From positions 34,936,440 through 35,000,439 of the forward strand of contig OX485807.1 of NCBI GenBank assembly GCA_950295325.1: 64,000 bases of DNA. Reading direction: 5' to 3'. The first letter of the stretch is position 1; each line of letters opens with the position of its first letter. This document shows positions 1 to 64,000 of this stretch, in pieces. A program made the position numbers and the translations under genes. Origin of the DNA: Polytrichum commune. Lineage: Eukaryota > Streptophyta > Polytrichopsida > Polytrichales > Polytrichaceae. The notes beneath the pieces were generated by a model that ran no database searches, was not told the origin of the DNA, and saw only the letters and a list, made by a program, of their open reading frames with translations.

Positions 1-843
1 GAATGGGTTCTCAACCCAATGTTATCTACGTACCATCCTATTTGTGTGGCCCTTTCTACATAACAAACTACAATAAATCAAGGGATATGAAATTTTGACA
101 TGTCACGGTCTCCTGATTTTGTGTTGGTCCCACCCATTTGAAATGGGCTTGACACAAAACCTAATAAACCGTGAATACTTATCCATTAGGTATCCATGTA
201 GCCTTTCCATCCATTCAAACTTTCTTTGTCTTTTATGCTCTTGAGCTCTTGTGTAAAGAGATGTGAGACGGTCTTGGCATTGTCCGCCAATGATAGAATT
301 GAAATGTCAACGGTGAGAGGCTCTAAAGCGCTAGTGCAAAGTCCCCCTTAAAAATGAATATGCCACTACATTTGAGTGTTTGTGTGCTCAGGTGTGCATC
401 TAATAATAGACTCATAAAAGACACGTGTTTGGACTACGTGAAGAGATTGGACTACGCGCTCAACATTCATCAACCATTCTAGGGTCAATAGTCAACTTAA
501 GTTTTTTTTTGAGAGGGGGGGAGGGGCTACATTATTTTTGATGGCTTTGACACTTGTCACTTTGAAAAAACATACCATGAACAAGGGAAATTGGAAAAAT
601 AAAATAAACAATTAAATCCATAGTTTGTTGCTAAAACCCCATATCACATTCGCGGATCCAAGAAAGTCCAAACCCAAATTGAGAATATTTGGAAAACAAG
701 AGAAGTAAACATTTGAGGCATTTATACTTTCGTAAATGTCGCGTATTTCAAGCAATGGGTTATGGGATTTCGTTTCCCAACACCTACCATTGGGGGGTGT
801 GGTTTGCAGTGGCAATCATGGGTAATCATTTGTGTGTCCGAGG
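1..843. other. gene-less stretch with repeat fragments
   Basis: No supported coding region. Bases 60-330 resemble 25200-25400 (a shared run around 'gggcttgacacaaa' and 'atccatgtag'), so this is part of a dispersed repeat. Bases 405-490 carry a diverged copy of the dispersed family described at 9640-9930. Confidence 0.5.
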
Positions 844-1054
844 CAGTGATGAGGGAGGTTTTTGGGCATAATTGGTTGAGATCCTAGTGTTTGCATGTTG
901 ATATCCTCCGGTTTTCCTTCATTAAGTTTATGGTATATTCGATAGATTCCTCCAGAATGTTCGGTAATTTTCATGAAGTCTTGAACTTCAACTGGCTATT
1001 TCTCAAACTCAACTGGTTCATCTATAACTAACTGCCGCTTCTCCGCGATCATTG
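844..1054. mobile_element. hAT-type MITE, copy 1 (211 bp, 8-bp TSD)
   Basis: The element starts CAGTGATGAGGG and ends in the inverse of CAATGATCGCGG. It is flanked by a perfect 8-bp direct repeat GTCCGAGG at 836-843 and 1055-1062. A CA-G terminal start with an 8-bp target duplication is the hAT signature. It has no coding capacity. Copies 2 and 3 lie at 1413-1621 and 41747-41972; the interior, with several CCGGTT/AACTGG-like motifs, is shared. Confidence 0.85.
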
Positions 1055-1412
1055 GTCCGAGGGCTCAAGTCTAGCACTAGGGGAAGGCCCGAGATGGCAC
1101 CCAATGCAACTACCAAGACTGCAATTAGATGCAGTAACGTGGAGGCCACACATGTTCGAAAATGCCGGTTTTGAAATAGAGTTTGGTAAACCAAGACAAA
1201 ACAATTTCCGCCGTGACGTGTGCTTAACTTCAAGGAGCTCGGTGTCGGTCCCCTTTTCTTTTTGGGTTAAAACCGTCCGTTTTCAAACTCCGATCGAAAT
1301 TGGAGGTTTTTAAGCCTTGCAAAACCACCGTCTTGGATCAAAGTTGAAAACGGATGTTTACACCCAATAAAAGAGGGACCGACGTTGAGACCAAGCTCCA
1401 CAAAGCTTAGCC

Positions 1413-1621
1413 CAGTGATCGGGTAGATTTTTGGTCATAATCGGTTGAAATCCTAGTGTTTGCAAGTCCAACCAGTTACATTTTGACATCCTCCGGGTTT
1501 TCCTTTCTTAAACTAGGGTATATTCTATAAATCTCTTTAAAACAATCGGTAATCCTCATGCGGTCTTGAACTTCAACCGGTTCATTTGTAACTAACTGCT
1601 GCTAGTTCTCCATGATCATTG
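1413..1621. mobile_element. hAT-type MITE, copy 2 (209 bp)
   Basis: Same family and orientation as 844-1054. It begins CAGTGATCGGGT and ends CATGATCATTG. The flanking 8-mers GCTTAGCC (1405-1412) and GTTTAGGC (1622-1629) match at 6 of 8 positions, a decayed target duplication. The sequence flanking copies 1 and 2 is also related ('ggcaatcatgggtaatca' recurs near 812 and 1822), so a segment may have been duplicated together with the element. Confidence 0.75.
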
Positions 1622-2175
1622 GTTTAGGCGCATGTCAAGGCCGAAATGCTTTTACCTTGGATCACCAAACTCCGAATTGAAACCGGCATTTCTGAATGCA
1701 TGTCACCTCCGTAATGAGAAACCGGCACATATTTTACGCAATGGGGTTTAAGATTTCATTTCCGAGGGCTAACACACACTGAATGAGGGGGGGGGGGGGG
1801 TTGACAGGTTGTGCTTTGCAGTGGCAATCATGGGTAATCAATTGTGCGTCTGAGGGCTTTAAGAGCCTAGCACTAAAGAGAAGGGCGGAGATGATCAAGT
1901 GCCAACACTGCAATTTATAGAGGCAGGCAGGAAGTCATGGTGGTTTACAGGATTGGCAAGAGAGTCGAGAGGAGGTTCATGTGGAAATTGGCTATTCTGG
2001 AGGGGCCACCCAATGGATATGAGGTGGAAGCTCCAAAATAGGGCCTGCCCCTTATCTTGAGGGGCATGGCTTGTTATAACGTTCCCCCATACTACGCCTC
2101 CCCAACCCCCAGGAACCAGATATACGTTCAGTGCCTATCCTAGTGGCCCTCTTTGAGGATCTCTCGCTCTCTTAA

Positions 2176-2684
2176 GGGCCGCTTTACACCTAGACGCTGG
2201 GCCAATTCGTTGTGTATGAGGCTTGAAATCATCACTTGTGATTGGTCAAAAGGCTGAAATCGGCCCTAACCCCTTCACACCTAGAGGCTGGGCCGATTTG
2301 GTGGTATGAAAATTTTAATTAGAAAATGCACGGTCTGACACGGCCCGAGCTCGTTGAATTGGGTGCACCCAAAATGGAGGGCCAATGCCAGATTTCAATA
2401 ATAATAATAATAATAACATTTTTGCATAAAATATGAATTTTTTTTCAACGAACTAGATCCGTTGGATTTTGTGGAAATATGAGTGGCTCTATGCTAGGTT
2501 ATGCTATATTTATTGAATTGGCCTAGGTTCTTGACCCTAAGGCCTTTACATGTGGAAAAATTGACCCCCATTATAATCTTATTATAATGTGTAGTTGAGG
2601 TTGGCCTCCAACCCAAAAGGGATTGAAATTTCATGCAATCGGCCTCAAGGGAAATTGACCTGGCCTCTAGGTGTAAAACGGCCC
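2176..2684. mobile_element. Tourist/Harbinger-like MITE (509 bp, TAA target duplication)
   Basis: Terminal inverted repeats begin GGGCCGCTTTACACCTAGA on the left and GGGCCGTTTTACACCTAGA on the right (read inward), with TAA on both sides (2173-2175, 2685-2687). A 3-bp TWA duplication with GGGC-type ends fits PIF/Harbinger elements. An extra internal copy of the end motif sits near 2262-2300. No transposase is present. Confidence 0.75.
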
Positions 2685-3092
2685 TAAGATACACAGATGG
2701 CCACACACCCACATGGTATGGTAAATGTCATGGACTAAGAAGGCTTACCCTAGATTTCAAAGGTTAACATTGCGTACTTAGCCGCCATTGATTACCAGAA
2801 AATAGATTATAGTACATGGATTTGTATGTAGGATATGGTATGTGCCTACGGTACGTCTACTTCAAATTGAAGAACCACATGAGTTCAACATCCTATTGTC
2901 ACAACATGCCAACTAATAGTGCTTTGCCCTTCAAGGCCTCTCACCACAAACCCTAGTTCTGCTTCCTCACTTCCCATGAACCCTGTGTAGATATCACGAC
3001 CCACAAGGACCTTAGGTACGGGTGATGAACTCCAACTTGTAGACTTTCACCGTTTGCAAGCATTCAAATCACCTCCCAACGCACACATCCAA

Positions 3093-3561
3093 GGGGGACG
3101 TTAAATACCCCCCCACGAACTTTTCGGACTGTCAGAGTCGGGCTGGGGCAGCCGCCCGGCCAGAAAATCTGAATTTTCTGGACCCGACCGAAAACTGTTG
3201 CCCGCCCGCCCAATTATAACCTCAATGTTAGTGAGGGTTTTGTAATATTTTTGACTTCCAAGTTAATTACATGTTTTTTTGACGGTTTCACTTTGATAAT
3301 GAAACCCCAGTCAATTGCTTATTTACTCAATGGAAGTGAACATATATATTGGATTTTGGCCCTTGAAGGTGAAGTGCACTCAATATGGGATTTGTGAGTA
3401 AGTGGCCTTCAAGAATGCAAGGGCAATGGTTTTTTCGAAATCGGGCGGGCGGGCAACAATTTTCGGTCGGGTCCAGAAAATTCAGATTTTCTGGCCGGGC
3501 GGCTGCCCCAGCCCGACTCTGACAGTCCGAAAAGTTCGTGGGGGGGTATTTAACGTCCCCC
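3093..3561. mobile_element. Mutator-like foldback element (469 bp, 119-bp TIRs, 9-bp TSD)
   Basis: The left arm 3093-3211 and right arm 3443-3561 are near-identical inverted repeats. They start GGGGGACGTTAAATACC and run to a GGGCGGGCGGGC tract. Both sides carry the 9-bp direct repeat CACATCCAA (3084-3092 and 3562-3570). Long TIRs with a 9-bp duplication are characteristic of MULE-type elements. The 230-bp interior is non-coding. The long open frame crossing it on the minus strand is an artefact of the GC-rich arms. Confidence 0.85.
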
Positions 3562-3892
3562 CACATCCAAGTGGGAATGCGTTGTGGACAACGACACTTT
3601 TGTCGTAACCCACAATGAACATATGCCCTCCGAAATCCAATTTTGCAAGGAGAATGCACTACGTTTGGCCGAGGACTGAACAATGAGAGGTGTGGTATCT
3701 GAACATTGATCTCAATAGGAACCGTGGTTTTACCTTTCCCACTAATTCTTGTATATGACAATGTGGGTGCTTTTGCACACACATGTCCAACTCACACTAG
3801 TAGAAAACTATGACCAAAACAACCGTGACTGAAATTGGCTGCAATTGACTATAATTTTCTTTTCTGACTAAAAATTTAATTTTTTGGAGGTG

Positions 3893-3945
3893 TGTAATAT
3901 ACCATCGGAAAGGTATTTTCAAGACCTTTCCAACGATATATTACA
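3893..3945. repeat. imperfect hairpin, about 22-bp stem
   Basis: TGTAATATACCATCGGAAAGGT is followed, after a 9-nt loop, by its near-perfect inverse. The stem has a few mismatches in the middle. It may be the tip of an old MITE or the end of a larger element; I see no target duplication. Confidence 0.5.
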
Positions 3946-6900
3946 AGCCCCCGAATTCTTGAAATGTTAGTTGCTAAACAAAAAAAAAAAAAAAACAAAT
4001 TTGCAGTTGTTTAGGGACTGCAAATCAGGTTGGTCAAAAGAACCCTAAATAAACAACCCTAAACAACCCTAAAGACCAGGCTGCTCGAATAGGAGCCCTA
4101 GATGACGTACTTTCTTCTCTAAACTTTGTGCGCCGATCAACACCTATGTAAGATGCATGTTACACTTCATGCTCAAGTCGTGCAAATTACCTCTCAATCA
4201 TTGCAATAGTCTTCTCTCGAATTGCAAAAAGGTCATGTGTCAACTTCAATTTTGATGTACTCATGCCACATGGGAGATGTAATGATAGAATAAATGCTCA
4301 TGATGATGATGATTGGATCATCCACATAGTCGAAAAGACATAGTTGCCCATTGGGGTCGCCACATGGCACATCGGTGGTGAGATCCGCATTTGCCAACTC
4401 CGTCTAAGTTTACAAAGGCATGGACATGGGCTTGGCCAAAACTTTCCTCAAGGAGTAACAAGGTGTCAAGCACCACTTGATTGACATGGTGCACCCGATC
4501 GTGGAATACACGTTTGTGAGCAATTCCTCATCGATGCCCACACAACGACCAAGGTGGTTTTGTCAAAAGGCATGATGCCCATTGTCATTGGCGGCATTGG
4601 GCATGGACATGCGTTGCAATTCTCACATCCATGATGGAAGATGTCCCATGAACCCATGAAAGCCTCAAATAAAGAACCCAAGCACAAGTTTTATCAAGAG
4701 AGAGGTAGTGTCATGTGTTAGATTAGCGTCATATGCTTTGATACCATTCATGTAGTTATGACGAAGATTTTACATTTTGGTTTCATTAGGGGGATGGGTA
4801 TTCGAGGGTGTTTTTGTTTGTGATACCATTCATGTCTATATATATTAACCACTAACCTTCAAACCTTGATAAACTCGAACTAGTATCAACATGGTCTAGA
4901 ATGGTATTTACCCATGTAATGACTAAAGTAAACAAAGATTCTCTCACCTTCTGATGCCCATCATATATCAATATTTGACTGGTACACAATTTTGATACCA
5001 ACCGAGTGGGTTCTTCAATACCATTATTGATATGGTATGTTGATACCGTGCATTCACCTACATATTGGTCAGACGTTGATACATACCTAATGTGAGTCTT
5101 GGATTGAGGGAACTGTGACCATGGATGACATAGTGTCATTTTTATTTGATGAGAATCCCGTTCCAGATTCACATACAAGCTTGTGGTTATGATCGAGGTG
5201 AAGCATCCCTCATTCATGCCGACCCTTGAAATCAGTGTCGTGTCTCTCTCTTTATTGAATGGACAACGTGCCTATCGAGGTGTTTGGGTTGCTAAGGTAG
5301 AAATACCATAACCCGTGAAAATAAGGTGATTCGCATTGAAGATCTGGTCTGACAATCATGAGATAATTTTCCAATATAGACGAGAAGGATTCATGAAGAA
5401 TGCAAGTTGTTTCATATTTTTCTGCCCTATACAAAAAATGCTACAATTCCTCAAACTGGAAAGTTGTCCAAACCCCTACTCGTTCACTAGATTCTCCCTA
5501 CACCGAACACGGTAATCCGCATTTCCATACATAACATAGCCTAAATCGGTTACCTCATGAGTGCATTAATACTTGACTCCCATTGGCTACACTAAGTGTA
5601 CACGCATTGAAGTTGTTGCCGAGCTATGATCGGTTTTAGAAATGGCACTTCACCATTATGACGGCGGTCTAGTGCACGGCTAGAGGGTGGTAAACTGGTT
5701 ATGGTAGTTCTACCTTAGTCCATTTGGCAAAATGCAAATGGACTAATTCTACTATAATTAACTAGAAAAACAACAATTATTTTCAAAGCGTCTTCACACA
5801 TTTGAACTTTCCAGACAAGGATCTTTAGTGACGATAAATTTGGGGAGCTTTTGCTCTTACTTAAACTACCTCTCCAAGTATTTGCAGGTTGAATCGTTCG
5901 AACTTCGATTTGTACAGAAACGATTTTATCCCTCGCATCCATTTCAGTTTCAATTGCCTCGCTTAGATAAAATCCCATAATGCCATCATTCAAAACTTTG
6001 TTAGGTGTTTTGGCAAATTTCATACTTTTTGAAATTTATCTAGAGTTCTAATTGATTGTTTGATGTCACTATTTGGATGACATCCATCGATTTAAAAGGA
6101 TTTGGAGGTTGAAATTTTATGCCATTTCATCTAATTTCATGGTACCCTCATTTAGATTGGTTAAATCTTTGTAAAGAGTCTATAAATCCTCCCAAGTTAA
6201 TAAAAAAACATACAATCAAGTATGAACTAATTGATTATGATTGAATTGAATCAAGAGGGGAGGTGGGTCATGATGATTGGAGCATTGGATGTGAGACGAG
6301 GCTTTATACATAGGACTCACACAAAATCCTAGTTTGATATTGGACATGTTGATTGCAAAGAAGACATTTAGAATGACTCAAATACGACTTATTGGACCAC
6401 AAGCCAACGCCAATGACATTTGGTAATTGTGGACTAGAGTTCTAACTCTAGTTTAAGGCAAGTTAAAATGTATAACTCCATTTAGGGTCCATCTAGAGGG
6501 AGGTGCCAAATCGTATTTATCTTCACAACCAACCTATGAGTCATTGGTAATTGCCATGCGTTAGTGGAAGGAATACTCGAATCTATCATTATGATATATT
6601 TGCAGATTTTCCAATGACGCAAGACTAATTTTCTAGTGGCGCATGTCCATTACCCAATACTCATATGCTTGTAGTGTTTGATGCGGGTTTTGAAAAAGGG
6701 GAGGGTAATCCTCCAAGTTTGTATAAACCACTACTTACTTCAAGGTGCAACAAACATAAATATATGTGTTTCAAATAGCTTTTTACCCCCCCCCCCAATA
6801 TAAATATAAACAAATAATTTTAAAAAAACATTCACTACTGACATATGCGGATTCTATAACATGGAAAATAACTAGAAAATGTGCCACCAACAACGGATAT

Positions 6901-6949
6901 TTGCATAGCACGAGTTTAATTGGGGGGACCAACGAGGGACAAATGCAAC
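3946..6949. other. about 3 kb without a supported gene
   Basis: Open frames at 4466-4687, 4852-5217 and 5715-6023 (all minus) have no recognisable domain, no splice support and ordinary AT-rich composition. I treat them as chance. A poly-A run lies at about 3979-3995 and a poly-C run at 6787-6796. Confidence 0.4.
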
Positions 6950-7031
6950 AAGTCAAAATGTGAATCGATGTGTTTCAAATTGTACTCAATATCGAGTACA
7001 ATTTGAAACACATCGATTCACATTTTGACTT
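6950..7031. repeat. perfect 38-bp inverted repeat with 6-nt loop
   Basis: Bases 6950-6987 are exactly reverse-complementary to 6994-7031, with loop AATATC. No mismatch in 38 bp means a recent origin or active correction. It is shorter than most MITEs and could fold as an RNA hairpin if transcribed. I see no clear target duplication. Confidence 0.9.
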
Positions 7032-7063
7032 AGTGTAGTCTAGGAGTAGCCTTATGATGTCAC

Positions 7064-7549
7064 GTGCGATGTTTTCTTTGGCTTGCTAAAATACTGAACA
7101 CAACCACTAAATTCCATACACATGTGTTTTGGATGGAAAAATGGATGCGGGTCCATATGAAGTCGAACTTGCTATTGCTACATTTGACCAAATCTCACAA
7201 GTTATCTAACCCCCACCCACCCACCCACCACATTCTAGGGTTCCCGTATCCATTCGCTCCTATGAAAGTCTCGGTCTCCCAACAAAGACATTTTCCGGAC
7301 GGAGGAAACGTGTTGATTGGCAACCATTACAATCGCCTTGATGCAACCGATGGTTATATCATGCCATGGCTTATAATAGCAAGCCAATTTAGCTTTGGCT
7401 TCAAGACCATACGCTACCCATCTTTGGAGGCTGCTCCGAAAGTGGACCAACACATGACCCACTTGTGGAGCTTGAGGAAAGGAGTCCCGTTGGATGAAAA
7501 GTTATATCCACCGGATGTCAAAGTGATCGTGAACAAGAATGCACTTTAA
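7064..7549 (+). CDS. unidentified open frame, 161 codons (doubtful)
   Basis: A continuous 161-codon frame starts just after the perfect hairpin and ends 39 bp before the MITE at 7589. I recognise no domain. The C-terminal half (about residues 85-160) reads more like protein than the N-terminal half, which is Leu/His/Pro-rich. No introns or paralogue are evident. It may be an exon of a decayed gene or chance. Confidence 0.2.
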   Translation: MRCFLWLAKILNTTTKFHTHVFWMEKWMRVHMKSNLLLLHLTKSHKLSNPHPPTHHILGFPYPFAPMKVSVSQQRHFPDGGNVLIGNHYNRLDATDGYIMPWLIIASQFSFGFKTIRYPSLEAAPKVDQHMTHLWSLRKGVPLDEKLYPPDVKVIVNKNAL

Positions 7550-7588
7550 AGGCCGCTTGTTCAAGTTCGAGGAGGGCCACGCAAATAA

Positions 7589-8158
7589 GGGTCGGTTCAC
7601 ACTATGGACCATGAAGTTGGACCAGGGAAGATGGCCTTTTTTTCCATGGTTCAACTATAGGGTCCAACTTCCATGGTCAAATTTCTTAAAAACACTATTT
7701 ACAAAGTCTTTGGGCCCTTCACTGGGTGTAAACCAAATGTGGACCGAGAGGAATGATCATGCACCCAAAAGTGAACGTGTTGATTTTTTAATTATATGCC
7801 CCCAAAAAAGCGGTTTTGAAAAAAAAAAAATCAAGTTTGACCACTATGTTGTCTTCATATTTTCTTCTCAAAAAAAAAATTTCATTAAAAATTTACTATA
7901 ACAACATTATTATGTCATGGGCCCTTGCCTTTTCAACTGGAACACCTCTTTTGTCTCTCCCGTTGCAAAACCCGTTGGACCGTGTTAGTGGATAAGGTAG
8001 GTCTTAAAACATGTCGTATGGGGACCTCAAAGTTCATGGTCACTCCAACATTTTTATCCTTTGTGTAAACTGAAGTGGTTTTGGGACAAGACCAACAACC
8101 AATCACATATTTTATAGGGCCTTGGGACGACTTCATGGTCTATGGTGTAAACAACCCC
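7589..8158. mobile_element. Tourist/Harbinger-like MITE (570 bp, TAA TSD)
   Basis: Ends read GGGTCGGTTCACACTATGG and, inward from the right, GGGGTTGTTTACACCATAG, followed on both arms by ACCATGAAGT. TAA flanks both sides (7586-7588, 8159-8161). Related copies lie at 29697-30295 (opposite orientation) and 31617-32512 (left end missing). No coding capacity. Confidence 0.75.
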
Positions 8159-8161
8159 TAA

Positions 8162-10139
8162 GTACTCCACCCAAATCTACCATCAAACGCCAATATACAA
8201 ATATAAGGTTAAGGTGTGCGGGTGTTATTCGGTTACTTTCCTTGATCAGACCCCATGCAATTGATTGCGTCCGGTTAAACGAGGATTACAGAACAAACAA
8301 ATAGAGAGAGGATTAAAGATATGTGTTTATAAAAGATCGTATTATGTTTTCAAATTCATTATTTGCTCCACACTTCATAGCGAACATAATTGGGAGGACC
8401 TATGTATTCAATCAAGAAATCAACAATCATGGACTTTTGATAATTGTAACTAAATAAGGGGAGGTATGCTTTTCAATTTGGTAGTTGTTGGTGTTTCATC
8501 GGAGGTATGTTGATGTAACACAAATTCAAATATGTAAATATGATCAATGAGAGATAGAGAGCAAGAAAAATGGACCGGAGAACACATGCATACCGTAGAC
8601 CAACATGGTGGAATAATTGTTTTGCTTTGGAATATCTTCACATCTAAAGTGTGAGACAAAAGTTGCATTGCTTGGCGTGTGACCTAGCGTGTGTGTTACC
8701 AATTGAACCAACCGGGCCACGGAGTTGCTTGTTTCAAACCACGTGGACAATGAATCCACACTAGACACGGCATCTAGTGTAGATGTCCAACCTCAAATGG
8801 TAATTCTATTTTCAAAGCGCGTAGACCAAATTATGTCAACATAACCCCGTGTCTTTTTGTACTCGTTCAACTTGTTTTGTTAAGGTACAAATGCATTCAT
8901 TGGACACCACTTTTAAGTTGACATTTATACTGGAGTAGTATATGGCAAGGCTTGTAGTTTCCATACGGACACCCCCAAAAAAAACACATGTGAAGATGAG
9001 ATTGGATGATGTGCTCAAACTAAACACATCGTTATAGATTCAATAGTGAACATAATTGGGAAGGGCCATGTGATCGTTTAAAGAGTAACCATCACTTTCA
9101 TAATTTGTAACTTTTGTATACAAACTCTACTTTTGACACTTAAAATGATTGTCGTCATGTGCTAAGCATATGAGACAGTCTACAATCCCTTGCAACGGCC
9201 ATAAATGTATGTGGAATTGGAAGTGTCCATTATAGGCCCACATACCTTGTAGGTGTTGAAGTAAGAAGATTTCGTACCACATAAGGTGGACATAACTTAC
9301 ATTAAATTAGACACCGTCGTTTGAGATTCCACTTTGCCGCAATAACATGGATTTGATGTAGGTCGGTGCCAAACTTTGTTTTCTTTTTCCAAGGGTTTAG
9401 GGTTTCCAAGCCGAGTGTGCTTCCAAATGGATTGATTACCCATAGTGTTAGTTTACCTACTCACATTTACTCATATAAAGTAGCATTCCTTACATTTACT
9501 TGAGCCAAGTGAACAATGATATTTCTACAAGATTCACATTCACATTCACGAGATAGATTGAGGATAGATTGGATCATATTTCAAATTGTTTAATACCTAC
9601 CCTAAGGTATTATTTTGGGTGTTTTTGGTTCCTTTCTCGTGTTCTCCAACTTCTGTCAATTAGATTTACACAACAAAATACGTGTTGTAATAGCAAATCC
9701 ATGATTAAACATTTGCAAATTTCAGATTCAAAATCGGACTTCCCCTAATTTATCGAAAGTGCATGTTTGTTGATTTCTTAATTGGATAAATAGGTCCTCC
9801 CAATTGTGTTCATTGTTGAGTGTAGAATAGTTATTGATGTTTAAAGACGTAGTCCAATCTCTTTTAAACGTGTGTCTTTGCAATGTTTGCTATTTTGCCC
9901 TCACCAAACCACATACCAATCAAATAAATTGGGTAACATACAAAGTGCCACTTATGTAAGTTAACTGGTACATCTTTTCCAAAGCCTCATGTCTATTGCA
10001 AAATTACACATGGAGAAACAATGATTAAAAAATAACTATATACTTTGACTTACTTTCGTAACCTACATCTATCCATACATCAATACTTTGTCCACCCTTC
10101 TTTAGAAGCTAAAACAACTTAGATATGTTATGATAGAGC
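8162..10139. repeat. gene-less stretch with dispersed repeat copies
   Basis: Bases 9640-9930 are one copy of a dispersed family with a core 'ataggtcctcccaattgtg' followed by an 'agacgtagtccaatctctt' segment. A clear inverted copy lies at about 31145-31450 and a direct one at about 34905-35130. Shorter matches occur near 8380, 9046, 22631, 33000, 33969, 34167 and 38885. No TIRs or coding domain were recognised, so the type of element is unknown. Confidence 0.55.
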
Positions 10140-11196
10140 TTTTGACACGACTCGTGAGTGATGGAATGGAAAAAAGCTTGCACATGCTCCCACTATTGAA
10201 ACATTCCTTAGCTTGGTGTTGGATACTCTTTTAATTGCCGTTCCACAAATGCCCACACATGTTTAATTGGATTTAGGTCAAGTGATTAAGGAGGCCAAGT
10301 AAGTGCATCAATTTTTTGTTGCAATGACAACCATTGCTTGATTAATTTGCAATATGTTTAGGATCATTGTCGTGTTGAAATACGACATGAGAAGGGTTGA
10401 AATGGCACCATGCAATTGGCTTGGTGACCTTGTATTGACGAATGCTAACCTACAACGTTTGTGTCATCTTCCCCTCTATCTTGCACATGTAACCCATGCC
10501 ACGGGAAGTCATACAACCTCACACAAAATCGCTTCACCTCCATGTTTAATTGTTTGACTGACGTGACGAGCTTGTAATTGAAATTCTCCAACCTTCACCC
10601 AACACCAAGCGCGATCATCAAACTGAGATTGATTGATTTTGGTCTCATCGCTTAAAATCACCCTATACAAATTATAGATAGTTGACTCTTGATGATATTG
10701 AGCAAATTCCAACATGCAATGCATATTCTTGGTTATTGACAACGACTTCTTCTAATTCTGTAATGACCTAATATCTACTTCATGAAGTACACACCTCATT
10801 GTGTTGGTGCTTGCTACCACATTCAAGTGCTCACTTGAAATATCCCTCACGCTCACAACATTATTTAATCCACCAATTTTGATGGCTCTCATGCACACTC
10901 GACGTTGAGCAAGAGTGATGGTTCTTGGGCGCCCTCCTCTTGAAGGCCCCACATGAGGAACACACTCTTTACAAAATTATCCTAAAACACGTACATTGAG
11001 ACATACTCAACAATTTTGACACTTCGCGTGTGCTACGCCCATGCTGCAACAAGGCTATAGCATTCAAGCTTTTCTCCTCTAGTAATGCTCTCATGGGCAA
11101 AGGAAAACTTTCACAATTGTAAGAGAATATGTCATGAGATACCACACCATTAACCAAAAGTGAGAGGAAGGATCCTAGGTTGCACTGCGAACTCAT
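10140..11196 (-). pseudogene. decayed Tc1-like (DD34/35E) transposase
   Basis: Read on the minus strand, the pieces follow Tc1 transposase order. There is a helix-turn-helix region with STREVSKLL (about 11030), a GRPRT linker (about 10930), the first catalytic Asp in ILSDETKIN (about 10650), KHGG (about 10530), the second Asp in FQHDNDPKH (about 10370), and SLDLNPIKHVW (about 10270), where family members have Glu before HVW. The tail ends LKEYPTP and CQKLYHNI. Several frameshifts and stops interrupt it, and the third catalytic residue is Lys (codon AAA) instead of Glu. The YPTP tail is of the kind I associate with fungal Tc1 families, which is recollection and not a search. The element's terminal repeats were not found. 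Confidence 0.85.
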
Positions 11197-11968
11197 TCTT
11201 GCAAATTAAGATGAGTGATGCAAATGTTCCAAAACTAAGTCAATAGACCTCTGTTCATTCAAAATGCAATTTCTCTCTTCTTGTAATAGCACTCAAGTTG
11301 AAATTTGGAAAATGATAGGCAACTTGGTTGTGCATGTGACCCACTTCACGGTTTGGCAAACATATCAATACTCTTTTAAATATGGCTTCCCAAAATTTGT
11401 TGTTTTGTTGATTGACTCAATTTTGAGAGTCAATGTAATTATCTTTTAATTATGGGATTCCTCATTTATGGAAATGTGTATTGTGAACTTTTCGACAAAC
11501 AAATCATAGTATTTTAATTGCAACATCTTTTTTTTTGGAAAGAGACCATCATATAGTTGCTTAGTAATGTCAAATCATTGGAATTTTTCTCTGTGGTTTC
11601 ATTCAATTACGAGTTTTTATAAAATCGTGTGTTCCTCTTGGTCTCTGGGTTCCTATACCTACCTCTAGGTAAATGTGTGCATGTGTGGTGTACTTCATAG
11701 AACATTTCACTTGAATCTCCTCAATAAAATATTAATAATACATTTATGAGCATCCCAACCATAAAATTACTCAATGTTGTGCTTTTGTTTTGTGAGCTAT
11801 TGGAATATGATCATGAGACGCTTGAAATTTCACTATGAGTTAAAACAAAACAACCCAATGTACTAAGTCCGAAGGAAGATTAGTATAATGTTCATAAGGA
11901 TGAATGTCACATTGGTTTAAGAAATTCTACAATAATCTAGAGTTATTTCTTCCAAAATTTCAATTCAT

Positions 11969-12312
11969 ACTCGGGGGGGGGGGGGGGCAGTGTGTTAAAA
12001 AGTTAAGGATATAGGTGCGAACATCCACTATTTTATAGGGGGGTATTACTTTCAATTTTCTTCTTTTTTTCACATGCTATCATTATGTGAATTTCTACTT
12101 TGGGTTAATAGTGGCTTGCATTACTTATAATTCCAAATTACCTATTATTCCATACCCTATAGTACTTTAAAGATGTCCAATGCCATTTTTGATACCCTAT
12201 ATTACTCTTAAGTCCATTTATAAAATTTTGCCCCCATGTTTTTAAAATACCCTATCATTTGTTCGCACGTATATTGCTACTCCAACCAATGACTACCCCC
12301 CCCTGAGAATTC
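11969..12312. mobile_element. probable MITE with G-tract ends (about 340 bp)
   Basis: The left part (poly-G run, then ATATAGGTGCGAACATCC) is the diverged inverse of the right part (GTTCGCACGTATAT, then a C-run). Both ends sit in similar sequence (CAATTCATACTC versus GAGAATTCAT), suggesting long, degenerate inverted arms. The target duplication is unclear. Confidence 0.5.
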
Positions 12313-14780
12313 ATAAGGTTCATTACCTTCTTTACACTCTTAGGGTTCATTCGTGCATTTCTTAATCATGTGTGAGTATGTCCTATATGACTACTCCTAA
12401 AAACTCAATGACATGCTTCTACGTCATTTGTGAACCTCTTTCAACCTTGACAATAGTCTATGTATTAGCCATAGTCTTCCAAAGAATTCTCATTTGTTTG
12501 GGATTAGTAATATTTCCTTAATTAGAATAATCTTTAATTAAATCCAAACACAAAGCAAGTTGCCTTTTTGCTTCCTTTATCTTCATTTAGTTCCAATTGA
12601 TAATTCACTTATTTCATATTCTTCATTGCCACACAACACACAAGGGCTTACTCAAATTTTCCAATCTCAAAAACAAACATATAGGTGCAAAGGCTATAGT
12701 TACAAGTTAGTTAGCATTAAGGCTTAGCCTAGCCTAATACTAAATATCACAAAATGTGGTTCATAATCATATCAAGTTTGTTCTTCATCGACTAAACTAT
12801 TTACCAATTGAACATCATCATTAATCTCAATCTTCCATCATGTCATGTCTTAATCATCATAAACATAATGACCTATAACCATTTTATAACAACTCCAAAA
12901 TAATTTCTTCATCGATAATCTCTCTCTCTCTCTCGTAATCCTCTCTTTGTTCAGTCTCTCACAAGTATTCAATCAATGTCTTGCACTCCTTACTGTCCTT
13001 TGTCATCCTTACAATTTGTTCTCTAATGTCATAAAGTTTCACTCGATTGTGATTTTTTCAATATATTAGCACCTTCGTATTATTACCCATCAACACACCC
13101 TTGCCTAGGCTATAAACATCACATGCATTAGGCAATTTATAACTTCTTCCTCTTTCAACCACTTGTATCTTTAACGATATACCTCTCATAGACTATTGCT
13201 CTTTAACTTCCACTCGCCATGGCTATAATCAAGATACTTCTTCCGAAGCCCTCCTTCTTAAATTTCCGTAGGTTGTCACTATTTGCTATGGTTCCACCAC
13301 GTTCCTTTCATAAGGAAGCCTTTTTCAACTCTTGTCTATCTCAAGACCTTGAGCATAACAACTATAGGTCATCCATGCGGATATTCTCGTATTCAATTCA
13401 CTCCACTCATTGGATTCTTACATTTGCTTCACCTGTTTCATTCACATTGTGCCCTCTCCATTCACTAGACTCTTACACAACCAAGACATGCTTCCAATGA
13501 GAATGCTTATTCCTTCACATAACAAGACCATAAAAACAAATAATCATCATTCACATCTATCAACCGCGAGACCAACAAGCCTTACTCCAAAACTCTTATT
13601 GCTATTTCAAGAGGTTTGTGCACATTCCCTTATCACAAGAGGCAGAGCCACTTGCTCTACTATTTTGTCTATCTATCTAACTCTTAGCTCTTTGGCTTGT
13701 AGCATGTCTCTATGCCGCTATGCCGCTATGGCCTTAGCATATGTAATGAGAAGTGCCATCATCTTAAGGCAATAAACTTCTAATTCCTTTGGGACATGCA
13801 AGTAGTTACAACCTTCCAAAACTACTTGACCCAACCTATAGCCTTACTAACAAACTTTCAAATATTTCACATACTATTTCATCTAATGTATCATCTATTG
13901 ACTATTTCCCTGCTTGCTATTTTGTTTGCTAAAAAGGCTATAGCCAAAAAATTGTATTACATAAAAAAATTATTATATCAACAATATATATAATTATTTC
14001 GCATTGAGATTAGCTTCAAAGACCCCAAATTGCCATAGAGCGCTATCTGTTTCATCTTCACATGTGCCGGAATGTAGTTTCCATGTGGGATACAAATGGA
14101 TCATAGCGAATGTGAGCATGACACGTGGCAATTTCTGAGAGGGAAATAAATATTTTGTGTCGGGATAGAGCTCTCGACAACAATCTAGTCCAACAATAGA
14201 GTTTTGTAGGTTGGATGGATACGGGACATCATTTTGTACTCTTACCCCATTGGTAGGGGCGAGAGGGAATTATAATGCGTGTAAATGTGCCTCTCGTTTA
14301 TATAATATAAAAGCCTTCAAATAACATTCAACCCATACATTACTTTTAAGAGGATTGGATGCCAAATTTAGCTCTAGAAACCATGAATAAAATTAGTTTG
14401 GTTTAAGTCATTTGAGACGAATTAGTCACAAACTCACAGGGGACCAAGTATCAACGTTGGACGCATGACAAGTATGCTTGTAAGCCATAACTCCCTCTCT
14501 ACACCAAATCTTGGAAAATAGTAAATTACTGCATGCAAACATACATCTCATTCATCCAACAAAAGAACCGTGAAATGATATGTATCATAAAATATACTAT
14601 TTTTGTTTCATTTGATTTAGTCATTTGAGATGAATTGGCTAGAAACTTATAGAGGGGTCGAGTTTTCATGTTGGATGGATGAGAGGTATGCTCGTATCGG
14701 ATAAGTCCCTCTCTCTAAAACCCTGTGGTGCGTAGTAACTCTCCTTATTAAAGTAAATTAACAGACTTCAATTTTAACCA
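12313..14780. other. AT-rich gene-less stretch
   Basis: Overlapping + frames at 13219-13775 and one at 13796-13993 have Ser/His/Leu-rich, low-information translations without any recognisable domain. A CT microsatellite is at about 12921-12935. Two similar stretches ('atgagacgaattagtcacaaactca', about 14410, and 'ttgagatgaattggctagaaac', about 14627) show a diverged local duplication of about 220 bp. Confidence 0.4.
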
Positions 14781-14789
14781 CTCGTGTAC

Positions 14790-15483
14790 GCGACGAATCG
14801 AACCCGCAACCGGGGGGGAGGGCCACCCGATTGCCACGCTGGCGAACGAACACCGCCACGGAAACTTGCGGATGAAGAGTTCGGTTGGATGATTTACATC
14901 ATCGTCCTCGGTACGCCCCCCTCCTCCGCTTGCCCATCCTCTCTCGCGCTCTCGCCATAGCCAAACCTTCACCAGCCATAGCCACTGCCACTCCCATTCC
15001 ACAAGCTGCACGTGCCTACCGCACCGCCGATGAAAACCACACCATTCCAATAGTCTCCCCCTCCCCGCGCCCGATCTTCCGACCCCTAGATCGCACATTT
15101 TGGTCCCGATTTGCGAACGTGATGCGTAAACCTCTTCACCCGCCCGCTCCTCGCAAGCGCGCCGTCTTCTCGGCCAGCAGGAACAACTCCATTGCTGGAA
15201 CTCCCTGCGTATATTTACATCATATTACCCCTCCCTGTGGATCTCATCATTCCACTCATCCTCGAATTTTTGAATGCTTCGTGTGCTTGAATTATCGGAT
15301 ATGATACGGTAATGGTAATGGTATTGGTACGGGACATCATGTGTCTTGATGGTTGTGATGAATTGTGGTGATGGTGCCTTGCGCGATCCGATGCAGTATC
15401 GTGAGATAGAGAGTGAGAATTGACAACTGACAGCTTCTCGATCGTTGCCGTGTTACTTTTCGATCTCGGCCCAGCCGTTTGTA
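14790..15483 (+). promoter_or_regulatory. GC-rich 5' region of the Rab3GAP gene
   Basis: The 14790-15190 stretch is clearly GC-richer and CpG-richer than its surroundings and ends about 300 bp before the predicted start codon at 15484. This is typical of a plant housekeeping promoter plus 5' UTR. Open frames on both strands here (14748-15098 minus, 14885-15304 plus) are expected from the composition, and neither resembles the N-terminus of the family. The exact transcription start cannot be placed. Confidence 0.5.
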
Positions 15484-18400
15484 ATGGAATTGTCCTTGGT
15501 TTCGAAGGCGAAGACAGGTGACCTACCTACTTGGCCTCTCCATTCTCTGAGATATGGTTCGCTGCACAATTTCCTATTTGATATAGTCTGGCAGTTTTTA
15601 AACGTCTGCTTGAAGTTGATGATCTTGGGGGTTAGGAGCTTACATTGAATGCCAGGTCAGATCGAGTCTGTTGCGGTGCGTCATGTGTTACTACAATGTG
15701 TCCGGGCTTTTCTGTCACCTAATTTTGAATTCTGCTTGAGGATATTCTCGTAGCACATTCTGTTTCGAAAGTTTTGAAATCTTGGTCGCATCTCAGATCC
15801 ATGTGTAATTAATTAGGGTGTTCCTTAGCAAACTTAGCTCAGGTCCAGCCAATTGACATGCGAGAAATGCATACACTTTTACTAATTTCTGGACAGAAAT
15901 GGGAGCATTGAGATCGAGTCTATTGGGATGCGTCATGTGTTACTACAATGTATCCGGGCTTTTCTGTTACCTAATTTTGAGTTTTGCAAGAGGGCATTAT
16001 TGTAGCACATTCTTTTCCGAGGTTTTGAAATATTTTTGCATCATAGATCCAGGTGTGATTTGCTTATTCCTTGAGGAAAATTAGTTAGGGCGCCACCAAT
16101 TGACAGGTGGAATGCACATGCTTCTACCAATTTGTGGACATAAATGGGAGCATTTAGATTGACACATAATTTATTTACCAGTCTCGTTATATGAAATAAC
16201 TACAATCAAATCTGGCGCTGCGGTTGATGTAACAGCATTGCAGAATGCAGCTGCGAAAGCAGAGCGAGTGTTGATTGAAATTAAGGCGGATATCAAGACA
16301 GAGTTTGGACGACCCTCTACTCCAGAAGGTGCCGGTCGGCTCAGCGGAAGATATAATCAGAGTGAGAGCCTTCACAAATCTGTAGTTTTCTTGATTGGTC
16401 TTCTCAAAATTGAATCAAGTTAGGATGAATCTTCTTAATAAGATTGGGCAGGAATGTTTTTAATATAGTCGAGAGGCCTTTTCGTTACTCATGTCGTTCC
16501 TGTCCAACACTAGAGATTGATACTGTTATTGCCTTGGATGTAGATTTTGCGTTCGGAACAGACCTCCCTTGGACTGCTAAAAATGATAGCGAGAAGCGGC
16601 ACGAAGCTGAGTTCAAGAGGCGCATTCTGGATCTTTCGAAGGTTAGTATAACCCTCGGAGTGTTCAGAGGAAAGTTGGTCTAGTCATGATTTGCTGGGCG
16701 TCAAATTTTACCACAATTTTTTTGTATGGAGAGGATGGAATAGGTTCTGTCTAGGTTTCTCCACTGTTTGAGAGCATGAAGGGTGTAATCAGTGTAGGAT
16801 ACGGGTGTAACAATTTGAAGATGTCATTACGAGATTTGTTTGCAAATCAAGATGTGTCAAAATACAGGAGGGTTGAATGGCCCTGAGGTTAGGATTGGTC
16901 TTAGGTTCTGCTATTGATGACTGACTTTTTCCTTGTTGTTTGGGTAGCAGAGACCAGCAGATTTCTTGGAAAAGGTTTACGACGAAAATGAACATGTTGA
17001 TACGCGTGCAGCAATGATGTCTGTTGGGATTCTTCTGGAGGTATAAGTCCCTGGCACTGTGTGACCTTATAAGACCACACAACATGTAAAACCTTACCTG
17101 ACAAGTTTTTGCCAATGCATCCTGTAACTTATTGAACAGGAAATACCCATTTGCTCTCACTGGGTGTCCTTACATAAAAGATTCAACCATTTCATTACCT
17201 AAGTATTTATTACTGCTCACATGACAGACCGTCAAACGTACTTACTTGACACCTCCACTTGCCTTTGCTGGCAGTATGACGAACTGCTCAGAGACCTCTG
17301 GTTCTATTATGTACCAAAGAGAATGAAGGAGCAAGAGTTTTGGCGCCGCTATTTCATTGCTGTAAAATGCATTCGGCAGGAGGTTCTTGACGCAGAGCCT
17401 GAAGTCACTGTTAGCAGGAGTTGGTCACATATAGAGCGCAGATTAACTTTTGGTGGCATTGGAAATGAGGTGAGTTTGAAGTTTTTGTTGTGGGAGTATA
17501 TCAGAAAGTTTGAAGTTGCTTGGAAGCAATGTCATTCACATTGGCCTTAGAAATTTGCAGCAGATTGTGACAGGATGATGTGGCTTCTTGCAGAGCCTAC
17601 GGAAAGATCCTTCAGAAGAGGAGGCATACAAGGAAGCTTTTTCTGTCATTGCAATACCTCCATCTATGGTTGTTCGTCGACTTGCAGCCGCCATCGAGTA
17701 AGTCTATCGGTAATTCGTAGAATATCTCTTATGCTCAGAAGGGAATCGATTGACTATGTTTGTGTAACCATTGATACAGAAGAAAAGATCTAGTACATTA
17801 AGGGACTCCTTCATGGAATGTGCTTGTGAAGCTCAATACAATCTCCATGAGGTCTTGTACCTAACTAACAAATTTATCCTCCTTGGAAAGACGTGTGGCA
17901 CTTAGAAGTGCTTGATTCTAAACTTTTCTGCTCCTCATTTGCTTGTAAGGTATGTAACAATTAGCCATGGTATTCTTGGTGATGCAGGGTCGGTAGGGCA
18001 GTGAAAAGTATGCAAGAGTTGGCCACTGAGGGTGGGCGATTGGCAGAAAGAGATGGAATATCAAACAGTGGTGATTGGTCAGGGATTGTTTCAAGTTTTG
18101 CTGCCATGAAAAGGCTGAGCGGTGGTGGCCGTGATAAAGACAACAAGTTGAGGATCTCAAAGAACGGAAGCCTTGGAGACTATCAAACATTATTATGGTC
18201 ACTTTTTGATGCAGGTTCGAAAGCCTCTTTCCCCTTACTCGGGCCGAATGTTGTGAATGGTGTGAGCTATAAAGTGGTGTTACTATCATTGTATCCCTAC
18301 ACCACTTGTAGAAGAGTCCTGGAGTGAAGATGCATTATCTGCAATCAGACTTGTCTTCACATCATCTTACATCTCATCTAATTCATAAGTGGGATGTCTC

Positions 18401-21400
18401 CTTGTTCCTCTTCCAAAATTTATTAGATATTTGGAACTTATGGTGAACTTCGTATCTCAGATACTCAACATGAGGAAAAGGAGGAGAAGAATCTCTCTCC
18501 CCAAAGTAGCCCAAAACTTCCTGAAGAGGTGCATGGAGCTCCACCGGAGAGTTTTGTTGCCCAGCTTGCAGAAATTATGGCTGGCATCAAGACTGAGCAA
18601 GGGATGGCAGAGTTCTGGGTAGAAGTCATTAAAGAGGTATCCCTTCTTGCACTTGCTCAGTTATAGGAGGTGCCATTGTAGCTATACGTATCCACAGAGC
18701 TTCTCACAGTTTGTACTACGGTAATGCAACGCTTACATGTAAGATTGTCATCTAAATAATGGTTCTGACCGTAGGTCGTAGAGTCAAAGTTACACTAGAT
18801 TGTAATCATCTATAATGCTATCCATTTTTAGTTTTTAGTTTTATTATTAATTTTATTATTTTTAATGACATGAACTGTCTACAAGGCTTCCTCTTAAAAA
18901 TGTGGAAAACCTATGTTCGTTTTTGCAATCAGCTAAGGCGCAGGTGGAGGGAAGGCCAGCCAATATCTCGTATGCCAATAGATGAAAATCCTGATCTACG
19001 CTACTGTCTCCTACATCAGCAATTACAATTGATAAACTGTTGCATAGCCAGACGCAAGCGGCGTGCTGCAGATTTAGCGGCCCTAGAAGCTATGAGTGAA
19101 TATGAATCTCAAGAAGGAAATTCTCCCAAGAGTTCTGAGAGTGTTAAATTACCCTCAAATGAAACTCCTGTTCTGCTCTATGCTAAGATGAAGAGCGGTG
19201 AGAAGATTCTTAGAATTGGGGCAGACCGACCAGCTGCAGATCTTTTAATGTTAGAGACTGGGGAACCAGTCTATTCACCCATCACACAGGTATAGCAACG
19301 GAATGTTTTTTGTCCTCTTTGTTTCTCTTAATTTCTCTTTGTTTGCGGTGTGGTTTTTGTTGTTGGTGAGAGAGTTGGTCACTTCTAAAGGACAATGTGG
19401 AAGATCTTAACAGTGGTTTCTCGGTTGACATTTTAATCTTCCTTTGTGCAGGAAAATCCTGTCATGACTGAGGATGCTATAAGAGAAACCGAGGAACTAA
19501 TTCTCCGAACTAGAAGGTGTATATTCAGTATGTTTTACAATCAAATTCACTTCATTCAATGTTCCCCTGCCGTTGTGTTTGCAATCTCTCTATACATATA
19601 GATATTCATGAGGTCTTTATTGTTGGTTACTATGGGTGCAGTGTTGGTGCGGGCTGCTCACAGCTGCTGTCTGACATGCAAGCATTCAAGGTGAATCTCT
19701 ACATTCCGTATTGTCTTGTATAAAATCGGGCCAGGTTAGGGACAAGTTTTGAGCGCACGTTATTTTTTTAGAGATTGGATTGAAGTTCTGCACTGTGTCT
19801 TTGATATCTTTCTTATTCCAAGTTATAAAAAGTAATGGGCACTAATTTACAGTCCTTTTCTATTGTGGATGTCAGGCTGCCAATCCTGGATGCATACTTG
19901 AAGATTTTGTTCGTTGGTATTCTCCATTAGATTGGAGAGAAGAGCCAGGATCTGGTCTTATGTTTCAGAAAAGCCGAGAAAATGCTGGGGATGATGCAGC
20001 TGTTCGTGGCTATCTTAGTGCACGGATGCAATGTGAAGGTATATATTGTCTTGGATAGTGTAGAAAATATTCACAGTTCATGTTTCTTTGTTTCCAAGAC
20101 GAACTTGTTCTGCTTATTTTTCTTGCTCGAGCAACAGGAAACTAATTTTTCAGCTGATGCATGGTGATTATCAGGCAATTTGTGGCAAGAGCTATGGGCG
20201 TCATCTCGACCAGTACCTGCACTAAAGCAGGCCCCGTTGTTTGATGAAGAGCTTGCTGGGTGAGTATATGATACATTAAGCCTGAGTATGTAATCTCTTA
20301 GTCCCTCATCTTCATAGATCATCTCAATTTGTGAAAAATCTGGTAGTCTGTTTGGTGGTTAAATAAATCTACATACTTTATGGATATCCACAAATGCGCA
20401 TGTATCTATATGTATAAATCTAAAAACTTTATGCATGCCTTTTCTTAAACACAAAATCTCGCTAGTGAAAGTTACATTTTGTTACATGAACCTTGGTGAC
20501 TGATGATGCTTCATGTGTTGTCATATTGGGCAGGGAGAGCACTCTTGATGCTCTGGAGAACATGGCTCCATCGGATCTCTTTGAACAACTATTCACTGCT
20601 GCGGTATGTTTGAATGTCTTAAAAGTATGGTCTGTTCTGTGAGTTGAAAGTACATGGAAAGTATTGGGAACTACTGGAAGCCCAGCATTCATGTTGGTGG
20701 ACTTGTGACTGATATTTGTGGAGCATGTGATGCAGCTGAGTGCAGGGTTTGCAATTGCAGCTGCTTCACCTGTGGAGAAAACAGCTGCACTCTCTAAATG
20801 TTTAAGAGAGTGCACTGAGTATGCTGTATCTACATGTGGCAGGGGTATGAGTACATCTAAGCTTGAACATCTTTGTGAGGTAAGTTTAAATGGTCAGTCA
20901 CGTTGATATTCTGTGTAGAATTTTTAATTATCTTCATCTGGGTCAGTTTGTGAATAATCAAGCAAATTTTGAAGCCTGTCCGAATTTGGATACATTTGGA
21001 GATCAAAAGAGCTATCCTTCACCTTATGGGTCTTCTGGTTGTTTAAAATATTCCATAATATCTTTCAACTTGTGGTGCATGCTTGGAGGTAGTGTTTGAT
21101 TTTGAATGAAGAGCAAGCTATCTTGGTATATTGAGGGCCAAACTCAATTTAGCACCTCTTGATTGGTATGCCAAAATGAGTTTGACCTCAACGAAATGAT
21201 GTAGAATGTGCAAACGTCCACCTCCGAGCACTCACCAAAAGCTTACGGAATATGAACGAGAACAATAATCTCCCGACCAAAAGTCCTGTTGAGTTTGGCC
21301 CTAAGAAGGATAATCCTAATGCACAACAATCAAGAATAATTCTATTTATATGCTTTTGTGGCATTTTGTGAACTAAAAAACATCAAATTTGATCATTTTT

Positions 21401-21846
21401 CCCAAATTCTCCAGTTTCTAGAATGAAATTTCGTACTGTCTTAGTTGTAAAATGAAACTGACCTTGGGTTTTTAATATCATTTGGTTGATTGTGTATGCA
21501 GGTATATGAAATTATGGAGACTGCCATCCACTCTCCACCTTGCAATGAGCCTGTTGAGGCAGCAGTAGCACCAACTGTTGCACGGGGTGCAACAGATGTT
21601 CTTAGTGAAATCAATTTTGAACTGCCAGAGCCGATTCCATTACTGGAGTTTGAAAAAATTACGATGAGGAAGGTACTGGATGACCACCATCAGCAATATG
21701 GGAAAGGCGAGAACCTTGGAAACTTTATGACTCGTATCTTTGAAGTGAAAACTTCTTTGTTTGAGAAGAAACATTCGAGACCTTTTGCAGCTGAGGAGGA
21801 CAGGCGGCCGATCTCAACTGTCTCTGGGGAGTGGACATTTGTCTAG
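15484..21846 (+). CDS. RAB3GAP1: Rab3 GTPase-activating protein catalytic subunit homologue, 16 exons
   Basis: The catalytic subunit of the Rab3GAP complex acts on Rab GTPases in membrane traffic and autophagy. Exons: 15484-15517, 16236-16361, 16544-16641, 16951-17040, 17275-17469, 17594-17697, 17988-18261, 18427-18636, 18933-19289, 19452-19516, 19642-19690, 19876-20038, 20175-20259, 20534-20603, 20736-20879, 21502-21846. All junctions are GT-AG and all phases close, giving 802 codons. The N-terminus VSKAKTALQNAAAKAERV matches plant homologues. Exon 5 (residues 117-181) carries a BSD-like segment (DLWFYYVP, EFWRRYF). The family core occupies exons 9-15: CLLHQQLQLINCC, LETGEPVYSPITQ, ILEDFVRWYSPLDWRE (about 540-555), YLSARM, GNLWQELW, FDEELAGES. 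The least certain boundary is the end of exon 7: a donor at 18214 would break the frame, so I chose 18261. It looks intact. Confidence 0.93.
15657..16160 (+). repeat. tandem duplication in intron 1 of the Rab3GAP gene
   Basis: 15657-15908 and 15909-16160 are two diverged copies of a roughly 250-bp unit. Matches include 'gatcgagtct', 'gcgtcatgtgttactacaatgt' (as two shorter runs), 'ccgggcttttctgt' and 'aaatgggagcatt'. Non-coding; it lengthens intron 1. Confidence 0.75.
21134..21302. mobile_element. small MITE in Rab3GAP intron 15 (169 bp)
   Basis: Ends are AGGGCCAAACTCAA and its exact inverse TTGAGTTTGGCCCT. The interior resembles the foldback at 35678-35981 (shared 'agcacctctt' and 'tcccgaccaaaa'). 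It accounts for part of the unusually long 622-bp intron 15 and does not disturb the splice sites at 20880 and 21501. Confidence 0.7.
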
Positions 21847-22250
21847 GTACGGACATTAAAACCTGAACTGTATATATAAACATGACTAAGCATGCTAGAA
21901 AAATTACTTGTCTCGGATTGATTTGTGAATTGATGCCATAATGGTGAGTGTCTGAATGTCTTTTGCGTTGGTACGTTGTGTTCCAGATGGTACAAAGATT
22001 GGGAAATGTAGAGAGCCACAGCTTTTCATGGACATGAAAGGAGGCCTTACAAACTGAGAAAGCGGCTGGGAATATAATAGGACATGTAGAGAGTTTCTTT
22101 CTTTTACCATGCACGAAGGATGCATCAATTTGTAAGTGTAAATAGTTTAGGGATGCAGAGAATGTATCTTATATTCAAAGCCGCAGTTCTCAACACGAGT
22201 TTGTGAGATTTTGGGATGTGTGTTCTCTCTCACCTCTGATGCCCTATTAT
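21847..22250 (+). other. 3' UTR region of the Rab3GAP gene
   Basis: Follows the stop codon at 21844-21846. AT-rich, no further exon recognised. The polyadenylation point cannot be fixed. Confidence 0.4.
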
Positions 22251-24783
22251 ATGCAAACTACATGCCCATCTTTTGAAATTTACAGTAAGTGGTTCAATTA
22301 TACACGAGAACAAAGGTCTTCATTGACCCATGCAATCACAAATATCTCCATTCGAGCCAAGGTTGTCATGTTAACAAAGTTATGAAATGTGGTTATAAAT
22401 TATCACTAACTTCGGAAACGATAGAATGGAAGGTATGTGGCCTTATTGTGGACAATTCCAAACATACAATTTTGGCAACTGGATCAGAGAGGATCAGCTC
22501 AAGGATTGCCTCATCTTATTAGCAATGACAAATCATGGAGATCATCATTTGAATTTCATAATTGAATTTGAGATGCAAAAGTTGTAAGATGCCAAAGTGT
22601 AGAATCTTTTTCTTGTTGGGTGATCACATAGGTCCTCCCAATTGTCTCGAGTGTTGAACCTAGAATGGTGTCTACATCTTAGAGCGTATAGTTCAATGTC
22701 ATCATAACATGTGTTTTTTTTGGGTGTCTATTCTTAACATAAAACGTTGCATGTACAACTGAAATACAGATGCTTGATTGAGCTGAAACTTTGTGACCAC
22801 AAATGGTTATTCAAGTCAAGTTGATATGCCATTTTACAATGTTTTCTTTTTGTGATCCACATCCCTAATCAAGGCCTTGCATCTGAGAAACTTCATACTT
22901 CTAATAGAATGCCTCCCCTTGCCTCAAAGCATTGAGATTGTTGTAGGCACAGTGGATGAGAGAGAGACCCTTAGGGCTCCTCGGTGTGAGCAAATTTAGA
23001 TATGGTGATTGAAGAAAGAACTTGATGAGCTGGAGGAGTAGTTCTTGATAAAATAAAATTGTGAGCGCCATTGATTGCCACCATCGTCATGATATATGTG
23101 TGTGTGTGTGTGTGTGGAGAATGTGGAAATACATGAATGTTGCTAGTTCATTTGGATTGTTTTCACTTCTTATTTGTATCCCTTGAATCCTAAATTCAAG
23201 AAATTGCTTGTAAGTCAAATAAAGGCAGTATTTGATAAAGTTTGTAATCATCCATGCACAGGTGGAGGAAATTTATTGAAAGGTTGTTTGATCACCATTT
23301 CTTCATGACTTTTGTTTGGAATCATTTTTTCTAACCCTAAGCTAACTTCAAATGCCTTGCGCTTGTCAATAATTGTTTCTATGGATTTTGGCAGTGTTTG
23401 CTACCTTTGAGAAATTCAAGGCTTCTTGCTAAGGAGTCATGACTTTTTGGCTAAAAATTTCAACCTTAATTCAAAACATTGCAAGTTTGTTGAATTGAGC
23501 CATAAGTCTAAAGAGATCACATGCATTTTGAAAGAAGAAGTACTTCATAAAGTTTGTAATAATTGAGATAAATATTTAGGAGCTCATTGACAATTGAAGG
23601 TTGCTTGCTTAGTTGTATCATGAAATGTGTTCGAATCTCACGATATTCTTAATATGCTCAATTGTCATCGTGCATTATTTTTTGATGCAATAGTTGTAAT
23701 ATTTATTGTGCTGATCCATTCTAAGGAAATAACAAGTAACAAATAAGTAGTGTGTTGAGGATTGCTGTTGGTGATGATGACTTTGCTTTACTTGTTACTC
23801 AAAGCTTTTTGTGACAAAGCACTTAGTGTTGGTGAAGTGTTTGTATGTGGGTTTTTCTTTCCTAAATTATTTAATGAGGGGGTGTGTTGGTGACGTGTTT
23901 GTTTGTGGGTTTTTCTTTCTTAAAATATTTGCCTAGGGTGTGCTATATTATTAGAACACCCAAATACGGATGCCCCAATATTCCGCATTATTGTAGCACC
24001 ATAGCTGGTTTGTGCAAAAATAATTCCCAAATAAAAAACCCCCAAAAAACTAATTAATGGAATTTTGGGACTCTTCTAAGCTCCAAACACGTCAACACGC
24101 CATAAGAGGTTGCATGCTAACGCATTAATGGCTCGGTGCCCTGCTCACTCAAAGCGGCAAACTCTCTTTCTATATCCCTCTCCCTCTCCTCCTTGCTAAT
24201 AGGGATAAAAGCAAAATCAACCCGTCGTTGTTTTGGTGCCATTTCTAACACTCTTCTCACACATGTCAAAGTGCAAATACATACAAAAGACCTAACACAT
24301 ACATTGTGCAAAGACAAACAAGAACCACACTAAGTAAGGTTAAGGTAGATACTTAAGTTTAAGGCCAAGATGTTGCCACGAATGAATGAAGAAAACATCA
24401 ACCTACTTCCAGTGTTGCTGGGCCTTACCAAAAAATGAATCAATCTTTTTAAAATCATAGGATTGACGAAATTTCATAATTATATTGTTAGTTGATGAAC
24501 CTTATTTTTCATAAAATAAATAAATATTAGTTTCGAGGTGCACGAACCAGCTATGGTGCTACAGTATACTACACATTCGAACAATTGGAGCACTCTATTG
24601 AGTCCATCCAAAACTTTGGACAAGGTTGTGGTAGAAGTCACAACAAACTTAACAAAATATGAAGAGAGGTGCACAAGCCCATCCTATTACATACATACCT
24701 AGACTTAAAAGCATCTCTTAGCAATACAGAAGTGAGCTTGTAACATGCAAATGCCAGGCTATTGACATGAGGAACCAAACTAA
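22251..24783. other. gene-less stretch
   Basis: Contains a (TG)n run at about 23096-23116, one copy of the dispersed 'ggtcctcccaattg' family at about 22615-22720, and two similar phrases ('ttggtgaagtgtttgtatgtgggtttttctttc', seen as shorter runs, near 23829 and 23888). No coding region could be supported. Confidence 0.4.
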
Positions 24784-25179
24784 GGGTTGGTTCACACAGA
24801 GTCCCAAGTCCTAAGTCCCAAGTCACTTGAGATGAATCTGTGTAATCTTAGCCGTTGAGAGTGTGGAATTTGGTATTTACCACTTCACACGGAGTCCCAA
24901 GTCCCAAGTCCCAAGTATGATGTGGATGCCTACATGGCAAAACGTTTTGGAGGTGATGCTTGGGACTTTTTTTGAGAGTTTAGTCGAGCAAAAAGCTAGA
25001 CCCAACTCTCAACACAAGTCTTGTGATGTTTTTGCATAAAACAATCAAGATCTGACCTTAATGACAATCAAACATATTTGAATGGTTTCTTGAGGCTTAC
25101 AAGTTGGGACTTTGCCTCCATGTTGGGACTTGCTAGGATGAGTGGGATTTGGGACTTGGGACCGCATGTGCACCAACCC
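24784..25179. mobile_element. Tourist/Harbinger-like MITE (396 bp, TAA TSD)
   Basis: Ends GGGTTGGTTCACACAG and, inward from the right, GGGTTGGTGCACATGC, both followed by GTCCCAAGTCC. TAA at 24781-24783 and 25180-25182. Internal tandem 'tcccaag' repeats near 24800 and 24895. It abuts the next MITE, which uses the same TAA. Confidence 0.75.
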
Positions 25180-25182
25180 TAA

Positions 25183-25524
25183 GGGCCACTTCACACACAA
25201 ACCAGGGGCCATGACCATGTAGTTTTGAGGACCCTTGATTCTCATCCAAAGGCCATACCACTCATATGGTGTGTTGGAGTTTACGTCAAACCCACCTCCA
25301 AGAGGTGGGCTTGACACAAATTCGAGTACACCATGAGACGTTATTAATAGTTTGCCATGTAGGAATCCATGTAGACTTTTCATCCATGTTAATTTCTTTG
25401 GGCTCTTAGGCCTTCACCTTCTAGTGTGAAGTGAACTTGGACGAACTATGTTTTTTTGACCTATGAGAGATCTTAGAATGCAATGCTCATGGACCTATAG
25501 TCTCGTGTGTGTGTGAAGTAGCCC
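25183..25524. mobile_element. Tourist/Harbinger-like MITE (342 bp, TAA TSD)
   Basis: Ends GGGCCACTTCACACACA and, inward from the right, GGGCTACTTCACACACA. TAA at 25180-25182 (shared with the left neighbour) and 25525-25527. The interior matches 60-330 in part, so that region holds a relative. Confidence 0.75.
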
Positions 25525-25527
25525 TAA

Positions 25528-26956
25528 TCTTAAACAATATCCAATAAGGTATGTTGTCCCATTGCCAAGGGGGTGCCCTTTTGTCGAGCTCTAGGGAACA
25601 AATTGCAAAAATAGTGTCTTAGGGTTCCCAAAGTTCCCAATGTAGTGAACTAATGAGGGAGGGGAGTTGTTGGAGTTAGGTGGAGCCCACCTTCATAAAG
25701 GAAATTTAGAAGCACTTCCATGGGAGATGCAAGTACCAAAATTAAGAAGACAACCTCTCTAATTATGACAAGGCAAGCATGGTTTCAAAGGCAAGATGGT
25801 GCATTCTATTCCTTTCTTGTGATTGATTATTAGGGTGTCGGATTAAAGACACATGGTAAGGGTTATTAAAGCTAAGTTAGTGTGTAATTAGCTCATTGGG
25901 TGTTGGTCCCAAGACACATGATGAGTGTGTAAAGATAAACTTGATGATAATAAATAGAAAATATGGTGGGCGTTGTTCAATTCTTGAATAAGACCTTTTG
26001 AAACCTATCATAGCATACTCTAGTAGAATACTTTAGAAATTCACAATCAATTCCAAAGTGAAGAATTAGATTCAAAATTTTATTTGAGAACTTTTCATTC
26101 AGTTTCCCTAAGGTAGAGGGTGCTTGTTCCGCTACCCACCCTTAAACCACCACCTATGTGTGCATCCCAATTTCCAACCCAACAAGGCCTTAAAATGATC
26201 CATACATGACATAATGCCGGGGCTTGCCAAGTGTTGGTTGAGGGGAGCGTGTGTTGCAAGGTTCCATTTGTAGGAGAGCCACCGAAGGTTGATGTAGTGT
26301 TGGGAAGGCAACCAATGCCTAATGGCTTTAACCACATTTGGCATTGGCTTAGGTATTGGGATTAGGTGGTCTTAATCATGTTTTGCAAATGATGATGAGT
26401 TTGTATGAGCCCAAAATGGTTGCTCATATTTGTTTTATGATTAGAATTTACTTAGAATTGCATTTGAGTGCTATTGAAACAATCAAAAGTATAAAAAGAG
26501 TGAGGCTTGGTGTGGATTTATGTTTTAGGCCTTAAGCCATTTTGTGTGGTTAATTAGAAGCTTAGTGGCATTAGGAGTGTTTTCATTAAGTGAGTAGTGT
26601 TTGATGAAGCAAGGGGAAGGGCCTTGGATTTAAATGTTTGATTTAGAACATGTTTGTGTTGGTTTAGGGGGTGAGGGTTTAGTGGATAGGATAAGGTCCT
26701 ACTAAGTAGGAGAGGGTTAAGGAGCTTGTGGTCTTGGGTGCCCTCTCCTCCTCTCCTCCTCTCCTCTTCTCTCTTCTTTTTCTCTGTTGCTTTCTCTCTC
26801 TCTCCCCCTCTTCGCTAGGATTTTGAGCTCTTAGAGCTAGAAGAAAATGTGTGAATTAGGTAAGAAAATTAGTAGGGGATTTAGTGGAATTATTAGAATT
26901 AGGTAGGAGACGTAGGGGAATTAGTGGAATTGGGTAAGGGACTTAGTGGGATTACT
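25528..26956. other. gene-less stretch with CT-rich tract
   Basis: Minus-strand frames near 26095-26344 show no known domain. A strong polypyrimidine stretch at about 26738-26810 is followed by repeated 'attaggtaag..cttagtg' phrases leading into the minisatellite. It may be a leader or LTR remnant, but no retroelement domain is adjacent. Confidence 0.35.
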
Positions 26957-28000
26957 TAGGCCAGTTGCTGGATTGGCTTCGGCACTGGGCCAACACTTAG
27001 GAGTTGCTGTGGATTGGTTTCGGCACTGGGCAGTCACTTAGGCTAGCTGCTGGATTGGCTTCGGCACTGGGCCAACACTTAGGAGCTATTGTGGATTTGT
27101 TTCGGCACTGGGCAGTACTTAGGACCTGCTATGGATTTGTTTCGGCACTGGGCCAGCACTTAGGCCAGCTGCTGGATTGGCTTCGGCACTGGGCCAACAC
27201 TTAGGAGCTGCTGTGGATTGGTTTCGGCACTGGGCAGTCACTTAGGCCAGTTGGTGGATTGGTTTCGGATAGGGTTGTCTATCCCAACATCATGACGGTG
27301 TCGTGCCGTCATGACGTGTCGTGTCGTGACGGACCCCTCCGTCACGACACAATAGGGTCCACGTAGGGTCAACCTAGGGGGAAGCTAGTAGGGTGGGTAA
27401 AATACTTACCTTCTTGCCAAGGTGGCGTCCTATGTGGCAGAAAAGGCCGACGTGGACGTGGATATGCCTAGCGCCAGGTAAACCATTTTGCCATTCTGTT
27501 TATCATTCTGTTAAAATCAAAGTAGTAAAATATGACTAAGGAGGGTGTGGGGCGGACGGGGGTGGGGCGGACGGGGGTGGGGCGGACGGGCGCTAGTAAA
27601 TTTTTCCCCACTTTACCTCTACTTTGCTGACATGTCATCACACGTGGACATCTTACATCCTACGTGTCCGAAATGGGGTAATGTAATTACACACAGAATT
27701 CGGTAAAATTCAAGTCCGTCAGGATAAAGACAACATCCGGCATAATGTCATGACGGATACGTGTCGTGACGGCACGACATTATGCCGAGATTAGCCTCCG
27801 TCACGACACAATAGACAACCCTGGTTTCGGCACTGGGTAGTACTTAGGAGCTGCTGTGGATTTGTTTCAGCACTGGGCAGTCACTTAGGCCAACGGCTGG
27901 ATTGGCTTCGGCACTGGGCCAACACTTAGGAGCTACTGTGGATTTGTTTCGGCACTGGGCCAACACTTAGGAGCTGCTGTGGATTGGTTTCGGTACTAGC
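26957..28000 (+). repeat. 41-bp minisatellite, interrupted by an inserted element
   Basis: Monomers of about 41 bp (ACTTAGGAGCTGCTGTGG then ATTGGTTTCGGCACTGGGC and a short linker) are repeated roughly 13 times in 26957-27268 and 27823-28000, often alternating between two variants. The open frame at 27004-27204 only mirrors this periodicity and is not a gene. Confidence 0.85.
27269..27822. mobile_element. non-autonomous DNA element in the minisatellite (554 bp)
   Basis: The insertion splits a monomer. GGTTTCGG occurs directly before (27261-27268) and after (27823-27830), as an 8-bp target duplication. The ends contain AGGGTTGTCTAT and its inverse, with the left end offset by AT. Subterminal regions are packed with GTCATGACGG, CGTCACGACAC and related motifs in both orientations, typical of transposase-binding clusters. 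A 'gggtggggcggac' unit is repeated three times at about 27545-27592. The hAT assignment is an inference from the 8-bp duplication. Confidence 0.7.
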
Positions 28001-29693
28001 CGGCATTTAGTTGGTATTATGAAGGGAAGTGGTAGTGGCCCAATGTGGGTTAGTTAGTTATGAATAGCAATTGAGCTTAGCCTAAGTAATTAGAGGATGA
28101 GTAAGTAAAGTAAACCACGTCATGTTAGGTGGTGGTATTGAATATTCACTAGGTGTATGGTTTTTATGAGGGGATGTACTACGGGGTTGACATTAGAGAA
28201 GAGCATTTTTCAATGCTTGTACTTTTATTATGGAATAAATTGGTGTGCAAGATTTGATGGGAATTGTAATGGATTCTCACGAATGCGGCAAGATGGAGTT
28301 ATAGAAACACGAATGTGATATCCATTCCCTCACCCGGACTAGGACGCTTAAGGGTGGGTGGTTTGGCCTCATAGTTTGTGTGTTGGATTAGTAGTCTAAT
28401 CCTAGGTTGGTCTGCCACATTAGCTTGTCGCTTCATGACTTATGCGGATCGGGGTGTGGAGCAATGCCATGGACCTATTTGGCATGTATTGATAGACGTT
28501 TTTAGATCCTCCTACAATTTGAAGTTTGTTGTTATTTGAAGGTCATTTGAAGGTGGTTTTTGCAGTTTGATGGTATTTGAGAGAGGCCAACTATTAAATC
28601 TTGCATGCTCTTCTTAGATGATGCAACTAAATAAACTTTTAAAAGGCTAATTATTTCAAATAAATATGAAATCAATAAATGTTGACGTATCAATGAAATA
28701 GTTGCTCAAAAAGCCTACATATACAATTTACACCTAATAATATATATATTTATTATGTAATGTTACAAGAATGTCAATCAAAAGGATGGATTGCACATAA
28801 ACAATATTAAAAAATTTCATGTAGTGTTTTGCAAGTATGATTTCCAAACATGTCTAACCAATGAAAACTTGTTACTAAACTAATCACAATCAATATGACA
28901 GATGTTTTAATATTAATGAAATATTTGTCCAAAAATATTACAATTTACATCCGATTGCATGCTAATTGTGTAGCAATTATGGAATGATACAAGAATGCCA
29001 ATCAAGAGCGTGGATTGTACATAAAAATATAAAAATATGGATGTAATATTGTGCTAGATTGAGATACAAACATGTTTACTAAATGAGCAATTTGTCACTA
29101 AACTAATTGCAATCAACATATAATTTATCTAATGCCCGAAATATAAATGAGTATTATTTGAAATCATAATGCAATTGATATATTAGTTTGATAATGTTGT
29201 CTCTATATGGAGGTGTGTTTGAACATTTGTGACGTGATATAAGCACATTTCAAACATATTGCTTTTCCGTTGCTAAACTAATATAAAAGTGGTCATGTGA
29301 TGTACAACGCTAACCCTGTTAGCAACTTCTTCTAAACATAGCCACATGAATTATGACTGCCACTTTTGCTCACGGTGTGTAAACACCATAATAATGTATT
29401 TTAACAATACTTGCAACAAGTTTACAATGGTTTTGAGAATTTTCACAAGAATGTGGGAGTTTCTAACAACCCAAAAACCGTTGCAAAATTGTTGCAAGTG
29501 TGTTACAACTATGTTGTAATCTAGGGCCCTAGATACAAGTGTTTTATGCTTGTCTTTGCTCTTTCTGTTTGAGCATCACTTTGTTCCTCTAAGTAACTCA
29601 CATAACCCTCCCAAGATTCCATCATATCTAGTTGATCCCCTTTGAACTTTGTAGGTACTGTAGAGAGCGTTGCTTCAAATTTGGTGTGTTCAC
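28001..29693. other. AT-rich gene-less stretch with a diverged tandem duplication
   Basis: About 28680-28910 and 28910-29140 are two diverged copies (shared 'acaagaatg(t/c)caatcaa', 'ggattg(c/t)acataaa', 'actaaactaat(c/t)'). A short match ('actaggacgcttaagggtgg') near 28336 recurs inverted near 60950 beside the integrase fragment. No coding region. Confidence 0.45.
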
Positions 29694-29696
29694 TTA

Positions 29697-30295
29697 GGGG
29701 CTATTTACATCATGGATCATGAAGTTGTCCCTTGCTCCTCTAAAATATGTGATTGGCTTTTCAACTCGTCCCATGACCACTTCAGTTTATATCAAGAACA
29801 ATAAAATAAAATAAAATCTAAGAGTGACCATGAAACTTGAGGTCCCCAGAAGATCTAATTTCAGGCTTATTGTATCCACTGTCATGGTCCAACGGGTTTG
29901 CAATGGGAGAGGCAAAAGAGGTTCTCTCGCTGCAAATGTAAGGGGATCATGGTAGTGAAAAGATGTTTTAATATTTTTATTTTAAAAACATGTTTGCCAA
30001 ACGTATTTCATTGTTACGAGAAAAGAAGGGTTGAAGAAGGGGAGAAGGTCAAACATGAAGAAAATCCCCAAAATTGCCCTTATTGAACATGTATTAAAAA
30101 AAACCAGCACATCCATTTTTTGGTGCATGGTTACTTCTCTCGGTCCATGTTCGGTTTACACTTGTCAGGGGCCCAAAAGATTTAAGAATGCATTTTGTAA
30201 GAATTGGATCATGGAAGTGTTACCATGAAGTGTGACCATGGAAAAATGCCCTCTGACATGGGACACCTTCATCAACAACAGATGCAAACAACCCC
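29697..30295. mobile_element. Tourist/Harbinger-like MITE, inverted copy (599 bp, TTA TSD)
   Basis: Relative of 7589-8158 in the opposite orientation (shared 'ccaacgggtttgcaa' and 'atcatgaagttg'). Ends GGGGCTATTTACATCATGG and, inward from the right, GGGGTTGTTTGCATCTG; TTA at 29694-29696 and 30296-30298. The small + frames inside are not coding. Confidence 0.7.
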
Positions 30296-30298
30296 TTA

Positions 30299-31616
30299 CA
30301 TGCATTGCCCTTACATAGACCCTTACTTAATGAAGATCCCAATGCGACCCAAGAACACATTATTTGGATTGCATATGCAAAAGTTATCAAGGTTTAAAGC
30401 TACTTCTTACGATGCATTAGGTTAGGCAATTTTTTCACATAAGTGTCAAGTTATACCTCAAGATTGTGCATTCAATATATATCGCAAGATTGTTCACAAG
30501 ATCGAGCATCCAATCACATATGAGCACGGCACTTTGTTATATCTAAGCATTCTATCACCTATGGTGCTTGGGTTATGTCAACCTTCCACAAACGGTGTCG
30601 GAAGGGCCCGGCAACATTAAGGGAAGTGGGTTGGCAACCTTAGAGAATGGGTTCGGAAATCTGAGCAAGGTCAAATTAAAAACCTTCACGTAGTCATGGA
30701 GAATTTCAATCATGGAGAAGTTCAATCATTCATGATAACCTTTCATTACAAAAATAATAGGACGCAAGATAAACCAAACTTTGTTTCAGTAATTGGCATG
30801 TGGATGAACTAGCAATAAGTTGAAATGACAATACTTGTAAACTTATTTATGAGAAGTGTCAATAAATGTTTCTACCAAGGTGACATAAAACACCATATAA
30901 CATCAAATACAATATTTAGTGTAGTAAACTTGAGCACCATTGGGTCATTCATACCAGAAAATGAGCCCGACTTAGTCCATTACTTGTTGGTCCCACACTT
31001 GCTAACCATGGAACTCAGTCTCGCAAATGCCATGACAAAGTCCACACTTGGGACTTAGCCTAGGAAGTTGCGGCCATTGAAGCATGAGCTCTAGACAAGC
31101 TATAATGTAGATGGGTCTTAAGTGGCTTGTTTTCTTGATCGGACCTCTAGATTTGATTGGTATGTGGTTCGGTGATGATCAAAGAGCAAACGTTATAAAG
31201 ACACATGTTTGAAAGAGATTGGATTACGTCTTCAAATATGAATAACTACTCTACACTCAATAGTGAACACAATTGGGAGAACCTGTTGTATGTATCCAAT
31301 TAAGAAATCAACAAACACGCCATTCTGATAAGCATAACTAAATCAGGGGAGGTCCGAGTTTCAAATTTGATTTTTGCAAATATTGCATCGCAAATGTGCT
31401 AATGCCACACGAGTTTTGTTGTGTAAATCTAATTGGTAGAAGGTGGAGGACATGAACCAAATAACACCCACATACCTTACAATATTATACTCCTTCTTCT
31501 CCTTAGTGTGCGTACTCACATAATGTGCCATCTAATTAGGGTGGGTTGGTCTACTTTGATTGAAGAAGTTTAGTGAAATAAGTGGTCTCTTGAAAGACTT
31601 GTTGTCTACGTGTGTC
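30299..31616. repeat. gene-less stretch with an inverted dispersed repeat
   Basis: About 31145-31450 is the inverse of the dispersed repeat at 9640-9930, including its flanking 'gatttacacaacaaaa' part. The frame at 30825-31058 (+) has no recognisable domain. Confidence 0.5.
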
Positions 31617-32512
31617 GTTTGGTCCAACTTCCATGGTCCGATTTCTTAGAAGATCAATTTACATAGCCTTTAGGCCCCTCACTAGGTGTAAACGAAATGT
31701 GGACCAAGAGGAATGACCATGCACCAAAAAGTGAATGTGCTGATTTTTGTAACATATGCCCAAAAAGGGTAGTTTTGGAAAAAGTGCAAGTTTGATCATT
31801 CTCTTGTCTTCTCTTGGGCTTCACTTGTATTCACTTCATGTTAAATGTGTCGAAGATGTGGGTTGCAAATCTTCTCACAACAACTTTTACAAAAAAATTG
31901 AGCTATTTAATTTGTACATGTTCAATGTAATTTACATGTGACATGTAGCTTGTGTTGTACATTGAGCATTATTTGCAACCCGCTTCACCATGTGTACTCG
32001 AATTCTTGAGTTCTAGATGTCCCACGTTGTTTGGTGAAACATGTTGTTTGGTGGGAGCCAATTTAAGGGGTAGGGTAGGGAAGAAATGGTATGTCTCATG
32101 GGCTTTGATATGATGAAGGCACATAGAGGGCAAACTTGTTTCTCAAGATTCATTACAACATATAGATGTTGAAAAGTGTGCCTTGTGAGCCTTACCTAGT
32201 GGGAAGAATTGTATATAAAGCCCCCAAAAGAAAATTCATTAAAAATTCATTATAATAGCATTTCTCTGCCATGGGCCCTTGTTATTTTCTACCAAGGCAC
32301 CTCTTTTGCCGCTCTCACGGCAAAACCCGTTGGACCATGTCAATGGATTATGTAGGCCTTAAAATATGTCTTTTGGGAACCTCAACCTCCATGATCACTT
32401 TGACATTTTTTCCTTGGTGTAAAGTGAAGTGATCCTAGGACGAGTTCAACAGCCAATCAACGCTCTTACATGGCCTTGGGATGACTTCATGGTCTAGGGT
32501 GTAAACAACCCC
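31617..32512. mobile_element. MITE related to 7589-8158, left end missing, with extra sequence
   Basis: 31617-31800 and 32223-32512 align with the 7589-8158 element ('ggtccaacttccatggtc', 'aaaacccgttggacc', end 'gtgtaaacaacccc' plus TAA). About 400 bp near 31800-32220 has no counterpart there, so this is either a longer variant or a copy with a nested insertion. Confidence 0.6.
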
Positions 32513-32515
32513 TAA

Positions 32516-35500
32516 GTAATGTATTCTCCTTGTGCATTGGCCGAAAATGCCAAAGTGGATTTGATGTGCAAATGAGTTTTTTGGTTGGACTGGGGGGTGG
32601 GGGTGGGAGATAGATTGTATGTTGTTGTGGGGTGGGCCATGATAGATGGTTGATGCTGATTTGCAACATTTCTAGAAGGTGATTGCTACCAAACTGGAAG
32701 GTGGTGGCAGGAAAAGTTGTAAATTTCTTTGTGGGACAAAGGGAGCCCCCTTTACATTTTCTCTTCTGGATTGCGGTGAGTTGGACTATGATTGTGGACT
32801 TGCTGAATAAAGCTTTCTTATTGTACACCTTGCTAATGTGTTTTCTTGAGGGCATTGCTTTTTCTGGTACATGTTGTAAGCTCTTGCTAATCTAATAAAA
32901 ATCCCAATAAGACTGAGTATCATAAGACATATGTTTTTAAAGAGCTTGGATTACGTGTTCAAAATATGATAATTACTTTAAACTCAAAATACTAGTCAAC
33001 ATTTATTGGAGGACCTCAATGAATGTTTAAGGTACATGAAAATCTTCGCTTTGATAATATTCATACGAGCTCTAGAAAAGGTTGTTACGGCATTGATTTG
33101 GATATGTGAACCATGTCATACTTATCTCATGTTTCATATCCAAGGGGAAGTGGGCTTGTCGGGAAAAAGTAACCATTTATGACCCATTCACCTTAAGTAG
33201 GTGAACTGACATCATTAAACCCAAATTTTTAAAAGGTAGGGCACTTGGGTTTTGCTTAACCCTGCACTTGGTGACACTTCCTTCTCCGATACTGTCGGTT
33301 TCTCATAGAAAGCTACGGTGGATGTACCAATCTTGCTCCTTTTAGCTAATTTATGCAAGAACTTGAGCTATAGAGGAGTTCCAGTTTTGGATTCAAGAAA
33401 CTTGCCAGAATTGCTGACGAATTTCGACGAACTCAGCCCAGAATTCGGTCTGAAGCTGCACAACAATGAGGATTGATAATAATCCTGGTTGCAGATTGCC
33501 TTGAGCTTTCAATCAGCTTGACTTTGCAAATTGACAAGTTTGGGCATGTCGAGATACTTCCCAATCCTCAGCTTCTGCCATGTAGCATCATGTGTTATTT
33601 TGCATTTTTATTTTTTGTGCCTTGCCGCTGTCTCTCTAGGATTTCAGCAAATCTCTTGGTGAGTGTTGATGAGGAGGATGCTGTAGGAAGACGCCATAGC
33701 CAGCTGAAAAAGGATTTTGGCTGCAGGTGTTGTTTTCCACGTTTAATGGGACCTCTACGTCATTTCTGATACAAACTTCAGGGTTGCTGCTGTAAGGTAT
33801 GTATGTGGCCCTATTGTGGGCATTTCCAACTCAGTTCGGAAATCGCTTCATCCAGTTTGCAATTGCAATGAATCACGAAATTTGTCTTTTCAAGTTTCAG
33901 AATTGCAGGAGAGATGCAAAAGTTACTAGAGCCCAAAGTGAAGATTCTCTTACTCTTTGAAATGATCACATAGGCTCTCCCATTTGAGATGTTCACTGTT
34001 AGACCTACTCCACATACATGTTTGGCTGGAGGTTCGTCTGGGCGACTGTCTTAGCCAGTTAGCAATTGAAAATCACGAAGATTGCGATTTCAAGTTTCAC
34101 AATCGGAGTAGAGATGCAAAAGTTACAAGAGTCCAAACTAGAGATTGTCTTGCTCTTTAAATGATCACATAGACCCTCCCAATTCTGATGATGTTCACTA
34201 TGGAACCTAGAATGTTGTCCATATTTTGAGCATGTAGTCCATTCTCATCGTAAGACATGTATGTCTATTTCGTTTCGGTGTCCATTCATTCTACAAGCCT
34301 TGCCATATGCTACTCCAATATAGGCATCCCATTAAGAAAAATGACCACTTAAGTCCCACAGACCTTAATTTTATTGACAGTCTCGATACCTTAATTCAGG
34401 TCACGTGAATGCTCGAGAGCAACCTCAATTCCTCTCACCATAACCTAAAAGGCATATGAGATTCTGCTGAGGCTTGTATGGAAATTACGCTTCATGTTCA
34501 AGGTGAAGTTGTATTCTTGACAGATATGGGCCCATGTTCATGTCCATCTTTGGGTCAGATCCGGAATTGGCTCATCCGTTTAGCAATTGCATTGAATCAT
34601 GTAGATCGGCATGTCGAGTTTCCGGAATGGAGTTGAGATGCAAAAGTTATAGGAAGGGATCACATTTACCCTTCCAATTGTGTGTACCACTGAACATAGA
34701 ATGTGCTACAAAATTAAGTTGTTATATACCACTCAAATATAGGTGTCCAATTTAGAAGAGTACTCCCGTAAGACCCCCATCCTTTTAGATATGGTTGAAG
34801 AGGGAAGCGCAGATTTCAGTGTGCTCAAATCAAGCCTGAAATGCTGATAAAGTGTTGGGACAAAAGCTCAAGGACATTGAGCATCAGCACACAGTGAAGC
34901 ATCAGCAAAAATCGGATTGAAAATCAGACCTCTCCTGATTTAGTTATGGTCATTGGAAGGGCATGTTTGTTTGATTCCTTAATTGAATACATAGGTCCTT
35001 CCAATTGCGTTCACTATTGAGCGTGGAGTAGTTACTAAATTTAAAGACATAATCCAATCTCTTTCAAGTGTGTGTCTTTATGATGTTTGTTTCTTTGATC
35101 CTCACCTAACCACACACCAATCAAGTATAGGTTTCTGATTAAGAAAAGTGACCAAATACGACCCGCATAGCTTAGTACACGTGCTATACAACGATTTGCT
35201 CGAACCTTCAAGTTTCATGGCTTAAGATGTCGTGAAAATGGCTTCTTCCATTCATACGGTTGTGGATGCCCCCTGGTCAACCATTTGGCTATTGCCGCAT
35301 GTGATAAATGTGATGTTTTCTATTTCATTCTAGTTCTAGGTTGCTTTGAGCTGTTATGTAACACTATTAGCTTTAGATTAACTGTGTTTCTATATTCTTA
35401 TCTTTTGGTTTGGTGGTTACTGTAACGTCTTAGTAAGTGTATTCTGAGCCTCAATACTTCCAAGGATATCATCCTCTGGTCCCTGCTAACGTTCTGACAT

Positions 35501-35677
35501 CTTATCCTAAATAGTCAGAGACACCAATTGGGTTTTCTTGATAGCTCAAGAATATTTATTTGAAGTTGGATAGGCAGCTATAAATTCGACTGCAAACCTG
35601 AACATGATAAACATTTTCAACTGTAACCATGAGAAAGGCTTACAATTTCCTTCCTACATTAGAGTTATTCGTTAAGT
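32516..35677. other. gene-less stretch, several dispersed-repeat copies
   Basis: Two similar passages at about 33800-34020 and 34020-34240 (both with 'aga(g)atgcaaaagtta' and a 'gatcacatag' motif), plus the 34905-35130 copy, belong to the dispersed family. The + frame 33473-33769 ends in a Cys-rich stretch and might include an exon, but nothing in it is recognisable. No gene is supported. Confidence 0.4.
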
Positions 35678-35981
35678 CAACTATAGTTTTGGTTGGGAGT
35701 TGGTTGATTTGCATACCATACTTTCCATGTTTGGTAAGTTTTCTGTGCATGCTTGAAGCCGGTGTGGAGGTTTGGACAAAGAATTTTCTACATTGGTTTA
35801 GGGAGGGCCACACTCGTTTTGACATGCCAAGAGGTGCTAAAATGAGTTTGGCCCCCAATGAACCAGTATAGAAAGTTCTTTGTTTAAACCTTGGCACCCA
35901 CTCCAAGCGTGCACCAAAAACTTACTGAACATGGAAAGTATGGCATGCAAAACAACCAACTCCCGACCAAAACTCCAGTTG
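35678..35981. mobile_element. foldback element, two arms of about 150 bp (304 bp)
   Basis: 35678-35829 is the near-inverse of 35830-35981 almost without a loop. Left 'gttgggagttggttgatttgc' corresponds to right 'gcaaaacaaccaactcccgac' (read inverted), and so on across the arm. The arms differ by scattered changes. The interior is related to the intronic MITE at 21134-21302. Mirror-image frames on both strands here are artefacts. A transcript would form a long double-stranded hairpin. Confidence 0.8.
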
Positions 35982-36393
35982 AAATAAAGGATAACCATGT
36001 TCCCATATGTTGAACATTAACTTGAAGAGTTCCTTCAATGTCCCTCGTATTGCCTTCTTCCTGACCATAACATACTATGCAGACTGAAAACACACAGTAT
36101 GTAACTTTTTCTACTTCAGGATTACAGAGTAATATATTCCATCACTTAAAGTGCAGAGAGACCAGTACATATTTACTCAGTACATTATGCCAGCACCGCC
36201 ATAAATAACATTCCTGGTCCAGAAGGGTCAAGGCTACTATATTGGATTTAAGTGCAATTATCATGATTTCATCAGCAAAGACACTGAAACATGCAGACTG
36301 AAAACACACAAGATTGATATTATCAGCAAGACTGTGGGTTTCTTCCACTTTACTTCAGGAAAAGGTATTCTCGTCAAGTTTGTTCATACAAGC

Positions 36394-39300
36394 ATGGCAA
36401 AGCGTAAGTCTAATGTGGAGACAACCGGAAGGCTCGCTCAATTCCATGTGGATAACCTCGGGGTTCGCAGCTCTCGTACATCGGATCCTTTTAAAATCGG
36501 CCTCTGGAATTGGTATTGCTTTTTCTCACCTAGTGGCTACAGAGTTGTTTCCTCTACAGTTTAATGTCCTAAGATTTATGCTTATTATAAGCTTCTCAAT
36601 TAATCATCACAGTGGTGATGTCATGATATGAATCCAAGCTTGAAGGTAGCATGGGCGCCAGACAAAGACTAGTATTGTTCTTGTGTGTTTTCATTATAAT
36701 TTTTTCTTTTAACAGGCATCTTTGGAATCATTCATGTAGTATGCAGTCGGTAGCTGTCTCATCACTGTTCAGAGATCTAATGATTTATAAAACACAGGCT
36801 TAATATCTTTCAGTGCTACCTGAATACTTAGCGAATGATACACGCAATATTGAGTCAACACATAATTCAACCTTTTTAGATCTTGCAACTATAAAATATA
36901 GAAACAAAAGATGAAAATTGTAACCCTATGTTTTGATAGGCATTGATTCAATGTTGATGTGGTTTGATGTGGTTGAATCAATGTTGGTGATCTATGGATT
37001 TAGAGGTTCATGATGTATAGATCAAATTGTCCCTGATTGCGGGTCCACTAAGCAAAGTCAGAAAAAGTTTGTCAAACTTATTGAAGGCAACTGAAACATG
37101 TACTTGGATGTATTTAACAAGAGTGTCTGTTGTTAATCGGACATGGCTGTATGTGCATGCAGGCGTTTTCACATTATGATGGGGCAATCCCTAGATGTGT
37201 ATCTTTACCACGAGAGTTCCAAAGAGCTAGTTTTCACTGCTAGTTTTACTCTGCGCATGCTAGTCTGGGGGGTCAACTGTCAGCCTTTTACATGCTCAAG
37301 TGTGACTGGTACATGACCTTTCCCTTGTTTCTTGCACATCACAAACTTCCAAGTGTGAAGTTATCATGTAATATTTATATATAATTACACCTAGTGGTGT
37401 AAAACGTGATTATGTTACACATGAATCATAATAAATGAAATTATGATGATTGCGCACTTGACACAAAATTAAATGGTAATATAAGATGTTATTTCAATAC
37501 ATGAGTGTTTTAACATAATAATTTTGCCTCCGGAAATTTAACCATAATTTGGCCAGCTGATTTGCATCTCAACTTTTTGTGCCTTCGATTTGGTTTCGAG
37601 GTTTTGTGAGATACTCATGTATTTTGCTGTTGCGGTAGCGGTGGTGGTTGTGGGACAGTGAGTGACAAGTTGCTCCGAGCCAAGGACATGTCACCTTATG
37701 GTGGCGGGTGTTTTTACAGTGACATGTCTAACCATGACAATTTGGTTTGGTCTGTAAAATCTACAACGGATGCAAATTTTCTCCTTGAAGTCGAATTCCA
37801 CGACTTGAGATCAGTATCAGTGAATGTAAGTGTGCTCCACCTACCATTGCTTGTCATAGGTTGACTGAAAGAGTAAGTCCATGGACCTTTTACTACCCAC
37901 TTCATGAATTCTAATAATTACATCTGTCATTCTCCTTGCATATATGAAAGACTTTTAAGCACGAGCACAACTTATCATCCAACTTCACATTGATGCAATG
38001 ACATCAAACTAAAACATTGATCAATGCCTGTGAAACACAGTCTAGAGTTGTAGTTTAATTTTTCCTTTGTATATCTTCTTGTTGGACAACCGAATAGGCT
38101 GAATCATGAGCCAAATCAAGCAATGTTTAATGAATCATCAGCTAATTGTTCAATCAGCACTGAAATGATATTAAAATCTGAAGGATATGTATCAACGCTG
38201 ACTAAACATTAAATGTTGGTCACTTGCATTTTAAGACGTAGTCTATGCTTCCTTATGAGATCCTTAGGGCTCAAAAGCAAGAGCTTTCATTTTTTCAAAT
38301 TCATCCCCAATGCATCACTTCTTGTAGGACGATTCTTCACGTTGTAGGAGGCAATTTGCTCGGCCCTCCTGAATCTTTAGGGCCAACACTTGGGTTTGTG
38401 TCCTCATGCTCAACCCTGGAATTCCGGAAGGGCCCTTAGAGTGGCCCTTGTCACAACATGTAAGCTCCTTGTAGAAAATATGAACCACCTAAGATAATGG
38501 GATATTTTCAAGGGGCTATGAAGAGTATATTCAAGGTATATTCCTCATTTTGATGGATGTGCTTGAGATATACCTAGTGTATTTTCAAGATGCATTTGTA
38601 ATACCCCAAAATTCCAAATGCTTGCATGATTTCTACCTTATAATATCTAACTGGGTCCTTATCTTTTATTGCATCATGTTTCTAGGGGAACACTAGTTAC
38701 CCCTCTTGGCCCTTGTCTTAAGGTAGATGTGCCTAATTCGGTTACTTATCTTAATTGGAACACCTCGATTTGAGTGGTATGCGATTGGGTGTGGCTCCAA
38801 GAACAAATACGAAAAAGACATTCATTTTAAAGAGATCAAACTGCATGCACAAAATATGATCTTGAGTTAGGCTCAATAGTCAACATAATTGGGGAGACCT
38901 ATATGACCATGTAATGAGAACCATAGTCTTCACTTTGATAGTGAATAAGATATCCATACCATCTTCAAAAATGTTAAGGCAAGTGGCTACCGCTTCCATT
39001 TAGATTTGCTAACAATCTTCTACTAATCGCTTGTTTCATATCCTAAGAAAAGTGGGTTGGGCAGAAAAAGTACCCATACAAGACCCATCGGCCTTATTAC
39101 TAGTTCTGTGGCATGGCCCTTCAGTGGCACTTATGTTTTAACAGTTTCATTGTCGTTGTCGTTGTAAGGACGATAAGGTGCTCTCAATGTGGTCAAGTGA
39201 GGAACACATTCGATCGCAAGCGCAAGACAGGATCACAGGGTGCCTTAGTCGAATGCTCGACGAAGGACTACACACGGACGTGACGATTTTCCCATCAAGT

Positions 39301-39804
39301 GGAAGCGTGGGAGCCCACATGGCTGTTCTTGCTTCGCGCTCTCCTGTCTTCAACTCCATGTTCCACCATGACTTGACGGAGAAACAATCTTCTACAGTGC
39401 ACATCGACGACATGACCCTGGAGTCATGTCATGCGTTGTTACACTACTTGTACGGGAGCCCAGAGCATGAGGAGTTTCAAAAGCACCGGGAGGCCCTCGT
39501 CCACGCGTCTAACAAATATGACATCCCGGACTTGAAGGATGCGTGCGAAGAGAGCTTACTCAATGACATTGATGTGCACAATGTGCTCGCGAGATTGCAT
39601 GACAGCTGGTTGTACCAGCTTGGCCGCTTGAAACGCGAGTGTTTGCGCTACTTGTTTGAGTTTGGCAAAGTCCATGAGTTGCGGGAGGAGTTCGATGCAT
39701 TTCTTCGCGAGGCCGATAAGGACCTCGTTGTGGAGCTTGTGCAAGAGCAGCTGAATTTCCACACAAAGAGATGGCTTCCAGCGCTGGACTTGGTGAACCC
39801 CTAG
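36394..39804 (+). CDS. MATH-BTB/POZ domain protein (At1g21780-type), 4 exons
   Basis: A likely substrate adaptor of CUL3 ubiquitin ligases: the BTB domain binds the cullin and the MATH-like part binds the target. Exons: 36394-36512, 37163-37308, 37659-37825, 39169-39804; GT-AG junctions, phases close, 355 codons. Exon 1 has TTGRLAQFHVDNLG and SDPFKIGLWNW, a plant MATH-BTB signature. Exon 3 has KLLRAKD and FLLEVEFHDLRSVSVN. Exon 4 carries the BTB core: LSRMLDEGLHTDVTI, AHMAVLASRSPVFNSMF, STVHIDDMTLESC, LLHYLYG, then NKYDIPDLKDACEESL and the BACK-like tail YQLGRLKRECLRYLFEFGK. Length is close to the roughly 326 residues of the Arabidopsis protein. The second exon (MATH middle) is the least conserved and least certain. 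Intron 3 is 1.34 kb and includes a dispersed-repeat copy. Decayed copies of exon 4's end follow downstream. Confidence 0.88.
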
Positions 39805-40018
39805 GCCTAGGATGCTCAATGGGATTTACTGGAAACATAAGCATTTGAGCGTCATCTCCAGTGAGCCCTCCGATTATGGCAACATAAGGTTTAGATTGAG
39901 GGGCAAGGGTTATGTGATGTTCGAGGGAAGTTTTTCTCTTCCCCCAATCCTGGAACGTCAGCTCAGGCACCAAATGGCTATGTCATCAGATGACATTGGT
40001 CCAACCCATGACACATAG

Positions 40019-40105
40019 GAGAAATTCAACAAGTTTCTTCTTGCAGTGCATAAGGACCTTGTTGTTGAGCTTCTGCAAGAGCAGCTGAATCTCCAAGCCA
40101 TCGGC
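40019..40105 (+). pseudogene. decayed copy of the BTB gene's 3' end (1)
   Basis: Reads EKFNKFLLAVHKDLVVELLQEQLNLQ, matching FDAFLREADKDLVVELVQEQLNF at the C-terminus of the MATH-BTB protein 215 bp upstream. Only the last 30 codons or so are present, so it is a local partial duplication and not a gene. Confidence 0.7.
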
Positions 40106-40376
40106 CTTGGGTTGATCTCGTGGTGTAGAATGGTGGGAATTAAAAGAGAGGAAAAAGGAAAGAAAAACGACTCCGATATCGCGGCCGGCGTGAAGTATGG
40201 GGTTGCTTCGTTGTCGAGTTCGTCTAAGTCTACGTGATTTTGAAACAAGCATTAGAAGAATTAAAGAGCCCTTGAAGACTACTACATCCTTTTGAAGGTG
40301 AACACCTTGAACGGAAGCAAACAAGCTGGCAAGTCCGTAAAGCTCCCACGTGGTTGCATGAATATATATGTATACA

Positions 40377-41125
40377 GTCTAACCTCGTTAATACGACACC
40401 CGTTTATACGACACCCTCGATATTACGACACTTTTTTGCGAGACCAAACTTTCTAGTTCAAAACTTCCTCTTTTGTATAACTACGACACTTGATAATGCG
40501 ACATTTAGAATCTCCATTTTGTCATACTAAAGAGGTAGTTAGTGCTCAAATTCCTTTCATCTTTGTTATGTACATCTAAAATACATCCATTTTCAGCTGG
40601 GAACTACTTGGGAACTTCACTTATCACTGGGCACTTAATTAGGGTTACTAGGGTAGAATGGACATGGTTGGGGTTAGAGTGGCCTCCTCCCGAGTATGTT
40701 GCCTTGTACACATGTGATATAGTATCACCAATAACTCGATACGAAACATCATGCATCATTGTTGTCTAGTTTCTTAAGAGAACTCTTTATATTTAGGTGT
40801 TAATGAAATTATTAGTTTTCAAAAGGTAGTTGGGAATTCGGATAAGATGACAGTTGCTAACTTGGGTAGGCAACACCAAAGATCTTTGCACTCCTATTTC
40901 AAGAGTTCTTGAGAACATTTGTATTTGTTTGGAGTTATAAATTTTTATTTCATACCATCTATATTGCTTAAACTTGTTGTATATATTTTTAAGCTCATAT
41001 TATTGTTGTTTTCGTATTCCCTCAATAAAATGACAATTTAATTTTGTTTGTCATATTAATGAGAAGACGGCACCTGCATAATATGACTTTCTATGTGTTT
41101 CCCAAAGGTGTCATACTAAAGCGGG
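40377..41125. mobile_element. pogo/Tigger-like non-autonomous element (approximate ends)
   Basis: The left end CAGTCTAACCTCGTTAATAC follows TA and resembles pogo-class termini. 'tacgacac' is repeated four times within 70 bp. The right side carries the inverted counterpart (GGTGTCATACTAAAGCGGGA, about 41106-41125). The match between ends is only partial, so boundaries are approximate and the class is inferred. No transposase. Confidence 0.5.
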
Positions 41126-41339
41126 AGAACAATACTCCCACTATGATTGGGTGGGCCATAGGTGGTAAGCTCCATATGAAATCAAGTGCTAGGAAGGCAA
41201 AACGGTGACCAATATGGGCTTTGGTACACAAATCTTGAAAAGCACCGAGACATTTCCTTTCTTGATCAGTCACCACCTCAGTAGGTGCTCCAATTTATCC
41301 AAATACATGATGGCTTCTAGCACTTGTGGTTTTGGTGAC

Positions 41340-41455
41340 ATTGGTAAAAGTCACGACCTGTGGGAAGGAATGCATCAATTTTATTCGTGAGGTAATAAAG
41401 AACTTGTGTTGAGCTCCCTCAGGAGCAGCCGAATCCCCTCAAAATGCATGGCTTC
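41340..41455 (+). pseudogene. decayed copy of the BTB gene's 3' end (2)
   Basis: In shifting frames reads GKSHDLWEGMHQF, NKELVLSSL and PSKCMAS, corresponding to the GKVHELREEFDAFL...DKDLVVELVQEQL segment. Frameshifted and much diverged. Confidence 0.5.
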
Positions 41456-41624
41456 TAGCAGACTAGCACTACAGTTATAGATGTCATTACTAAATTCACA
41501 TTCAAGCGACCGCAATCACTATAACATTCTTGAGCAGCCTATGTAGACTACCAGTGCAAATGGAACAATTATTTGGTTATCTGGAAACCCAAGAATGATT
41601 ATTTCCATTTGGGACACAAGGATG

Positions 41625-42055
41625 GGTAAGTTATACCAGCTTGGTTGGCTAAAGCTGGAGTATCCATCCTATGTGCTCAGAGTTTGGAGAAATTCACAAT
41701 CTGTGGGACGAACTCAACAAGTTTTGTTTTGGAAACTGGTGATAAGCAATGATCGGGGAGAACCGGCGGTTAGTTACAATTGAACCGGTTGAGTTTGAGA
41801 AATAACCGGTTGAAGTCGAAGACTGCAGGAGAATTACGGATCATTTTAGAGGAATTTATAGAATATACCCCAATTTAGTAAAGGAAAACCGGAGGATGTC
41901 AATATGCAACCGGTTGGACTTGCAAACACTAGGATCTGAACCAATTATGCCCAAAAATTGCCCCGATCACTGTCAACAAGGAACTTGCTAGTAATCTTTG
42001 TGCAAGAGCATCTTAATGTCCTCAAAATATATGGCTTTTAGCACTACCATTGGCA
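41625..42055 (+). pseudogene. decayed copy of the BTB gene's 3' end (3), split by a MITE
   Basis: 41625-41746 reads YQLGWLKLEYPSYVLR then FGEIHNLWDELNKF across a frameshift, like YQLGRLKRECLRYLFEFGKVHELREEF in the intact gene. The copy resumes at 41973 with NKELA and a VQEHLN-like tail. The hAT MITE 41747-41972 sits between the halves. Copies 2 and 3 also share downstream sequence, so they arose by tandem duplication. Confidence 0.65.
41747..41972. mobile_element. hAT-type MITE, copy 3 (226 bp)
   Basis: Begins CAATGATCGGGG and ends CCCCGATCACTG, inverse in orientation to the copies at 844 and 1413. The flanking 8-mers GTGATAAG and TCAACAAG are only half-matching, so the target duplication has decayed. 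It is inserted into BTB-derived pseudogene sequence. Confidence 0.75.
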
Positions 42056-42221
42056 TTTCAAGACCCATATTAATGCAACCACAATCTCTGTACCTCTAAA
42101 TGTAAGGTAGAAGTGTGTTATTCGGGTACATTTCTCTTTGCACCCACTTCTCATAGTGGAGACATCGAAACAATCACTCTAGGTGGGATGATAAGCAAAT
42201 CCACATTGTGCTCATAGCCAT

Positions 42222-42520
42222 TTGTCTCATGTCTCACTTAAATGGAATCTACTAAAAGAAACAACACTAAATAAAGTCAAACAACAAAGTCAATTGTTAG
42301 CTAACTCGCCAGCTAGCCTCACACAAAAAATAAAAATCCTAAACACGGTCATTAAACCTCGTATAGTATACGCATACTATGCAGTCCCATTTTCCAAACC
42401 TGACATTAAAAAACTTGACAAAATAATTAGTAAGTTAACCAAAGACATATGTCACATCCCCAAAAGCACCGCCAACATCCTCACTCACCTACCTCACGAA
42501 AACTTTGGTATCAATGCAAC
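42222..42520 (+). pseudogene. LINE reverse transcriptase fragment (C-terminal part)
   Basis: Reads KVKQQSQLLANSPASLTQK, IKILNTVIKPRIVYAYYAVPF and IKKLDKIISKLTKDICHIPKS, the pattern of the thumb/connection region of non-LTR retrotransposon reverse transcriptases (K.N..V.PR..Y......). Upstream catalytic motifs are missing, so it is a 5'-truncated remnant, the usual fate of LINE copies. Lys-rich codon use differs from neighbours. Confidence 0.7.
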
Positions 42521-42899
42521 TTCCCTACTACCGGACGGGGAGTGCTATCATGTGAGCGGTGAGGGGAAACTCAAGTATGTGAGCATAGAGCGGATAGCGT
42601 AGAGCGGAGAGCGGAGAATGGAGAGCGGAAATTTTAAAATTTGTTGGGTTATTTTAGGAGAAACAATGCCTAATTCTGTGGATTTTATAGATAATATGTC
42701 TTCAATTTGGGGGAAAGGCACCCCATTCCCGTGGAGATAATAATCGAACATTGTGAGAGGAACAAACGAAACCTATAGACGTGAAAGATTGTAGATGTTA
42801 TCAAACATCTTATAGTCTAGGTTTCAAATAGTTTCATATCAAATTAGGGTTGACGTCATCAATTGAAAACAAATCAACATATGATGAACATATGAGGTA

Positions 42900-43045
42900 A
42901 ACCTTAACACAAACATTCAAACAATTCAAACCTTAACACAAAGCATTCAAACCTTAACACAAAGCATTCAAACCTTAATACAAAGCATTCAAACCTCAAC
43001 ACAAAGAATTCAACCTTAACACAAACCATTCAAAAACACTCACAA
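42900..43045 (+). repeat. 21-bp tandem repeat
   Basis: About six or seven units of 'aaccttaacacaaagcattca' with minor changes. A shorter array based on 'agagcgga' precedes it at 42587-42628. Both lie downstream of the stop codon of the minus-strand gene. Confidence 0.85.
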
Positions 43046-43269
43046 CCTTAGGTTATCTCAAGTACAACTAAACTAGGCAACCTCCAAAGAATATTCAACC
43101 CGCACACCCGAACATATCAAGAGAATTGAAACCAAATACAAACCTAAACTGAATAAGGGATTACACGAGGTTTGGAAAAGGAACATGGAAATCCAACAAA
43201 CAAACTTATAAATATTTATAGCAAAAAACAAAACATATGGTAGGGAGGTCCGATACACACGAGGAGTAG

Positions 43270-46200
43270 TTAACAACTAGGACTACCATGTCTATCACTA
43301 TCCTCGCCCTCCTCAGCCTCTATGTCTAGATAATCTAATACTAGGTTATTGAAAGGGCGGATGCGAAGAGGAGGTGGGGACGGTGCTTCTGCCAAGAGAT
43401 TGGCAAGCCCAGCCGCATAGGAAGGGAGCTCGAACGTCGTCGAAGGCGAGGAAAACATGTCGGCGGTAAGGACACGAATCGGGCTAGGAAATGGAGCTCT
43501 GAACAAACATGACAAGAAAAAAATTACATTAGACAATGGCAACAACTTCAAAGCGAGAAGGAAAAAAATGAAAAGAAGAAGTTCGAAGCCAACAACGAAC
43601 TTACGCACACAGCAAATCAAAGTTGCGTTTCGCCATCTTGCGGGGGGGAGGAGCAAAAACCGATCCCCGTTGTGGGGCCACGTGCTGTGAGGTGTGTTCT
43701 TGCTCTGCCTCACGCATGGGGAGGAGGAGTGACTTGAAGATGTCGATGTCCGACTCTAAAGCCACAATATGGCGTTGAATGGAGCGGCATGCAAGGACGG
43801 AACCTCCTAATACAACCAATTGCGGAAATGTAAGGAGACAAGAATGAAAGGAAAATGAAACAAGTAGAAAAAAAACAAAAAAAATCAAAAAATCAAAATG
43901 AAAAACAAGGAGATTAAGGACATACCAACGCCACATTGTCAATATAATATAATGTTGTCATTGTCCGTGAGTGCGGAGAAAAGAATGGAAAAAAAGTCGG
44001 CTCGTTTTTCACGAGCACCTCTCCATGACACTCCGTCTTCCCTCATAGATTGGTTATTAGCATCAACGAAGCTGTTGAGCCATCCATCTCTCTTAAGATT
44101 GTACCCCTTGTCATCAACCTCCGAAGTGCGGACTCTCAAAATTGACTCATTACGAACGAGGACCTTGATGAAAAACTTGCGAGTCTGGAAGAAATCCGAA
44201 CCTTAGAATTAGGAATTCTGAAAAACAAGGAAAAAACAAAAAAAAAAACCCAAATGTGAGGAAAGAAAGAAATTACCAATTCGGATGGAGAAGTGGGCAA
44301 CTGAAGGTCGAGGTCATTCATTCCGAACCAGTCTTCGACGACGTAGAACTCCTCCGTGTGTGCCCAGTTATGAATCAACCTAGATACTTCAGGATCTGCG
44401 GCATGTGCGAAGACTAGGACGCCGTCGTCATGCAGGTTAGCACTAGCAAAGGCAAACAAAACCTCGAAGTAAGAAGGAGATCGAGTGTTCCACTTAGGAA
44501 CCTCTAAAGGGGAGGCAAATATGTTAGGGACACGGAGGTTCTCGGGGACATCTGCAAAGAGAAGATCAATCCCTGTGTGAACCTTAGGCTTCGTATTAGG
44601 ACGAATACGGCCCCCTCCAACCTGCGAGGCAAAAATTGAAAGAAATTTAAAAAAAAACATAGATAAAGAATGTGGATTAAACGAAAAAAACATTGAATGT
44701 TACACTGACCTTTGTAATGAATTCCTGGATGCGACGGTAGGCTGGAGGTTGAACCTTAGTTCGCATGAGGTCCTCTATCAGCTCCCCCATGTCGACATTC
44801 TCAATCAAAACGAGAGAAGACGACTTCTCTGAAGAAATTGCGGAGGTATCAGGCGCGACGGCCTTCCTCTTGTGAGGAACGGAGGGGAGGGTCACACCGC
44901 TATGGGAAGGCGCAAGAACAAGGTCTGGAGCTATGGCAGAAGGAATTGCAGATGGACTACCGACAACACTTGTGGTTGGAGCAGCCGTACGCTGAACGGA
45001 GGCCTTAGTGTAAGAACGAGTGGACACCTGACTGGAGGCCACCCTCTTACATTTTCCCTTACCCTTTGCAGACCCAACCTCTTTCACAATGGGGGGAGGA
45101 GGAGGAATGGGGTCTTCTTCCGGCTCCTCCTCCAGTTCAATTACCTCCGGGGCAGAGGACACCAAGCTGCTGTAAAGGGATTCCTCTGGTTCGGGAACGA
45201 AACCACGTGAACAATCCAAGTACCAGCCACCTGCGACCAAGTGCGGGTGGGGGAATTTGGTAATCTGCATGAGAGTGTATACACACTGACTGTACCTCGT
45301 ATCGAGCCATTCTTGGAGGAATGACGGCAAAGAAGAAGAAGGAAAAGCATTCTTGACGACAAGCTCACGATGAATGTACCTGCATAGTATAGGGTATGAG
45401 AATACGAAAAATGAAGCAAAAAAAAGAATGAAATGAAATAAGGTAAAACAAATCAATATCAAAAAAGGGATTACCGATAAGCAACGCGCTTGATAGCAAT
45501 GGGGCCTTCTTCAAATTCCAAGAGATCAAGGCCTTTGACAAATTTTAAATCTCCCTTGTCGTCAAAATAAACCAAAAATGCCTTGTCCCACAAAATCAGC
45601 CTCCAATGCTCAACGTAATTGGCAGGTTGGAGAATATCCTCCGAGGAACCCCAGTCAATGTCAACATCCGCCTCATTCTCAAATGAAGCAATCTCAGCCT
45701 CAACCCCCTTCTCCAACTATGAAAAGAATGAAAAATAGTTTAGAAACCAGATTCCAAAAGTCATTAAAGAAATCTAAAACTAGGCATTGAAAATACACAT
45801 ATACCAAGCACATTGAGGTTACTGATTTCCACATATTAGTTCTAGTAAGCTTGAAAACAGATTCTAGGATTGACTTCATAATTCATTAACCAGCCCCCTG
45901 AGGTTCCTGATTTGCACATAGTAGTTCTAGGAAGCCCGAACCTAGACTCTAGGATTGACTTCATAATTAATGAAACAGCCATTGAGGTTCCTGATTTCCA
46001 CATATTAGTTGTAGTAAGCCTGAAACTAGACTCTAGGATTGACTACATAATCAAATATCAAGCCCCTTGAGGTCCCTGATTTCCACATATTAGTTCTAGT
46101 ACGCCTACAAACAGACTATAGGATTGACTTCATAATTCATTAACCAGCCCCTTGAGGTTCCTGATTTCCACATATTTGTTCTAGTAAGCCCGAAACTAGA

Positions 46201-49200
46201 GTCTAGGATTGACTTAATTATTCATTAACGAACCACTTGAGTAGCATGATTTCCACATATTAGTTCTAATAAGCATGAAACATGACACAAGGCATGACTT
46301 CAAAATTCATTAACCAGCCCCTAGGGGTTCCTGATTTCCCCACCATAGTCCAATATTGGGCCTAGACACCACACATTCTAACACCCTCTCGGAACCGAGA
46401 GGGTGGCCAACTATGTATAAACCAAAATCCATATTCTAAAACTCATTCTAAAAATCTAAGACTAGTCCTTCAAAGTCCACATTAACAAGCACATGGAGGT
46501 TCCTGATTTACACATATTTAATTTAGTTCTAGTAAGCATGAAACTAGACTCTAGGAGTGACTTTATAATCAAATATCAAGCCCCTTGAGGTCCCTGATTT
46601 CCACATTATTAGCTCTTATAGGCCAGAAACTTTACTCAAGGCTTGAATTCAAAACTCCTAGACCAGCCCCTTGGGGTTCCTCATTTCCAAATATTAGTTC
46701 TAATTGGCCAGAAACTTGACTCAATGCTTGACTTCATAATTAAATATCAAGCCCCTTAAGGTCCCTGATTTCCATATATTAGCTCTTATAGGCCAGAAAC
46801 TTTACTCAAGGATTGAATTAAAAACTCCTAGACCAGCCCCTTGGGTTCCTGATTTCCCCACCATTTTCCTATATTGGGCCTAGGCACTCCACTTTCTGAC
46901 ACCCTCTCGGAACTGAGAGGGTGCCGAGCTATGTATAAACCTGATACACTTTTCTAAATCTCATTCCAACATTCTTATACTAGTCCTACAAAGTCCACAT
47001 TTTGACACCCTCTCGAAACCGAGAGGGTGCCCAACTATGGGTAATTCTTATACCATATTCTAAATTTCAATCCAGAAATTCAAGACTAGTCTTTTAAAGT
47101 CCACATAAGCAAGCACATGGAGGTTCCTGATTTCCACATATTAGTTCTAGTAAGCCTCTAACTAGACTCTAGAATCTACTTAATAATCAAATATGAAGCC
47201 CTTTGAAATCCATGTTTTCCACATATTATGTCTAGTAAGCATTAAACTAGACTCTAGGAGTGACTTCATAATCAAAAGTCAAGCCCCTTAAGGTCCCTGA
47301 TTTCCCCATATTAGCTTTTATAGGCCAAAATTTTTACTCAAGGCTTGACTTCAAAACTCCTAGACCAGCCCCTTGGGGTTCCTCATTTCCACATATTAGT
47401 TCTAATTGGCCAGAAACTTGACTCAAGACTTGACTTCATAATCAAGTATCAAGCCCCTTGAGGTCCCTAATTTCCATATATTAGCTCTTATAGGCCAGAA
47501 ACTTTACTCAAGGCTTGAATTAAAAACTCCTAGACCAGCCCCTTGGGTTCCTGATTTCCCCACAATTTTCCTATATTGGGCCTAGGCACTCCACTTTCTG
47601 TCACCCTCTCGGAACCGAGAGGGTACCGAGCTATGTCTAAACCTGATACCATTCACTAATCTCATTCCATAATTCTTAGACTAGTCCTACAAAGTCCACA
47701 TTTTGACACTCTCTCGGAACAGAGAGGGTGCCCAATTATGGATAATCCTTATACCATATTCTAAACTTCAATCCACAAATTCAATACTAGTCTTTCAAAG
47801 TCCACATTTTGACAAGCTCTCGGAACCGAGAGGGTGCCCAACTATGTGTAAACCTGAAACCATATTCTAAAATTCCTTACAGAAATCTAAAATTTGAAAT
47901 AAAAAACGAAGAACAAACATCATTTCGGAAACCTCGAAAAGAGAAAGGATCAAAGAGAGGAAAAAAAATTGTAGATGCACCTGAGCCCAGAATGAAGCTT
48001 TGTTGAGCCAGTTTTCAAGGACTTTCTCCCTAAGAGGGAGAGACGATGGAAATCTATTCTTATCTTTGACATCGGCAGGGGAGTTCCACCAACGAAGCCA
48101 CTTGGCCTTGAAGTGGGCATCGACATGTGCAGTGGCCACCTTTTGAAGTTTTTCGATTGTCATATCAGTGACGAGGAAGGTGGAGAAATGACGGTCAATC
48201 TGCCACATACAAGAGTGAAAAGGAAGAAAGAGATATGAAGCACGACAAGATTAATAGGAGAATGAAAGACTAAATGAAAAAACAAAGATAGGAGAGGCAC
48301 CTCGTTGAAGAAATCATCACCGTTGTCCTTGTGGGCAACGGAAATGAACTTCTCAAAGTTCCGAGAACGAATGCTTTTGATCAACCTATCCTGGGCTTTT
48401 GTCATAGCCTCCCAAATTTCAGTCGAAGATCTCTGAGCCTCGGGAGTGGCCTCACGGTATAACCTTGCGGCTGTATCAGCCGCGTTTGATATCTCCCTCT
48501 GAAACAAAAAGAAAAGCATAAGGAACGCACATAAACATGGGAGAACCAAAGTCAAGGAAAAATCATCCAACATTTACCTTGTATAAAAATTTGACGAAGA
48601 CGTCTAATGTCAAGGGATACCAAGTAGGATTCTTCTCCATCTTGGACTCACACATCTTGTAGTCCGCAACGGAAAGGAGGTCTTTAAACTCCTCTAGCCT
48701 CATCTTCCCAAACGCCCGAATACGAAGTAACTTGGCGGGTAGGTTGTCCTTAACATGGTCATGTTCCGTGGACCTAAACAAATAAAATGTTAGAGGATAA
48801 AATGCGAAAAAAAAAGATAAGCTCAAGAACATCAAATATCGAACTTACCAGTTGATGTCATTCATAGCATTAAGGAAGATGGCTGTGCAATTTCTTGGAT
48901 CCACCAGAATACAATCAGCAGAGATATGCCAATCTTTGTCCAACGGGTGATGATTGTTGATGTGCCTCCACCAAGCTGTCAACCGATGGTTCCCCTCCCA
49001 CACGTAGAACATTTTGCCAACAAAGCCAGCAAGGTCGGAGTCTCCTTGGAGAATGGCATCAAACTTTGCATTGGCCTCCTGCCATAATGGACTCCAAGAG
49101 GCCTTGATGTCATCGGATACATCAAGGCCCTCATCGAGGTTGTTGTATGGAGAGACGTACATAGCTCGGTCACCATCACGATAACCCATCACAAACTCAT

Positions 49201-52200
49201 TCTCCAAACGAGCAACATCAACGCCGTTGATAGGACGAACAAGAGGAAGACAACGCAAGCGACACAATGGAATAGGGAAACGAGATTTCCCAAGAGGTTT
49301 GAATCGAACCCGCTGAATCACGGTGTTGGAATCTTGTTTCTGCGATTTCCGTACCAAAAGCTCTGTCTCATCCGGGTTCGACTCATCTAGAGGTTTTAGG
49401 CAGTCGGATACAACCGGAGCATCAATCTAAAAGGAAAGAGAAGCACAACATAAGAAGACAACACAAAAACCAAACATACAAGAAGCCGAATAAAACATTG
49501 ACACACAAAAGAAAACCTCCAAAAGTTCAACGAATCAAACACCTCTCCCTGTGAGACGTCATCAAGAGCCGCAACGAGAGCCTCAGGAGGCGAAAAATGA
49601 ACATTGACATCCTCCATTAAATGCACCCGTGATACAGTAAGAGCCAAAGCCTGCGATGCCTGCATGCACAATATACATACCATGAAAATGTGACTAGATC
49701 CTAACCTGGAGTACATATATTAATCAACAGCCCATTGAAAGTTGTGATTATCCCACATTAACTCCAAAAACGAGAGGGTGCCAATGTCCCATGGAACTGA
49801 ATCTAGGACTAGTACTTGAAAGTCCACATTCTGTCACCCTCTCAGAACCGAGAGGGTGCCCAACTATGTATAAACCAGAATCCATATAATAGAACTCAAT
49901 CCAGAAATTCAAGACTAGTCCTCCATAGTGGGTGCCCAACTATGTATAAACCTGATACCAGATTATTAATGTCTTTCCAGAATTTCAAGACTAGTCCTTC
50001 AAAGTCCACATTAGCAAGCACATGGAGGTTCCTCATTTCCACATATTAGTTCTAATAGGCCAGAAACTTGACTCAAGGCTTGACTTCATAATCAAATATC
50101 ATGCCCCTTGAGGTCCCTGATTTCCACATATTACCTCTTATAGGCCAGAAACTTGACTCAAGGCTTGACTTCAAAACTCATAGACCAGCCCCTTGGGGTT
50201 CGTGATTTCCCCACCATATTCCTACATTGTGCCTAGACACTCCACTTTATGTCACCCTCTCGGAACCGAGAGGGTGGTGAACTATGTCTAAACCTGATAC
50301 CATATTCTAATTCTCATTCCAGAATTCTTATACTAGTCCTTCAAAGTCCACATTTTGACACCCTCTCGGAACCGAGAGGGTGCCAAACTATGTATAAACC
50401 AGAATCCATATTATAGAACTCAATCCAGAAATTCAAGACTAGTCCTCCATAGTCCACATTTTGACACCCTCTCGGAACCGAGAGGGTGCCCAACTATGTA
50501 TAACCCTGATACCATATTCTAAATTTCAATCCAGAAATTCAAGACTAGTCTTTCAAAGTCCACATTTGGACACCCTCTCGGATCCGAGAGGGTGCACAAC
50601 TATGTGTAAACCCGAAACCATATTCTAAAATTCAATCAAGAAATTCAAGACTAGTCCTCCAAAGTTCACATTTGGACACCCTCTCGGAACCGAGAGGGTG
50701 CCCAACTATGGATAATCATGATACCAGATTCTAAATGTCATTCCAGAAATTCAAGAGTAGTCCTTCAAAGTCCACATTAGCACGCACATGGAGGTTCCCA
50801 ATATGATGTGGGGATCCCACCCCTCCACCACCCTCTCGGATCCGAGAGGGTCCCTACCAAGAAGCCCCTAGAAACTTCACACCATCATAACTTTCTCATA
50901 CGTTCTCTGATTTTGACAAGTGACCCCTTCATCTTCATCTACGTTTCTTGTACATGCCAATGGACTACTCATTTGCCACATTCAGGCAAGTATTGAGGAA
51001 GTTATGCCTATTGAAAGCTAGGTCCAAAGCAAAATCTGATGTGGGGATCCTACACCTCCACCACCCTCTCGGATCCGAGAGGGTGTCGATGTGACATATC
51101 ATGTACACAAACACATACTCTCACATATCATATACCCAAAGAAATACCTCACACCTCCTTCAAAGCTAGGTCCCAAAGCAAAACATGACGTGGGGATCCT
51201 ACACCTCCACCACCCTCTCGGATCCGAGAGGGTGTCTATGTGACATATCATGTACACAAACACGTTCTCTCACATATCATATATCCAAAGAAATACCTCA
51301 CACCTCCTTCAAAGCTAGATCCCAAAGCAAAATATGATGTGGGGATCCCACCCCTCCACCACCCTCTCGGATCCGAGAGGGTTTCTATGGGACATATCAT
51401 GTACACAAACATATACTCTTACATATCATATACCCAAAGAAATACCTCACACATCCTTCAAACCTAGATCCCAAAGCAAAATATGATGTGGAGATCCCAC
51501 TCCTCCACCACCCTCTCGGATCCGAGAGGGTCCCTACCAAGAAGCCCCTAGAAACTTCAGACCATCATAACTTTCTCATACATTCTCCGATTTTGACAAA
51601 TGACCCCTCCATCTTCATCTACATAACCAACACTTGCAAGATTGACCTTAGAATCTAGTCCACATGGGCCTTCCCCATGACCCTCGCGGATCCGAGAGGG
51701 TCCTTTCTTTGCGTTGGACGCATGCACCTCAAGCTTGCCAAACATGGAAGGTTTTGTAATAAACTCCCTACCAAACTCATTTGAATTAAAGGATAACTCT
51801 ATTACCCTAGTAAAAATTTCCGCCCTATCCCTAATCCCTTCGGCTACTTGCCTAAAATTTAAAAATTGGCTCGGTAAATATCCTAAAATATGAGGCCTCA
51901 ACCGGCTATATTGCCGATATTTTCTCATTTCAACCAGTCAATTAGTTGTAATTGGCCAGAAACTTGACTCAATGCTTGACTTCATAATCAAATATCAAGC
52001 CCCTTAAGGTCCCTCATTTCCATATATTAGCTCTTATAGGCCATAAACTTTACTCAAGGCTTGAATTCAAAACTCCTAGACCAGCTCCTTTGGTTCCTGA
52101 TATCCCCACCATTTTCCTATATTGGGCCTAGGCACTCCACTTTCTATCACCCTCTCGGAACCGAGAGGGTGCAGAGCTATGTCTAAACCTGATACCATTT

Positions 52201-55025
52201 CCTAAATCTCATTCCAGCATTCTTATACTAGTTCTACAAAGTCCACATTTTGACACCCTCTCGGAACCGAGAGGGTGCCCAATTATGGAAAATCCTTATA
52301 CCATATTCTAAATGTCATTCGAGGAATTCAAGACTAGTCCTTCAAAGTCCACATTTTCAATCACATGGAGGTCCCCGATTTCCACATATTAGTTCTAGTA
52401 AGCATGAAACTAGACTCTAGGAGTGACTTTATAATCAAATATCAAGCCCCCTGAGGTCCCTGATTTCCACATTATTAGCTCTTATAGGCCAGAAATTTTA
52501 CTCAAGGCTTGACTTCAAAACTCCTAGACCAGCCCCTTGGGGTTCCTCATTTCCACATATTAGTTCTAATTGGCCAGAAACTTGACTCAAGACTTGACTT
52601 CATAATCAAGTATCAAGCCCCTTGAGGTCCCTAATTGCCACATATTAGTTCTAATAGGCCAGAAGCTTGACTCAAGGCTTGACTTCAAAACTCCCAGACC
52701 AGCCCCTTGGGGTTCCTCATTTCCACATATTAGTTCTAATTGGCCAGAAACTTGACTCAAGACTTGACTTCATAATCAAGTATCAAGCCCCTTGAGGTCC
52801 CTAATTGCCACATATTAGTTCTAATAGGCCAGAAGCTTGACTCAAGGCTTGACTTCAAAACTCCCAGACCAGCCCCTTGGGGTTCCTCATTTCCACATAT
52901 TAGTTCTAATTGGCCAGAAACTTGACTCAAGACTTGACTTCATAATCAAGTATCAAGCCCCTTGAGGTCCCTGATTGCCACATATTAGTTCTAATAGGCC
53001 ATAAACTTGACTGAAGGCTTTACTTAAAAACTCATAGACCAACCCCTCTGGGTTCCTGATTTCCCCACTATTTTCCTATATTGGGCCTAGGCACTCCACT
53101 TTCTGTCACCCTCTCGGAACCAAGAGGGTGCAGAGCTATGTCTAAACCTGATACCATTTCCTAAATCTCATTCCAACATTCTTATACTAGTCCTACAAAG
53201 TCCACATTTTGACACCCTCTCGGAACCGAGAGGGTGCCCAACTATGGATAATCCTTATACCATATTCTAAACTTCAATCCACAAATTCTATACTAGTCTT
53301 TCAAAGTCCACATTAGCAAGCACATGTAGGTTCTTGATTTCCACATATTAGCCTTAGTAAGCCTCTTACTAGACTATAGAATTTACTTAATAATCAAATA
53401 TGAAGCCCCTTGAAAACCATATTTTCCACATATTATGTCTAGTAAGCATTAAACTAGACTCTAGGAGTGACTTCATAATCAAAAGTCAAGCCCCTTAAGG
53501 TCCCTGATTTCCCCATATTAGCTCTTATAGGCCAGAAATTTTACTCAAGGCTTGACTTCAAAACTCCTAGACCAGCCCCTTGGGGTTCCTCATTTCCACA
53601 TATTAGTTCTAATTGGCCAGAAACTTGACTCAAGACTTGACTTCATAATCAAGTATCAAGCCCCTTGAGGTCCCTAATTGCCACATATTAGTTCTAATAG
53701 GCCAGAAGCTTGACTCAAGGCTTGACTTCAAAACTCCTAGACCAGCCCCTTGGGGTTCCTCATTTCCACATATTAGTTCTAATTGGCCAGAGACTTGACT
53801 CAAGACTTGACTTCATAATCAAGTATCAAGCCCCTTGAGGTCCCTGATTGCCACATATTAGTTCTAATAGGCCAGAAACGTGACTCAAGCCTTGACTTCA
53901 AAACTCCTAGACCAGCCCCTTGTGGTTCTTGATTTCCCCACCATATTCCTAAATTGTTCCTAGACACTCCACTTTCTGTCACCCTCTCGGGTGCCGAACT
54001 ATGTCTACACCTGATACCATCTTCTAAATCTCATTCCAGAAATCTCAAACTCACTTGTTCTTGAGAAGCCTTGGCCTTCGCCTTGGCCTTCGAACATGGG
54101 GATGCCTTCCTCCTTGCCTCAGCTGACCCTTCCTCCGAACTGCCGAACTCTCTCCTCCCTCCGACCTACCCTAACTCCGAACTGCCAAACTCTCTCCTCC
54201 CTCCGACCTACCCTAACTCCGAACTGCCAAACTCTCTCCTCCCTCCGACCTACCCTAACTCCCTCCGAACTATCTCCTCCCTCCTACCCTAACTCCCTCC
54301 AAACTCTACTAGGTTTGCGGCTAGGGTTTCCTCTCCCACTTGGTCCCTGCCTAGTCGAATGCCGAGAGCCTACTTGCGGAGGACACTATGACATTAACCT
54401 ACATTTTCTTTGACCCTCTCGGTTCCGAGAGGGTCCGTTCCTATACTACCCTCTTTCATGATGAACTCATTTAAACAAAATGAGAACTTCCTACAACTAC
54501 CTGTCTGGTTAACATTCATATTATGGGTCATTTTCCACATCCAGTCAACATGCACTTTATGAAGATTCACATTACATACCTCAATTTCAACATGTCATTT
54601 TCCATATAACCAAAATGTATATCTGACCCTCGTGCATCAAACCCTAAACCCATACTTACATTGCTTATTGTGTCTTCTTTTGTCTCCTCCTCCGATCCGC
54701 TCGTGTCGGAATTGCTTCGTTGCTCGCTCTCTCCCATCGATGGTTCGCGTGATTCACTATGCTCCCGTTCTTCCTCTATCCGTTCCAGCTCCTCGTTCCT
54801 ACTATATGTCCCTATCTCGTCCTCTCCGCCCGTCTTGCTCAAATCTGTTGGTGGCTCACTTCCCTGAGTACAAGTTTGCTCCTTCTTCCTAAGTTCTCTC
54901 CGTCGCCTCTGTTTAGAATTGCTAAAACTCGTGCCTCCCTTTCTTTTCTTCCTCTTTCTTCCAGGATCGGCAGTGGAGACTTGACTATTTCTTGGTTCCT
55001 TCATGTGTGCGTCCCGGTTTGCCAA
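43270..55025 (-). CDS. ParB-like / beta-class DNA methyltransferase-like protein, 13 exons (one in-frame stop)
   Basis: Exons from the 5' end (minus strand): 55025-54660, 54132-54055, 49659-49543, 49426-48849, 48773-48578, 48498-48301, 48199-47981, 45716-45475, 45379-44710, 44621-44277, 44184-43926, 43806-43605, 43498-43270. Every junction is GT-AG and all phases close: 1,232 codons plus stop. Residues 1-122 are highly charged with basic clusters (GRKRKKRKGG), likely nuclear. Residues about 210-380 contain WEGNHRLTAW (GNHR at 332-335), the ParB/sulfiredoxin-type box. Residues about 750-880 are Pro/Ser-rich linker. Residues 889 onward follow beta-class methyltransferase order: IDLLFADVPE (motif IV, normally DPPY), the strand DDGVLVFAHA, then QCGVGGSVLAC and HIVALESD (motifs I and II). 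A TGA at 43941-43939 (codon 1085) interrupts just before motif I. ParB box before methyltransferase is a known phage/bacterial layout. The function in a plant is unknown. Exon 2's acceptor is the least sure boundary. Confidence 0.72.
45717..47980. repeat. intron 7 of the minus-strand gene: satellite-like array with 24-bp palindromes
   Basis: Built from two interleaved units. One, about 85 bp, reads 'gatttccacatattagttct...aggccagaaacttgactcaa...aaagccccttgaggt'. The other, about 110-120 bp, contains a palindrome with arms CACCCTCTCGG and CCGAGAGGGTG around AA. Palindromes at 46382-46405 (perfect), 46900-46923, 47006-47029, 47602-47625, 47707-47730 and 47813-47836 (each with one to a few mismatches). 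No coding potential; the flanking exons keep their frame. Confidence 0.85.
50865..51020 (+). mobile_element. fragment related to the LTR at 57086-58848
   Basis: Shares order and wording with about 57577-57720: 'accatcataact', 'catcttcatctacg', 'gccaatggactactc', 'attcaggcaagt', 'gaggaagttatgcct'. It lies directly beside an AT-centre palindrome. A second shorter match is at 51542-51625. It shows that LTR-derived pieces entered this intron. Confidence 0.65.
51030..51535 (+). repeat. 149-bp tandem repeat, each unit with one AT-centre palindrome
   Basis: Units start near 51038, 51187, 51337 and 51486 ('gatgtggggatcc...'). Each holds a palindrome and 'gacatatcatgtacacaaac' plus 'aaagaaatacctcacac'. 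Spacing is 149-150 bp. These units have nothing in common with the 85/115-bp units except the palindrome. Confidence 0.85.
51703..51928 (-). other. unidentified open frame fragment inside intron 2
   Basis: Minus-strand reading without stops gives FLNFRQVAEGIRDRAEIF and IELSFNSNEFGREF, protein-like and unrelated to the satellite around it. It ends next to a palindrome at 51679-51702. It might be a captured piece of a retroelement gag or another gene; I do not recognise it. Confidence 0.3.
54146..54295. repeat. 42-bp tandem repeat in intron 1 of the minus-strand gene
   Basis: Three near-identical units 'cctaccctaactccgaactg' + 'ccaaactctctcctccctccga' followed by degenerate halves. The three-phase open frames on + here only reflect the repeat. 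Confidence 0.85.
54412..54435. repeat. 24-bp palindrome in intron 1 (TT centre)
   Basis: Arms GACCCTCTCGG and CCGAGAGGGTC around TT. The TT centre is the AA centre read on the other strand, so this copy lies in the opposite orientation to most. It is the copy closest to the divergent promoter (about 600 bp). Confidence 0.85.
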
Positions 55026-55328
55026 TACTCGTCTCTCTCCTATCCTCTTCTATTAGGGCATCGCACTCACATAATAACTCGTTCCTTTGCTTGTATTGTT
55101 CTTTATATTGCCAGTGCTTGAGGGTTAGGGTTTCCCTATTTCAGGCAGCCGTCCCATTTTTTCCCTTTTTGGCATCCTTTCCCTATTCTTTTTATATAAA
55201 CATTACTTCTACGTCTTCTGTTCCTTCGGTGATGGACATGGTGTCATCACAACGTTTGTCTTCACCATTCTTCTCCTATATAAATCTTTGCATCTTTGTT
55301 CATTTACGTTTGTATTTTCTCTGCCTTC
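55026..55328. promoter_or_regulatory. divergent promoter region between the two linked genes
   Basis: Start codons lie at 55025 (minus) and 55329 (plus). TATA-like boxes: TATATAAA at 55193-55200 and 55277-55284 for the + gene, and AATATAAA (minus strand) at 55102-55109 for the minus gene. The region is pyrimidine-rich on the + strand. The spacing suits a shared bidirectional promoter, which is inference. Confidence 0.5.
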
Positions 55329-57085
55329 ATGTCTTCTACCTCAATGGCCGAAATTCGTTCTCATGGCATCGGCGTCCCTATTCTCTTCCCCATTGATGCA
55401 CATGGTATTGTTGTTGTCTCGGAGCGTCATCTTTGCATTAGGTTCTCTCTTCAAGCTGATACAGTATGGGTAGAGCGTGAGATCTTCGATCCTGATACTG
55501 GATTGCTCGTTCATACCTTCCATGAGTCCTCCAAGCTAACTGACAATGGCAATGTGTGGGAGCTTGGCGCTGGACAGTATAGGGTTGTTGGCTGGCCAGA
55601 TTCTGAGATGAGAGTGTCAACAAAACTCCTTGCTCCTCTTCGATCTTCCACTGCTGACTTTAGCACACCTCCGGTAATAAGTGTCAAGACCGAGCCTGAC
55701 ATAGAGAATGTTGTAGACTTGTCTGATTCTTCGACTGAAGATGTATCTGTGAAGAAGGCTGCTGTTCATGATTCCCCTTCTTTGTTTCCCTCTGATTCCT
55801 TTGTAACGCCTTCTCCTTCTTGCTCTGTGCCTTTATCTCCTTCGGTCCCGTCTACGTCTAAACCTCCACTAGTGCATAAGGCTGCTGTTCATGATTCCCC
55901 TTCTTTGTTTCCCTCTTATTCCTTTGTAACGCCTTCTCCTTCTCGCTATGCGCCTTTATCTCCTTCGGTACCGTCTACGTCCAAACCTCCACCACCTATT
56001 GTTCAATGTCTTCGTCGTCTTGGTTCTATACCCGGTAGTAAAAGTGTCCTCCAGAAAATAGATTACGATAAAATCAAAATCCAAGAGGTTAATCACCTTC
56101 CCCCTCGTTTCGATGGTACCCAGTTATTTGTCCTCCCTGCACCAGAAGTCTCTTCATCTCAATCCAGGGCCAAGTCCATGGACGGCATGGACAAGCAATA
56201 TGATGGCCATGTTTGGACGAGAACGCAAACCACCAACATCACAAACGACGTTGGCCTTGTATTTCGTTCCTCTACCTGTGTTTGGCCATCTCCAATGCCA
56301 AAACCCTACTTGTGATTACCTTCAACGTGCCCATCGTATCTCTCAGGTCAACGACACGGAATTTGATGGTTTCACTACTCAGCCTTTCCCTCTCTCTGGC
56401 ATTGTGCCATCCGGATCTACTCTTGTGTGCAGGATCTGCAAACAACCTCCCAAATGCATTGCACTCTGCGAGGCGAAAATTTTCTACGTCCATGGGAAGA
56501 ATTTCTCCCAAAGAGCCTGCATTCATATCGGAACTCATCAACATCCCGTGAAGGTTGGAGAGTGCAGACACAGTCGGAAGCGCATCAATGCTCTTCTCGA
56601 GGAGCACGTTGAGCGTACGCCTCAAGCCACGCACAGCAAGATCGTCCTTGAAGCCAGCAAGGACATTGTTGGTGAGTTCCTCCTTTCCGAGGATAGTGAC
56701 AAACATCGTCTCCTCTCCCTAAAGGAGCTCGAACCTGTGTTTGAGAGCTGTAGAGAGTTGAATTCCCCAAACCTTTGTTCTAAGGTTACCTCTTTCAAAT
56801 TTTTGCGGAGGTTCGGTGTTATGGATGGCATCTCTAAGCTCCGAGGCGTTAGCAATTGGGCCTACGTCCAACGGAACCAATTCCCAAGACAAGGTGACGA
56901 TGCCGACAAAGTGTTCGTCTTCAAGATGTCGGAGGTTGGTCCTGGAAGCGGTGTGGATTTGGTTCGTCGGATGCAACCGGGTGGGGACCTTGAGAACGCC
57001 TGGATTATATCCGATCACGTCAAGCGGGTCAAAGGGTGGACCACCATGGCCGCTCATGTGTATGATGGGACTTATCAACGGGTCA
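55329..57085 (+). pseudogene. Cys/His-cluster transposase-like protein, frameshifted and cut by an LTR
   Basis: Starts MSSTSMAEIRSHGIG (an upstream in-frame ATG at 55296 is less likely). A first frame runs to about 56205: a beta-rich N-terminus (DTGLLVHTFHESSKLTDNG), then a Ser/Pro-rich linker with a duplicated unit KAAVHDSPSLFPS (about 55755 and 55879). Near 56200 the reading shifts by one base into MFGRERKPPTSQTTLALYF and continues open to 57085. The second part has a cluster CQNPTC (56296), CRICKQPPKC and CEAKIFYVHG, ACIHIG and ECR, probably zinc-binding. It then has KFLRRFGVMDGISKLRG and a tail GWTTMAAHVYD, whose Asp (57064-57066) could be the first of a DDE triad. The LTR starts at 57086, so the rest is missing. 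Transposase is my reading of the layout; I could not assign a superfamily. Confidence 0.6.
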
Positions 57086-58848
57086 TGTCGCAACCCTTGC
57101 TAGGTCCCTTAATAATCTTGCCAATTTTCAATTCTAGCAAAGGTTACGAGTCGCTAACCCTTCGCATTCCGCCATGCTAATGGTTAGCTCCTCTTACCCC
57201 GGACCAATAGTTCATAGGAGGGAACCAACCCTCCTACTTTGCTTTCGGGACTCACCCCTTAATCGGTAACCCATTTCCCCAATGTGGACTTCCATCCATG
57301 GAAGTCCAATCCTATGTTGATCATCGCGTTGCCGGAGCAACACTACAACAACCCGAAGCATACTAGGCAACTATGGCCTCACAATGGGCCAATGCCCATG
57401 GAGGCCGTGCCGTTCGGCCTCGGGTGGGTGAGGCCACACCACCTCACCCATATAAGCCTCTAGGACTCTACACGGAGCCCCTACCCCACCGCCAACCAAC
57501 CTCTTGTCTCTCTACCAAGAGTTGGGGCCAAGTGGACATTTTCCCTTAGCTGCTGGGCCTAGAACCCCCCCAGCAGCTTCAGACCATCATAACTTCCTTG
57601 TATGATGTCTGATCATAACAACCAACCACTCCATCCTCATCTACGCTTCACGTAGATGCCTATGGACTCCTCACTTGCCCCATTCAGGCAAGTCTTGAGG
57701 AAGTTATGCCTGTTTGAACCTTGGCAGTCCCGGGAATCACTCCCAGGCACTGCTGTACCAGGGCGCTGTCCCGGGACAGCACCCCACTCAAATGGCCATA
57801 ACTCCTAGCTCACACCTCCGATTGAGGTGATCTTGAGCATTCTAGAATCACCACGCCATGAGCTACGCATAGCTCATGGCCTCACCCTCATGCCTCCTAG
57901 TCTTTGTGGGTGGGAGGCGTTCCCAACGCCCGGGGCCCTCACCCACACTAGGATCACTTGGGCCCTCTCACCAACGGCGCCACAAGTCCCGGGTGTCACT
58001 CCGGGGTCCCCCTTGTGCCCATGGTGTTTCGGCCACTCCTCATGGAGAGGTGCGCGACACTCACCCCCACCAAACGGAGTCGATGCCCTCATCGACTATA
58101 CTCGTAGTCGGTACACCAATTCTCAAGTTGCCATCCTCTATGGTGCCGCATTGTGTTTACCTTAGGACGCGACCCCCACAATGCATCTTCAAATTTGGCA
58201 TGGTCCCAAAGGTGTCGTTCCTAGGTGGTCCGTTAGCGACCTTGGATCTCTCATCCAAGGACCTAACCTATACTAGACCCACCTACTTTGGGACTCACTT
58301 GGGTTGCCCCTCCTTTGGGGCCTCCCCCGTTAGGCTCCACTAGCCTTACGTGACACATCTGGGCGAGACCTCAACGCTTCCACTAAGTTGTCTCGGTTGC
58401 AACTCCGAGATGGCTTTCCATTGTTAAGCCACGCCTCGATCGCACGGGGGTGATGCCAAGTCCCGCCCGACTCGGTTCCCACTTTGCTCTTTTGAGACAT
58501 GGGTTCATGACTCCCATGCGCCAACTCTCGTTAGCTCGCGGGTAGCACTTTTATGAGCACGCGCCATCACCTTGTCCCCGCCCGGACAAGCCCACAACTA
58601 AGAAGTTTCTTGGTTTTATCCAAGGCCCCTCCAAGCCATGGCCCCCAATTACTCGGCTTACCCAACCTAGTTTGGCATATCTATTCCCCCTCTTCCATTA
58701 ACCAAGCACAAGTACAAGACTAGGACCTCATCTCATACTTTTCTCTTTGCACCACTAAAGTTTGGACTTTATTCCCTCAAGCCAAAGAACAAGTTCATGT
58801 TGTGGAGCAATTAGCCTCGAAGCTAAGTGTGCTACTAGCGTCTCTCCC
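57086..58848 (-). mobile_element. Ty3/gypsy LTR, copy A (full length, about 1.76 kb)
   Basis: Begins TGTCGCAACCCTTGC within the transposase-like frame and ends at ...GCGTCTCTCCC, where copy B starts. Copies B and C begin with the same TG and are highly similar. Strand is taken from the integrase fragments. Hairpin-forming segments recur: around 57291 (GGACTTCCAT), 57550 (AGCTGCTGGG), 57640 (ATCTACG), 57766 (GCTGTCCC), 57857 (CCATGAGCTA), 58078 and 58097. The conserved open frames inside are shadows. It has no recognised coding role. Confidence 0.75.
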
Positions 58849-59830
58849 TGTCGCAACCCTTGCTAGCCCCCTTAGCAATCTTGCCAATTTTCTTTTCTAG
58901 CAAAGGTTACGAGCGCTAACCCTTCGCATACCGCCATGCTAATGGTTAGCTCCTCTTACCCCGGACCATTAATTCAAAGGAGGGGAACCAACCCTCCTAC
59001 TTTGCTTTCGGGACTCACCCCTTAATCGGTAACCCATTTCTTCGATGTGGACTTCCATCCATGGAAGTCCAATCCTATGTTCATCATCGCGTTGCCGGAG
59101 CAACACTACAACAACCCGAACCATACTAGGCAACTATGGCCTCACAATGGGCCAATGCCCATGAAGGCCGTGCCGTTCGGCCTCGGGTGGGTGAGGCCAC
59201 ACCACCTCACCCATATAAGCCTCTAGGACTCTACACGGAGCCCCTACCCCACCGCCAACCAACCTCTTGTCTCTCTACCAAGAGTTGGGGCCAAGTGGAC
59301 ATTTTCCCTTAGCTGCTGGGCCTAGAACCCCCCCAGCAGCTTCAGACCATCATAACTTCCTTGTATGATGTCTGATCATAACAACCAACCACTCCATCCT
59401 CATCTACGCTTCACGTAGATGCCGATGGACTCCTCGCTTGCCCCATTCGGGCAAGTCATGAGGAAGTTATGCCTGTTTGAACCTTGGCAGTCCCGGGAAT
59501 CACTCCCAGGCACTGCTGTACCAGGGCGCTGTCCCGGGACAGCACCCCACTCAAATGGCCATAACTCCTAGCTCACACCTCCGATTGAGGTGATCTTGAG
59601 CATTCTAGAATCACCACGCCATGAGCTACGCATAGCTCATGGCCTCACCCTCATGCCTCCTAGTCTTTGTGGGTGGGAGGCGTTCCCAACGCCCGGGGCC
59701 CTCACCCACACTAGGATCACTTGGGCCCTCTCACCAACGGCGCCACAAGTCCCGGGTGTCACTCCGGGGTCCCCCTTGTGCCCATGGTGTTTCGGGCACT
59801 CCTCATGGAGAGGTGCGCGACACTCCCCCA
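58849..59830 (-). mobile_element. Ty3/gypsy LTR, copy B (internally deleted)
   Basis: Matches copy A from its first base to 'gcgcgacactc' (about 59825), then jumps to the LTR's far end 'ccccca', losing about 780 bp. The short C-run at the junction suggests deletion by microhomology. It is followed by internal sequence with integrase fragments. Confidence 0.75.
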
Positions 59831-61040
59831 CTAAAGGAGATTGATGTCCTCATCAATGCCTACGCTTCTTTTTATTGGAATGTCTAGCCTTAATTTCTTC
59901 AAAGTGCTTTACCAATTCCTTGCCGTTCATCATGTCTCTTGCCGCTACCCAAACGGCTTCTTTCTCATGGTATCCTCACCATTTCACCAAGTACTCCTTT
60001 GTTCATTTTCTTTCTTTTTCACTTGGGCTTCCTACACTTGAGGATGCCCTCCTACCTCATGTTCCAAATGAAATCCACAAGGTCGGGAGGTGGCCTAATC
60101 ACTTGCTTGTAATTGGGCCACAAGGTGTCGTCCTTAAATGGCTTTAGGAATGAGACATGAAATGTTGGATGCACTTTGATCTCGGGCGGTAATTCCAACT
60201 TATACATGTCCTTGAACACTTGTTCCACAATGGGAAACGGAGCTCCAATTTTGGACATGAACTTTGGAGTGAGGCCTTCCGGCTAAGTGAAGTTGTTCAC
60301 ATTCAACAACATCTTTTGGCCCACCTCATTCTCCACTTCGCGTCTTCCGGCATTGACTTGCACTTCGTAGCACATTCGGGCTTTCTCCACCAACAACTTG
60401 GTCATCTCCAAGACTTGTTTACATTCTTGGCCAAGTCCTCACCATCTTGGTTGAACTCTAGTGTTGAATGTGCCCCCTCGAGAGCTAGGTTAATAGGTTG
60501 GAGCGCATCCACTCCATAAGCCACCACCAAAGACCACCCCTTGGTAGCCAAGTGCGTGGCTACATTGCAATTTTACTCCGCTCGACCCACATAGTCCGCC
60601 CAATCTCTTTGGTCCGCCCCCACCAAGTTCCTCAAGTATTGCTTCAAGACTCCATTCACACGCTCCGTTTTCCCATCCATTTGGGAATGCAAGGCCGTGC
60701 TAAACCTTAGTTTCCTTCCGACCTCCTTAGAGAAATGCATTGAAAATGCACTTGTGAATTTTGGATCTTGATCCCACACAATCACTCTTGGCAACCCGTG
60801 GTGCCTCAACCATCCTTTGAGAAAAGCCTATGCGGTCTTCAACGCGGTGGCGGCTCCCACAATCGGCACCATGTGTGCCAACTTGGCAAACCGCTCTACC
60901 ATCAACAAGATGGCATCATACCCATGTGTGAGACCAAATCCACCACCCTTAAGCGTCCTAGTCCGGGTGATGACTTTGAGAATCACATTTGTCTATCACA
61001 ACATGGAACCATATGCAAGGTGATTTTCATGTTTAAATGA
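59831..61040 (-). pseudogene. Ty3/gypsy integrase fragment (core and C-terminal domain)
   Basis: On the minus strand, from about 60960 down: VERFAKLAHMVPI, LRHHGLPRVIVWDQDPKFTS (second catalytic Asp region), KLRFSTALHSQMDGKTERVN (contains the Glu), YLRNLVG. Then the C-terminal module LTPKFMSKIGAPFPI, YKLELPPEIKVHPTFHVSFLKP at 60258-60100. Reverse transcriptase, RNase H, protease and gag are absent. Stops include a TAG in NFT*PE (about 60285) that also occurs in the second copy at about 63835. The element cannot be autonomous. Confidence 0.88.
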
Positions 61041-61410
61041 ACATGCATTGTCTCACTCATTGTACTTCATTAATGTTGGCCTCTTGGCTTGTGCTAGAGT
61101 TGGCTTTCTCAAGAGTCCAACCCGCGGCTTTAGCCGCACATGCCCTCAATGATTTTCCCCTTGCATACTTTGACCCAACCTCCTTTGTCTTCCCCTCGCG
61201 GAAGTCCTCCACCTTCTCCATTACTTGTGCACTTGATTTATTTAATAGAGAGGATACAAGCGTTAAAAAACGCTATTTCCCATAATCAATCCTAAGTGCA
61301 ATTACTTATGAAACCCACACGTGCCTCCACCTAACCTAATGTGGCCAACTACTTATCTATAAACTAATATAGTCTAATATAGTCTATAAACTAATGTAAT
61401 AATATAAACT

Positions 61411-61619
61411 AATCAGTCTCAGCCGCAGCTAACCAGCTACCCAAAATACAGTCCCGACCACAGCCAACCAGCTGCCTCCGATGCAGTCGCAGCCGCAGTT
61501 AACCAGTTGCCTCTTGATACAGTCCCGGCCACAGCTAACCAGCTGCCTCCAATGCAATCACAACCACAGCTAACCAGCTGCCTCCAATGCAGTCGCAACC
61601 ACAGCTAACCAGCTGCCTC
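61411..61619. repeat. about 38-bp tandem repeat next to LTR copy C
   Basis: Five or six units of 'cagctaaccagctgcctc' plus 'caatgcagtcgcaaccac' with variation. It lies where the left-hand internal region meets LTR C and replaces the expected 5' internal sequence. Confidence 0.8.
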
Positions 61620-63382
61620 TGTCGCAACCCTTGCTAGCCCTCCTTGACCATCTTGCCAATTTTCGTTTCTAGCAAAGGTTACGAGCGCTAACCATTCGCA
61701 TTCCGCCATGCTAATGGATAGCTCCTCTTACCCCGGACCAATAGTTCATAGGAGGGAACCAACCCTCCTACTTTGCTTTCGGGACTCACCCCTTAATCAG
61801 TAACCCATTTCCCCAATGTGGACTTCCATCCATGGAAGTCCAATCCTATGTTGATCATCGCGTTGCCGGAGCAACACTACAACAACCCGAACCATACTAG
61901 GCAACTATGGCCTCACAATGGGCCAATGCCCATGGAGGCCGTGCCGTTCGGCCTCGGGTGGGTGAGGCCACACCACCTCACCCATATAAGCCTCTAGGAC
62001 TTCACGCGGGGCCCCTACCCCACCGTCAACCAACCTCTTGTCTCTCTACCAAGAGTTGGGGCCAAGTGGACATTTTCCTTTAGCTGCTGGGCCTAGAACC
62101 CCCCCAGCAGCTTCAGACCATCATAACTTCCTTGTATGATGTCTGATCATAACAACCAACCACTCCATCCTCATCTACGCTTCACGTAGATGCCGATGGA
62201 CTCCTCACTTGCCCCATTCGGGCAAGTATTGAGGACGTTATGCCTGTTTGAACCTTGGCAGTCCCGGGAATCCCTCCCAGGCACTGCTGTACCAGGGCGC
62301 TGTCCCGGGACAGCGCCCCACTCAAATGGCCATAACTCCTAGCTCACACCTCCGATTGAGGTGATCTTGAGCATTCTAGAATCACCACGCCATGAGCTAC
62401 GCATAGCTCATGGCCTTACCCTCATGCCTCCTAGTCTCTGTGGGTGGGAGGCGTTCCCAACGCCCGGGGCCCTCACCCACACTAGGATCACTTGGGCCCT
62501 CTCACCAACGGCGCCACAAGTCCCGGGTGTCACTCCGGGGTCCCCCTTGTGCCCATGGTGTTTCGGGCACTCCTCATGGAGAGGTGCGCGACACTCACCC
62601 CCACCAAACGGAGTCGATGCCCTCATCGACTATACTCGTAGTCGGCACACCAATTCTCAAGTTGCCATCCTCTATGGTGCGGCATTGTGTTTACCTTAGG
62701 GCGCGACCCCCACAATGCATCTTCAAATTTGGCATAGTCCCAAAGGTGTCGTTACTAGGTGGTCCGTTAGCGACCTTGGAACTCCTCCAAGGACCTAACC
62801 TACAATAGACCCACCTACTTTGAGACTCACTTGGGTTGCCCCTCCTTTGGGGCCTCCCCCGTTAGGCTCCACTAGCCTAACATGACACATCTAGGCGAGA
62901 CCTCAACGCTTCCACTAAGTTGTCTCGGTTGCAACTCCGAGATGGCTTTCCATTGTTAAGCCACGCCTCGATCGCACGGGGGTGATGCCAAGTCCCGCCC
63001 GACTTGGTTCCCACTTTGCTCTTTCGAGACATGGGTTCATGACTCCCATGCGCCAACTCTCGTTAGCTCGCGGGTAGCACTTTTATGAGCACGCGCCATC
63101 ACCTTGTCCCCGCCCGGACAAGCCCACAACTAAGAAGTTTCTTGGTTTTATCCAAGGCCCCTCCAAGCCATGGCCCCAATTACTCGGCTTACCCAACCTA
63201 GTTTGGCATGTCTATTCCCCCTCTTCCATTAACCAAGCACAAGTACAAGACTAGGACCTCATCTCATACTTTTCTCTTTGCACCACTAAAGTTTGGACTT
63301 TATTCCTTCAAGCCAAAGAACAAATACATGTTGTGGAGTAATTAGCCTCGAAGCTAAGTGTGCTACTAGCGTCTCTCCCCCA
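61620..63382 (-). mobile_element. Ty3/gypsy LTR, copy C (full length)
   Basis: Same start as A and B (TGTCGCAACCCTTGC) and the same body as A, ending ...TCTCTCCCCCA. On its right begins the 3' part of another internal region, so by integrase orientation this is the 3' LTR of an element extending beyond the window. Sequence differences from copy A are few. Confidence 0.78.
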
Positions 63383-64000
63383 CTAAAGGAGATTGATGTC
63401 CTCATCAATGCCTACGCTTCATTTCATTGGAGTGTCTAGCCTTAGTTTCTTCAAAGTGCTTTACCAATTCCTTGCCGTTCATCATGTCTCTTGCCGCTAC
63501 CCAAACGGCTTCTTTCTCATGGTATCCTCACCATTTCACCAAGTACTTCTTTGTACATTTTCTTTCATTTTTACTTGGGCTTCCTACACTTGAGGATGCC
63601 CTCCTACCTCATGTTCCAAATGACGTCCACAAGGTGGGGAGGTGGCCTAATCACTTGTTTGTGATCGGGCCACAAGGTGTCGTCCTTAAATCGTTTTAGG
63701 AATGAGACATGAAATGTGGGATGCACTTTGATCTTGGGCGGTAATTCCAACTTATATATGTCCTTGAACACTTGTTCCACAATGGAAAACGGAGCTCCAA
63801 TTTTGGACATGAACTTTGGAGTGAGGCCTTCCGGCTAGGTGAAGTTGTTCACATTCAACAACACCTTCTGGCCCACCTCATTCTCCACTTCGCGTCTTCC
63901 GGCATTGACTTGCACTCCGTAGCACCTTCGGGCTTTCTCCACCAACAACTTGGTCATCTCCAAGACTTGTTTACCATCCTTGGCCAAATCCTCACCATCT
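63383..64000 (-). pseudogene. Ty3/gypsy integrase C-terminal fragment, runs off the window
   Basis: A second copy of the sequence at 59831-60450: YKLELPPKIKVHPTFHVSFLK at 63810-63650 and the same TAG in NFT*PE. The window ends before the integrase core. Confidence 0.82.

Follow-up and report, generated by a model that had tools for sequence, protein, structure and literature searches.

A DNA transposon of the moss Polytrichum commune carries a gene for a methyltransferase-derived protein and arrays of a 22-bp palindrome in the introns of that gene

In a stretch of 64,000 nucleotides on contig C5 of the Polytrichum commune genome (the window), a sequence-only reading described a plant gene of 13 exons in which a ParB box is followed by a beta-class DNA methyltransferase domain. 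Such a gene raises the question of whether it belongs to the moss, to a bacterial contaminant or to a mobile element, and of what its protein may do. The gene, referred to here as the cargo gene, runs on the minus strand from 55004 down to 43270, and its 13 exons with GT-AG sites and compatible phases were confirmed, except that the start of exon 2 remains uncertain (54165 would suit the phase). The motifs that drew attention to it are WEGNHRLTAW in exon 4, IDLLFADVPE and DDGVLVFAHA in exon 10, and QCGVG joined to GSVLAC...HIVALESD across exons 11 and 12. Among the genomic copies compared, exon 1 and exons 3-13 are kept in other lineages of the element described below. The joined exons 3-13 match a long annotated protein of Ceratodon purpureus with 28% identity over 84% of the query (E 3e-88). 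This moss is the source of both protein relatives found, in searches that scored about 8000 candidates sharing most words, and a wider occurrence is possible. The conservation of the cargo gene exceeds chance, because it has a homolog at E 3e-88 and because 18 of 20 pairs of copies have a dN/dS well below 1.

The cargo gene is part of a DNA transposon, and the mobility, the ends, the target duplications and the gene pair of this element are demonstrated by its copies. Comparison of copies revealed common, imperfectly inverted ends, with GGGAAACTCAAGTATGTGAGCGTAGAGCGG as the left end and ...CCGCTCTACGCACACATACAAGTGTCGTCC as the right end, and AGAGCGG-type repeats come after the left terminal inverted repeat. 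Target duplications of 10 bp were found in all five copies of which both ends were read, namely copy B, two copies on C4, one copy on C7 and the window copy, whose duplication has one mismatch. The window element is 42.65 kb long, nested insertions included, and continues beyond the window (Table 1). The genome searched is made up of 64 contigs with 407.8 Mb in total; seven of them account for 406.1 Mb, and a chromosome number of seven would suit Polytrichales. A first look at the genome gave 284 candidate left ends and 286 candidate right ends (40 of each scored), together with 183 candidate places for exon 4 (40 scored). The copy numbers given here are lower bounds. Among the 40 scored, five other copies of exon 4 are 98-99% identical and are located on C2, C6 and C7. 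Bacterial contamination as the source of the gene was rejected because of its GT-AG introns and its copies on chromosome-sized contigs.

The proposal of a plant gene family has accordingly given way to that of cargo in a high-copy DNA transposon, as the inverted ends and the 10-bp duplications indicate. Many introns, and relatives in Ceratodon that are annotated as long proteins, are what would be expected of an ordinary multi-copy host family, a fusion of ParB and methyltransferase duplicated by recombination with the transposon as a mere neighbour. However, this explanation is very improbable. The gene sits between common inverted ends, and the 10-bp target duplications flanking its copies are found at different places in the genome; it also has five near-identical exon-4 copies on three other chromosomes and is paired with a transposase gene. 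An ordinary host gene family is refuted, unless the target duplications are due to chance.

Table 1. Positions of the element, its two genes and the palindrome-bearing introns in the window.
Feature	Position	Strand	Remarks
DNA transposon	42564..64000, on past the window to C5:35021652 (window-equivalent 85213)		size increased by nested insertions
Left target-site duplication GAGCGGTGAG	42554..42563		right partner GAGCAGTGAG, C5:35021653-35021662, beyond the window
Left terminal inverted repeat GGGAAACTCAAGTATGTGAGC[A/G]TAGAGCGG	42564..42593	+	imperfect partner of the right end ...CCGCTCTACGCACACATACAAGTGTCGTCC
Cargo exon 13 and stop codon	43270..43498	-	conserved in other element lineages
Cargo exon 12	43605..43806	-	remaining motif I and acidic loop (GSVLACRS..HIVALESD)
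Cargo exon 11	43926..44184	-	motif X, then the beginning of motif I; window copy with an in-frame TGA
Cargo exon 10	44277..44621	-	methyltransferase motif IV region (DLLFADVPE)
Cargo exon 9	44710..45379	-	acidic/proline-rich linker; conserved in other element lineages
Cargo exon 8	45475..45716	-	conserved in other element lineages
Intron 7 (2264 bp)	45717..47980	-	related repeats; 2 perfect palindromes
Cargo exon 7	47981..48199	-	conserved in other element lineages
Cargo exon 6	48301..48498	-	conserved in other element lineages
Cargo exon 5	48578..48773	-	conserved in other element lineages
Cargo exon 4	48849..49426	-	conserved domain with FYVWEGNHRLTAWW (ParB-like by eye only)
Cargo exon 3	49543..49659	-	conserved in other element lineages
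Intron 2 (4395 bp)	49660..54054	-	85-, 106- and 149-bp tandem repeats; 13 perfect 22-bp palindromes ACCCTCTCGGNNCCGAGAGGGT
Cargo exon 2	54055..54165	-	clear donor, uncertain acceptor
Intron 1 palindrome	54413..54434		single site, flank unlike the repeat units
Cargo exon 1	54660..55004	-	ATG; charged, low-complexity N-terminus; conserved in other element lineages
Putative transposase gene, 5' part	55329..57087	+	divergent to the cargo gene; frameshift near 56280; truncated at 57087 by a nested insertion

The partner gene encodes a putative transposase, and this identity is inferred from its position within the element together with a set of conserved residues, D, E and C-x2-H. In alignment A2, the residues D557, D587, D623, E649, C652 and H655 are invariant or nearly so, and in copy A the gene is open over 692 codons from stop to stop. 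A total of 142 relatives were found at E <= 0.1, and a precomputed Pfam domain is present in none of the 120 listed. A scored transposase copy lies within 60 kb of 22 of the 40 scored exon-4 copies, the window included, and all 22 pairs are head-to-head, where 0.47 neighbours of any kind would be expected by chance. The other 18 have no scored transposase copy nearby, the pairing having used only 40 scored transposase copies of 466 candidates.

These conserved residues resemble the pattern D..D..C-x2-H of Mutator-like elements (MULEs). The element has terminal inverted repeats, as MULEs do, and the 10-bp target duplication of all five copies falls in the range of 8-11 bp given for MULEs (PMC6446971). 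However, no MULE profile of Pfam was matched by any of 49 transposases, and for this reason the element is not filed under MULEs. The same 49 proteins gave 16 scattered weak matches in Pfam, of which zf-Tnp_2 (one member, E 6.9) was the sole transposase-related one, while NCBIfam had no match for transposase P0003 and a PDB profile search returned one irrelevant match, Dad4. Copy A (L009) is located on C6 near 9498429, and a second, related transposase N-terminus (MATIRALHHSIPLMIPLG...) was seen just past its right end.

On profile evidence, the C-terminal domain of the cargo protein descends from beta-class DNA amino-methyltransferases, and the layout recognised by eye has been borne out. The two Ceratodon relatives match PF01555 (N6_N4_Mtase) with 30.4 bits (P0001) and 35.0 bits (P0002) against a cut-off of 26.7, and they are matched by PHROG DNA methyltransferases with a best E of 8e-9; the window cargo protein itself has no Pfam match, PF01555 included. 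In hhalign, the region of motif X/I aligned with prokaryotic enzymes at 95% probability (E 4e-8), and none of 100 column shuffles reached the real methyltransferase score. The partners in this comparison were four prokaryotic or phage proteins, the ParB-methyltransferase fusion L072 and the fusions L075, L076 and L078, which match L072 over 86-97% of its length. The best PDB matches of the region were weak (DpnA, E 0.05-0.11; CcrM, E 1.4), and further matches in the same searches, at E 0.15-1.7, were to MJ1557, to colicin-E5 and to a designed peptide; these were taken as chance. The motif order is that of N6_N4_Mtase, with motif IV before X/I, a glycine-rich motif I and an acidic loop, and the latter two are kept in most copies. 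The tblastn matches listed for phages and plasmids were mostly DNA methyltransferases with 22-41% identity and E up to 1, besides some unnamed or hypothetical proteins, and no donor can be named because the bacterial relatives are too distant.

The motif IV of amino-methyltransferases is SPPY, DPPY, NPPY or DPPW (PMC8885841). In the window genome it reads DVPE or a variant of it in all 23 copies, each lacking the aromatic residue, so that none of them has the catalytic (D/N/S)PP(Y/F/W) form. Catalysis in the window lineage is doubtful because of this missing residue, and the methyltransferase of this lineage has probably lost it; that of Ceratodon, whose DTPF and DQPY are near-matches to the catalytic motif, may retain the ability to methylate. 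Self-methylation, with the protein as a working N4C or N6A methyltransferase that gives the element a mark of bacterial type, for instance on the palindromes described below, would be in keeping with the retained motif order, motif I and acidic loop, with the two Ceratodon motifs and with a eukaryotic precedent, the bdelloid N4CMT (PMC8885841). Judged against a non-aromatic motif IV in every copy of this genome, it is nevertheless an unlikely explanation. The N4CMT resembles the cargo protein as a bacterial-type amino-methyltransferase in a eukaryote with a link to transposons, but it is a host gene with an intact SPPY and a chromodomain, which acts against transposons and is not their cargo (PMC8885841).

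The N-terminal half gave a different result, and the ParB box could not be upheld. Ceratodon has a clear counterpart of the segment FYVWEGNHRLTAWW of exon 4. With Pfam, neither the window protein nor P0001 nor pieces of either gave a ParB match, and PF02195 occurs in the whole genome at three places only, on two small bacterial-looking contigs. The PDB and PHROG searches returned nothing relevant. In hhalign, the N-terminal domain reached a probability of 0.3% against 11 ParB N-terminal pieces, whereas the 11 true ParBs of the positive control, each left out in turn, were recovered at 97.8-99.5%. The trimmed core scored 13.2, within the range of the shuffles (mean 11.5, maximum 19.7). The alignments A1 and A3, in which window fragments led to misplaced parts of exon 4, were excluded from the analysis. 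A ParB domain as an established feature is therefore rejected on the Pfam, PHROG, PDB profile and hhalign results with their positive controls. The GNHR motif may reflect a distant fold of the ParB or sulfiredoxin type, but the ParB label is best dropped for now, and the N-terminal domain of the cargo protein is described as conserved with an unassigned fold. The prokaryotic and phage fusions differ in this respect, as their own N-terminal pieces are recognised as ParB, and L072 moreover has DPPY. The capture of prokaryote-like machinery, which the sequence-only reading had suggested, is still plausible as far as the methyltransferase part is concerned. The small contigs C12 (L072) and C23 (L073) carry bacterial-looking ParB genes, including a ParB-methyltransferase fusion of 443 aa, and are probably bacterial or phage contamination.

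The window copy of the cargo gene is broken, whereas stop-free copies exist elsewhere in the genome. Exon 11 of the window reads IILY*QCGVG, with an in-frame TGA at methyltransferase motif I that had been overlooked when an uninterrupted product was described, and the integrity of the whole gene in this copy is rejected on that account. The 22 other aligned copies are all free of a stop at this position, most of them reading DWQCG or a near variant, and L042 and L047 carry a stop one codon beyond it. For exons 10-12, three of 23 sequences (L030, L033 and L035) are without stops or length changes, and for exon 4 this holds for 17 of 28.

The protein sequence has been maintained between lineages of the element. 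In pairs that were hand-picked among the fetched copies, several of them broken themselves, dN/dS of exons 10-12 was 0.11-0.29 in seven of eight pairs, the eighth being very young (0.96, dS 0.02), and dN/dS of exon 4 was 0.11-0.34 in 11 of 12 pairs, the twelfth (0.50) being a comparison with a decayed copy. Furthermore, exons 10-12 are more similar than introns 10-11 in all eight pairs. Since dN/dS between lineages is mostly 0.11-0.34, the cargo protein is under purifying selection, and by this measure it is judged to be useful to the element during its spread.

The introns of the cargo gene contain a possible clue to this use. All 16 perfect copies of the palindrome ACCCTCTCGGNNCCGAGAGGGT in the window lie in them, 13 in intron 2, two in intron 7 and one in intron 1, and the other nine cargo introns have none. 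The window contains 39 nine-base half-sites, where its base composition would lead one to expect 0.19 in 64 kb, and within the window no half-site falls outside 42567-57087. The whole genome has 1998 perfect palindromes, and the reversed-pattern control gave 0. The palindromes sit in 106- and 149-bp units in the window, in 139-bp units at L070 (23 sites) and in one single site, and the flanks of different unit types agree at 19-35 of 80 positions. The highest value (35 of 80) is that between the 106- and 139-bp units, which have a short common stretch by eye and are perhaps related, not independent. In L071, from a lineage at 80%, there are four near-matches and no perfect palindrome. Across 36 aligned 106-bp units, which were picked by their flanks, the core is 97% conserved and the flanks 92%; the palindrome as a protein target is better argued from its recurrence in differing surroundings than from this conservation of the core.

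The palindromes may have no protein partner, being the product of a satellite-like expansion of introns or a source of RNA hairpins that feed small-RNA silencing. They are mostly found in tandem repeats, which can expand by themselves, their 10-bp arms could on reasoning form an RNA hairpin, and their core is just slightly more conserved than the flanks. We give this explanation only a small chance, however, as the identical 22 bp recur in repeat units and in a single site with largely unalike flanks, and the half-sites are absent elsewhere in the window. The location of the arrays in the gene's own introns suggests a self-marking or anti-silencing system instead. As with VANC, a candidate target motif is arrayed in tandem repeats of noncoding DNA of the element, the role as target being our proposal.

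In the reading that we prefer, a two-gene DNA transposon combines a putative transposase with a divergent accessory gene, the cargo, whose protein of about 1240 residues has a conserved N-terminal domain and a C-terminal domain of methyltransferase descent. Active copies would make this protein, the protein would recognise the arrays of the 22-bp palindrome, and by this recognition it would mark or shield the element against host silencing, as VANC does for VANDAL. In the window lineage it would act through binding of DNA or SAM rather than through catalysis. That a protein derived from a methyltransferase and encoded by the transposon recognises the palindromes, and protects or marks the element it comes from, is our leading proposal, tentative as it is and a little short of an even chance. 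We are more hesitant about the narrower proposal that the protein reads the palindromes of its own introns as a self-contained, sequence-specific system of marking or unsilencing, a methyltransferase-based counterpart of VANC. Alternatively, the protein that binds the palindromes could be the transposase, or the palindromes could function as an RNA hairpin or owe their spread to repeat amplification alone.

The cargo protein might instead be a co-factor of transposition, helping the transposase to cut or join the ends, with palindromes that are structural or regulatory and a methyltransferase descent that is incidental. The divergent orientation fixed in 22 pairs and the loss of the catalytic motif IV residue would both suit such a helper, but the window palindromes are in internal introns, away from the left end, and the ends of the element carry different repeats of the AGAGCGG type, so that we regard this role as rather improbable.

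Few transposons are, to our knowledge, equipped with a countermeasure of their own against host silencing, namely those with VANC in Arabidopsis and, as a proposal, those with the TET/JBP cargo in fungi, and we know of no derivation of VANC from a methyltransferase. VANC of the Arabidopsis VANDAL elements binds to a short motif, copies of which have built up in tandem repeats, among them those in the introns of VANC21 and VANB21 (PMC5735166), and it induces the loss of silent marks (PMC5735166, PMC10398659). The moss element is similar in its accessory gene within a transposon, in its motif repeats in noncoding DNA and in introns of the accessory gene, and in its fast-changing units; it differs in that the VANC21 motif is a 9-mer and the motif here a 22-bp palindrome, and the two systems are likened by anatomy, not by VANC sequence. 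Fungal DNA transposons captured TET/JBP dioxygenases, for which an escape from methylation-based silencing was proposed (PMC12730594). There a DNA-modification enzyme is the cargo, as a methyltransferase-derived protein is here, but the fungal cases involve an oxygenase, fungi as hosts and other transposase lineages. Among the literature matches listed, none concerned a moss transposon with a methyltransferase.

If the preferred reading is true, the moss element would represent another biochemical solution to silencing, in an early-diverging land plant and with a DNA target that is easily tested. The element also illustrates how a DNA-modification enzyme of bacterial type can survive in a eukaryote, as the cargo of a transposon and under selection. 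For annotation, the locus is a warning that genes of this kind can be mobile elements and not host genes.

Some minor observations concern repeats and old copies. Other repeats interrupt the transposon at 57087 and occupy window positions 57088-62453, and one unit, about 347 bp long, is seen at 57573, at 59336, at 62107 and again near copy C. On C4, the interval of about 41.9-58.6 Mb holds 28 of the 34 scored copies of the methyltransferase exons at 76-80% identity, and old copies may be frequent there because the region is heterochromatic or sex-linked. Outside the element, window positions 26867-27997 contain tandem repeats of 22-122 bp, many of which are built on GTTTCGGCACTGGGC units.
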